Below, one piece after another: positions 1 through 64,000 of a DNA stretch of 64,000 nt (within the stretch, counting starts at the first letter, position 1; each line of letters begins with the position of its first letter). Made by a program: the position numbers and the translations under genes. The notes beneath the pieces were generated by a model, which saw nothing but the letters and a program-made list of their open reading frames with translations, was not told the DNA's origin and did no database searches. This DNA comes from Anadara kagoshimensis. Taxonomy: Eukaryota > Mollusca > Bivalvia > Arcoida > Arcidae. Location of the stretch: positions 17,218,615-17,282,614 of the forward strand of contig CM037874.1 of the NCBI GenBank assembly GCA_021292105.1, written 5' to 3'.

Positions 1-941
1 ACAAATTAAAAAAAATCAACTAGTTGAGAGAGGGAAATCTTAACCCAAATGTCAAATGAGCATTGAAATTTTAGAATTTTCTAAATAAAATACATGTATT
101 AAAAATGTGTAGTACAAAAATGTGTGATAGAAGGTCTAATGTTTTATCCAGAATGAGTAGAGTCGAGAATAAGTAATGGTATTTTACGCCCTAGTCAAGA
201 TTATTTCATTTATCCGGGATGTTGGAGGAAAGCGGAGTGCCCGAAAACGCATGTACAGAAATCGAGGTCCGACCGTAAACCATTGATGCGTTTAAGACGA
301 TGGTCTCATCACCTGTATTAAGTCACCTGTGCGATCGCCAGCCCGTTAAGTTACAATGGGAACTAGATATACCCGATTTTCAAATTTAAATTTCACCAAT
401 AACAATATTATTTTCTAAAAATGTCTGGTTCTCAGTGAAAAATACATACTGTCACGAATATTCAAATATAAAAATGATTATTATATAATTATTAAATTCC
501 ATCTTTATGATTGGCTAAAACGGTAACACGTGACCACTGGATCTCACATCATATACCACGGATTTTCCGGTGAATATCAAATTCGGTGTACGTCATCGAT
601 TTTTGTTGACGTTCTCCGTAAAATGATTAGAACGTCATCAATTAAGTGTACGCAAGTGATTGTGTCTTGTTATTTTTTTCATAGAACGTTGACGTTATGG
701 CATTATCAATTTACAATAGTGTATATTTGATTGTGTCTCATCTGGAATGTCATTTATTTTTTCATAGAATCAGACTTAAAAAGTCATATTGATCTAACTA
801 ATGCGGGATAATTTTAGTTTGATCAACCAGGGTGGGCAGGGAAATCTTAACATTGGTAAAATAGTTAGATTGTCTGGTCACAGGTTTGAGAAAACATTGT
901 CAGCCGAAGTGCCACAGTAGCTTAATTATATAATAAAACAG

Positions 942-1075
942 TTATGGACTTTTTAGTGGTTGTATATGGTGTGATATTCACCGGAAAAATAAATATTGAC
1001 CTCGGCTGTCGCCTCGATCAATATTTATTTTTCCGGTGAATATCACACCATATACAACCACTAAAAAGTCCATAA
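942..1075. repeat. Perfect palindrome, 58-bp arms, 18-bp spacer
   Basis: 942-999 and 1018-1075 are exact reverse complements (arm begins ttatggactttttagtgg) with the GC-richer spacer cctcggctgtcgcctcga. A related fragment (atataccac...ttttccggtgaatat) occurs near 551-578. Confidence 0.95.
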
Positions 1076-2418
1076 TTGTATATTAAAATATCTTGAAAAA
1101 AATCCATTCCACTTTTTGATTTAAAATATGGTGACATTTTACTTAATTTCCCTATGAAACTCATTAGAAAGTGCACAGCACTGTTTTTATAAACAGCTTT
1201 TTTTTATTAAAGATATAGAAAAGTGAAAATGTCTGGTTTTCATGATAAAGTTCACATCGTGATGAAAATTCAGTTATAAAAATCTTTGTGGTACCTTTAA
1301 AAAAATCCATTCCACTTTTAATTTGAAATTTAGGTGGTACAATATTTGTATCAATATTTCAGTCAGTGGATAAGGGCCAATATGATAGACTACCGGTATG
1401 TATATACTATGGATATGTATAGACTATCATGGTTAAATACTAGCCTACTGGATCTAATACAACATTGTGCCCTTTTCTATTTAAAATATTATTAAAGAAT
1501 TAAATGAAGTTAGAAAAAATAGGAAGTAATGAAACGTGCACATTTTTATTTTCCATTTTATTATAATTCTTATTTATTTAAATAATAGCGTATGGGACGT
1601 TAAAATAACAAAAGTTCAGAAAAAAATGTACATTTTTATTTATTATATTTCATTTAACTAATAATAATAATATCTATTTTATTCAAGTTTCAAAAGTAAT
1701 CAATGCCATAAAACATTTAACCCTAAATGAAATATAACATGATTATTCCCAGCCATGTTATTATTATTAGGAAACAACATTGAAGATGACTTAGTTAAAA
1801 TTAACATTTACATTTAAATAATTGTCTATTGAACTGATTTAAAATTGTTTTAATTATACTCAAATAAACAAAACAGGGTGACGAAAATAAATTTATAACT
1901 AATATTTATTAGATTTGCAAACGGTTCGTGATAAAATTATCATTCAAATACATCACATTTAATAATAATAATAATAATAATAATAACTATAACACCACGC
2001 AGTTACTACATCTAATTTAAATAAAGCAGTGATGTTAGTTGCCTGCCATGACACAAATAACATGATCTAGGTAAAGTGATGGGTTAGGTTCGATTTTTTG
2101 TTGATTGGGAAATTAATTGATTAATGAAACAAGTAGGTAAACCGTCACGCTTGAGCCCCTACTGTTAATTAGGAACGTTATGTTCAGATTTTTTTAAGTT
2201 CTCATGAACTTTTAGAATATTATATCGCATTTTGACCATGTCCCGATCATGTCCTGATTGTTAAAATAAAAAGTATATTATTGTATATTGATCATATTTA
2301 TTGAACAATATTTGTGACTTGAGAGTGATAAATCTCTCTCTCTCTCCAAAACGTTACACATGCCTTTGTCCTTACCAGTGCCAGGTTTATGTTGCATTCT
2401 TTTCACAGTTCAGGTCGA

Positions 2419-2521
2419 TAAATAAAATAAAATAAAATAAAATAAAATAAAATAAAATAAAATAAAATAAAATAAAATAAATAAAATAAAATAAAATAAA
2501 ATAAAATAATAAAATAAAATA
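2419..2521 (+). repeat. (AAAAT)n microsatellite
   Basis: About 20 near-perfect aaaat units with one ataaat break. Confidence 0.97.
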
Positions 2522-2605
2522 CTATTCAGCATTGGATTTGTCGGTTCAATTAGATGAATATCAAATCATCTAATTATAAAAAATAAACATAAGAAAAATC
2601 ATAGT

Positions 2606-2607
2606 AT

Positions 2608-2662
<55 letters not shown>

Positions 2663-2761
2663 TAATCAAGCTAAAATTAATTGTTTTAAAAAAACGAAGA
2701 TTTATTATTTAAATCTCTGCTAGATTGCATTGTTGATGCTAAGAAAATATCTTATCAATTT

Positions 2762-2804
<43 letters not shown>

Positions 2805-2940
2805 TTATTTATAATCAAGCTAAAATGAAATGTTTTAAAAAACGAAGATTTATTATTTAAATCTCTGCTAGATTGCATTGTTGATGCTAAGAAAACATCT
2901 TATCAATTTTTATTTATTTATTTATTTATTTATTTAGTAT
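2606..2940 (+). repeat. (TTTA)n runs inside a roughly 146-bp tandem unit
   Basis: ttta runs at 2606-2661, 2760-2806 and 2908-2936 alternate with a conserved block (ataatcaagctaaaat...gattgcattgttgatgctaa) at 2662-2755 and 2810-2905. A third, decayed block follows to about 3010. Confidence 0.93.
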
Positions 2941-4933
2941 TTATATAAAACATTAATATAGCTAGAATAGAATATTTAAAAACGCTGATTTAATTTTTAT
3001 TTAAACTTGGAGTAAGCATATAAGACTCCGACAAAACGTATTTAAAACAAATACTTGAAACATTTATAAAATTATGATTTCGTGCAAATATTCAATAAGC
3101 TAGTACATATGCATGTTAATTTTTCTTCATCATTTCATTACGAGATGCATTCAGGTCATTAGTGTCTAAATACTGATTATAATCCGTCTGCGTTTAGCCA
3201 GAGACATCTAAAAACCCCGATTGGATTTTTGTTGATCTATAATCACTTATTGCTCTCCCAGATTGGAATTATCTGACAGGTCACGCTCGACTGAACTACC
3301 TTTATAACTGTAAAGTATATCACACCTGAGATGGTCAGTATAGGACGACTTCTAATGTAGGGGCAGATAACCCTTCAGATCGGGCCTCGATTTCTGCGTA
3401 TGCCTACCTTCAAGAAAACTGACAAACTTTCTCAAACCAAGTTTTTGAATTCTCGAGCGAGATTTGAACATTGCAAATGAATGTTGCTGATATCCGTAAG
3501 CCAGTCGATCATCGAGGACCAATCCATAACGGACTTTATCTAAAAAGGGTTATGACAACTCTCGGTTAGCATGTGTTCATTCACGCATACTTAATCTGTA
3601 TATAGGAGCAGTTATATAATATTTTTGCGGCAAAAACACATACAACATGCAAAAGAGATCAGTATTTTTAGGTATCGTAATAACAGGCTTCAACATTAAA
3701 AGCTATTTGTGGCCTTGTGTCATAAAGTATATATAAAGCCATTTGAAAACTATTTGAACGTGAAATTCAGCCCGCCTCACTTGGTTTGAAATGGAGATAT
3801 CTCAGCCCTAAGCAAAGCAACACAAATTAACTGTGAAGTACACTGTATATGAAGAAAGTATATATACTTACTTTAGTTGGAATAATTTTCCTTTTCTCAT
3901 ATTTGTAATTAGGAAAACTTATAGGTTTGGCTTTAAATGTACTGGAATAAGCTTTAGCAGGAACGAACATATCTGTAAACCCGGATGTCCTGGTTGGTCC
4001 ATAAACTTAGGTACTGAACATATGTCCGTAACTATCATCTCTCAAAACTCCGTACACCTACGTGGGTCATTAAAAGTCTATTATGAAACACGAAAATCAT
4101 CTTTACATCTTAGTACATTCTGTGTTCTGTTTTGAATTAATAAAAAATACAAGTATATTAAAATATCATTCCAGTAAAAGCCGAGTAGAAATGGTCTTTT
4201 GTAATTATAGTCGATAATTCTGACAGATTGGCAAACGGGAGGTAATTAAGGATGTATACGCAATCCTCAGAGGATTTCATCTTGGCGAGTTCCTATCTAA
4301 AAGTCGAAATATATGCCGGTTGTTGACGGCAAGTATACAAACTAGACGTTAGGGAGTTCAAGGAATACGTGTCAGAATTTTTTATTTAAACTACTGTAGA
4401 AGGTTTACCAATGTGTGAAAATTAAAATAATAATTTTAACAGTAAAAAGAATAAAAACATAAGTTGAACATATCGTCCCGTTTGTTCTATAGTCATTTTA
4501 TGATAATATTGTTATAAAACTGGGACTAATTTGTATGGTCTGTATTCATCACGGATCGATCGTAATTTATCAGTACATACAGTTCTTAAATATTTTATTG
4601 CAACCAAAAATAAAATTTTTTATTTCTTTTTTTTCTATATCTATTCAACTACTTACACCTTTATAGTAAAGATATACACGTATTTAAAGAAGATGAATAA
4701 AATGAGTTGGACAATGACAGAGAAGACCTACATTTATTGCTTGCCTGAGATAAGGAAATCTTAATCCAAGGTCTAATATTTTTACCATGACCAAAGCGAG
4801 TACAGTAGAATAGAAACCACATACGTTCGGCAAGGAAATTGTCAAACTTTATCATTATAGGGTCTGTCTCGAGGGGGTTCGAACGATATTTTCAATATAA
4901 TCCGTTTAAAAGTACAGTTTGACTTACAAGTTT

Positions 4934-4986
4934 TATGTATGTATGTATGTATGTATGTATGTATGTATGTATGTATGTATGTATGT
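4934..4986 (+). repeat. (TATG)n microsatellite
   Basis: About 13 perfect tatg units. Confidence 0.97.
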
Positions 4987-6666
4987 TTGGTACTGGACTA
5001 GGCTTTATATATACAAAGTTCATAAGTCACAATGAGCAGTTGTCTGAAAGATGTTTTTAAAAGAAAAAAATGCCTAAGTCTTTTTCCAACGTCGGTCCCA
5101 CTAATGCGAACGAAACTTAGTTACTATTGTTTGTCAGTTGTCTGTGCCATTGTGCTACTCTTACATTCCAATGAGCGTTCAAAGAAGCAAACCCATTGTT
5201 GGACAATGGACAAGTGACAATTACAAAATCAGCACCGACGCTAAGCATTCAATGTAAATATAAGTGGTGTGGTGCAAGTGCTTCAGCCATTTAGTTTGTT
5301 TAACAACCATTGGTCGATAAATAACTAGAAAACTAACCACGAAAACATTAATAATGCATCAATCCTTACCTACACAAAATGTAATAAATATGGCACCATT
5401 TGAGTTAAGACGAACTGAACACTTATCAATGGCCCTTTTTATTGCATAGCAAAAGTCAATGAAAACCTGCAAAGTTGTTCTAATTTATCACCATTTTATA
5501 AGCTTTATGCATATGAACTCTTGTACTTTTCTGACCGGGTGTCCCTGATGTGCCATTGCAATAACTGTTGAAGTATACATTATGATTCCATTGACGGGTA
5601 ACAAGTACCCGTGGTGCCTCTTTGAAATATTAATGACCTCTTCCTCGGTACGAAATCTGTGTTTACAAACACAATATGAAATAAAGAGGTTAATATTTGT
5701 TATGTCTTAGGTCTCAATAATAAATGATTGACCATGACCTTGAGATCATACTTTTTATGAATAATGAATGCATATAGGATACCCGTGTGTAAAAACATAC
5801 GTGTATATGTAATTGCTTTGTCCGAACAGGAAAAACATGCCATTCAGTCAAACTCGTGAATTCAAATCCCGTGTTTGATTTCACATTGCTGCTGACGTAG
5901 AATAAATTGTTGGGCTAATCTCCACAATTTCTTATTTTGCCGTCTCGTTGATAATAAGACCAACTGGAAATAGATAGCCCTGCTTAAAGCTCATATTAAG
6001 CTTTGAATTATTTCTATTGCCAATTTGTGATATGACTGCATAGTTTAGGCTCCAGGCAAGGATGTACTTATATACACATATATAACGTTACAGAAATTCA
6101 CTGTACACCTTATTATAAAGTATTTTAACCGTATTTTTCTTACTTAAATCCAGCCGTCATCTACTATTGGTGCAGAAAATTATTATTCCTATCGGATGTA
6201 GTGTTTATAACTATGCTATAATTGATGGGACCTTATACACCATATCTGAGGTACATTTACTTATGCAACATTAATGCGTTCATAAACATTAGAATATATT
6301 TTCGTTTCATTTGTATTGCATATAACTAAGTAGAGAAGCAGATAAGAGTCATTTTTGAGAAGAATTGTGTAAATGGCGATGCATTGTGTAAATGATGATG
6401 CAAGCATCAAATTTGGCACAATAGATCCTTGGAAATTCACACAATTGCCCAATTGAAAATCTAAGCTGGCGGCAATTTTCAAGTTGGCTGACAAAAACAG
6501 TCGATTGAAGATGTTTTGCTTAGAAATATTTGAAGTTTCCAATTTGCATGATATAAGTGTGAATTATGTTTCCAGAAGGCTACTGATCACATTTAGTAGA
6601 TTGGCCAATTAAAAATCCAAGATTGCCGCCATTTTTTTCGATTACCGCCGAGATATTCGCCTGCAG

Positions 6667-6960
6667 ACGAGTGAACTGAGTAACGGTGTTTAACGTCCCA
6701 GTCAAAAATAATTCGCTTACACCGAGAAGCTGTCACCTAAACTGGGGCGAAGGTGCAGCGTGAGAAATTTTGCCTATGCGTTGCGCTGATGGCATTATAC
6801 AGCAGGGTTCTTTATTGTACCACGCCTACCGTGACACGGGACTTCGTTTATTTTTAAGTTTCCACCCGAAAGAACCGTGACTCTCATTTCGTAATGCCGA
6901 GTGATTGGCGAAAGAACAGTCACTACCCTCTTTCAAGTCGTTGGTCATACCCGGTCGGGG
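6667..6960 (-). mobile_element. 5'-truncated tRNA-derived SINE
   Basis: Begins with the family tail (gtgtttaacgtcccagtc) and runs to cccggtcgggg; the tRNA-like head is missing. Flanked by cctgcag at 6660-6666 and 6961-6967, so it may have inserted in truncated form. Confidence 0.8.
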
Positions 6961-7905
6961 CCTGCAGGTGATGTTTTGCTAGATCTATTTGTAGTTTTTA
7001 TTAATTACGATCTTAGGGTGGAAGCCTATTTTTAGAGGGCTATTGATAAAATCTGCCCGATTGGCCAATTGAGAATCCAAGATGGTGGCAATAATTCCAG
7101 ATGGCAAAAGGGATAAATATCACATTTTGCCATTATATTAGGAACATCGCTTGAAAATGTCACTATAAAGTACATACTTTGTCTTATAGCATCAAACTAT
7201 GCACAAAAGGAATTGCGTTTTCTATAGGCAGACAATTAGGTATCGTGAATAGCAAAGCTTTCACTGCGAAAATTGTCGAAATATCATTAAGCAATAATAT
7301 CTTCAGTTTTGCAATAATATCTTCAGAAACTCAGAACTGTCAATTTGTTATACTATATCAAGGCAATGTCAATAGATCTTTTGAGTATGTAAAACTTTAT
7401 CAGAGTATACGCCAATATATTTCGCGGCATTCGGAGATTAGCATACTGGGGAAAATTCGCAGTAAAAGCTTCACTATGCCGGAACCCTTTTTTGTGCCTA
7501 TATGAAATACATGTATACTATGTAGCAATATGAGCTTAGTTTGGTGTTTTGATGAACTGAAAGTAAGAATACTAGGTAGTGGCGTTGCCTATAGGTAGTA
7601 TTAGATAATGGAACTAAGTAAAAGATTCATTACGTTCGAACCCATTCCTTTCTATTAGAAATGTGCTGTTTTGTGATACTACTTAGTTTGATGCTTTTGG
7701 GTCGTATATTCCGGGGATGTGAGGGTAAGCATACTCAGCGTAATAACGGAAGTGTGCAATAAATGGTAGCTCCTGTATATATTGAAAACAAAAAAAAACT
7801 GTACAAAAACTACCCTAGCTCTCGCTTCGATGAACAGGAGCTACCTGTGGTAGCTACTTCCGTTCATACACTGTGATACTTCCTATGGATAGTATTTCTT
7901 TGCAG

Positions 7906-8022
7906 TGCCATTGTGCGAGGATATTGGTATTAAGATTCGCCAATTTGTTGGACATGATGTTAATCTTCCAGATGAATTTAAAACAAGATATATTGAAATA
8001 TTGAATAAGTATCATACTTCAG
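7906..8022 (+). CDS. Candidate orphan exon, 38 codons
   Basis: A clean acceptor (TTTCTTTGCAG|TG) and donor (TTCAG|GTATTC) bracket an open frame encoding PLCEDIGIKIRQFVGHDVNL, then PDEFKTRYIEILNKYHTS. Composition looks coding rather than AT-rich noise. Phase is 1 at both ends, so it could be an internal cassette exon of a gene extending left or into the following repeats. The family is not recognised and no partner exon was found. It could equally be a relic exon or part of a transposon. Confidence 0.35.
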
Positions 8023-8499
8023 GTATTCCTTTACTTTTATATAATTCTGAAGCAAGTTTTATAACTTTTACTTACATAAAGCAATCTTTATGGTCACAGA
8101 TTTTTTGTTGTTAAGTTTAATTGTAAGTGTTAGAAACAGATCCACCTGAAAGGTAATACCCTCTCACATGTCATGCTATGCCAGGCCATCTTGAAATAGG
8201 TGACAGCGCATTCTAATGTACGTAGCATGTTAACACACTTTGAAGATACCCTATAGTGTATACCCAGGCACATCCTAGTTTTCCATAAATTTTGAATTAT
8301 AAGTAGCCACATTTACAAAATTTGTGAAAATATATCCCTTTTTAAAGAAGTTTTCTTTAAATTGCTCAAATAAGTTCCTTTTTGAAAGAAAACTCTTGGA
8401 AATTAGTAATCAACTTCTGTTTTGGCTAAAAAGAATGGAATCATAGCACATGTACAAATGGCTACATCCTAAAAATTGAACCAATAGCTCATGAATTAT

Positions 8500-9794
8500 C
8501 AACAAACATGCCAATCCATGTCCAAATCCCAATTCCAATTGCAAAATAAAAACTTTGAAACTGGCAAACCAAGTTAAACAGACAAACTTCCACCAGGGGA
8601 GTAAGGCTGGGTGCTCTGAAAGGGTAAGCACCTCCTGCTTAGCTATACTGGCGAACCAAGTTAAACAGACAAACTTCCACCAGAGGAGTAAGGCTAGCTG
8701 CTCTGGAAGGGTAAGCACCTCCTGCTTAGCTATACTGGCAAACCAAGTTAAACAGACAAACTTCCACCAGGGGAGTAAGGCTGGGTGCTCTGGAAGGGTA
8801 AGCACCTTCGTTTAGCTATACTGGCAAACCAAGTTAAACAGACAAACTTCCACCAGGGGAGTAAGGCTGGGTGCTCTGGAAGGGTAAGCACCTTCGTTTA
8901 GCTATACTGGCGAACCAAGTTAAACAGACAAACTTCCACCAGAGGAGTAAGGCTGGGTGCTCTGGAAGGGTAAGCACCTCCTGCTTAGCTATACTGGCGA
9001 ACCAAGTTAAACAGACAAACTTCCACCAGGGGAGTAAGGCTGGGTGCTCTGGAAGGGTAAGCACCTCCTGCTTAGCTATACTGGCGAACCAAGTTAAACA
9101 GACAAACTTCCACCAGGGGAGTAAGGCTGGGTGCTCTGGAAGGGTAAGCACCTCCTGCTTAGCTATACTGGCGAACCAAGTTAAACAGACAAACTTCCAC
9201 CAGGGGAGTAAGGCTGGGTGCTCTGAAAGGGTAAGCACCTCCCGCTTAGCTATACTGGCGAACCAAGTTAAACAGACAAACTTCCACCAGGGGAGTAAGG
9301 CTGGGTGCTCTGGAAGGGTAAGCACCTCCTGCTTAGCTATACTGGCAAACCAAATTAAACAGACAAACTTCTACCAGGGGAGTAAGGCTGGGTGCTCTGG
9401 AAGGGTAAGCACCTCCTGCTTAGCTATACTGGCGAACCAAGTTAAAAAGACAAACTTCCACCAGGGGAGTAAGACTGGGTGCTCTGGAACGCTAAGCACC
9501 TCCTGCTTAGCTATACTGGCAAACCAAGTTAAACAGACAAACTTCTACCAGGGGAGTAAGGCTGGGTGCTCTGGAAGGGTAAGCACCTCCTGCTTAGCTA
9601 TACTGGCGAACCAAGTTAAACAGACAAACTTCCACCAGGGGAGTAAGGCTGGGTGCTCTGGAAGGGTAAGCACCTCCTGCTTAGCTATACTGGCGAACCA
9701 AGTTAAACAGACAAACTTCCACCAGGGGAGTAAGGCTGGGTGCTCTGGAAGGGTAAGCACCTCCTGCTTAGCTAGCTACACCTGCAACGTGTGA
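8500..9794 (+). mobile_element. Dispersed element whose core is the 87-bp array
   Basis: Flanks aacatgccaatccatgtcc on the left and gctagctacacctgcaacg on the right also surround single-unit copies at about 37931-38092 and 39051-39210. The complete array replaces one unit. Confidence 0.7.
8561..9776 (+). repeat. 87-bp minisatellite, 14 units
   Basis: Units start at 8561, 8648, 8735, 8821, 8907, 8994, 9081, 9168, 9255, 9342, 9429, 9516, 9603 and 9690; period is 87 except two 86-bp units sharing ccttcgttta. Word: ctggcgaaccaagttaaaca. Because 87 is a multiple of three, open frames of up to 307 codons run through it on both strands; these are not genes. Confidence 0.97.
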
Positions 9795-9900
9795 TTACTG
9801 TAGAAGTCTCATAAAACATAATATTAAGTATTATTAACATGATGAAATATCAAAGGAAGTTTTTTTTTCATTCAGTTTAAGATAATTAACCAATAAACAA

Positions 9901-10067
9901 GGTAAAAGTAACAAACTGGACAGGGGTATGCAGCAAACTGTCTAACACCAGATAGAAGGTAAAAGTAACAAACTGGACAGGGGTATGCAGCAAACTGTCT
10001 AACACCAGATAGAAGGTAAAAGTAACAAACTGGACAGGGGTATGCAGCAAACTGTCTAACGCCAGCT
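9901..10067 (+). repeat. 57-bp tandem repeat, three copies
   Basis: Units start at 9901, 9958 and 10015 with ggtaaaagtaacaaactgga; nearly identical. A minus-strand open frame across it is a by-product of the period being a multiple of three. Confidence 0.95.
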
Positions 10068-10953
10068 ATAAGCAACAGAATTCACAATGTCATGATTGAA
10101 ATGAAAAAATCTGTAGAGAGTTCAACATTACATTTTATTTTAATATTCATTATTTCAATAGTAAAAAATTCACATAACAATATACATATAGAAATACATC
10201 CATTCATGGACATTTCATATTAACATAATTAAAATAAAGAACATTTATCTGGTCTCAATCTGTATTCAAAATGTATATGGAAATGCTTAAGTTTCTGCAA
10301 ATATATTTATTATTTTGATAATAATGGTGATGAAATTGTTCTGTTTCATATAGATCAGGCCCACTTGCACTTACTTTAGACTCGAGTTTTCAACTCAATC
10401 TGAATTGAAATGAGTTTTCAACTCAAATAAATCTGGAAAAAGTATTTGAGAAGGAATTGAGTTTGAGATTTTACTCAATTTGTGGAGTTTTGTGGAAGCA
10501 GGGTCTGATCTCCTGTTAATAAGAAGGTAGCAAATGACAAAAGATAGACTGCCAGTAAGATGCATCTTTTTACAACAGGATTTGAATTAAATTTCACCAA
10601 TTTTTAAAATATTGGGGCATCAAATGGAACAATAATAATCAAACCCAGTCAGACTTCAGCAATAAATCAATGCACATAATTTTTAATAAACAAAACATTT
10701 TTACAACACAAGCAAATGTATTTTGTACCTTTCTGTGTTTTTTAAAACTAAAATGGGATTGTTTTGAACACTCATATTGGAGACTAAAACAAATGCCAGG
10801 GGTATAACAATACTCTTTTGCAATTTATACAAGCGAACATAACTTGCTCAAAATGGAAATATTCAATTTTTTAATGATTATTGCCATACATATTTTGTCT
10901 GATGATTAATGAAACGAAAAATTAACACTAGTTCAATTCCAATGGAACAATCA

Positions 10954-11171
10954 TACAGTACAGACCTGTCGAAAGTTTAACACTGAGCTAACAAAAAGGA
11001 ATCGAAGCTCGGCTTCAAAACGTCCTATATATGACTAGCATGTGGTCCAAAAGTACCTAGAGATAGATAAAAGCTGTTGTCAATATATAGCTAATGAGGG
11101 GCCGAAATGGGTAACTGATTCGGTGCCAATTTGTTAGCTTAGTGTTAAACTTTTGACAGGTCTTTACTATA
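10954..11171. mobile_element. TIR element, family TACAGTACAGACCTGTCGAAAG
   Basis: Left end cagtacagacctgtcgaaag tttaacactgagctaac, right end gttagcttagtgttaaac ttttgacaggtctttacta. TA at both edges suggests a TA target. Non-coding MITE. Confidence 0.8.
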
Positions 11172-11325
11172 CCTCCATGTATATGCCAAACGGACATTTT
11201 CTAGGAAAAAACCCTGCCAACAGCCTTCATTTATGGTCAGCCTGTTGACATAAAGTGTAATATTTTTAAATATGTTTATACATGTAAGTTCAATTTAATA
11301 CTTGTATAAAAAACAAATGCAAAGA

Positions 11326-11508
11326 TACAGTCAAACCTGTCTATAAAGGCCACCCAAGGGAACCAGTAAAAGTATCCTTAGTGGGCAGGTGTTCTTTATA
11401 TACAGGTTCAAATAATATGAATAATGAACAATTGGGATACAAATCTACTGGTCTTTACAAGCAGGTGACTCTTATATGTAGAAGGTCTTTAAGGTGGGTT
11501 TGACTGTA
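11326..11508. mobile_element. TA-flanked MITE, TIR ACAGTCAAACC
   Basis: Left tacagtcaaacctgtctata, right gtgggtttgactgta; body has inverse words for 'aggtggtcttt'. TA at both edges fits a Tc1/mariner-type target. Confidence 0.75.
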
Positions 11509-12694
11509 CTTGATTATTCAATCTAAAGGGTCATCGTAATCATCCAATTTAAGATAATTGGAAACTAATATGTATAAAAATAATTAGTTCAAGAAATGAT
11601 TTTCATGAAAGAAAGAACACTTACATGTAAATACTATATTATTTTGGCATCAAAATAATTAACATTGAACTGCATGGAGAATTGATGAATTTGATTTATA
11701 ACATGTATTAATGTGGACTAAACCAGAGGCAAACATGTAAAAGATAGCCCATGTGGTGGGGGTACATGTAAGAGACAAAAGGATGATATGTATAGTCTGT
11801 CAAGTTTGACCTGGCCATTTGACATTTAGTTTGAATAGGACTTATAGACTGTGTGATTTAGGTAAGACAGCATGTTTCATTACTATGAATTCCCAGTATC
11901 TAGTGTTATGCTTGTCTATACTTATACATTTATATCAGTTTTATGTAGCCCTAAATTACACAATGGGTTTGTCTGTTTGATAATCCAAATTAAAGGTCAA
12001 ACGGCCAGGTCAAACTTGATGCAATATTTAAAGATAAAAATAACAAATTTTAATATGGAAGAATAGACCGCACAGCTTTAAAGAGGTAATAGGGAAACCC
12101 CATTTTGGTGAACTTAAGTTCACAGTTAATGGAATAATTTAATGAGCGCATTATCCATGGTAGTTATGTCAATGATGTTGATATAATATATGATACCCTG
12201 CTACATGTTTTAACTTTTAGGAGACTCAGAAATATTGCTAAACAAAAATATGATTTCTTATCTATGCTTGAATTAGACCAGTATTTCTAAAAAAGATAAT
12301 AATAAAAATAATTCTTTTCAGAATTTATCTGTGACCTGCTTTAAAATGACAACATGGAAACAAAATTTACTGAATGTCATAAGTAGTCCAAAGGGCTCGG
12401 AAATTTATATTGTTCATGGTCAAGGACCACCAGATTACACAAACAGAACAGTAAATATTTGAACATATTGTCACTTTTCGGAAATAAGAAACAGATGTAA
12501 TCTCACTACACTGTGGATTTTTTTAATTTTGTTTTTGGAGCTGTAGATTTCAGAATTTACAGGCTCCAGTTTCATTATCATTCTTAGCTAAGATTTTCCT
12601 CAACTTAAATCTGGCACATTTGAAATTTAAATAACTAAATTTTCTAAGATATTCAGAAATTTAAGATGCAATTATTAAGATGGCATTAAGCTTA

Positions 12695-12890
12695 TACTGT
12701 AAACATATTTAATTTCGTGCGTATTTATTTTCGCGGTATAGGAAATTAAGACATATCCGCGTAGTTAAATTTTCACCTTTTAGAAATATGCACTAAAACA
12801 CAATAAGTATAATATAATTTTCGCGCAAAACAAACGACCGTGAAATCAACGAAAAATTAGTACACCGCAAAAATAAATATGTTTACAGTA
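12695..12890. mobile_element. TA-flanked MITE, TIR TACTGTAAACATATTTA
   Basis: Left tactgtaaacatatttaatt, right aaataaatatgtttacagta; internal ttttcgcg / cgcgaaaa words. Mariner-type structure. Confidence 0.8.
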
Positions 12891-13133
12891 ATATTTGTGT
12901 TAAGCTTTGTCAAAATTTGTTATTCATTATACAAAAAGGATTACAAAAGTTGAGGAAATCATTATTAAGAAATGATTGTGAAACTCAGACCTGATCCAAC
13001 ACAAGTCAGTAAAAACAGATTTTCCAAGCCCTAGGCAATGTTTTGTGTATTGCACCTCATTTTACATATAAATAGCACAACAAGCTGCCATCATAATCCT
13101 GCACTTTCTTCAAATATGAGCACTATTTGTCAT

Positions 13134-13139
13134 TTTATT
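13134..13139 (-). promoter_or_regulatory. Candidate MED19 polyadenylation signal
   Basis: AATAAA on the minus strand about 135 bases after the proposed MED19 stop. AT-rich sequence makes chance occurrence likely. Confidence 0.3.
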
Positions 13140-13272
13140 CACTGCACTGTTAGTAAACAAATATCTTGATATCTGCTCTTGATCTGTCACATGTGATAAA
13201 CCACATCATAGACACGCTCAGCTAGGATTAAACTAACACCAGTCTTTATACATTATTTTATAGATCTCTACT

Positions 13273-13286
13273 TCAAGTCTGCGAAT
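13273..13286 (-). CDS. MED19: MED19 terminal exon, 4 codons and stop (tentative)
   Basis: Acceptor TTTTCAG|ATTCG; the first two bases complete a codon from exon 5, then Ser-Gln-Thr-TGA. It is very short, so another terminal exon is possible. The phase is correct and an AATAAA lies downstream at 13139-13134 on this strand. Confidence 0.5.
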
Positions 13287-16200
13287 CTGAAAAAATTAAA
13301 AAATACACATGTACACTGTAAAGATTTTTTTAACAATTACTGTTTTTATGAGTTTTATATGTTGTTGTATTACTTGGCAACTCCAAACACATTTTTAAAA
13401 ATTTCATTTTCTGTGAAATCAGCTCAACCCAGGCATTATCGAAGATGTTCATCTACCCAGTAAATGTTCAGAGAACAATGAGCATGATTTTTCTTTTTGC
13501 AAGTTCCTAATGCACTCTATAAATAATTAATACAATCAAAATTGTCACCAATACCAAAGAATTTACCAGACACAAAGTGTTTGGGCTACTTTTTGTTTGC
13601 CATCTTTTTTGGTGTATTGCCAAGTTGTGTCAAGGTCCAAAGTGCATGGTATGTTATCATTTGTTGATGAAAATATTATTCCAACTTTGTATGAGCACAC
13701 GCATGTTCCCTGATAAAAAGCTGAAAAAAACTTTTTGCAAGTAATGTGACAAATAAAATATCTGAGTATGGAGTGAATTTTGTTTGTCAAATAGGCAACA
13801 GTGCATGTTGCAGTATTTTCGCTGTAGTCGCCATATTTGCAAAATGTAAAAATTTTCTCAAAGTGATTAAATAATAATATAATTGGCAAAAAATTTTGGT
13901 TGCTTAACTGTTGCTTAAAAATTCTATCTCAGGTGCGAGTAGTACATGTATATACCTTCTTCTTTGTCTTTTACTCTTTTCTTTTTCTTCTTTTTCCTTT
14001 TTACTTTCTTTGATTCTGGATCATGATTCAACTTTTTATGTTTTTTATCATCTCTACTGTCAGCTGAATTTTCTACAATATAAAAAGCAAGATCTGTTTA
14101 ACACACAGCTATCCCAAGTTGACATTTTATAACAGTCAAACCTTTAAATAAAGACTACACAAAAGACCTAGGAAATACAGACTTTATAGACAGGTGGTCT
14201 TTGTATTTTTATATAGAAGGTTTTTTGGTTCAAATATGGAGCAAAGAAACAGACAGGTCCAAACAGCCAATCTTAATACACAGGTAGTCACTACAGCTGG
14301 TTTTACTGTAGCTCTGTAAGAACAAAATGTGTCATAACATAATTCAAGTAAGATGACATGCTATAAATACATGCATGGTAAAAGGATTGCAAACTGCAGA
14401 ATCCTCAATCTATTGCTTATACAGTGGTGGAAATAACAGCCGGTCTCAAAGTCTGAGACTGGTAATTTTTGGGAAGGGCTGGTTACTTTTTCAATAGCTT
14501 CCTATATATACCAGAATAGAAAATGTTGAAACTACATGTACTTCAAGACAAAGACTGGATGAACACTGATTTTTTTTAACACTGGCTAAAACTAATGATG
14601 TTCAAACAACTACTACTGAATTATATCAATGTTAAGTTTAACAGTGTAAGCAATGTAAATGCTGAAATGGAACTTATCCACAACATTTCACGTAGGCGCT
14701 AATGTAAACATACTACAAATAACAATAGCATCCCTTTCTCTGAAAGACGACCCAAATAAATAAAATATTCTATAGGGGTGTGCGGTTTTATCGGTATACC
14801 GGTATATCACAATACAGTCTCATAATACATTCGTATCGCCATATGACAGATCTGATCCGGTAATACCGGTATGTTTGAAAAGTCAAGTAACCTATCTTTT
14901 ATAGCTTAAATGAACGCACAAACTGCCGTAGAGCCGTCCAATTTGTTTATAACTCAACTGACTGGAATTTATATAAATATTACGTCATACTATAGGTAAA
15001 GCTATCAACCAGATACGAAACAGCCAAAACAAAACTTGTTCCATAACAACGTGTTATTAACAACATGGCCGACAACGACGAATTCAACATTGTAAAAGGC
15101 TCTTTACCTTCCTCAGTTTTAAAATAATATATTATGATACGTATCGCGATACAGCATCTGCGTATCGTGATACAAAAATTTTGATAATACCCATCCCTAA
15201 TATTCTAGTTCCTCATTATTCAGCACTTTAAAAAATTTATTTTACCTTTATTGAAATGTTTATAAGAAAAGAATTCAAGCAGGGAAAAAGTAGTGTTACT
15301 TTTTCCCTGTAAAAATTAATTATTTTTACGTTTTGCCTAAAAGTTACTAAATTAATTTAGAACACAAATCTGGGACCGAATTTTGCAAATAACTTCAATG
15401 TATAAACTTTCCAAAAAATGCAGAATATCATTCATTGTTATTATCTAAAGCTTGGTACTGTGCAGTAAATTTATGAGAGGTCCTAGTGTATAAATGTAAA
15501 TGTGGTAAAACATTTTAAACCAGTACCACATTAATATTGTCAAAATTCAATGAAGTGGAATCAAACATGAACCCAATTTGTAATCAAGCAAGGTAAACTT
15601 ACATAGCATAACTTCACCCCCTATCTACAGACACTAAGAGAAATGTTTCAAAAACTTGACTGAAAAGAATGAAAATCTTTTTCTGTGATTGTGAGTAGGG
15701 TGCTAAAATTAGCAACTGAATAACATACAACAGGGAACAAATTTACAAGCAAAACAGACACATATTGAGACCACTGCAGGATTTTAACACTACAGACTTT
15801 AACCAGCAAGGCACAATACAAAATGGAATCCTGCAGTATGACTGAAATCTGTATATTTTCAATCTCTTAACTATCCACTTTGATCAGTTATAGTTTGATT
15901 TGTTTTTTTACCTCTTTCAACCTAAACAAGAGCCTAACTAAATATACCTTGAGTATCAACTAGCGTTCCTGTCTTTTCTTCTTTTCTTTTCTTGGGTTTG
16001 TGTTTCTTCTTTGGCATTTGATTCATAAATCTATATTGTTCTGGAAGCTACAAAATGTGATGTACAAATTCAGTGGCAAGTTTTAACTGGCAACTGTAAA
16101 CTCAAAACATCTTTATTGGAGAGCAATGATATTCCAAGATACTAACTTTTTGAGGAAAAAATCTGCTTTCTGTGAGTGAATTTGAGGACTAGTCTATCCA

Positions 16201-17614
16201 TCATCATTTAGGTCAATATTTTTAAATCAAAGCACTGATAGTGCTGAACGTAGGAAAGTAGTGATGATGATGGTTATGGTTCTGCTGTTGCCTATGATGA
16301 TGATTATGATTATGATGATGGTGTTTGGAATGTGACATGAGTAGTTACTGATGAAGATGGTGATGATGAATATGATTTCATTTTTTGATGTTGATGTGAC
16401 ATGAGAAGTTCTGATGAAGACGATGAATCATGATGCTGCTGCTGCTGATGATGATGATGACGATGATGATGATGATGATGATAAAAGTGTTGGTGACATG
16501 AATTCTACTACTGATGGTTATGATGATGAAGAAGATGATATGACATGAATAGTGATGATGATGGTGGTGATGATGATGATTATGCTGCTGCTGATGATGA
16601 TGATACAAAACCTTGTTATCTGAAAATATACAATGATTTTGTAGTAGCAACAGCAGAGCTATGTTTTGTTTTGGGTCTAATTTCAGTCAGAAATCATAAC
16701 CAACATCTTTTACATCAGAACTCTCAATGGCAATTCATCATCATAATCATCATCATCATCACTCCTCATCATCATCACTCCTCATATTACATTGGCAGCA
16801 GCAGTAGAACCCATGTCACCACTATCAGCGCCATCATCATCATAATCATTATCATAATCATTATCAGAAATCCTCATGTCACTGTCATCATCATCATAAT
16901 CATTATCAGAAATCCTCATGTCACATCATTAATGTGGTAACAACATCATCATTGTCATCATCATCATAGCTCTTAATGTCACATAATCATCATGGTGACA
17001 TCATCATCATCAGCAGCAGAAGTACTGAATGTCAAAACCACCATCATAAGCATAATCATCTTCATCAGATCATCATCATCATCATCATCATTAGAAATCT
17101 TCTTGTCACATCATCATCAACATGAAGACGGTGTCTTTATCATCACCATCATGAGTTATTAGCATCATAATCAGCTTCAGCAGAACTGAATGTCATCACC
17201 ACCACCATCATCATCATCATCATCACCATTTTCATCAGATGATCATTATCACCGTGTTCATGATAATATGACATGAATAGTTCTGATGGTGATGACGACC
17301 ATGATGATGATGATGATGATGATGATAATGATGATGAAAACACCAGGGTTATGTTGTTGAACAATATCTTTAACAGAACTCCAAATGGCAATTCAACACC
17401 ACCACCACCACCATCATCATATCATCATCATATCATCATCAAAACTCCACCTGTTACATTATCATCAACGTGAAGACATCATCATCATCATCATCATCAT
17501 CGTCATCACAATGATCATCATCATCAGCAGCAGCAGAACCCATGTCAGACTATCTCCAACATCATTATCAAAATCATTATCAGAAATCCTGATGTCACAT
17601 TATTAACATGGTTA

Positions 17615-17647
<33 letters not shown>

Positions 17648-20600
17648 GGGCAGCAACAGAACTTATGTCACCATAATCATCATCATCATTATAGCTCCTC
17701 ATGTCACATCGTCATCATCATCATCATTGGCAGCAGCAGAACTTAATGTCATCATCACCATCATTATCATCATCTTCATCACAATCATCATTATCATCAT
17801 CATTGGCATCAACAGAACTCATATCATCATCATCATCATTGTCGTCGTCAGCAGCAGCAGAACTCAATGTCACCACTATTATCATCATCTTCGTCAGATC
17901 ATCATGTCACATCATCATCAATATAGTGTCATCATCACATTAAACACCTTCACCATGACCAGCTACTTCCTTTGATTTGCATTTGACACATTAATTAACT
18001 TTTTTCCTCTCTTTTTAAGTCATCAATTTAAGTGATTGAATACACAATTAATTTGAAAAAATAAAATGAAATGAAAATTAAAAAAAAAAATCATTTAAAT
18101 GTAGTTAAAATTATTGTTGAATAAATATAAATTGACCAAGTGAGCTTCAAAAGCCTGAATTGATATAATTCTGACACAACCTATATATAGCCCCTAAGCT
18201 AACAATTTGCATCTCCAATTACAGAAGTTGTCCAGGAGACTGTTTGTTGACAAGAATGGTGTACAAAAGGGGGCAATATTTCTTAATAATTAATTGATTA
18301 TTTGGATAACTGAAATTCCAATAATCCTCTGCTACAATAAAATTAGATCTACTTTGAATTTAAGTATTATTAGGTGGTCAGATAATTTATTTTACCAATT
18401 TTAAATGTCCAGGTAATTTACTCCCGCTGTGAGGCCCACTGAATAAATAGTCTAAAGAACCAGACATCGTTCTATTTATAGTTGACAGTGTCTACCTGAA
18501 CTTTACAGAGTTGTTATTCTTTCAGGATTTCATTTTTATCAGCTTCTATTTAACGGATTAATTATCAAGTGGCCACCAGGATTTTATGAATTAAATATAA
18601 GGTAAGAATAACACAATCTCGGACTTTGCATTTTTTTTGTGCAAGTTTATCATACACGTGGAATTTTTGATGACTTTTTTTGTTCCCGGAGATGGCATTT
18701 AAAAGAAAATGTCTGTTGTAGACACGGGTGGTCGCTAATATAAAATTTGCATTCAGACTGAACTGTCTAGACTAGTTATATATTAATTAACAGTTATATA
18801 ATGCTGATGCACGTTAATTTTGCTTCTCATAAAGTGGTGAAAATTCTGTCACAATATCCCCGATTGTCCCGGATATGTTTAAAAACTGAAATCCCGATTT
18901 TCGATGTGAAAGGAAACAAAAAATTCTATATTTAGATCGCTGATGTAAAATATTGTTTACATACGGGCTACTGTAGTTTAACATGCGTAAGATCTTCTAG
19001 ATCTACTCAATATTTTCTAAACGGACGACGTGAAATAAATTTTATTTAACCACGAAAAAAATTGTTTTTATTTATTACATCAGTAGCCAAAATATTGTTT
19101 GAATGTGTCATTTTAGCGTGTAGTATAAAATGAATCTGAAAGTGAAAGTTCTGCCCATTGACCAATCAAATCCATTGTAGAATTATATATGCAAATATGA
19201 CTTCACAGACGGGACTAGGTTCGAAATTACTACACGCTGTATCAGTGTGTGGATTGTTGTTTGTTTGTTTTATTTTCATTTAAGTTGTTTTAAAATACTT
19301 GCCTGAAATTTGGCATTCAAAAACCAATTACAAATAATCAGAAATGCATTTGTAAAATTAAGATCGGGCTCTTCTATATGGGTCTATTTCTTGTAACAGT
19401 AGTGTTTCGGTTAAGGGAAGATTTTGTTTACATCGATACGCCGTTAGTTACTGTCAAACGATGACAATACTCTGAAAAGTCTACGACTTTCCTACGTAAA
19501 AATTAATTACTTCTCACTTTCAGTTTAGACATTTATATTTAAAACCCTGAAGACAAAGGGAAGTAACTCAGTTCTATAAGCAATGCAATAAATATTGAAG
19601 TGAAATAATGCATGTACAAAAAACTGCTAAGAACATTTCATTATTACATGTATTAAGATGTCACCAGCTATAGGAAAAGTGACGGAAATTTTGCCTTTTC
19701 CAGTGCACTCATGGCAATGTGCAGGGGGGGGGGGGGGGGGGGGGTGTTCTTTAACATGGCATACTGGCCAAGAAATAGGACATTGGCTTTTAAAGTCTTT
19801 TATGAAGGACTGCTTCTTTAACTATTGTTTACAAGTACTAAGTGATAGCAGAAAAAACAGTCACTACCAATTTTAAATTGTTTGTTAGAACCCGACCTCC
19901 TATTTACGAAGCAATCATTCTACCAACTGAGATACTTAATAAGTCAATTACCGTAGCTGGTTTAACCAATTAACAATTTATGTACTCACAGGTCCTGGGT
20001 GAAGTCTAAATCCAGCTAAAGCACTTCCTGATAATGGATGTAATTCTTTCCCTGTAATAGGTGGCTTTCTATCAGAGATCGCAAAGAGCTGAAATAAAGT
20101 AATTAATATTAGAATTGTATATTCAACTAAGTCAATTAATTCCATTCAGCTTATTTGTGAAATCATTAAGTTTTATCACTCATGAAATAACTGAAAGAAC
20201 ATGAAATAAGTTTATTAGCCCAAAACAGCAATGCATACATATATAGTTACTAGTGAATATGACACAAATTTTTGTCAAGTTCACGTGGAATTTCCAACAG
20301 TATGTCACCAGACTTGCCATTTTGAAATGTGAAATAAGTCTCATCAACAGGATCTTGCAAGTTTTTTCAATTAATCATTTGGGATTTTCCCTAATCTTTC
20401 AGTATACTGGTCTCTGTTGGGCTTTCTTATCTCTCACACCATCAGTCATATTAACCTCTGTTGATGATTAAACTTCAACTTTATTGTTCATTAAACCTTT
20501 CCTTACAAGTTTACATAAGGACATTAATCTTACCTATTGTCTTGTATACCTGGACTGTCAATATGACCAGGTAAATTTGGCAGGAAAGCACTTAGCTCTT

Positions 20601-23600
20601 CTTTGCCTTCTTTTTTACAGAATTTACTGTAAGAGTGTTCTAACCCATAATAAGTCATAAGATTTGTACTTCCAGCTATTTCTGCAGGTTCTGAAATGAA
20701 AATACAATAATGTCTAGTAAATTATATTATTTCTACCAAATAACATAAATTATACAGGTTATTGGCAGGTCACACAGCCCCATGAATCCTGTCAGAGATT
20801 TTTCTACCTTGAGGTGCATGGGGCCATGAAACTTGCCAATTTTCTCACCCTTCAAAGAAGCTCAATAGTTTGGACTTTTTACATTAAATTTTATATTCTG
20901 TGTGACTTCACTGACCTGTGTACCTTGTTGCTATGTATGTTTACCATAACTAGAGTGCTGCAATGTGTGAGTAACTCCCCTTTTACCGCTAAATGTCTTG
21001 AGTGTTTATGTATCCAGGCAGATTTCAGAACATAGTTTCTTGTACCCCGGCAAGTAAACCAATTGCTATGTGTTAGCAAATTTGTTGCTAAAAATCTTGA
21101 TTTAAATATAATCCATGCATTGTATCTAACTTAATGCACTAAAATATATCTTGGGTGGGTGCTTATAACCCTCATGGTAAAAGTTTTAACAAAATAACAA
21201 AAATAGTTGCGTCTTTCATGTGATATAATGATGGTGAAAGAATTAATAGCATAGGAAGATGCCTCAGGGGTACAATAAAGGGTAGATCAAAGGTTAGGTA
21301 GAGTTATTTTATATAACTTGCTTTAGGTGTGATAATGACAAAGCTTTCCCCTTTCTTAACTTATTAATTTTTTATCAAACTAGGTTAACCCAGTTTTGTC
21401 AAAATCAATCCGTCATCAAGCACTAACCTATGTAAATAGTCAACGTTTCCGTCATCACTACCCCCACCATTTTGTCAAAATTTTTAATAATGTAAACACC
21501 CACTTAAATGTGTGTTGCATTTTGTCGCATAAAAGTAGATGTAAAGCAAAAACAGAGCTAAAAACAAATTGCTAGCAATGACCTCTGTACAATATTTGCA
21601 TTTTTTGCTTTCTCTGACATAGAGTAAATAAACAGTAGTGATATCTGACTGGCATTATCACATTAATACTAAAAGGGTGAATTACTGCACTGTTATAGAA
21701 AGCACAGCTTTCTGGCAGCAGTGATGCTTTCACCATAGATAATAGATAACTTGTGTACATAATTCTATGACCAATCAAACTATACAAAGCCCATTACTCT
21801 AACTGTAAACACATCTGTATACTGGAGAGTTGAAAAATTTGTGTCAAATTCACATGGAATTTCCTGCAATGTTGCAATCTTGAAACAAACCAAAAGGGAT
21901 ATTGTGAGTTTTCAAAAAGAATCATTTCAAATGTATTTGAGAATTTCCTTAAGAAATATAGAAAATTGATTATGGCTCCAATAGGTCTGACCTTAATCTA
22001 CATTAGGCCTATGGTAAAATTAAAATAAAATACTTCAGCCACTGTGGATTACTGGGCTTTCATAACTGTCACGCCAACAATTATAGAAAGTGCAGCTTTT
22101 TCGCGGTCTATGAAGCTTTCACTTTAGATAATGTGTGTACATTATTCTTAATCAATCAAACCACAAAAAGTCCATTAATCCAACACAACAATCGGGTCCG
22201 TCGAAATACCCAATGCCACCCAATGTCACCCAATGCTACCCAAAGCTACTCAAAGCCATCATAAGTAATGCTTAAATTTATTTTATATATCGTTAAATGG
22301 GTCCCTTTTAATAAATTAGTGCTTAATTAATTCGAATTAATGCACGTTCAACGCAATTTTCGAGTCAAATATGTACGATACGTAAGCTGTTAGATCGAAG
22401 AATTCTATTGTTAAACTTGTATACCTTTTCATGTTCAATTTTCATCATATTTTGCTATTTAGCATTTATGTTTTACTATTATCTGCCGTTTAACGGCAGG
22501 TAAATATCAAAATGTTAAAAATAAGCCATTCCAGTAAGATTATTCGTTCTAGTAAGCTGTATGACAAGGGAGAAAACGGTATCTGGTCAACTCGTTCCAA
22601 TTCCAACTCGTTCCAACTGATTTTTGCCAACTCGTTCCAACTTTTTACCAATTTCGTTCCACTTTTTTATGCAGAGTTTTTACACTTGTCTCTTAATTAC
22701 CAACTCGTTCCAACTTCTTTACCAACTCGTTCCAAATACTAACTCGTTCCAACTTTTTCACAAACTCGTTCCAAATTAAAATTTTTTTAATGATTTTAGC
22801 CGTTATCAACTTGTTCCAACTTTAAATATAATTAAATAATTAATTTAAGAGGGTTTAAAAATCAAGGATCTCCTAATTTCCAATTAATCACAACGTTGCC
22901 CAGCTCTAACCACGTGGAGGTATCCTCTTCAAGAGCCATAATAGTCCAAAGTTCCAAAAGATATATATTGCAGAGATTTCTCATTTTTTTAACGTTATAT
23001 ATTTTTTTATATTTTGTTTTTTCTTTTCTTTTTTATCTCTTTGGTATCTTTCTTCATTTCTTTTCTTATTGTGTTTATTATTTTATTCATTCTGGTTGAT
23101 TCGTTGTTATTACTGTTATCGAGAGTAGTTTGTTTTTAAAAAGTTCGTTTGATCTTGTTTAAGAATACTTTCAGTTTTTAAACCATTTTCGTGTATTTTT
23201 CACGCACATTTGTCGGTAAAAAAAGAGGAAAAACAACCTAATTTTTCAATCGCACACTAATGTTTACAAAACAAATAAAGGGTTTATTTGCGAAACTTAA
23301 ATTCCTTTAAAAAATAAAAGATACGCTGCTAATGCGCTTGTTAACCGGACAAACGATCCGTTTATCTGTTTATGTTGCCGATCTCCCCCTCTGCCGATCT
23401 ACCGAATAGTTCCGACAGTCGTGATAAACAAAGACATAGCAATTAATTGTGATCACCATACATGATATTATTTATTATTTATCTGTTTAAGTTATATAAT
23501 TTATTTGTTAATTTAATTGTTTATCTATATTATGCTATTCTTAGTACGTCAGGTTTAATGCGTGTTCATCACTTGAAATAAAGGAAACTATGGGGAATAT

Positions 23601-26600
23601 TTATCTATTAAATAAAATAAAATAAAATAAAGCAAATATAAAATAAAATAAAATAAACGCATGTAGATCTAATCAACTTAATTGAAAAATTTGGTACGAG
23701 TTGGTAGTTGGAACGAGTTGGCAAAAAAGTTGGAACGAGTTGGTAATTCAGTTGGAACGAGTTGGTAGTCAAAAGTGGAACGAGTTGGCAAAAATCAGTT
23801 GGAACGAGTTGACTAGTATTCGAGAAAACCGGCCGTTTGTTTTGACCAACTGTAAACCTTCCGCCTTGTAAGGAACACCTAAACGTCTGCTGACTGATGT
23901 TACGATTTTGAGTACATATTGCAATGTACATTATGTAAGAGACCGGGGTCCAGTTTTACGTAAAATCTATTTTCTCACTAAATCTAAAATTCATTATTAC
24001 ATTTTCATTTTAAGTCCTAAATTGTTACAGAAATATATTTGAGTAAAAACATTTTTTTTTAGTGTTGCCTTGTTTACAAATATGAATATTTTTTGCATTT
24101 ATTTGTATATTGTAGTCTCTGTAGTTTATTTTTTTCACAGATCAAGTGCTGCTGATATACTTTTTTGCAGCTAAGGAGTAGAGTAAAAGTCAAGATTTTT
24201 TCACTATCAAACATATTTAGAGATGGGGAGGAATTCGAAACTGTAGAGCCCAAAGAAAACCAACAACATTCCACAACAAAATGACCAACTTTCTCACACA
24301 AAAACTGTCCTAAATGAGATTCAAACTTGTACAGTAAGAGGCCATGTCCCTACCAACATTTCAGAGGTTATGCTGGACAGGTGCCAGTGTAATGCACAAA
24401 ATAATTATGCATTTATTATGTCAAGTTAACATTTATTTTTCTTAAAGTAATGATAATTTTAATATGCAAGCAATACATCTTTATTGACATTGTACTATGT
24501 GTTGGCCATGTAGTGTTATCTGCAATAAAAAAAACCCAAACATAGTCATTATAATATTCAATGTAAGTACTAATGTTTTTAGCATAGCATTAATAATATT
24601 TAATCTACAAATAAAAAAGTTATCTATGAATAATCTGAAAATATAATGTTGGCAAATCTGTAAATAAAATTTGAAATATGCATCTCACCTGTCAATAAAT
24701 ATCAAATAAAATGAAATGAAAAGGGTACCCTAAAAAGTAACTTGTAGGAATAAATAATCTGAAACTAAACTGTATAGGTATTAGTAATCTGAAAATCATC
24801 TGAAATAAATACATTATACATGTATGATGTATCATAAAATCATGTGAAAATAAACTACATGTATATATTCTGTATTCTTGAAAATGAACAAAAAAGAAAT
24901 TAATTAAAACAGAATGGTTTAATGTAGTACCAGTATAACATCAATCACCACACAAGAATGGTACTGTGGGGCTGTATGAATTGGCTATGATGTGTGCAGC
25001 AATGATCCATGATTTAAAGTTTGGCTAAAATTGAAATACAGTAAAAGATATTTACATAGATTCTTGCACAATAAAAGTGAATGGGTTATATTGTGATAAA
25101 TTTCATAAAAAGCTCAAATACATGTACATGTATCAACTTTAAAAATATGAAATGTTTGAACAGTAAATCTAATACATGTAGTACAAGAATCTTTGTGATC
25201 CATTTCTGAATTTTCTGTGTTGTCAAGTATGTTTTCTGCTGGTACATCTATACTTGCTGTGGTTACTGTGGAGAGAAAACATTCAAAATTAGCATCAATG
25301 TTATAAAACCCTTTGGTATTTGTAGCTGTGGAATCATCAACAACAGTAGTAGTAGTGATAGCTGAAGGATCTAGAATTGCATTAATTACAAGATTTTTGC
25401 AATTTGTGCATTTGCAACCTGGACCACAATATCTGCCAACATCATCTCCTGTGATACTGCTCTGTTTCTGAATAACTAAACTGAACTTTGGCATTTAAAA
25501 TCTATCTCCAACCCTTGAAGTGGCAAAACTGTTCAAATTTCTAAAAACAAAAGAAAGTAATTTACAGTTGAAAACATTTTATGTAATTATCTATATCAAC
25601 TTCTCCTCTTCTGCAAACTTTCTGAAATTTAACAAACTACATGTATAATTATGCTCCTTCAGCCTCCCTGCCAGCCTGTGTACCTGTAAATATGTGATAC
25701 AACTGTAAACTTCTGATCTGAAACATTAAAAACACATTGTTTTAAAATTTGCATGCACTGCAGCAGTTAAATCAACGCCAGATAATTGTTGTGCAGATGG
25801 TTTTCTAGCAAACTGTCCATCTTGTGACTCTAAATGTAATGAAAGTGTAAAAAAAAATCCAATATCAGCTGATTTCTGAGTCACATAGTGACTACATGGG
25901 GCCAGCTGGGCGATCTGGATGTTTGATTTTCGTGGCATTTTTTCTACAAAATTGAACTAAAATTAAACAAAAATGTTTAAAGATTATATTAAAAACACAC
26001 CAACAAATATCTAGAGTAAAAATAAACAAATTAGAAGATGTCTAGACGCAATAAATAGCACGTTTTGTTTTCCAAATCATCGGCACGCAGGGTCAACTTG
26101 ACAATCTTCCTGTGCAATAACCGGTGCGAATGATGGTTTCTACCCGGTATCAAAATGACCGGTATTCAATATGCTACCGATTACGACTATAATTTTTAAC
26201 CCAATCGGTGTGGGATGCGATTCTGTCAATGCACCGCCCACTTGATTTTGACCTTTCACGATACAGCAGTTTACACTAGAAGGGGGTTTTACCGGAATAA
26301 TTGCGAAATTCCGGAATAGTTAGACACTTTCCGTAATCTTTGCGAAGATCCGGAATATTTAGATCAAATCCGTAATTTCTAGACCAAATCCGAAATAATC
26401 AGACAAAATCCGGAATAATTGGTCAAAATCCGGAATAATTAGAATATTTTTACGGTAAATTTTACGGATTCTAAAAATTCCGGTAAGTGTCTGATTATTC
26501 CGGTAACTTGTCTGATTATTCCGGTAAAAGACTGATTATTACGGTAAAAATCTAATTATTCCGGCAAATGTCCAATTATTACGGTAAAAATTAAAACAAA

Positions 26601-28142
26601 TTTTATTATTTTTTAGAAAATTTCCCGTAATAATTGGACATTTGCCGGAATAATTAGACGTTTACCGTAATAATCAGTCATTTTCCGGAATAATCAGACA
26701 CTTACCGTAATTTTTAGATTACGGAAAACTTACCGTAACAAAATAGTCCAATTATTCCGGATTTTTGCCTGATTATTCCAGATTTTGCCTGATTATTCCG
26801 GATTTTACCGGTTTATTCCGGATTTTACCTGATTATTCCGGATTTATTTGGTTTATTCCGGATTTGGTCTGATTATTCCGGATTTTCGCAATTATTCCGG
26901 TAAAACCCCCTTCTAGTGTTATGTCTATGATTTCAGCATTTTAATTAGTTATAAGGAGTGTTTAATTGTTGTGATCGTCTAGAAAAATCAATTTTCTATC
27001 AAACGGATACAAAATTATATATAGTTTAAGTTAAAAACACCATTTAATTAATGATTTATTGCGTCAACCCTAAAATGCAAATTCTTCGAGATGACGACAA
27101 AGCGCCATCTGCCGACTAAATTTGAATTACCCCCCTTGAACGGCCCTGAAGATTAAATCGCGGGTTTAACGGAAAAAATCGAAGCTGGCCTTTCAACTGG
27201 TAGAACATGCAATATTACTAAATAATTAAGCACTAATTTATTATAAGGAACCCATTTAACGATATATAACATAAATTTAAGCATTATTTATGGTGGCTTT
27301 GGGTAGCATTGGGTGGCATTGGGTATTTCGACGGACCGCACAACAATCTGTATACTGGTGGGTTTAAAAATTTGTGTCAAATTCATGTTAATTTTCTCGT
27401 ACTACGTCACCATATTGAAAAGGGATCTTGTGATGTCGAGACCATTCTTTCTTTTCGGAGATACCACCACGATATGGCGCACCACTCTTAACAGTGTAAA
27501 AACAGAGTATGTGTATATTAACTAAAATTTTTGAATGATTTCAGAATTTTTACTATGAAATATAGACAAGTAGGTTAGTTTCGAAAGGTTTTACCTAGTA
27601 CATAATTTAAATTAGCATTTGGACTATGCTAAAATTAGAATAGAAACTTCTGATGTGCTTTCTTAACAGTCACACCATCAGTCATATTATTAGAATTTAT
27701 CATTTACAGCTCAGTGCAAGTAACTGAATGATTTCACAGGTTTTGCACTGTAGTTGGAAGAAGAGTAGATACACAGACCATCTGGTCATATTTGAAATAA
27801 AATGCATCTCATAACCATCCAATTAAATTACAGAATGCAACCATTTTGTAATTCTCTCTCGCAAAATAGTTTTCAAAAGTACGGTGCAGTTTGTGGAAGC
27901 GAAAGATAAACCGAAAAAGCGACAGATTCTGTCTACTGCTACTTTTGCCAAGTGACAAGTTTACCTGGTACATCTTTTACGAGGTAAAAAGGGCCGGAAT
28001 TGATTACTGATGGAACTCTGCCTAAACTTATCGTTGTCTTCAGTGTTCCTGAAGAGTCTCCTCGGGGATAAGCAGGTGACCTCGATCCCCGGGGACTTGA
28101 TTTAGGAGAAATTGTGTCTGGTCGCCGAATTGGATCATTCAT
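13273..28142 (-). CDS. MED19: MED19, Mediator head-module subunit (six exons, apparent frameshift)
   Basis: Mediator subunit 19 links the head module to activators at RNA polymerase II promoters in the nucleus. Seen: exons 28142-27965, 20690-20534, 20088-19990, 16047-15948, 14072-13956 and 13286-13273, all GT-AG and in matching phases. Recognisable blocks in order are GPFYLVKDVP, AGSTNLMTYYGLEHSY, FLPNLPGHID, DNSSLRSLIE, KPPI, LAGFRLHPGP, LPEQYRFM, then a lysine-rich tail, all in the order known from animal MED19. The product would be about 221 aa, within the family range. One base is missing between SLRSLIE and KPPI in exon 3: upstream and downstream exons agree in phase only if it is restored. 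This could be an assembly error in an A-run, a null allele or a decayed copy; intact splice sites and coding elsewhere favour a functional gene with an error or recent allele. Confidence 0.88.
13956..14072 (-). CDS. MED19: MED19 exon 5 (lysine-rich tail)
   Basis: Acceptor TTGTAG|AAAATT and donor GAAG|GTATAT. In the phase set by exon 4 it encodes ENSADSRDDKKHKKLNHDPE followed by a KVKRKKKKKKRVKDKEE tail. Low-complexity basic sequence resembles the human tail around DPDRKRKKKEKKKKKN. Assignment rests on phase, splice sites and composition. Confidence 0.75.
14131..14310. mobile_element. MITE, TIR ACAGTCAAACC, diverged (MED19 intron 4 edge)
   Basis: Left aacagtcaaacctttaaata, right agctggttttactgta; shares tttatagacaggtggtcttt with 11326-11508. 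It starts 59 bases from MED19 exon 5. A fragment is also at about 56805-56900. Confidence 0.65.
14774..15206. mobile_element. Probable DNA-transposon remnant rich in GTATCGCGATAC-type words (MED19 intron 4)
   Basis: Edges taggggtgtgcggttttat and attttgataatacccatcccta are roughly inverted, with cggtataccggtat and acgtatcgcgatac palindromes inside. Imperfect ends and no duplication found. Confidence 0.4.
15948..16047 (-). CDS. MED19: MED19 exon 4 (LPEQ and first lysine block)
   Basis: Acceptor TTGTAG|CTTCC and donor CAAG|GTATAT. Encodes LPEQYRFMNQMPKKKHKPKK and onward, matching human LPEQCRLMHIQPPKKKNKHK, so it continues directly from the GFRLHPGP end of exon 3. Basic clusters are typical of the MED19 C-terminal tail and of nuclear targeting. 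Confidence 0.88.
16250..17945. repeat. GAT/ATC trinucleotide tract with strand switch (MED19 intron 3)
   Basis: 16250-16610 is dominated by gatgatgat; 16735-17940 by catcatcat, both interrupted by a recurring agcagcagaact(ca)atgtcac phrase or its complement. The tract gives poly-His/Asp/Ser frames that are not genes. It lies between MED19 exons 3 and 4. Confidence 0.95.
19664..19940 (-). mobile_element. Diverged SINE remnant with poly-G run (MED19 intron 3)
   Basis: Retains gaaattttgcc, gtgttcttta, aaaacagtcactacca and gaacccgacctcctatttac in family order. Contains a 21-base G run at 19724-19744. Confidence 0.65.
19990..20088 (-). CDS. MED19: MED19 exon 3 with apparent 1-bp deletion
   Basis: Acceptor TTTCAG|CTC and donor CCT|GTGAGT. 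The entry phase set by exon 2 gives SLRSLIE, exactly the human core sequence; the next residues in that frame are unrelated. KPPITGKELHPL and LAGFRLHPGP, also conserved, lie in a different frame. The switch falls at an A-run (about 20058-20062) where three A are present and four would restore the frame. The downstream exon fits only the second frame. Confidence 0.88.
20240..22183 (+). repeat. Low-copy repeat family, several diverged copies (MED19 intron 1 and exon 2 flanks)
   Basis: Words tttgtgtcaaattcacatgga, cacaccatcagtcatatta and atagaaagcacagctttct recur around 20260-20460, 21690-21930, 22025-22190 and, beyond the 5.1-kb element, 27349-27690. Non-coding. Confidence 0.6.
20534..20690 (-). 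CDS. MED19: MED19 exon 2 (conserved core)
   Basis: Acceptor TTTCAG|AA and donor ATAG|GTAAGA. The first two bases complete a Glu codon begun in exon 1 and the last two start a Ser codon finished in exon 3. Encodes AGSTNLMTYYGLEHSY and FLPNLPGHIDSPG, which align with human GSTNLITHYNLEQAY and FLPDLPGMIDLPG. Intron 1 upstream is 7.3 kb and mostly transposon. Confidence 0.9.
22184..22193 (+). repeat. Left target-site duplication of the 5.1-kb element
   Basis: cacaacaatc, repeated exactly at 27339-27348. Flanking sequence resumes on the other side (tgtatactgg...aaaatttgtgtcaaattca) and aligns with an uninterrupted paralogous copy around 21800-21860. Confidence 0.8.
22586..23822. mobile_element. 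Foldback module built from the word CAACTCGTTCCAA
   Basis: The left arm (about 22586-22822) has nine near-copies of caactcgttccaa spaced about 16-40 bp apart. The right arm (about 23691-23818) has six copies of the reverse complement ttggaacgagttg. About 870 bp of T-rich core lies between. The arms agree in word and spacer (tgatttttgcc versus ggcaaaaatca). Flanks share agaaaac/gttttct. No coding capacity seen. Confidence 0.75.
25114..25494 (-). CDS. Unrecognised 126-aa frame with a cysteine-rich CxCxxC-type motif, inside a transposon
   Basis: ATG-started frame MPKFSLVIQKQ..., with VGRYCGPGCKCTNCKNLV at residues about 20-37 and a second Cys cluster at the end (CTTC, DTCTC). The Cys pattern is reminiscent of CXC/tesmin-type zinc-binding modules, but only one half is present, so function is not assigned. 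The middle is Thr/Asp rich. An acceptor-like TTTTTAG lies upstream near 25545. It lies inside the 5.1-kb long-TIR element within MED19 intron 1, same strand as MED19. It may be an element-encoded protein or a captured fragment. Confidence 0.35.
   Translation of the reverse strand: MPKFSLVIQKQSSITGDDVGRYCGPGCKCTNCKNLVINAILDPSAITTTTVVDDSTATNTKGFYNIDANFECFLSTVTTASIDVPAENILDNTENSEMDHKDSCTTCIRFTVQTFHIFKVDTCTCI
25726..25938 (-). CDS. Unrecognised 70-aa frame upstream of the Cys-rich frame
   Basis: Starts MPRKSNIQIAQLAPCSHYVT and ends at a stop after ANFKTMCF. It has a basic start and no recognised domain. Possible upstream exon for 25114-25494, but no convincing donor was found before its stop. 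Lies in the same transposon. Confidence 0.25.
   Translation of the reverse strand: MPRKSNIQIAQLAPCSHYVTQKSADIGFFFTLSLHLESQDGQFARKPSAQQLSGVDLTAAVHANFKTMCF
26273..26919. mobile_element. Foldback module built from the word CCGGAATAATT, with perfect 36-bp TIRs
   Basis: TIRs at 26273-26308 and 26884-26919 are perfect inverse copies (acactagaagggggttttac...). Inside, the word occurs about 27 times in blocks: eight forward, six inverted, five forward, eight inverted. A TTA beside the left end and just inside/after the right end could be a 3-bp duplication of PIF/Harbinger type. No ORF. Confidence 0.8.
27339..27348 (+). repeat. Right target-site duplication of the 5.1-kb element
   Basis: Exact copy of 22184-22193. 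Confidence 0.8.
27965..28142 (-). CDS. MED19: MED19 exon 1 (start, GPFYL motif)
   Basis: Encodes 59 codons plus one base, beginning MNDPIRRPD, with a Ser/Pro/Arg-rich disordered N terminus and ending GPFYLVKDVP, the MED19 signature that reads GPFYLMRELPG in human. The donor is G|GTAAAC. The start is the first in-frame ATG; the longer open frame upstream begins with TTG and is not needed. Another ATG ten bases upstream is out of frame. Confidence 0.85.
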
Positions 28143-28152
28143 TTTCGTCCAT
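28135..28152 (-). promoter_or_regulatory. Five-codon upstream ORF overlapping the MED19 start
   Basis: ATG at 28152-28150 opens MDENE then TGA at 28137-28135, overlapping the MED19 ATG (28142-28140) in another frame. Its context AACATGG is closer to the Kozak optimum than that of the MED19 start. It matters only if transcription begins upstream of it, which cannot be seen here. Confidence 0.35.
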
Positions 28153-28246
28153 GTTGTTTTTTGCAACTGTCAATAGAGGGCGCTTTCCTTCTCGTTCTTC
28201 CCTAGTAAATCCCACTTGTTGTTGAGCACCTATTTATGTACTCGAG

Positions 28247-28587
28247 TGAGTGAGTAATGGTGTTTAACGTCCCAGTCAAGAATATTTCACTTATATCGAG
28301 ACGTCGCCAGCTGTAGGCGAAGGTGCAGAAATTTTGCCTGTGCATTGCGCTGATGGCATGATACAGCAGGGTTCTTTAGCGTGCCAAGCCCACCGTGACA
28401 CGGGACATCGTTTATTTTAAGTTCCCATCCGAAAGAACCGTGACTTTCATTTCGTAATGCCGAGTGCTTGGCGAAAGAACAGTCACTACCCACTTTTAAG
28501 TCTTGGGTCAGACCCGGCCAGGGATCGAACCCACGACCTCCCACTTACGGAGCGAGCACTCTGCCAATTGAGCTACCGCAGTGGTAT
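28247..28587 (-). mobile_element. Full-length tRNA-derived SINE just upstream of MED19
   Basis: Reverse orientation: tail gtgtttaacgtcccagtc at the left, tRNA-like head (B box GGTTCGATCCC in reverse, A box agctca) at the right. Flanked by a 14-bp duplication tttatgtactcgag at 28233-28246 and 28588-28601. The element ends 105 bases upstream of the MED19 ATG. Frames on both strands through it are not genes. Confidence 0.9.
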
Positions 28588-28796
28588 TTTATGTACTCGA
28601 GCTCGCAGCGAGAAGTCTGTAGCTCGACAACAAATCTGCCACTGGCACTCTATCATGGGTAAACAATACAGAGCATGCCATGAACCTGATAAAAACAATT
28701 ATTAAAGATAATTCAATTATATGGTACATTACTGATACATTACTTCAAATGTATTAATCAAAAGCAATACTTATCCCCAAGCTCAGAGACATATAG

Positions 28797-28852
<56 letters not shown>
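28797..28852 (+). repeat. (AAT)n microsatellite
   Basis: About 18 perfect units. A shorter run lies at 1961-1985. Confidence 0.97.
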
Positions 28853-28853
<1 letters not shown>

Positions 28854-29159
28854 CTTTATTGGTATCCTGGATTACAGTGTTCACCATACATATAATAAAA
28901 CATAATCATACATATATATATAATGTACAGAGTAATATTATTAATATGTTTATATGTCTCTGCCAAACTGGACCCGGTTTATCTGACAACAATGTAGCCG
29001 GTTAATTTTTATTTTAATATTTCATTTTAATAAAATAAAAAATAAAACCAATGTCAATATTAATTATTATTAGATACTCTACAGTTTTGTTCTGGGATAT
29101 AATTGTCTAATATTGTCTGGCCGTTATGATTACAGTTGGCTCAGGGCCATCATGTTATA

Positions 29160-30190
29160 GTACCCACCTATATAGAACCATATCGTAGGTCCCTAGACTG
29201 GCCACATGGTCACAATAGGTCCATAAACTAGCCACAGAGTACAGTAGACCAATAGGCTAGCCAAAGAGCCTCAGTAGGCCACTATCTCAGTGAGTTACCA
29301 CAAAATCACAGGAGATTCATAGGTTATTTACCACACAAGTTGACACAACTACCCATCATGAGAGAAACACTAGGTTCCTAGACTACTCATATTTATAGTG
29401 CCACCCTAGGTTAAACGGCTAAACATATAACCCCTGTCGACCCCTAGACTAGCCACAGCGCCACAATATGTCCCTAAACTAGCCATAGTCTCACTATATA
29501 TTCTTGAATAACGAGAGCCACAGTCTCCAGGTTACACATATTTTAGACAGACTAGGTCCACAGACTAACCATAAACCCACAATAGGTTTGTAAACTAGCG
29601 AAATAGTCATCTTAGATCCACAAACTAGCCTAAACTAGCTAGCCAGGAGCCAAATTAGATCCCCAGACTAGCCATATATAGAATCACAGTGGGTACTTAG
29701 ACTAGTCATGGAGCTGCATTAGGTCACTGACCTTTCAATATAGCCGCAGTAGGCCCGGTCCCAGAGTAGCCATAGTGTCTGGGAACCACTGCGGTAGCTC
29801 AGTCGGTAGAGTGCTCGCTCCGTAAGTGGGAGATCGTGGGTTCGATCCCCGGCCGGGTCTGACCCAAGACTTGAAAGTGGGTAGTGACTGTTCTTTCGCC
29901 AAGCACTCGGCATTACGAAATGAAAGTCACGGTTCTTTCGGATGGGAACTTAAAATAAACGAGGTCCCGTGTCACGGTTGGCTTTGCACGCTAAAGAACC
30001 CTGCTGTATAATGCCATCAACGCAACGCACAGGCAAAATTTCTGCACCTTCGCCTATAGCTGGCGACGTCTCGATATAAGTGAAATATTCTTGACTGGGA
30101 CGTTAAACACCATTACTCAACTCAACTCATAGTGTCTGGAGATATAGTAGTGTGACCCAATGGCTAGTCTAAGGACCCATGTGGCTTTAT
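29160..30190 (+). repeat. Degenerate tandem array interrupted by the 29783 SINE
   Basis: Recurring phrase taggtcc(c/a)tagactagccacag at irregular 30-60 bp spacing from 29160 to 29782, resuming at 30128-30190 (ctagtctaaggacc). Confidence 0.7.
29783..30127 (+). mobile_element. Full-length tRNA-derived SINE
   Basis: Head gcggtagctcagtcggtaga (A box) and ggttcgatcccc (B box), body gtgactgttctttcgccaag, tail ttgactgggacgttaaacac. Flanked by the 12-bp duplication catagtgtctgg at 29771-29782 and 30128-30139. Same family as 28247-28587 but opposite strand. Confidence 0.92.
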
Positions 30191-30205
30191 GACTAGCTGC
30201 TTTTA

Positions 30206-30231
30206 CCCCCCCCCCCCCCCCCCCCCCCCCC
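30206..30231 (+). repeat. Poly-C run, 26 bases
   Basis: Uninterrupted C; length is likely to be unreliable in the assembly. Confidence 0.95.
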
Positions 30232-30466
30232 ATGCTATCTTATGAACTACCAGTGACCTTGCATTGGAGTCGATAGGGGTAAAATCACGTTTCAGGCCCC
30301 GTTTCATAATCTTTCTTAAACTCAGATGATTCTTAATTTCAATCTGGTCAATTTTAAATCTGAGTTATCTTGTAGTTTTCCGCGACTTTCGGGAATTTAA
30401 GATGACATTATATAATCTCATGATATATTTATTTTCAGTATGTTGAAATATTTCATTTTCTTTCCA

Positions 30467-30469
<3 letters not shown>

Positions 30470-30511
<42 letters not shown>

Positions 30512-30512
30512 A
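30470..30512 (+). repeat. (AAAT)n microsatellite
   Basis: About ten aaat units. Confidence 0.95.
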
Positions 30513-32114
30513 AATCTTACACAAAATCTAAAAAAAAATGATTGTAAATTGAGGTATGCAGATAATCTAATATATATCTTACATAAGTTTTTTTTTTCAT
30601 TTATACATTTAAACCAAATTCAGCATGCGAATTATAAGGATTGTTAATATATCTAAAACGTTTTATTAACAAATTAAAAATTGAAATTGAATAAAAATTG
30701 AAAGACCATTCAAAATAAATATAAGCAAAATGTTATCACTTTTCTACATATCACAGTATTAATGTTTAAATACACGACTGTATAAACATTTGAATTGAAA
30801 CTTATTTTCAACTTAAATAAACATTTTCAATAAGCCATAGGTAACCGTATTGTCAATGATTATTGATGACATTCATCGGAATAACGAAATAAAAGGCGTT
30901 GACAACTTTATCAAGTTTATATCGCTAGAATTTATTTTAAAAAGCGTATCAGATTTGGAGAGAGTTTCTCGTTTATGAACACTCAAATGACGTCTGGGAT
31001 ATAAAGTGTTTGCGTTAAATTTCGTTGTTTACCATTGAAATATTGCATATCATAAGTATTTATTTTAGAAATTGACACGTTGAAGAACGTAAATGAGAAA
31101 TAAATAGTATTCATTAAAGCCTAATGCTTTGTTTGTTGATGGACATATGTTGGAGTGAAGCCAAGTTTTCTTGATTGCTCTATGCCAATGCTCTAAAAAC
31201 TTTTACTTAACATTACTTTAGACGAGGCAAGCAAAAAGTAACAATAACATATTTAATAATGAAAATAATAAAACACAATTTCGGACCAAACGAACAAAAT
31301 ACAGCAAAAAAACGACACAAGATAAAAAATATGTAAAAATGTATCAAATAAACTTCGAGCTCTACTTTGGATAATAACACAATTCAATGGCATCACGGTA
31401 GTGATGAAACTTTAAGAGCATGTTTTAGATAAGATTTTTCTAACTAGAGATCATAACACAAACGTCGAATTCTGATAATGACAGATTTGTTATGCCGGAC
31501 CCAGAGGTATGGTAATGGATCCTAAAGACCATACTTTCGTTATGTTTTGGTCTTACTAAACAAATCTCTACTTTGGATCATGATGAATTAAAATTGCATC
31601 CCGTATCCCTGTGCTGACGAGTAGAAGCATAGTTTAGATGTGTTTTGTCTAACCAATCAATGGTTATAAAATAAATTAGGCCACTGTTACCCATATTGTG
31701 TTACTCACTAACTAGGTTAATTTCCTTTTGATACTTTTGATCATGAAACTTTGCGGCAGGATACAATGAAGAATGTTATATGTACATAAATTAAATTTAG
31801 GTCACCGTTACCCAAATTTTGTTCCTCACTGGCCAAGCTAGGCTAAATTTCTGTTAAGATTTCGAATTTGCTGTTTTTCCTTTTGGTACTTTGCATTGCA
31901 GTCTTGAAACTGTGTCTGTGCATACATCGATGTTTTATGTTAACATTATGAAGACGTTTTGCAAACATCGATGAAAGACTGCCCAAAATCCAGTACAAAA
32001 CCAAGAGCAATAGCATAACAATAGTGATGTACAAATACTTGTTACTTATGCATTTTAGTGCATGACGTAAAGCTTTCCCTTTGCTAATTTTAGCCAACCT
32101 CGATATACCGTTAA

Positions 32115-32206
32115 GTAGGCCGAACTATCTGCCTACACTATGGTAAGTTATTATTTCTATATTACTACCACCATCGCCATCGTCAATGCAGATAGTTCGG
32201 CCTAAC
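32115..32206. repeat. Short inverted repeat (aggccgaactatctgc)
   Basis: Arms near 32117-32133 and 32189-32205 around an AT-rich and ccaccatcgccatcg spacer. Confidence 0.75.
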
Positions 32207-32546
32207 CGCTAAGTAGTTAATTGATTTACAATCTTTTATATTGTGTGGAATAGCATTCCATAATTACATACAATTGTTTAAATTTTTCCATAAACAAATC
32301 ACCTGCAATTTAAGGTGAAATGGATTCGTATTATAAAACAAAATGAAAAACAAATATTATTTAAACATAAAAATTGTTCTGTATGCACTCTATGTAGTTT
32401 TGGCCCCATGTCGTGTTTTGTAGGACCTCTTTATCTGGTATCGACCTTACGGGGACGTGTTGATAGTTAACATATATCATAACTATTAGTATTGAACAAT
32501 ACTTATTGATAAAACAGATATAGAAATATTAGTACAACACAAACTC

Positions 32547-32751
32547 ACAGTACAGACCTGTCGAAAGTTTAATACTAAGCTAAGGGATTAGTGCCGAATG
32601 GACAGCTCCTCTTTGACCTTTCTCGACAGGTTTTTGACAGCTGTTGTGTTTCTCTAGGCAGCTTTTCGGCATCTAGCTATCTATACATCAGCCACTTGGC
32701 AGCCGAGTGTTTGTTAGCCCAGTGTTGTACTTTTGACAGGTCTGTGCTGTC
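32547..32751. mobile_element. TIR element, same family as 10954
   Basis: Ends cagtacagacctgtcgaaag and cttttgacaggtctgtgctg are inverted copies. Confidence 0.75.
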
Positions 32752-33584
32752 TATATTAGGTTAATTCTTACAGTGAGCAGAATATCCGTGAATGAGGGAA
32801 ATTGTAATTCCGTTTTAAATTGATTTTTCGCACTTTATAACAAGATAGAGCAAAGGGGGATAGGTAAAGTTTAAGGACTGTTTTATTTTAATTAATGTTG
32901 TGCCTTTAGAGGAGTTTAAATCATCTGTGATCTATTTTACATATATGTTCTATAACGACCTGTAATAAAAACAGTTTGCGTGTGAAAATTGACCCCAAGA
33001 CCTTGGTAACGGTACTTGTAGTGGTTCATATTGTTCGTCCGTGGCACCATAACAATATAAATTACAACTATCCATAGTTTAAGAAAATCACAGGTATAGG
33101 TTTCAAAGGATTTAAATTTGTCAGTTTGTTCGGCGTTACGTTTTTTAAATTTAACCAAGACCATTTAAATACGTTGAATGTGTTAACTAAACGAGACAGG
33201 AAAATAGCTGATAAAAGACCTTAAAATAGACCCATACAGGAGTATGTATATAGTGGTATACTACCTCTCAAATAGCCAGTTACATTATTGGATTTAAACA
33301 GTAATTGTATATGTGTTTTAGAGACATTTTGTGTATCGCTCGTTTCGGAGTTAATTAAGGCCGTTTATTGACATTTGTGAATTAACAACAAAACACAATT
33401 TGCTTTAAGGTTTGTAAGTATTGACTACTAGTTTTTCTGTCAATATAAGCTGTTAGTGTTGGTAATTCAGTCATAATGACTTCTAGTTAAAGTAAAAAAG
33501 CAGGAAGAATTTTCTCGAGTAACATTTTAATTAAGCAGAATCGATGTAAAGTGAATTGTTTTTGAGAAGAGTGAAGTATTCAGC

Positions 33585-34920
33585 ATGTCTTTATCAATGT
33601 CTTCCATCGGGTCACCGAGGCCCCACTGTGGTCCCATTTCTTTGGAGTCTGAAAGGCGAAAGGCAATGAATATTGTGTTTGCGATTGAGAAACAATCGAA
33701 TAATTTTAGAGAAAATTATTTAATGGGAGCATCGGATGAGAATAACGAAACATGGCTACATTTTATTTCATTTCTGAGATCCAAAGCTGGAATGAAAAAA
33801 TGCAAAACACATACGGAGTTTGCTGAACATTTTGAAACGGTTAAAAAACAGAACAATGTAGCGAAACAAGGAGAAAAAATTATACCCGAAATAGAGGAAA
33901 TCTTGGACAGAGCTAGGAAATTCGATGATCTTATGAAAAACGCCAAAAAGAAACTAAAGAAAGCTTTGGAGGAACATTTATCCAGGTATTGTATTAGTTT
34001 CTATGATAAACTCCGAGGACAGGAAGTTCAGGTTGTTATGGATTATGAGAATCAAATAGGTCAGTGGGAATCCGAGGTAAGAAGTTTTCTTACAGAATTA
34101 CGCGGGAAATGTCGCGAGTTCAAAGAAAATGAAGGACATAGTTTTGAAAGCTACATACATAATTATGAGAAATTGTTACAGCTCATGGAAGAAATTTTAG
34201 ACATTTTACCAAATATATTTGATATTTATAAAAGTTGGGTGATAGCAGACGAAGCGTATCCAAGGAAACTATTGGATGAAATCAACCGATATCAAAATAG
34301 GAAGGAAGAGATCACGGATACATTCCGGCAGTTCCACAGACGTTCGGAAGAATCCGCGAGTAAGATTAGAAAAGTGGATTACAGTTCTAAGAAAGTGAAT
34401 GATAAGCTACAAAACGGATTGAAAGAAAGGAGAATTTGCCGGAAAATGGAAATGACATTGCAAGATAAAATAAACATATTAGAAGACGAAATAAGAGAAA
34501 AACAGAAAGAGTTAGAAGATGGATTTTATAAAATGAATTCAAAACAAAATTTATCAACATCAGCTTATAAGACACTTTTAGATAAAACACAGAAGATACA
34601 AATGCAGTTACCAAAGCTGGAGAAAATGGTAAAAGCGATGAACGAGAACATGATAAAGTTGAAGAAACAACGATACAAGGTACAGAAAGATGTACACAAA
34701 CTCCAAGTAACATACGAAAGATCAGTAAAAGCCACAAGACGAGTGAGAGAGGTCGCATGTAAAGACGAAAATAACGCAAAACATCTGATGGACGAACAAA
34801 AGGCAATTGTTATGCAGTTGGCGGCATTAAAACGAGTCAGAGAAATCAAAATCCATCCATTGACAGTGAAGAAGATATATGCAGGAGAAAATCATCAGGG
34901 TCATGACCTCGATGTTTCAG
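33585..34920 (+). CDS. Death-domain gene exon 1 (coiled-coil region)
   Basis: A single 1336-nt exon encoding 445 residues plus one base, ending ...HDLDVS before the donor TTCAG|GTATGT. Read-through past the donor meets a stop within ten codons. No signal peptide or membrane segment. The N-terminal 25 residues are Ser/Pro rich, followed by Lys/Glu-rich helices. Confidence 0.9.
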
Positions 34921-37900
34921 GTATGTATGTGTATATACTTTATGATTATTAGATTAATATTTCCAATTAAATCAGAGATGGTTAAGGTTTTAGACTCATG
35001 TAGTAGAAACCTGTCGAAAGTTTAACATTAAGGCATCGAATAAGTGCCAAATCGACAGGTCATCTTGGGGCCCCATTAGCTACATTACAGGCCTGTCGAA
35101 AGTTTGACACTAAGCTAACAGATTGGTGCGAATTGACAGATCATAGTCGGACCACAATTCTCTTTATATCGACAGCTTTTTGATAACTACCTCTATGCAG
35201 GTTTCTACCACTTGTTAACCATATAACCACTTGGTTGCCAGGGTTCGTCTCCTTTTCGTTATCTCTGTGTTTAACTTTCGACAGGTCTGTACTGTATATC
35301 TCCACAGCTTTTCCATAGTTTCTATATATCTCGAGGCAGCCGAGTTTAATTTCCAATCACCAGCTTAAAGCTTGTTTAAATCTTTCGACAGGTCTGTACT
35401 GTACGTGTATGCTTTGTGTTTGATTAGAAGTGCATTTCCAATAAAATTAGAGATGGTAAGATTTGTATATATACGTATTATCACTCTTGGTAGGGTCCAA
35501 CAAACATTTTAGAATCGTTAAATTATCTTTCCACATAGTGTTGGCTATACTGGCTGGCTGTACTATTTTATAATTGAAATTCATCAAGTGATATTCATCT
35601 CGCGTTGCGATTTCTAGACACTTTTGTTATACAATCCGTTGTTCTGCTTATGTTTTTTGTCTAGTTTGTCATGTACTACTTTTGAAATTTTATTACATGG
35701 TTGTCGCTTTTCTTGTTATAGATGCTAGGCAATATTATTGGTTACTTTGCATATTTTTATTCTTTCATCAGAATTTCTTTTTTGACAATTATGTAAGTGC
35801 GTGCGTCAGTAAATGAAGTGGTTTATTAAAGGATGACATAAGTAATTATAATGCACTATTATTTCTATGTACTAAGGTACAACTTTGTTACACCCGACCA
35901 AATGGGTATTCAGAGCTTCTTTAAAACTGAAACCCAGTAAATTTCTATACTGGGTATTACTTAAAAATAACGCCTTTTCATTTTTATGACTGTGCTATAT
36001 TGAAAAAAAGCGACACCTTTTATAAATATAGGTTAGCGTTGACTGTATCTTGAATTACTGCACTAAATGGTACGAGGTTTACACATCTAATTTAATCATC
36101 ATTTAATTCTATGCATGCGTCAATACTAGAATATTTGTCTTCGTCTATCTCATATATTGTAAAAAAAAAATTAAAATTTAAATAATAAAAAAAGAATATT
36201 TGACCGAAAGGTTGATTTGTTTACGTGCTTTGTCACACATTTTCTTAGGCATATTATTCTATGGTGTTCTGTTTGAGCCAAATTTGAATTATCGCTCCTT
36301 CGACTTGAACACGATGAAACGAAGGAGCGAAAACACGATGGCGAAGGAGCGAATGTACGATGACCAAGTTGCGATAACGCGAAAGAGCGAATAAGCGAAA
36401 ATACGATAGCGAAGGAGCGTAGGTACTATCGATCATTCGCCTTCCTATCTTTGCTCCTTCGCCATCGTTTGTTAAAAAGATATTTTGGTCCGTTAGGTAT
36501 CTTTCCATCATCTTGAAAAACATAGGAAAACTGGTTTCACAGTTTTGGTTCAAGCACTACTGATGAGGAATTGTACGTATTCCGAAACGGCCATCTAGTG
36601 CTGTAAAAATAACACTGGTATAATATGTATTTAGATACTATACCTTCGTATCTTTACTCCATTGCCATTGTATTTTCTTCTTCGCGTTCAGATCGAAGCC
36701 CCCGGAGAGCGAAAAAGCGATTATACAAATCTGGCCCTTACAGAACACCTTATCATTCAGATATAAATTCATACTTAAATTTTTACCACTTCAAAAATAT
36801 AAAAGTAAAATTATGATATAATATTAAACATAACAGTTTTGTTTATTTTGGCATAAAATATAACCTAACTATCACATTCAACAATTCTTTACAAATTAAA
36901 TGAAACGTGCTTAGATTATTTCAATAAGATATGTCATATTGGTTTTGTAACTTAACCAAAAAATTTTAAGACTTTAGAACTTTGTGAATGAGTACTCAAT
37001 ACCAAAATAAAAGTAAAAGTGGACGTTAAACCAGGCAATAAATACCTACTGAAAAACTGTTTTTACAACATACAATATATGATATTGATTTTTTTTTAAA
37101 TGCTTGAAAATATTCATTTATGTCTAACCAACACAGTTTCATATACCGATTTTTAATAAACATAAAGTACATTCAAAATGGTATATAACAACAGTATTGC
37201 AAACCTTACCATATCTTACCATCTTCAGTTTTATTGGAGATGATCGTCTAAATCATCGCATACATATTTTACCACCAGTTGTCCTCATTTTTATATTATA
37301 AAAAATTATAAAATTATAATATTATTTGAATTTGAAAAATCGGTTTGATCTTGAATCCGTTTTAAAATTCATGTACAACCAAAGAACATTTCTGGCGCTG
37401 ACCTTATTGAATATACATGTAAGAGTGAAATATTTAAAAACAATGATACTTTCACATATATATGGTCAAATTATAATTTTTTTATTTTTCTGAATGAAAT
37501 GTTCCAAAATTCATAATGTCATTATTATCATAATTGTACATTTTTGAAAAATTCATTCAGAAAATAAAAAAAAATATATAGTTTGAAAATACGACAAAAT
37601 TTGCACGTACACATTATAAACAAACAGTACGGTTTGATAATATATCACTACATTATATCAATTAACCGCACTGATTAACTTGTACAGATAATTATAGTCA
37701 AGGCAAGGGTTATTTAAAAAATATCAACTTGTTACCAATACGTCAATATGTGACACTGATCGATCACGATTGATTAATAAAATTATTCATAGTTAAAATT
37801 GATATATTTAACCCCGCTGATCTGCAATTTTACACCCGGTTAATTTATATGGAAATTATCAGTACAATAATATCGGGCGGTGATTATATACTGATTAAAA

Positions 37901-40900
37901 GTCCTCTCATCAAATAGTGTAAATCAAACAAAAATATACCAGTCCATGTCAAATTCATAATCTCAATCCTTGAAAACTGGCAAATCAGGTTAAATGCACA
38001 AAATTCCACAAGGGAAGTGAGACCGAGTACTCTGTTAGGTTAGTGTAAGTACTTCCTGTTTAGCTACAATGAAGCTACACCCGTCACGTGTGAAATTAAA
38101 AAAAAAGAGCATTGAAACATGTGACTAGGATAATTTTGGATACAGACAACATGACAGCCATAAAACACTGTACCTGTCTTGATCGCTCTAGACTTGCAAT
38201 ATACCTGAGTTAGTAAACTATATACATCAGTTTGCATAACCTCTCATTAACTTAAGAAAAATCAGTACTCATCAGTCATTAACTAACATTTGAAGAGTAA
38301 ACTGAAAGTAATGAAAAAGATCAATATTTTGATATCGAAAACTGTTTTATTATGTTTTTATGACAGCCAGAATATCAAACAATTTATTTACAATACATTC
38401 CAAAAACAATATACATTTGTAATATAACTTTGGGACTTTACATGCTATCCAAATCATTAGGCAGATGTAGTCTAAAACTACGGAGCAAAAGAAATTGAGT
38501 TTTCAGTCTTGGTCAGTATTTTTGGATTTTCCGATGATGTCACCGATGATGTCAAACATTGCATTGTTGGACTACTTGATAGATGTTGTGGCAACCTTTC
38601 TCAGACATTGTTCTCTACTTGGGCAGAACTCTCCTAAGAAGTTATAGTTCTCTACTTAGGCAGAACTCTCCTAAGAAGTTAGCAATACCAATCTTGACTG
38701 AACTGACATCCTTCATATCGTGAATGGATGAATAGGCGTAAAATACAATTATTATACTTAACTCTATTGAAATCGTTATGGGGTTCAATAGATTCTGCAG
38801 CACATGTATAACACAATACACGGTCCTGTTGTAACGTGTCTCTTTATATTTTACTGTAAATAAAAATATCGACGAATCTAAATGAAAATAGAAATGAATA
38901 GTAGTTTTTTTTCCTGATAAACGATCTAGTAATATTGATCAACAAAAGCAGCAGTTACAAACACTTGGTACTAGTAAAATCGTACGTGTACAAACAATAG
39001 GTGTTAGGCTGAATAACCTGCCTTCGTGGTGGTAAACAATCAAAAACAATTAAACATACCAATTCATGTCCAAAATATTATTCCAAAGCAAAACCTTGAA
39101 ATTTGCAAATTAAAATTAGTTAAACACGTGAACTTCAACCGGGAAATTGAGACCGGGTACCCCGGAAGTGTAAGCATCTCCTGTTAAGCTAGCTACATTC
39201 GCCATGTGTAAATCATTCTTATGGTAGCAATATTAGAAATGACTAACCATGGTTTAGGCAGATAATTCGACTTAGATCCTTGTCAAATGTAATTCAATAC
39301 ACGAGTATTACAAAGCGTAACAGCATACTAGCATGCGATACTTTAATTAAAATGACAATGTGAAAATAGACAAACGAATGTCGAACATATTTTGAATGAA
39401 GTCTGTTGACAATTATATGCTTTCTATTTAGTCAAAAATAGTATGTAATCTAAGGAAATCGAAGCATTTTTGGTAAACTAATTTTGCTGTTAAAATGATT
39501 GGGCTTAAATATCTCGAAAACAAGGAGCTTTAATCTATAAATCGCAAAACAAAACTTGAGGTTAACCAATTACTAGTATATCATACTACAATGTCACGAG
39601 TTCAGTGAACACATATGTAGCTAGCTACGTTTTTCAACCAAAAATAGCTCTGAATTCGAAAATGACTCCTTCACTGTATAATTCACGTTTAAATTTAACT
39701 ATAAATGGAATTTCATGTGTAATATGTAACACACAGGGTCATGGCAACTTTCCTCGTTACCGCCTGCGTAATTACCACCTGCGTTAATTATATAATCCAT
39801 ACAAAATCAAAATACCAAAAAGTAGGGAAAATATTGGGATAAGTTCTGCAATTCGCCATTTAGCCAATTGCTATGCTATATAATTTGTAGCTCCAAAAAC
39901 TGTTGTTGGCCAATATTATTGGCCAAAATTATTATCAATTTCATTATGATGCAGACAAAAAACATTGAATTTTTAAAGTTTATTTTTATTAATTGTTTCT
40001 ATGAAAAAGTAAAACAAGTGTTATAAACTGTAGGCAGATAAAACAAAAATACATTGTTGGTTTTAGTGGCTTAGTTTGTTTGGTTCTTTAAGATATAAAT
40101 TGACCCCTTAAGATTTAAAATTGGCTAAATTTTTTGCTCCACCTTTTTGAGAGCCAGAGATAAAACTGAGCTACTAGCAAACAATTGTTTGTTACTATTC
40201 GGTAGTTCAGAAGAAAGTGCACTCATGAACAAGGTAAAAAAGTATTGAAACAATTTTGAAAGTTTTTATTTTTTATATACACGTAGTTTGTAACAGGATT
40301 TCTCCTACCAGTTGCTACGTTTGTCTTCGTTTTCTTAAGTGTACTAGAGTCAGCTAAATATTGTGTCACGTTGACATGTAGTAAAAACTAAAAACCCATG
40401 CAACTTGATGAAAGTTAATTTTGCGAATTTAGCGATAAATTAGCCTACCGACGTTTTGCAATACTAGTACCGTATTAAATTGGTTACACAAAATGAACGT
40501 TTATTTAATGATTAATTGAGTTCTTTGTATGCGGTATATTACCTTTGTGATTTCAAAGGGTTCAGTATTTACTAAATAAAATAAATCAACTTTAAACGAT
40601 AAGAAATACACATAAACTCTGTATTTATCATTGACACATGGCTTTAAATGATACATACAGTACAGGTCTGTCGAAAGTTTAACACTTAGCTGACGAATAA
40701 ACGCATCTTGGTCCCTCGTTAGCTATATCTTGGTCCCTCGTTAGCTATATCTTGGTCCCTCGTTAGCTATATCTTGGTCCCTCGTTAGCTATATCTTGGT
40801 CCCTCGTTAGCTATATCTTGGTCCCTCGTTAGCTATATCTTGGTCCCTCGTTAGCTATATCTTGGTCCCTCGTTAGCTATATCTTGGTCCCTCGTTAGCT

Positions 40901-41794
40901 ATATCTTGGTCCCTCGTTAGCTATATCTCGGCAGGTTTTAGACAGCGGCTATCTATTATATCCCTCGACAGGTTATCGACCACTAACTATCCATATCTCG
41001 GTCACTCAGCAACCGAGCTTCGCGTCCTTTTCGTAAGCTCAGTGTTAAACTTTCGACAGGTTTGTACTGTAATTATATGTTGGAGTAAGACCTACATCGT
41101 TATATAACAAAATGTCGACGGTCGCCATCGTAATTTGTAACACTAATTACCTAATTACAATTATCTTTATATCTTACTTAATGTCTTAACTGATTTTGAC
41201 GTCTAAATTTAGAACTTTAAAATGTAGGTGTGTGAAATATTTCTTTAAAGGCAGGACGTATACGTATTGAATATCGGACGACTGTCGTATTATAAATTTG
41301 TGAATTTTCTGAATGAATTATTCAAAAAGTTATAATATGACAGCGGTTAGAAAATTCAAAAAAATGTACTATGAGTCGACAGGACAATAAACATCACCAT
41401 TTATGAATTGACTGTGGAAACGTTTTTGGTACCTCTTGCAACACCTCTAATTGTTTAATAGAGTAAATAAAGTTAACTGTCTATATAGATACAGAAATGA
41501 ACAAAAATGTTTTGAGTACACTTCTTCGCAATTTTTTTTAATACATGTAGTTAAATAATTTCATTAAGAAGTGACTAAAAGAGCAAACTAAAATGGTATA
41601 CGTCAGCTTAATTGTTTGTGTGAAACAATTTGGGAAATGGTTACGTCTTTTGTATTGGAAAGTGTGGGAGTAGGCGATTCCATATCAGTCTCATTGCCAA
41701 AGTAGGGCGTCTCATGGTCATATTCAACGGTTTCATTATGGTACTGTTTGCGAACCATTTAGCATGGCGTGCTTGGACCAAGTTATATATACAT

Positions 41795-41886
<92 letters not shown>

Positions 41887-43173
41887 AATTCAGAAAATGG
41901 TGATGGCGTTCCTACTGGATTTCCATTGGCTATGTTGCTGTGTAGTATAATTACAATAATAACTTCAGTGCATTCAAATACCCTTTAAGAACACGGTTTC
42001 ACTGAAATACTTCATTTCATTAGGAAAGATATTTTATCTTGTTATATATTTGAATTTATTAATTTACAGATCCGTTGACAGATGCTATGAAACTTGCAGC
42101 AAAAGGCGTTGGTAAAGACTGGCAAGAATTGTATCAAAAACTGCCGTTTAACCCTCCCAGAGACAACAAATCAAAGAGTAAGGATATTGAAAGTAAGTAG
42201 GTCACTCCAAAGACGAATGAAGGAGGATGGTATTGTTTTAAAAGTTCTCATTTACAGCTACTGTAGGTCACAGAAGCCTACTATTGCGTACTGGTGTTTC
42301 ATATCGCAGTATATAAATTATACTGCTAGGAATTCTAGCCACTTATCATGCTTATGGTGAAGGACACTGCGTCAGGTTGAAGAACTCACCATGACGAACT
42401 AGATGAATATTGAATATATTCAATGAAATGTCAAAATACCGCCTTTTTATATTAAACTTTATAACTAATCTTTAATTTTTATCTTTTAATTAAAAAATCC
42501 GACAGTTATCATGGGTATATATATCTATGGTTTGATCAACCGGAGATGGGTATGTAGGTGAAAAACAAACATATACCTTACAATTGGCAGAATAAACAAG
42601 AAAGTACCACAAAACACAAATGAAATTGTTTGAGATAAAGTATAGTGGAGAAATGACTTTTTACGTCCTGTATCAAGAATATTTCATTTAATTAAGCAAC
42701 TTCTAAAGTCATGGGATTCGAACCAAGGCACACAAGAGGCTCTGATGTCTGCTAGAGCACACATTCAATTCCGTAAGAGCATGTACCTAATCACCTGGAC
42801 CACCTTAAGATGGACATAGATCTATTTATTATTAAGGTGAATTTTTCTGCTATTTATAAATATCAACAATTTCTTAACTTTTTGGGTTATTTTACGTAAT
42901 GTAAAAGGCTTTTGGCTTGGTATTGTATCTAGTAAATGCTTTAGCATTGGTAAATAAATATCTTTAGTTATATTTTATACGTTTTGTTTAGTTATAGATA
43001 TTGGATCTGGACAGCTGGATAAAGGGTACGATGAGATGGCTCTCAGAGGATTACAGAAATGGCGCCGACTTAGCGTTGACGCTTCAACCAAAGCTTTAGC
43101 TAGAACTCTAAAAACTTTAAAGAAACAAGACATCGCTGATAGGCTAGAAAGACAAGTAGTTATAGTCACGTGA
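33585..43173 (+). CDS. Coiled-coil protein with C-terminal death domain (three exons, 544 aa)
   Basis: Exons 33585-34920, 42070-42192 and 42998-43173, with GT-AG junctions and matching phases (total 1635 nt). Residues 1-445 form a charged, helical, heptad-rich region with no enzyme motif; the strongest coiled coil is around residues 260-420. Residues about 447-535 form a death domain: LAAKGVGKDWQELYQKL, then YDEMALRGLQKWRRL and LARTLKTLKKQDIADRL, matching helices 1-2 and 4-6 of the fold with both core tryptophans. Death domains mediate homotypic assembly in apoptotic and innate-immune signalling; a cytoplasmic adaptor role is inferred. No orthologue is recognised, so no symbol is given. An in-frame TGA at 33552 supports the start, and the ATG has A at -3. 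Confidence 0.85.
35002..35403. mobile_element. Two nested TIR elements of the 10954 family
   Basis: The outer element starts aaacctgtcgaaagtttaac at about 35007 and ends tcgacaggtctgtactgtac near 35403. The inner copy begins caggcctgtcgaaagtttga at about 35086 and ends ctttcgacaggtctgtactg near 35297. Lies in intron 1 of the death-domain gene. Confidence 0.75.
36290..36480. repeat. Short-word repeat GCGAAGGAGCGAA with inverted copies
   Basis: gctccttcg at the left, then several cgaaggagcgaa/aacacgatg words in the forward sense, then gctccttcgccatcg inverted near 36460. Echoes of the word recur at 36645-36720. It lies in intron 1 of the death-domain gene. Confidence 0.55.
37931..38092 (+). 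mobile_element. Single-unit relative of the 87-bp array element
   Basis: Shares catgtc, ccttgaaaactggcaaatca, gtactctg, taagtacttcctgtttagct and cacccgtcacgtgtga in the same order as 8500-9794. Class unknown. Confidence 0.65.
38608..38682 (+). repeat. Direct duplication of about 35 bp
   Basis: ttctctacttgggcagaact ctcctaagaagtta is followed at once by a copy with one change. Confidence 0.9.
39051..39210 (+). mobile_element. Single-unit relative of the 87-bp array element
   Basis: Shares accaattcatgtccaaa, aaaaccttgaaatttgcaaa, gtgaacttcaaccggg, ggaagtgtaagcatctcctg and gctagctacattcgcc. Confidence 0.65.
40656..41071. mobile_element. TIR element of the 10954 family with an internal 22-bp array
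   Basis: Ends cagtacaggtctgtcgaaag and ctttcgacaggtttgtactg. The interior is expanded by the tandem array at 40705-40929. Confidence 0.85.
40705..40929 (+). repeat. 22-bp tandem array, about 10 copies
   Basis: Unit atcttggtccctcgttagct at; copies are identical or nearly so, which suggests recent expansion. Confidence 0.95.
41800..41882 (+). repeat. Compound (AT)n(AG)n microsatellite
   Basis: About 55 bases of AT then 28 of AG, in intron 1 of the death-domain gene about 190 bases before exon 2. Confidence 0.97.
42070..42192 (+). CDS. Death-domain gene exon 2 (first half of death domain)
   Basis: Acceptor TTTACAG|ATCC and donor GAAA|GTAAGT. Encodes DPLTDAMKLAAKGVGKDWQE and continues LYQKLPFNPPRDNKSKSKDIE, the first helices of the death domain. 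It lies 7.1 kb from exon 1; only phase-consistent joining reveals the domain. Confidence 0.87.
42998..43173 (+). CDS. Death-domain gene exon 3 (second half of death domain, stop)
   Basis: Acceptor GTTATAG|ATATT. Encodes NIGSGQLDKGYDEMALRGLQ, KWRRLSVDASTKALARTLKT and LKKQDIADRLERQVVIVT, then TGA. The W-R-R and final L-x-x-L-x-K-x-x-x-x-D-I-A-x-x-L pattern is typical of death-domain helices 5-6. The last 26 bases belong to the 199-bp tandem repeat that follows. Confidence 0.88.
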
Positions 43174-43872
43174 TAGTATATCGTCTGCATTCGTGTTACA
43201 AAAGACTAGGAGTTGCTTTTGGACCAAGCTCCAGTTTTATAATCATTCCTTAATCAAGATTTTCCTTATCTTAATGATCTGACAAATTTTGACAATATCT
43301 GTAGTACTACAAATAAATCAAAGCACCGAAGGTACCCAGCGAAAGACAAGTAGTTATAGTCACGTGATAGTATATCGTCTGCATTCGTGGTACAAAAGAC
43401 TGGCGAGATGCTTCGGGACAAGGCTTCACTCAGTTTCATATTCATTCCTTAATCAAGATTTTCCTTATCTTAATGATCTGACAAATTTTGACAATATCTG
43501 TAGTACTACAAATAAATCAAAGCACCGAAGGTACCCAGCGAAAGACAAGTAGTTATAGTCACGTGATAGTATATCGTCTGCATTCGTGGTACAAAAGACT
43601 GGCGAGATGCTTCGGGACAAGGCTTCACTCAGTTTCATATTCATTCCTTAATCAAGATTTTCCTTATCTTAATGATCTGACAAATTTTGACAATATCTGT
43701 AGTACTACAAATAAATCAAAGCACCGAAGGTACCCAGCGAAAGACAAGTAGTTATAGTCACGTGATAGTATATCGTCTGCATTCGTGGTACAAAAGACTG
43801 GTGAGATGCTTCGGGACAAGGCTTCACTCATTCCTTAATCAAGAATTTCCTTATCTTAAATCTAAAACATGA
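43147..43872 (+). repeat. 199-bp tandem repeat of the death-domain gene terminus (about 3.7 copies)
   Basis: Copies begin at 43147, 43341, 43540 and 43739, each with the word gaaagacaagtagttatag. Copies 2 and 3 are nearly identical; the last is truncated near 43870. Copy 1 contains the real final codons and stop. Part of each unit (ATTCCTTAATCAAGATTTTCC) matches the end of a dispersed inverted-repeat element also seen at 47077. The repeated 87-codon frames inside are by-products. Confidence 0.93.
43312..43317 (+). promoter_or_regulatory. First of four candidate polyadenylation signals of the death-domain gene
   Basis: AATAAA 139 bases after the stop codon. Duplication of the 3' end gives further AATAAA at 43511-43516, 43710-43715 and 43898-43903. 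Confidence 0.45.
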
Positions 43873-45020
43873 CAATATTTATGGTACTACAAATACAAAT
43901 AAACAAACAAGGAATCTAGAATATAGATGTGACAAGCTTAAAATTAACTTATAAAATTCATGAACATCTTAAAAAAGTAACAGAATTATTCAGATTTTAA
44001 ATTTACTGGAAAATCTTAGTTTAGGAATGATTGCGATATTGGGACAAGAACTGTATGTTAATAGTGATATTGGGACAAGACCTGTATGTTAAAAGCACAA
44101 ATGCTGGATTATTCGTTCATATTTCCTTGCATCATAGATCCTTTATGAATCTGTAAATCAAACATTTGTGAGGTAACAAAGAAAAACAAATCGCATGAAA
44201 AAGACGGACATTGGGCACCCGAAAAGGATAAATGGTTTTTATGCTATAATATACATTACAACTTGCTGAGTGCAAACAGAAATAATTAGCTATATGGGCT
44301 GAACTGGCCATATATGGAACGATGGTTCATAAATGGAAAACTTCATAGATTTATGAATCCACCACCTAATAAATCATTTGATGTATTTCCGTCAAAATTA
44401 CTATGTTTATGTACAAACGTTATGGGGTATTACGGATGAAACCTATTTGATCTGAAAAATGATGTGGATTGGTTAAAAATTTTAAATCTACCGGATTGGC
44501 TGAAATCTATTTGATCAATTAAAATGGTTTTGATTGATTGATACCATCTGATAAATGGTTTTGATTGGTTAATATCTAATTCCATCAGTTCAAATCTAAT
44601 TGATTGCTTAAAATATTTTCCATCGTTCCTAGTATACAAGTTAGTATTTTGTATAAAACTATAAATACATAAATCATTATGAATCAAAAGTGACTTGTGT
44701 ATATCACAATTATCAACACCAAATGCATTGTGTTCAAAAGCTGATTTAAATTTTCAGTAAGGAAAAGCTTACCAGCTAATAGTGTTTTGAAAATGTGTAA
44801 GGCAGACATAGTTAATGATGGTTTTCATATTTCTGTGTTCTAAAGGTAGAGATTTTAATATTTATCACCTAGAAATAAATTACATAATTATGCATGTTGT
44901 ATTCGTTTTAATTAAGTTGTTATGAATGTGATGAAATCTTTTAACAAACCAATCACAGACAAACTGATCCATGTTCATACCACAATTTCAAAAGCAAAGT
45001 AAAAACTTTGAAAACTGATA

Positions 45021-45275
45021 AAACTAGAAAAACTGTGAGCCACAAGCTCACAAAAAATACCCCCCCGCTCCCCCCACATAAAAAATCCATCGGATCAAAT
45101 TTTTAAATAGGAGGTGCACATCTACATTATATCACAAAGATTGTGTGAAAGTTTCATGAAAATCCACTGAAGGGTTTAATAGGAGTTGCGGATAAGAGAT
45201 AGGTACCCTAAGGTGTAACGGAAGGACGGACACCCCTATCACTATATACCCCCCACTTTTTAAGTGGGGGTTATA
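45021..45275. mobile_element. Short repeat element with hairpin ends (gtgagc..gctcac / accccc..gggggt)
   Basis: Begins ctgtgagccacaagctcaca, then atacccccccgctcccccc; ends ggaaggacggacacccctat and the hairpin cccccactttttaagtggggg. A second copy, cut by the window edge, starts at about 63938. Confidence 0.6.
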
Positions 45276-45509
45276 ATGAACAAAGGGACATTCTACCTAG
45301 GCCTCAGTATTAAGAGTTAACATTTTGCCTGAAAAGTTTGTCAACTTGTTTGACTTAGGTTGTCGTTTTCTCTGGTTACTCAAGCACTTTAAAATTGACA
45401 GCATTGATATGGGTGACAGAACTTCAGCTGGAACTAAAAACAACACTACTCCACTCCTACTTGTACATTTCGGTAATCTATCTTCAACTTCATATAAATT
45501 TAAGATAAC

Positions 45510-45770
45510 TCCAACTTGAGTCTGACCAAGGCTTGAAAATAGGTAGTGACTGTTGTTTCACCAGGCAGTCAGCATTTAGAAATGAAAGTCAAAAGGTCCT
45601 TCGGAAGTGACCTTGAAAACTAATTCCCTGTGCCACAGCAGACAAGGCACGTTAAAGAACACTCCCTGCACATTGACATTAGTGTACTGTAAAGGTAAAA
45701 AAATTGTCACTTCACCTAATGACATCTCAATATATTCTTGACAAGGATGCAAAACCCCATTCCATGAATC
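45510..45770 (+). mobile_element. Diverged SINE remnant
   Basis: tctgaccaaggcttgaaaat, ggtagtgactgttgtttcac, gaaatgaaagtcaa, cacgttaaagaacactccct and ttcttgacaaggatgcaaaa follow the SINE body and tail. Confidence 0.65.
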
Positions 45771-46384
45771 AAAAATATCTTGTGCAGATCCCATTTTCAC
45801 AAGTACTATGTGTCCATCAAGAAACAAGATCAAAAGATAAGAGGAGCTGATGGATGTATGGTGGATGTGAAACTATTCCTTTATTCTCTTGAATATCTTA
45901 TTACAGATCAACAAAATTATTCTGGCATCAAATCTTCTAAATTTAAGTTGTTAAAGAAAATATTCAGTTAAATTAATGTGCGACTGGTGCCAGGTCCTGG
46001 ATATTTGAAGTTCATTCAACTTTCGGGGTTTGCTTGTTCAAGGCTCTGTTAGCTTAACCAGCTGGTTAATGAAGGTGTCTATTATGTGTATTGAAGATAT
46101 TTTTATAACTTGTTTAAAAATTAATGCAAACAACTGCTATTATCAAAATGATTTACCAAGTTCAAATTTCCACAATGCTTTTACCAAAAGAAGTGACCTA
46201 ATTCAAATGTTCATGTTTATGACAATTTATAACTAAGATTTTGGTTAAGCTAATGTCTACTGCATTTGAACAACCAAGTTCAGATGTACAACACAAAATA
46301 CCAAATGTCATGGATTTGTTTATATATTTTAATGTCTAAAATATTTCATTTTTATAACCAGAAATACAATTCAATATCAAGCAT

Positions 46385-46605
46385 GATACAAAGTCATAAG
46401 GGTGATCATTGTGATATCAATTTTATGTGATTAAGGTGATATGTCATCAACTAGGGTGATATCCATGTCATGTGATCAGGGCAATATTAGTTTGATGCGG
46501 GTAATATCCATGTCATGTGACCATGGCAATATTAGTGTGATTAGGGCAATATCCATGTCATGTGACCAGGATATAAGTGTCATGTAATTAGGGTGATATG
46601 AATGT
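46385..46605 (+). repeat. Degenerate tandem phrase (atatccatgtcatgtgacca ggg)
   Basis: About six diverged copies of (gat)atccatgtcatgtgaccagggcaatat. Confidence 0.6.
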
Positions 46606-47076
46606 AATCCATTATTTATCTATCAACATATCGGTACTTTAGCCAACTTTTATTTGCAAATACCGGTATTAATTTTCGAGATTCTCTAACTAAAAGAGTT
46701 TCTCATCTATTAACTTTTACAATATGGACTTAAGGTGAAAATTTGGTATAAAATACCATTTTCATGAATAGGTGCGCGACCATTTACTTTCATAGTTATT
46801 TTGTCCTCACAAAACACATGAAAGTTAATCACTCACAAATATTGTTTCATAGTATACTGTAGGTTATTTTAATATAAGTTGCTGACATCGGGTCTATAAC
46901 AGAAGAAATGTATCTGTACTTTCTTCCATTAAAAAATATTACCAGTATGTTCTTGATAAAAGAATGTGCTAAGACCATAGCAGTGTATCAACTTTAGCCA
47001 GTAATAAAGACTGGTGGTTGGGGGTCAATGGAGGACAATGAGCTGTTGATAATGTTCATGTATCTAATCTGGGACA

Positions 47077-47340
47077 CTGGCCCTGATTTCACAATCATTC
47101 CATAACTAAGATTCTCCTTAACTAAAACTTGGCAAATTTGGAAAAGTTAACAACAGTTTAATTATTTGTTAAGATCTTTTAAATTTTAATGTGTCAATTT
47201 GAAGATCACCCCAAGCTTATTACATCTGTATTTAGTTTTGATAAAATTGTTCATCCATAATTCCGAAAGAGATAGTAATAATTTGCGATATTTAAGTTAA
47301 AGAAAATCTTAGTTAAGGAATGATTGTGTAACTGGGTCCT
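47077..47340. mobile_element. TIR element, ends GGCCCTGATTTCACAATCATTCC
   Basis: Left ttcacaatcattccataact aagattctcctt, right aagaaaatcttagttaagga atgattgtgtaactggg, about 45 bp inverted. Left-end fragments also occur at 12562-12620, 30299-30345 and 43228-43290. Confidence 0.75.
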
Positions 47341-48259
47341 GTTTATTAAGTCAAATGTTTGTGAATAAGATCAAACATATTCAAAATAGGAATTAACAAT
47401 ATCATTTTATTACAAGTGTTGTTACCATGGTTACAATATTGGATTATACAATCATCATGATCATATAGTAAATGAAACAACTTCATCATTGGACACAGAT
47501 GATGATACTCTTTGTATGACAAAAACTCTGTACTTAGTATAGAAAACCTAATTAAAAATTAGGACATTTTATAATTTAAATTTTTTAATTGAGAGATATG
47601 GTCAGGTACCAAATTGTTCTCCATCTTGATTTGTGATTTGATAGTGTGAGAAAAATTGTCAGTTTACTTGCCAGGCCCAGTGTTTTATTTTTTGAAGACA
47701 CTCCTGTTTTCTCTCCACAGTCACAGCCCATTCAAGAACTTGCTGTCTCCAAATAAGTGAAAGAATCTTGACTTGAGAATAAACATCATTATTCCAATTG
47801 AACCTAATTTACAATATTGGGAACATCTATATGTTTTTAATACAAAAGATCAAAACAATGTCCCCAGATCCCTACATGCTTAAATCTTTAAAATACACAA
47901 AAAACCCATCAAGTATTACAAAAATAAATATTTTGAAAATTACACATGTCAATTAATACAAAATGTATATATACACATTTTAAACTTTCAAGTTTTTACT
48001 TTCAAAATCACAGGGTTTATACTGACCAAGCTTGGCTGAGGTAATCAGTAAGAACATTAAACACTGTCACTGTGTAATGTACAAAATCATTCTGAATTAA
48101 CTTGAAGCTAAAGTCGCAGACTTTTTATAGTAATTTTCTTGAATTTCTCAATATAGGAATAACCCCATGAACCCATCTAAGTTAAAATGCTTGGTCTTTA
48201 TATTGGTTAAAATAAATCCTATGTTAACAATATGAATAACAATATCACTTAGCAGTTGT

Positions 48260-48560
48260 ACAAGCTAGTATTATGCTCAGACAAGCTAATATTAAGTTCA
48301 GACAAATGAAATTGGGTGAAGTTGGACATGCTAGAAGTGGGCTCATTAAAGCAAAAATTGGGTTACGACAAGTGAATATTGGGGTGAAGTTGAACAAGCT
48401 AGTAGTGGGCTCGGACAAGTTGGTTTTGGGTTATGACACACACATATTGGGTACAGAGAAGTGAAAGCTATCAATGGGATCAGACAAGCTAGTTTTAGAC
48501 TCAGACAAACATGTGAAAACAGTGAAGTTGCAAATTTTGTATAGGGTTTGGAAAAGCTAG
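48260..48560 (+). repeat. Degenerate tandem phrase (gacaagctag.. ttgggctc)
   Basis: gacaagctaatattaag, gacatgctagaagtggg, aacaagctagtagtgggctc and gacaagctagttttagactc recur every 25-60 bp. The open frames are by-products. Confidence 0.6.
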
Positions 48561-49019
48561 TCTTTGGTTCAGGTAATAGGTTCTGACAAATGATAATTAT
48601 TGAAATGGCCAATCCAGTAGAATGCTAAAAAAAGTTCTGTTTCAGAGAAGTGAAAGTGATGTGAATTTCTCAATACTTTAATGTAACATATATGTAATTT
48701 CATAATGTTTACAAAAAGTGAGTGATTTTCAAAATAAAGTAGCGTACTTCTCAATGATTTTATAATAATTTGTCTGAGAAAAATATGTTACTCATCTACA
48801 TAAAGCGATAACATTATACATATATATAAATTATACTAACAATCCAAAAACAGTATGAGTATCAGAATTCTTGTATAATTTATACAGCTCATTGTAATGT
48901 CATATAGACTACAGATAATGAAAATAATTGCAAGTGTTCATAAAACCAATTTAATACGCTAAACCATATTCATTATTACTAAAATCCTGTTTTCTGGAGA
49001 TTGTGACCACATTGTACAA

Positions 49020-50429
49020 CAAGAGGCCCATGGGCCTTAACGCTCACCTGTGACCTTTGAACCCATGAGCTTCATTCAAATATCAAAATGATAATTCTGC
49101 CAATATTCTAATATACATCCCTATACAAAAAGTTTATAGTTTTTGAGATAAATAATCATCTCAGTACTTGTTTGTATCTGTGATCTTGACATTTGAACCC
49201 ATGCTCTTCATTCATCTATCAAAATGACCACTGTGCCCGTACTAACAATATTCTAATATACATGCCTATACAAAAAGTTAATAGTTTTTAAGATAATTAA
49301 CCATTTAGGTATTCATTCGCATCTGTGACCTTGACCTTTAAACCCATGAGCTTCATTCATATATCAAAATGATCATTAGGATAATACCTAAATAGTCTAA
49401 TATACATGCCTATACAAAAAGTTCATAGTTTTTGAGATAAATAATCATTTCAGATCTTGTTCACATCTGTGACCTTGACCTTTGAACCCATAACCTTCAT
49501 TCATATATCAAAATGGTTGTTAGGCTAATACCTACAATATTCTAATATACATGCATATCCAAAAAGTTAACAGTTTTCAAGATAAATAACCATTCAGGTA
49601 TTCATTCACATCTGTGACCTTGACCTTTGAACCTATGACCTTCATTCATATATCAAAATGATCGTTAGGATAATACCTAAAATATTCTAATATACATGCA
49701 TATCCAAAAAGTTAACAGTTTTCAAGATAAATAACCATTCAGGTATTCATTCACATCTGTGACCTTGACCTTGAACCTATGACCTTCATTCATATATCAA
49801 AATGATCGTTAGGATAATACCTAAAATATTCTAATATACATGCATATCCAAAAAGTTAACAGTTTTCAAGATAAATAACCATTCAGGTATTCATTCACAT
49901 CTGTGACCTTGACCTTTGAACCTATGACCTTCATTCATATATCAAAATGATCGTTAGGATAATACCTAAAATATTCTAATATACATGCCTATACAAAAAG
50001 TAAATAGTTTTCAAGATATATTGACAAATACATAATTTTTAGCAATTTCCCCACTCAGCACCTTACCATTTCCCCATTTTGAGCCCCATGGCTACCATTT
50101 GTGCAAATCTGAAACTAGATGACCTAAGGATGTTATATATGAAATAAATAAGGTATATGTCTTGTAGATTCAGAGGAGAAGATTTTTAAAGTTTTTCACT
50201 ATTTCCCCCCTTATGGGGCCCCAAGGGGACATAACTCCTTCATTTGTGCAAATCTGAGAGGGCTTCACCCAGGCATGATGGTTACCAAGTTTCATTAAAT
50301 TTGGCCCAGTGGTTTTGGAGGAGAAGATTAAAATGTAAAAAGTTTACGCACGACGGACGACGGACGACGCACGACGGACGAAGATGGATAGCAATAGCTC
50401 ATCTGAGCTTTCAGCTCAGGTGAGCTAAA
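49020..50429 (+). mobile_element. Element with tandem core and terminal hairpin, copy 1
   Basis: Starts caagaggcccatgggccttaa cgctcacctg, has about 6-7 tandem 144-145 bp units, then a conserved block (ccccaaggggacataactcc), a gacgacggacgacg tract, and ends in the hairpin gctcatctgagct/agctcaggtgagc before taaaaa. Same boundaries as 54364-56549. A short tandem core between unique ends, plus a 3' stem-loop, resembles bivalve pearl/Helitron-like non-autonomous elements; this is inference. Confidence 0.75.
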
Positions 50430-51987
50430 AATTAAGTTTTTCTAGTGACAGCATTTTATTAGGAGAAATAAAGTCTGCACATTCTGTAAATTTTCAATTT
50501 AACTTCATTCTGAAAAAATTCTATGTCCAACATCTCCATCTTTTTATCCTTAAAAGGAATAATTTTTTAGCAGAGACTGTCATTATTTATTAGGTAAATT
50601 CCTAATAAAATGATGCCATAATCTCTGGTAAACTGTGTTTTAGTAATAATGAATATGGTTTACCGGAAACTAATCACTAAACATGTACCTTACATCACTA
50701 GTCATTTTACTATGTTTGTTTTTAACAAGCTATCTATTAGATATTGACAGTATCTGGGAATAATCATTTTCCATAGAAACAGCATGGACATATCTGAGAA
50801 TTATAGATTGCCATGGAAACTTTTTCCTTGATACATTACATGTAGAAATGAAATCACCGATTGCTTTGCAAATTCTTTTAAAATTGTTTAATCTGATTAT
50901 TTCATGATAAAAATTTAAAAAGTTTATATAAAATTAAACCAGATATTAAAAACTTCTTAATTAAACATTAAGACCATTTAAAAAAATTAATTAGCTAGAC
51001 ACCTGATTAATAAAATTAAATGAAGTTAATTACACAAACTATAAGAACAGAAAATTTTACTTTAAAATACATACAATGAAAGTATTCTTGACACAACTGT
51101 AACACCTCACTCAACTCAAATCTGGCTTTAAGGAAACTTTTTTAATGTGTAAAGGTAACTTAACTCTGGCCACAACGGTCTACATATTTTATTTGCATTC
51201 TGGGCTTTCTGCCTTAAGCTAAGTTGCTGGATTCCCTTCAGAAGGAGAGCGACCTTGGTGGTTTGGCAATATAGAGCGCAGGTTTACTTATCACAGTGCC
51301 TCTCGCCATCTACTTTTAAATTCCCTCAGGATGATTCTATTGGGAAAAAGTTTCCAACTTTGCTTGTCAAAGGTTGTTGGTTTTCTTTTAGGTACTCCAG
51401 TTTCCTTCTCCATTTCAGAAATGACTACCTCTATATAAGTAAAGAAATCTTGACTCTAATCCACTCCTTCAGAAAGACTTGTTTTAAAGACCATATTCAT
51501 GGTATTTCTTTAGCACAACTATGTATATTGTTACAATCTAGTTATAAAAGACTGTATTTACATCATAATCTTAAACTAGAAAGTTTTCTTGCATCTCTAT
51601 CATTTTCTGATTTCCAGCAAACAACCAGTAAACATACAACTTAATTGTATTCAATTTAAAAATAAAATATTCACACTTTGACTTATCTTCATGCATTGTC
51701 AATTGATTTTATTTTAAAGTTTTTCATTTTTTTGTTTGCTTGTTTTTTAAGGGCCCTACATGACATATCGGACAAAACTGCATCAGCAACAATGATGATA
51801 AGAATGGCTTTCCAGCCATATTTATCTGAAAACAAGCATCTTTTATTCATTTAGTTTTTAATCTTCTATTGAACTGATTTTTTATCAAAGACAGCAATAG
51901 CAACTTTGTTTCCAACATGATTCATTAAAAACTTTTTCCAAACATTTTCCCCATTTAACATCGGGGCTGCTTTTCTGGCTCTGGGAT

Positions 51988-52432
51988 CAGGGTTCGTATA
52001 GACATTTGGACGCCAAATTTAAGGACTTTTTAGGGTCTTTTCAGGATCTTTTTTGCAAATTTAAGGCCTAATCAGAGGTACAACTGTAGCATAAAAATAT
52101 TGGTGCAAAGGCAATTAAATCAATAAAACAATTACTCACATGTTCATAGTAACAACACTTGAAGTGGATAAGGTTGAAGTTGAGTATTCGGGAGGGCCAA
52201 GTACCTTTAAATTGCTCCTTTTAAGTAACTTATTAATTAATATTTATTTATTTACATCAGTCTATTTGCAACCACTTAATATCCAACTACAGACACCCAA
52301 CTGGCCAATTTCAAGGGCTTTTTAGGGCCTTCAGGATAAATTCAAGGGCTTTTTAGGGTCAGACTTGTTTTTAGGGTCTTCTTAGGGCAAACCTCAAAAT
52401 TTAAGGACTTTTCCAGGCCTGTACGAACCCTG
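51988..52432. mobile_element. hAT-like MITE, 445 bp, 5-bp target duplication
   Basis: TIRs cagggttcgtatagac / gtacgaaccctg. Flanked by gggat at 51983-51987 and 52433-52437. Body carries the words ttaaggactttttagggtc and caagggctttttaggg. Relative at 57142. Confidence 0.8.
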
Positions 52433-54094
52433 GGGATAGGCCAAAATCATGCTAGCCTTAACTTGTTTTTCAAGACATATATAATTGTACTAACTCTTTT
52501 CACTACAAACATAGAATACATTTATCCCTGAAAAGTTGAAGAAAATACAAATCTTCTGATATTCTACAAAACAATACAAAAATATACTCTCTTTACTGTA
52601 TAACTCTTACTGACATCTTTTTTTCCTTCTGTCAAGGAATGACGATTTTTTGTTAAAAAAATGTTGCGCTCTTTGTTAAAATAATCTTCAGTATTTGATT
52701 GAAGATTACATGAATTTTTATCTTTTTGTTGTTTTGCCGAGTTTTTTTTCCCACTTCCAGCAAGCTTTCAAAATATCCATTTGCTCACTTAATAATAAAT
52801 AAACTTATTAGCGACTATACCTTACCCCCGATTCTTTTTTCACTGAAAAACTATCCTATTTCTTAACTGTAAAATGATTTTCACCAAATCCACTTGTTAC
52901 ATACATTAATATTTTATTGACGATTCCGTCTTCATTTTATTCACATTGTGAATTTATTTGAAAATTGAAACTTTTCATTTAAATCCAATATTTAATGTAA
53001 ACAATAGTGTATGTATGAGTTTATGCGACTACTACTCACTGTCACTGTCAGTCAAAAATATATAACAAAAACAAAAAAGATACCAACACTCTTTCATCTA
53101 CCATTAACGGGGTGAAACAACATACTGCAGTACCAGTAATGCTTTGGTTTGGCTTCCAGTCATGTTGCTTTGGCTTGGCTCCTGATCATGTTGCATTCCA
53201 TTTCCATATTTTGCTCTACAAGAGGTATGTATCAAGAATCTTCAACGGATTGGACCCCAATGGTCATTTCTTGTGCTTTAGACAAAGTTTTGTCTTTTAT
53301 TTCTTTACTTAACCTACTTGCACTGACAAAAGACACCAAGCAAAAGGCATTATATCACAATCTGTTCCAAACTGTGGTATATGTGTATGGTTTCGCCCCT
53401 CGTTATCAACACCAAGTGCTTTGTATATATGGGATGAACTCTTTATATTCGCGAGTTGAAATAGCACTGCAAAATATTCTAACATATATATTTTGAAATT
53501 TCAGCAAAAAAATATCACACTCCGTGGTACTACATACTACTCACTGTCTATTATCAGTCTAATAAACAGGTCAATAAATATATCAAATTTATATTATAAT
53601 GTGTGACTGGAGACTTCAATGACACGTAGGAGCAATCTTAAGGTAATCATGAAATTTTGTTTCATTATTTCCAAGATATGCAACATATCACTCGCAATAA
53701 TTGCTTTTTTTTGCACAATTTATCTATTTATTTTTTTGTCAACTTGTATTTTCTTTATAGCATACTTTACATCATGTCGTCACATCTGGTAATAATTTTC
53801 TTCAGTATTAAAGACAAACTATTTAACATCTATGAATAGATAACAGCCAGGGAATTGGGCTATTTTTATCAAACAACAAATGACACTAGCCTCATTCTGA
53901 GAAACAAGCCTCTTTCTGGCAACAAGCCTCATTCTGGCACATCTCAAACACCTATATAAGATGGAGAAGCCATTGAAGATCCATTATGAATGAATTGGCT
54001 GTTGCAGCACACTATCAGTTGAGGGCCAGGATTTGTGGTTTAGCAGCATGGATGTTGCTGTATGCTCTCATATTTAAGCAGTAACATTTTGTTT

Positions 54095-54225
54095 TCATGT
54101 AATGTTACTCCATTTTAGGAATGATGGTACATCTTTCACAGGAACGTTACAGGTGTGAGCCTTCAGTCGTAAATTCCTGTCATCTGTAAGCAGTACAACA
54201 TCCCTATACAATCTGACTGGAGCAT
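54095..54225 (-). CDS. SMG6: SMG6 terminal exon (PIN end, TDDRN, stop)
   Basis: Acceptor TTTTCAG|ATGCT; two bases complete an Asp codon. Encodes APVRLYRDVVLLTDDRNLRL, then KAHTCNVPVKDVPSFLKW and SNIT, then TGA at 54097-54095. TDD carries the counterpart of human D1392, and NVPV.D.P.FL.W is the conserved C terminus. The preceding intron (3.45 kb) holds a large repeat element and a MITE. Confidence 0.95.
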
Positions 54226-56994
54226 CTGAAAAACAAATAAGAGCCAACTTATAATCACATTAAAACATTACATAGCATGCAAAATACTAAAACTGATCAT
54301 TTTAACTGATAACTCCTAAACTAGAACGCTGCCATTCAAAGTTTCACTGTTTAATAATATCTTAAACAAGAGGCCCATGGGCCTTAACGCTCACCTGAGG
54401 AAGAGTACATATCTTATGCAGAGGTTCAATGGTCAATGACATTAATAAAAGAGAATATCAAAATTTTCAGCAGTAAGGGCCAATAATATGCAAGTATTTT
54501 TGCAAATTAATTATAATAATTATTATATAAGTATGCTATATATAACATATCTAAAGTCTAGCTACAATATATTATTTATAAACAGCTAAGACATCTGTAT
54601 ATTAAAATGTGCATTAGGCCAATACCTACAATATTCTAATATACATGCCTATACAAAGAGTTTATAGTTTTTGAGATAATTAACCATTTAATTATTCGTT
54701 TGCATCTATGACCTTGACCTTTAAACCTATGAACTTCATTCATATATCAAAATGATTGTTGTGCAAATGCCTACAATATTCCACTATACATGCCTATACA
54801 AAAAGTTTATAGTTTTTGAGATAATTAACCATTTAAGTATTCGTTTGCATCTATGACCTTGACCTTTGAACCTATGACCTTCATTCATATATCAAAATGA
54901 TCGTTAGGCCAATACCTACAATATTCTAATATACATGCCTATACCAAAAGTTTATAGTTTCTGAGATAATTAACCATTTAAGTATTAGTTTGCATCTATG
55001 ACCTTGACCTTTGAACCTATGAACTTCATTCATATATCAAAATGATCGTTGTGCAAATGCCTACAATATTCTAATATACATGCCTATACAAAAAGTTTAT
55101 AGTTTCTGAGATAATTAACCATTTAAATATTCGTTTGCAGCTATGACCTTGACCTTTGAACCTATGACCTTCATTCATATATCAAAATGATCGCTAGGCC
55201 AATACCTACAATATTCCAATATACATGCCTATAGAAAAAAGTTTATAGTTTTTGAGATAATTAACCATTTAAGTATTCATTTGCGTCTATGACCATGACC
55301 TTTGAACCTATGACCTTCATTCATATATCAAAATAATCGTTAGGCCAATACCTACAATATTCTAATATACATGCCTATACCAAAAGTTTATAGTTTCTGA
55401 GATAATTAACCATTTAAGTATTAGTTTGCATCTATGACCTTGACCTTTGAACCTATGAACTTCATTCATATATCAAAATGATCGTTGTGCAAATGCCTAC
55501 AATATTCTAATATACATGCCTATACAAAAAGTTTATAGTTTCTGAGATAATTAACCATTTAAATATTCGTTTGCAGCTATGACCTTGACCTTTGAACCTA
55601 TGACCTTCATTCATATATCAAAATGATCGCTAGGCCAATACCTACAATATTCCAATATACATGCCTATACAAAAAGTTTATAGTTTTTGAGATAATTAAC
55701 CATTTCAGTACTTGTTTACATCTGTGACCTTGACCTTTGAACCCATGACCTTTATTCATATATCAAAATGACCATTGTGCCCATACCTACAATATTCTGA
55801 TATACATGCCTATACAAAAAATTCATAGTTTTGCAGATAATTAACTATTTTGGTATTCTTGGACATCTGTGACCTTGACCTTTGAACCCATGACCCTGAT
55901 CTATGTATCAAAATGATCGTCATGTCAATACCTACAAATAACTGAAAATCCTACGCCATTATCACAAGAAATGTTGAAAAAATAGGATTTTTTTATCAAA
56001 GGTCAAAAACTGGGACATGACCTTGACCTTCGACCTTGACATCAAATCGAAGAAAATTGCAAGACAAGATCAACAGTGAAAACTCCATACAATTATCTTC
56101 AGCCGTTATGAAGTTATAACAATAAATGTCTCATTTTAAAAATTGCATAATTTTACGCAAAAAACGCGTAACCTATTTTTCGTCTGATTTTCATGAAAAA
56201 CACAATTTTAATGTTCCCAGGTATGCTGAATCCAAATATCCAATCAAAATTTGCCTGCACCTTTTGGTTTCAGAGAAGAAGATTTTTTGTCTTTTTGCTA
56301 TTTTTAGTAACAGCGGCCATCTTGTTGGGCGTGGCCAAACCCCGAACACAATTTTGAAAGGCTGTTACCAAGGCATGATAATCACCAAGTTTCATTAAAT
56401 TTGGCCCAGTAGTCTTGGAGGAGAAGATTAAAATGTAAAGTTTACACACGACGGACGACGCACGACGGACGACGCACGACGGACGACGGACGACGGACGG
56501 TGATAGATTGCAATAGCTCATCTGAGCCTTTGGCTCAGGTGAGCTAAAAAGCAAGCCATGTGGATATATGGACTTCATAGAGTTGAGCAATGCTGTTTGT
56601 TTTACACCCAAGATTTTTGTACTTGTATCAAGGCATGCAGTTCTTGGATGGTGGAGAAAACACAAGTATCCAGAGAAAACCATTGGGCTTGGGCATGTGA
56701 ATTAACAAACTTTCTCAGACTAGGATCTGTCAGAGATTCGAACCTAGACAGTGACAGGCAGTGATCCGCAAGCACACACTTTGACTACTTGGCCACAGAG
56801 GCTTCTGGACTTTGTAGACAGGTGGTCTTTGAAAAGTGAGTATTTTTGGTTGATATGAAGCCAAGGGGCAAAAACAGTGGTCTCAATGAACAGATGGTTG
56901 CTATAGGGATTTTAATTTGCTGAAAATTAAAATCTCTCATCCTAATGTGAATTGGGCAGGGGCCCTTACAATTATGAAAAAACATCAACATAGC

Positions 56995-57032
<38 letters not shown>

Positions 57033-60000
57033 ACTTCAAATATATTGGTTTTAAAGTTTAACTTTCAAAAAATTGTGAAAATTAGCAGAGTGATTGTGAA
57101 AAGAACCATAAGATTTTGAATTGTGAATGGTGAAGAATATCCAGGGTTCATACAGACATTGGACTCCAAATTTAAGGACTTTTTAGGGTCTTTTCAGGGT
57201 CTTATTTGCAAATTTAAGGCCTAATTAGAGAAACAATTTTAGCAAAAAATATTGGTGCAAAGGCAACTAAATCAATCAAACATGTACATAGTAACGACAC
57301 TTAAAGTTGAGGTTGAAGTTGGGCGTTCGGTTGGGCCAGGTACATTTCAATGTAAAATCAATTAGTTATTTATTTATATCAGTTTATTTGCAACCACTTA
57401 ATATCGAAATACAGACACCCAACTGACCAAATTCAAGGGCTTTTCAGGGCCTTCAGGATAAATTCAAGGGCTTTTTAGGGTCAAATATGTTTTTAGGGTC
57501 TTTTTAGGGCAAACCTGAAAATTTAAGGACTTTTCAAGGCCTGTACGAACCCTGAATATCAGCCCCAAAATGATCCAGCGAGAGCCCTGGACTCGGATGT
57601 AAAACTCAATTCAATCAACCTGTCCACTTTATCAGGTTCCAAATGGTGGCCATTTTAGACAGATTTGAGTGTATAATTACCTTTATCTTTTGACATAAAT
57701 TCCCTTGCTTTGTCCTTACAGTAATGTAAACAGCATGACAATATCAAATCATCATTATTTCCCTGTAACAAAAAACAACAAAACATTACTTCAACTTAAA
57801 TATATACATCTACATGTATGTGTGCTTCCTGGTAGCCAAAATCACAATAGGTTACTGGTTTCTGAGAAACTTTTTTCTAAAGTAACATATTTTACCTAAT
57901 TTTTGACAACATATTACCACAAATATAGCATGTTTAGAAATTTAGCTAATGCTGATTTTAAATTTGTAGAAACCTACATACATGTTTCTATTCTAATCTA
58001 ATCTGGATCTAATTAAGATATTGACAATTATTTACAGTCAAATATTTTTAAAAGACTTACTCCAAAGTTTATTTTTGCCATTACAAACATGTGGTCATAT
58101 CACTGGAACATCAATTTTATGTATATTTTATATAGAATTCAGCGGGTATATTTAAGCAAACATTTATGACAGATACAAATTAATGCTAAAATTAAGAAAT
58201 AATCAACATCTACCCGTGGTATATCGGCGAATAATACATGGGCCGGAGTTCACATGCCGAAGAATATATCACTCGGTGGCAGTGCCACCTCGTGATATAT
58301 TCTTCTGCATGTGAACTGCGGCCTGTGTATTATTCGACGATATACCACAGGGAAATGTTGATCATTTCAATTCTAACATGACTTAAATAAAACAATTTCA
58401 AATAAACACTGCGAAATCTTTCTTCGGAAGTACATTTTACTATTTATTTGCAAAAAGGTCCATTGAAACAATGCAGCTGTTGAGATTACCTTCATTGAAA
58501 TACATGATTTTATAAATGAAAATTATGTCACAACCATTGTTCACGGAACATAACATGACGTCATGAAATAAGCAAGGGAGTACGTTATTAAAACGGAACA
58601 GCGATGGGTATATCGTTTGTTATACCACGGCTGGCTCTCTTTATGTTTCATATGAAGAAAACGCAGGTCATGTTAGAATTATCGTTTAAATATTACCACA
58701 GATATATAAAAGTTGACCTGATACACGTGTACAAAACTTACGGTTCCACTTTCCGTCTCTTCACTTCTGAATGATATTGTTTCCATCACTGATCCTTTAG
58801 ATGTTAAAGCTTTCAAATGTGAAGATTTCTTTTCAAATTCTTCCTCCAGGAACTCTACCATTTCCTTTGCTTTCTGTTGCACTCTTGAGGCATGTTCTGG
58901 ACTGTCATTCTGGCTGTGCTTACTTCCCTTGGCAAGACCATCCAATTCATTAATAACTGGAGAAAATAAAATTTAACGTTTATGTGTCAAACCAAACTAA
59001 AACTGTCTCTGAAGGACTCTAATACCCCCAATCCTAATTGTTGGTGGAGAAAATTGATGACAAATGATGGGTTCTTACGATGATTAATACATCCAATATC
59101 TATGCATACAAGTTGTTTAAGAAAAGTTAGGATCAAACATAACTAAATAAACATCCAGACAATATTGTATTTAAAGCCAATTTCTAAGTGTGAAAAATTT
59201 TAAGTCTGGAAGTAGCATTTTACAATCCACCCTTTAAGATGTAACTTTACGACTAATATTTTTTATGAGGCACAATGTGACGAACCAATTTGCTGAGGAA
59301 ATCAGAATTGTAATAAAATGATCTCAAAAGCTAATTTAGTAACATTTGAAGGTCTAGGTCTATCATTCTCTCATACAGGTACTGAGTAATGATGCCATAA
59401 ATGAAATAGCTAACACAATTTGAATCGGCCTTGGCTGTGCTGGCTCCATACAGGGTAGCCGGCAACATACATGTAGAGCTGTCATTGATAGATTGATATA
59501 TCAGTATATCATGGATAAAAAAGCCATTGATATGATATATCATTATATTTTTTGAGTATTTCAACAAAAATTGCCACAAGTTCATGTCTAAGGATGAAGT
59601 AGTCAATGGCACATAGATTATACTGGATGTAAATCTATTATTATTACAATCCATCATTTTAATGTATCTCAAATCCAACTGACATACAAAAACAGAGTAC
59701 ATATATTATTAGAAACATGCAAGACAAAACCAGACATACCAAATATTGGTGGAACATAATGTCTTTACAAGATTCACCAAAAAATAAACTATTTCAATCA
59801 CTTTACCAATATTTTGATATGTCAATTTATCGATATATTTCTTAGTTGATATATCAATATTAAAATTCTCATTATGTATGTCCATTAAAAACATACATAC
59901 AACTCTTACTTTGATATCTATATTACCTATTAGGGGCACTACAACTGTGAATTTGTTTATCTGTACAAGTTTCTTCAGACTGTGGCTATGGTCAATAAAA

Positions 60001-61203
60001 CAGTTGGTATCAGGAACCAAGAATATTGGATGGATTTCTAATTCAATGGATCTGTGTCGATTCTTGTCTAGAATTTTCTGTAAATTAATAAAAATATGGC
60101 ATGTAATCTAAATATGTATAAAATAATAATAAACAAGTAAATTCAGTGAATTAGGATCCCCTCAAGCAGGTTCTTTTTGTGATTTGCACTTATGTTCAAA
60201 GGGCAATAACAACCAGGAAAATGAGCAAACCAACTTGGGTTAACAATATGTTCATCTCCTATATTTTAATGCTTGGCACCAAGTTTCACATCAGTCAAGA
60301 GTACCCCCCCCCCCCACCAAAAAAAAAACCAAAAAAAAAAAAAAAAAAAAAAAAAAACCACAGACCTCTGGCATGCAAACTGAAAAGGTGGAGGAACCTG
60401 GAATACCCATAGAAAACTTATCACCTTTCGCAAGCAAACTGGCAAATTTTCTCACACTAGGAGCTGCCTTGGATATGGTTTGAATATAGGTGGTGAGAGA
60501 CAGACCTATTTGTAAGCCAGCCCTTCAGAACACTAGGCCACCCAGGCTTGCAAAGTGATGTTCTCAGAATTTTAAACAAATACTGAATATAATTATTAAA
60601 TAAACTTAAAATTATACAATTTGATACAAGTTGGAAACAGTCAACGTTATTAATTTTGTTCCTAAAGTAAACATAAGTGAATCATGGATATATCTTCACT
60701 TTTAAAATTTATGAAATAGCAGTTATCTTTGTGCTGACAATAACCAAATTTACTCCAAGTAAGCTGAAATATTCTCTATACCTGTTTGTTTTCAGCTTGT
60801 TTTTCTTGTTCCTCTTTCTTCTTTTTCAGTTCTTCTTTCTTTGTTTTTAGTTGTCGTACATGTTCATCATCACCGTCCTGTCCTTCAGCTAGTACCTCCT
60901 CTTCACTCTCAATTATCACATCCTCCTATATAGATAAACATTAAAATTATCCATAACACACTTTCTTAAAACAAATTATGCCAAAGGGTGGTAATTTTCT
61001 CTGGGTACTCTGGTTTTCTCCATCATCCCAGGACTGACCACCTCTATATCTTGACTAGGGCGTAATTGAATATACCTCACACCATTACGGGATCACATAA
61101 CTTATTCCAATGAAAGTATTTATGGCACCAATATCTGAAAATTTCATTTACTTATGCATGTGTAGTATCTGGATATTTGTAAGTTTAAGAGACTTGTGTT
61201 TTT

Positions 61204-61259
<56 letters not shown>

Positions 61260-63864
61260 ACTTGAAACCATCCTGTACTATATCAAATCTGTTTTACCAT
61301 TAGTGTGGAATTTTGTATCTAGTTATAGATTTTGTGAAATATGTTCTAATAACTGTTGTTTTATATGAAAACTTATGTGATGTGGTTCAATTTCCAATGG
61401 AAACAGTTCTACACAAGTTGTAAGTGTTGTGCACATGGTGTATTTGTATATGATGTTTAATGTCAGGCAGATTACAGAGACTCTAAACTATTTACTTCTG
61501 ACATAGGTTCTTCCATGTAACTTTCCTCTTTCATTTCTTCCTCTTCAATAGTAGGAGCCACAGAATAGTAGCGCTTGGTTTCCACATTGAACGCCAGCAT
61601 TGGTGGTTCTATACCACATAAATATTCACCAAATAGCTGCAATTTTTGAATCCTTAAGCAGTCCTTGGCAATTTCCTGTTTAAAAAGAAAATAGTTTAGA
61701 TTATGAAATTGTGAAAGTAATAAACAAGTTCTTAAATATGAGAGTTCATAAAATATTTTATATATTGAACAAGAGAATCGGAAATACCAAGTGATGCTTT
61801 CCAAATGAAGGCTACATGTAGTTGTAAAAGGGCTATTTCTTAATTCAAATATGTTTGTTTTAATAAAATTTTGCAAAGGACAATAACTTGAATTATGCAA
61901 AATAGAGTTATGGTTCTTGTACAATGCACTTATCGGTATTAACCTCTATCTACCTATGGAGTTTCCTCATAAGGCTTTTGAGATGTGCTTCAAACAAAAT
62001 TAGGCATGAAAAATAACAAAGGGCAATAACTCTAAAATTTAGCAAAATAGAGTTATGGTTCTTTTGCTTTACATTTACATTGTCCTCATTTAGGTCTCTA
62101 TACCTATGAAGTTTCATGTTGATACTTTTTAGCTCCAGACTAAATTATGATGGATGCATACACCGCTGAGGGACGCACAGACAAAGTGGCAATTATATGC
62201 TCTCCCTTTGGGTAGCATAATAAACTTGTCATTAGACCTTTTAAATGTCATATAATATAATTGCATGACAGCATGTTAATTGCATCATACAAATTCAGAC
62301 AATAACTTATCACCAACCTTTTCTACTGTGCTATGTACAAAAGAACTTTCCATCAGTGCACTTAATAATGGTACAAAGCCAGCAAGCATGGTGTCCTCTG
62401 GTAACACTACTGGATCACAACCTGTAAAAAATATAACAAAAAACATTTGACTATTTGTATATTTGTTTATTATTAATATTGCCTCTGACAATTAATTCCA
62501 TGGTAAGGTTCTTCTTAAAACAGTGATTTTTACATCTTCTAAAAACTGCCCTCTGCGTTTGAGATTGGAACAAGCAAATTCATTGAAATTAGTATCCTCT
62601 GCTAGTAGGTTTTTTTTTGTGATTTGCACTTGTATGTTCCAAGAGTAAAACTCCGAGGAAAATGAGCAACTTACTCGGTTTTGGGGTTTGTCAATAAATC
62701 AGGGGAGACTCATAAAGAAAAAAGTTGCAGATTCAAGGTAGATTGTTGATCAGGAAAAAAGGTAACACTAAGTAACACAGTGAATATCTACCTCCACATG
62801 TATAATGCACAAAATACATTTTACTACAGTGTCCATACCTTCACGTCTGTCTTGATATAACTTGACATGAGACACATCTAAATCTTTGAGAACATTGCAA
62901 AACTCTCCTGTTACTTTCCATACATCAATGTTAGGCCTGAAATATAAAATTACAATCATCTGTAATTTATTTTATATAGTCATGTACATAAACGTCTTTC
63001 ACCTTCAAGTAAAAAACAAGCATACTAATCTGTGTCCAAATCAAAATTCCAAAGCAGAGTAAAAACTTTACAAGTGACAAATTAAGTTAAGCATGTGAAC
63101 TTCCTCCAGTGAAGTGAGGCTGGGTAATCTGGATATTAGGCATAAAAACAACACTATAACTTTAATAGGGTTAGTCACATTCTAAATTCGAGCATGACCA
63201 AGTCAAAATTTTTCTTTGGTTGATTGAATGCAGTTTTACGTCCCAGTCAAAACTATTTCACTTATACTAAGACGTCACTAGCTGTAAGATGAAGTGGCAG
63301 AATTTTTTTTTACATTTGCAGTGTGCTCAGGGCAATCGTGCAGACCTGTAGGTTTCCCTGCAGTAACACAGGGGTCTCTTCTGAAGGACCCCATGACTAA
63401 TTTTTTTCAATGCCAGTTCTATTCAAAAGAACAGTCACTACCTAGGGTCTACATGTATGTAATTTTAACGCTTATAAGTTAGGATTCTCAAAGGTAAAGT
63501 CATAGTAAATGACTCTTAAGAAAAACGAAAATTCTGTCTCTCCTGAAAAGTTACATTTATGAAGGAGTATGACTTTTAAATTTGCTGACGATATTCTGTA
63601 TTACTCACCCTAAAGTAACATCTCTAAGACAAGGAGGAGGGTTCCATAGTGTAGAATTACAAGTCATCCAATCGGTCCAGATTTTGACCCCTGGAATCAG
63701 TTCTTCTAGATCCCGACTAAACATGTGAGACGGGTAGTCCCGGGACTGTAAATGTTCAGTAAGGAATACAGAACAGCGTTCTACCAGAATGCCAAACATG
63801 TCTAACCCCAACTGTACAGCTAGTTCTTGTAACTCTGATCTGACGGCATCATCTAATGACTCTT
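54095..63864 (-). CDS. SMG6: SMG6 (EST1A) 3' part, PIN-domain endonuclease of nonsense-mediated decay
   Basis: Cleaves premature-stop mRNAs near the stop codon. Nine exons: 63864-63609, 62936-62839, 62421-62318, 61675-61496, 60925-60782, 60077-59927, 58956-58742, 57762-57681, 54225-54095. All junctions are GT-AG and all phases agree, giving the last 452 residues. Order: end of the helical domain (PGVKIWTDWM, LWNPPP; then LPEDTMLAGFVPLL, GIEPPMLAF), an acidic-basic linker (EDVIIESEEE), then the PIN domain with VPDTNCFIDH, INELDGLAKG, ALTSKGSVMETISFRSE, GNNDDLILSCCLHYC, VVLLTDDRN and NVPVKDVPSFLKW. SMG6 rather than SMG5 because the acidic residues needed in human SMG6 (D1251, D1353, D1392) are all present. 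The 5' exons lie beyond the right edge. Confidence 0.95.
54364..56549 (+). mobile_element. Element with tandem core and terminal hairpin, copy 2 (SMG6 last intron)
   Basis: Starts aaacaagaggcccatggg, ends ctcatctgagcctttggctcaggtgagctaaaaa as a hairpin. Nine 145-bp units (anchors gaccttgacc at 54710, 54855, 55000, 55145, 55291, 55436, 55581, 55726, 55871). A longer non-repetitive tail precedes the gacgacggacg tract at 56449-56500. It inserts between SMG6 exons 8 and 9. Confidence 0.75.
56996..57030 (+). repeat. Poly-A run, 35 bases
   Basis: Uninterrupted A in the last SMG6 intron; gives a poly-Phe frame on the other strand that is not a gene. Confidence 0.95.
57142..57554. mobile_element. 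hAT-like MITE, 413 bp, 6-bp target duplication (SMG6 last intron)
   Basis: TIRs cagggttcatacagac / gtacgaaccctg. Flanked by aatatc at 57136-57141 and 57555-57560. Closely similar throughout to 51988-52432, same orientation. Confidence 0.8.
57681..57762 (-). CDS. SMG6: SMG6 exon (PIN, GNNDDLILSCC)
   Basis: Acceptor TTACAG|GGAAAT and donor AAAG|GTAATT; 27 codons plus one base. Encodes GNNDDLILSCCLHYCKDKAR EFMSKDK; the NNDD aspartate corresponds to human D1353. Confidence 0.95.
58203..58362. repeat. Imperfect 160-bp palindrome in an SMG6 intron
   Basis: Left arm caacat..cccgtggtatatcg pairs with right arm cgatataccacaggg..atgttg, with inner arms cacatgccgaagaatatatcac / gtgatatattcttctgcatgtg around ggtggcagtgccacc. 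A partial echo (ggtatatcg...tataccac) lies at 58608-58630. Confidence 0.85.
58742..58956 (-). CDS. SMG6: SMG6 exon (PIN, INELDGLAKG)
   Basis: Acceptor CTCCAG|TTATT and donor AACC|GTAAGT. Encodes INELDGLAKGSKHSQNDSPE, a helical stretch VQQKAKEMVEFLEEEFEKK, then ALTSKGSVMETISFRSEE, all recognisable against human SMG6 (INELDGLAKG, ALTSRGNELESIAFRSED). Confidence 0.96.
59927..60077 (-). CDS. SMG6: SMG6 exon (PIN start, VPDTNCFIDH)
   Basis: Acceptor TTTACAG|AAAATT and donor AATAG|GTAATA. Encodes KILDKNRHRSIELEIHPIFL, VPDTNCFIDHSHSLKKLV and KFTVVVPLI. The Asp of PDTN corresponds to human D1251, a metal-binding catalytic residue. Confidence 0.95.
60304..60357 (+). repeat. C-run followed by A-runs
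   Basis: Twelve C, then A-rich sequence with cc breaks, in an SMG6 intron. Possibly the tail of an old retroposed repeat. Confidence 0.85.
60782..60925 (-). CDS. SMG6: SMG6 exon (charged linker before the PIN domain)
   Basis: Forty-eight codons, phase 0 at both ends. Acceptor ATATAG|GAGG and donor CAG|GTATAG. Encodes EDVIIESEEEVLAEGQDGDD, then a Lys/Glu helix (LKTKKEELKKKKEEQEKQ). An acidic stretch followed by a basic-acidic helix precedes the PIN domain in animal SMG6. It is composition-biased, so the assignment leans on phase and position. Confidence 0.8.
61204..61256 (+). repeat. (AG)n microsatellite
   Basis: About 26 units with one aaag break, in an SMG6 intron. Confidence 0.95.
61496..61675 (-). 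CDS. SMG6: SMG6 exon (GIEPPMLAF)
   Basis: Sixty codons, phase 0 at both ends. Acceptor AAACAG|GAAA and donor CAGAA|GTAAAT. Encodes EIAKDCLRIQKLQLFGEYLC, then GIEPPMLAFNVETKRYYSV and a Glu/Met-rich acidic end. Read-through past the donor reaches a stop after seven codons. Confidence 0.88.
61860..62222. repeat. Dispersed repeat with two related units (SMG6 intron)
   Basis: Two copies of a unit with acaataac..gcaaaatagagttatggttct and cctatg(g/a)agttt, then ggacgcacagacaaagtggc and atgctctccctttgggtagc. Non-coding; class unknown. Confidence 0.55.
62318..62421 (-). CDS. SMG6: SMG6 exon (LPEDTMLAGFVPLL)
   Basis: Acceptor TTTACAG|GTTG and donor AAAAG|GTTGGT. Encodes CDPVVLPEDTMLAGFVPLLS through SSFVHSTVEK. 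LPED.MLAGFVPLL is a strongly conserved SMG6 block. The donor is non-consensus at +3 to +5 (GTTGGT), but phase 0 joins it exactly to the next exon. Confidence 0.9.
62839..62936 (-). CDS. SMG6: SMG6 exon (helical domain)
   Basis: Acceptor TTTCAG|GCCT and donor GAAG|GTATGG; phase 2 in, phase 1 out. Encodes PNIDVWKVTGEFCNVLKDLD and onward to YQDRRE. Less conserved than its neighbours; assigned by phase continuity on both sides. Confidence 0.85.
63018..63140 (+). mobile_element. Partial relative of the 87-bp array element (SMG6 intron)
   Basis: aagcatactaatctgtgtcc, ttccaaagcagagtaaaaac, catgtgaacttcctccag and gtgaggctgggtaatctgga follow the same order as the other copies. A shorter left-end fragment is at about 44943-45020. 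Confidence 0.55.
63217..63450 (-). mobile_element. Diverged SINE remnant (SMG6 intron)
   Basis: ttttacgtcccagtcaaaac, acgtcactagctgta, caggggtctcttctgaagga and gaacagtcactaccta in family order, reversed. Confidence 0.6.
63609..63864 (-). CDS. SMG6: SMG6 exon (helical domain, WNPPP motif)
   Basis: Acceptor TTTTAG|AAGAG and donor TTAGG|GTGAGT. Encodes ESLDDAVRSELQELAVQLGL through DLEELIPGVKIWTDWM and LWNPPPCLRDVTL. The IPGVKIWTDWM..LWNPPP block is shared by SMG5 and SMG6 helical domains. It is the first SMG6 exon wholly inside the window. Confidence 0.9.
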
Positions 63865-63937
63865 CTAAAACAGAAATAACAAATCTAAATGACAAACTTG
63901 TAATATTTTTACTTAATTTACAAGATTAACAAGAAAT

Positions 63938-64000
63938 CTGTGAGCTCCTGCTCACTTAATATACCCCTGCTTTTAACACATGTAAATGTTGAAAAATAAA
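63938..64000. mobile_element. Partial copy of the 45021 element at the window edge
   Basis: ctgtgagctcctgctcactt aatatacccctgc; truncated by the end of the window. Confidence 0.5.

Follow-up and report, generated by a model that had tools for sequence, protein, structure and literature searches.

A 5.1-kb insertion with long inverted ends and a 10-bp target duplication in the first intron of a MED19-like gene of Anadara kagoshimensis

Inverted ends, an exact 10-bp duplication and a matching empty site together show that a 5,145-bp segment of the Anadara kagoshimensis genome is a DNA insertion. It lies at positions 22194-27338 of the window, by which we mean the whole stretch of 64,000 nucleotides analysed here, and its target was a single unit of a local repeat. 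It is a real insertion of an ordinary kind and calls for no new mechanism. Judged by its anatomy, which is near that of the nematode Tm1 family, it is best read as a decayed, non-autonomous element of Mutator-like/Foldback type. Its clear insertion record (ends, duplication and empty site) provides a starting point for building the repeat family.

Insertion structure

The original prediction, made from the letters of the sequence, placed the element at 22184-27348, bounds that take in both target-site duplications. The left duplication, CACAACAATC, occupies 22184-22193 and is matched exactly by the right one at 27339-27348, as had been proposed. The left terminal inverted repeat (TIR) is 158 bp long (22195-22352, plus strand) and the right TIR, inverted relative to it, is 138 bp long (27200-27337, minus strand), both beyond the 110 bp first claimed. 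A global gapped alignment of the pair gives 126 identities among 138 aligned bases, 12 mismatches and 20 gap positions, the last forming two blocks of 10 bp. The outer 31 bp show no difference in an ungapped reading, while the gapped alignment opens its first gap after 22, and the inner 23 columns hold 7 of the 12 mismatches. BLAST gave E values of about 1e-33 to 1e-32 for the 125-bp inner part of the pair. A 21-mer from the element end, searched with up to three mismatches, occurs at two sites in the window, which are the two ends, and in 0 of 100 shuffles; no further copy of the ends was found in the window by this search, by BLAST or by inverted-pair scans. If the 10 bp of CACAACAATC are the duplication, the terminal bases G (22194) and G (27338) are unpaired; the first three TIR bases are GGG and CGG. 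An automatic duplication scan, whose range was 8 bp around the BLAST arms, returned AC and missed CACAACAATC because those arms end before the true ends of the element.

The TIRs differ in length by two 10-bp units. A tandem array of about five ACCCAATGCC units lies in the left TIR (22208-22258, plus strand), and the right TIR contains three. Each end consists of 13 bases, the ACCCAATGCC-type units, about 70 bases containing 5 mismatches, and the 23 inner columns with their 7. In this single copy the TIR is composite, with a varying number of tandem units.

The target has an uninterrupted paralog at 21693-22085 (plus strand), which matches the rejoined flanks of the element. By BLAST, the left flank (22081-22184) is 74% identical to 21693-21803 and the right flank (27342-27420) is 76% identical to the neighbouring 21808-21885, in agreement with the paralogous empty site predicted near 21800. 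When the flanks were rejoined and aligned to the paralog, the score was 92.5 with one copy of the duplication, 89.5 with two and 82.5 with none, and 449 random right flanks scored at most 70.5. One copy leads two by 3 points, a modest margin explained by small indels in the target; for the same reason we can only infer the exact position of the cut. The same local repeat gives a weaker third match between 27499-27686 and 21892-22085 (63%), and 27606-27689 resembles 20365-20453 (72%, BLAST). A candidate second empty site at about 20205-20310 aligns weakly (62%, E 0.002). These flanks also bear on whether the structure could have arisen by chance or in assembly, as an inverted duplication with incidental 10-mers beside it. 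The window is rich in repeats, and two random 17-bp pieces drawn from it shared a 10-mer in 11 of 20,000 draws; the match described here, however, sits directly against both ends of the element, and an uninterrupted paralog aligns with the rejoined flanks. The empty site in practice refutes an artefact, which we regard as extremely improbable.

The insertion lies in a MED19-like gene on the minus strand. Frames with GPFYLVKDVPG near 27995 and GSTNLMTYYGLEHSYSKFCKKEGKEELSAFLPNLPG near 20673 are those that we take to be MED19. Intron 1 spans 20691-27964 (7,274 bp, with splice sites placed by eye), and the frame continues across the join. The element contributes 5,145 of about 7,274 bp, or about 71%, close to the 70% given in the original prediction. 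The sequence makes no function of the element in this intron evident; the locus illustrates intron growth through transposon insertion in the gene of a conserved Mediator subunit.

Internal sequence

Two foldbacks lie within the element. Foldback 1 (22583-23816, 1,234 bp) has the ends CTRGTCAACTCGTTCCAA and arms of repeats of about 22 bp around CCAACTCGTTCCAACT, and is bordered by an apparent TAT duplication (22580-22582 and 23817-23819) that was identified by eye; the automatic scan gave other matches of 3-5 bp here, not TAT. Foldback 2 (26274-26918, 645 bp) has the ends CACTAGAAGGGGG, is made up mostly of 20-bp repeats arranged in inverted order, and aligns over its full length with its own complement at 76% identity (BLAST). 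Its CACTAG ends are bordered by an apparent TTA duplication (26271-26273 and 26919-26921, by eye), a pair absent from the list of the automatic scan. Repeats of 3 bp are weak evidence, as the scan reported matches of 3-5 bp close to many of the window's inverted pairs. Because each foldback has ends of its own with a 3-bp repeat immediately outside, both are probably later insertions; that they are parts of the element itself is unlikely on the same evidence, and the earlier description of foldbacks accumulated by the element is better replaced by one of separate arrivals. Removing both, with one 3-bp copy each, leaves about 3.26 kb. Foldback 2 resembles small CACTA (CMC/EnSpm) elements in starting with CACTA and in its apparent 3-bp TTA duplication, and its end motif is presumably of this type; it differs from CACTA-type elements in containing no transposase.

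Between the foldbacks, 24173-24347 is a fragment of a dispersed repeat that matches 51293-51469 (64%, E 1.9e-10) and 60394-60457, the latter through 24237-24299 (72%, E 5e-4, BLAST). These three fragments resemble one dispersed repeat, and only the one at 24173-24347 lies in the element. The whole segment 23816-26275 scored 48.5 against 50600-52300, where the maximum among 30 mononucleotide shuffles was 45.5, and 35.5 against 59800-61000, a score without shuffles of its own; the repeat matches claimed here are limited to the short parts that are significant by BLAST.

The window contains several other repeats. An 87-bp unit is repeated in tandem 14 times at 8560-9774 (96%). Both strands of this array contain long open frames, which is unsurprising for a unit length divisible by three. 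At 40705-40928, a 22-bp unit recurs about ten times with a 100% match, so this array is probably very young or homogenised. Two arrays of a 145-bp unit (49046-50018 and 54598-55937), about 5 kb apart and with consensus sequences alike by eye, show higher-order periodicity at about 435 bp. Two inverted copies of another repeat, which we assume to be SINE-like, lie at 28247-28585 and 29785-30124 and are 96% identical; further copies occur near 6668-6960 (84%) and near 45520-45761 (68%).

Stop-to-stop frames were listed for 21500-28000, and 25 of the 37 lie wholly within the element. None of these 25 inner frames, each 50 amino acids or longer, nor the one edge-straddling frame of three that was scanned with them, matched a transposase in Pfam (6 frames at E up to 10 and 19 at E up to 1), which bears out the earlier statement that no familiar transposase is visible. 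One whole-length frame per strand contains 121 stops (minus) and 117 stops (plus), where base composition predicts about 129. The longest stop-free frame in the element encodes 126 amino acids. Rfam gave nothing at gathering scores in 21500-28600.

This longest frame (25114-25494, minus strand) is the Cys-rich frame of the original prediction. It is present and contains RYCGPGCKCTNCKN, half of a CXC pattern, and its match to the second half of the TCR/CXC domain (PF03638) has an E value of 0.024 and 15.4 bits, below the cut-off of 23.5. Unrelated families score alike (Gliadin 0.027, TAFA 0.025 and ATG19 0.017), and because such matches reach 0.017-0.027 in these scans, the TCR/CXC match is a lead only. 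The frame could be what is left of an element protein or of a captured gene, in which case the element would once have been autonomous or carried an accessory gene. The open frame with its half CXC pattern, and a second short frame on the same strand starting from an ATG at 25938, are consistent with this; yet the Pfam match is no better than those to Gliadin, TAFA and ATG19, an in-frame stop stands directly upstream of the first ATG, PDB gave no relative at E values up to 10, and none of six pattern matches in a viral contig collection was confirmed as a relative. We consider such a remnant improbable. It is slightly more doubtful still, and speculative, that the element belongs to an animal Mutator/Foldback lineage, perhaps a molluscan one, in which variable 10-bp units, each one helical turn, would form a transposase-binding array and larger members would carry an accessory or captured gene with a CXC domain.

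Classification and comparison with known elements

The length of the duplication limits the possible classes. Polinton/Maverick elements produce duplications of 6 bp, piggyBac and Kolobok elements target TTAA, and hAT, P and KDZ elements produce duplications of 7-8 bp; the 10-bp duplication leads us to reject all of these. The Mutator-like assignment of the original prediction stands in part: the long TIRs and the 10-bp duplication fit it, and no transposase match was found. In terms of Mutator-like elements (MULEs), this copy has long TIRs and an exact duplication of 10 bp, near the usual length of about 9 bp, and its inner frames show no match to the transposase; the value of 10 bp counts somewhat against a MULE, as 9 bp is the length most often seen in MULEs.

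A lesser possibility, to which we give perhaps a quarter of our belief, is that the element is non-autonomous but belongs to a different or undescribed TIR superfamily that makes staggered cuts of about 10 bp. It draws on the missing MULE transposase and on the ends being unmatched in other collections, which counts for little: the 21-mer of the element end had no match in viral and genome contig collections, but these consist of DNA from viruses and prokaryotes, may omit records of the window's own genome, and absence from them says little. The same applies to a plasmid collection, which gave no match to the element and consists of plasmid DNA. An inner 26-mer also had no match in viral contigs, although it is a poor probe with a degenerate base that fits the right end and not the left. 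Against another superfamily, the lengths of both the ends and the duplication fall within the range published for MULEs, as far as the available parts of these reports show (PMC3169594, PMC2725143, PMC13359780).

We therefore favour, with reasonable though incomplete confidence, an old non-autonomous class II copy that was most likely moved in trans by a MULE transposase and later received foldback insertions. Its age is suggested by the divergence of the TIRs (12 of 138) and by the nested insertions. A transposase supplied from elsewhere, most likely of the MULE superfamily, would have bound to these long ends, perhaps via the 10-bp repeats. The element, then about 3.26 kb long, would have been cut out of another site and inserted into one unit of the local repeat through a 10-bp staggered cut. 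The two unrelated foldbacks, with their apparent 3-bp duplications, probably came in afterwards, and the element would now be decaying in the MED19-like intron.

A search of the literature by words, not by sequence, found no published description of the element's family. The mollusc study, in the part available, reports MULEs in every genome analysed (PMC10294476). With MuDR/MULE elements in general, the element shares long TIRs, the 10-bp duplication and GC-rich outermost bases, and it differs in that this copy has no match to a MULE transposase. In the sections available, MULE duplications are given as 9 bp or 9-10 bp (Hop, EMULE and Mutyl, the last 9-10), with TIRs of 99 and 187 bp cited (PMC2725143), and the duplications of Trichomonas TvMULE2 as 10-14 bp (PMC3169594, PMC2725143). 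Arthropod MULEs are described, in the portion of that report available, as having TIRs of 13 to 1,193 bp, mostly 20-95, and as conserving G/C at the first three TIR bases in most cases (PMC13359780); the GGG and CGG of the Anadara element agree with this.

The closest anatomy is that of the Tm1 MULE/Foldback family of Meloidogyne, as set out in the accessible text of PMC3169594; the likeness is one of described anatomy, not of compared sequence, and the element here has no known relative that bears a transposase. Tm1 units are mostly 14 bp long, versus 10 bp here, and its unpaired terminal motifs are 7 bp, versus one unpaired base here (PMC3169594). In both, the inverted ends are composite and include short tandem repeats, and a single Tm1 element, too, can have unequal numbers of units at its two ends (PMC3169594). 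The same account gives Tm1 duplications of 8-10 bp in 45 of 53 elements, mostly 9 bp, and an average TIR identity of 93%, versus 126 of 138 (91%) here. As in the Anadara element, many Tm1 copies are described there without a transposase, the outermost bases are non-inverted, and some copies contain nested insertions (PMC3169594).
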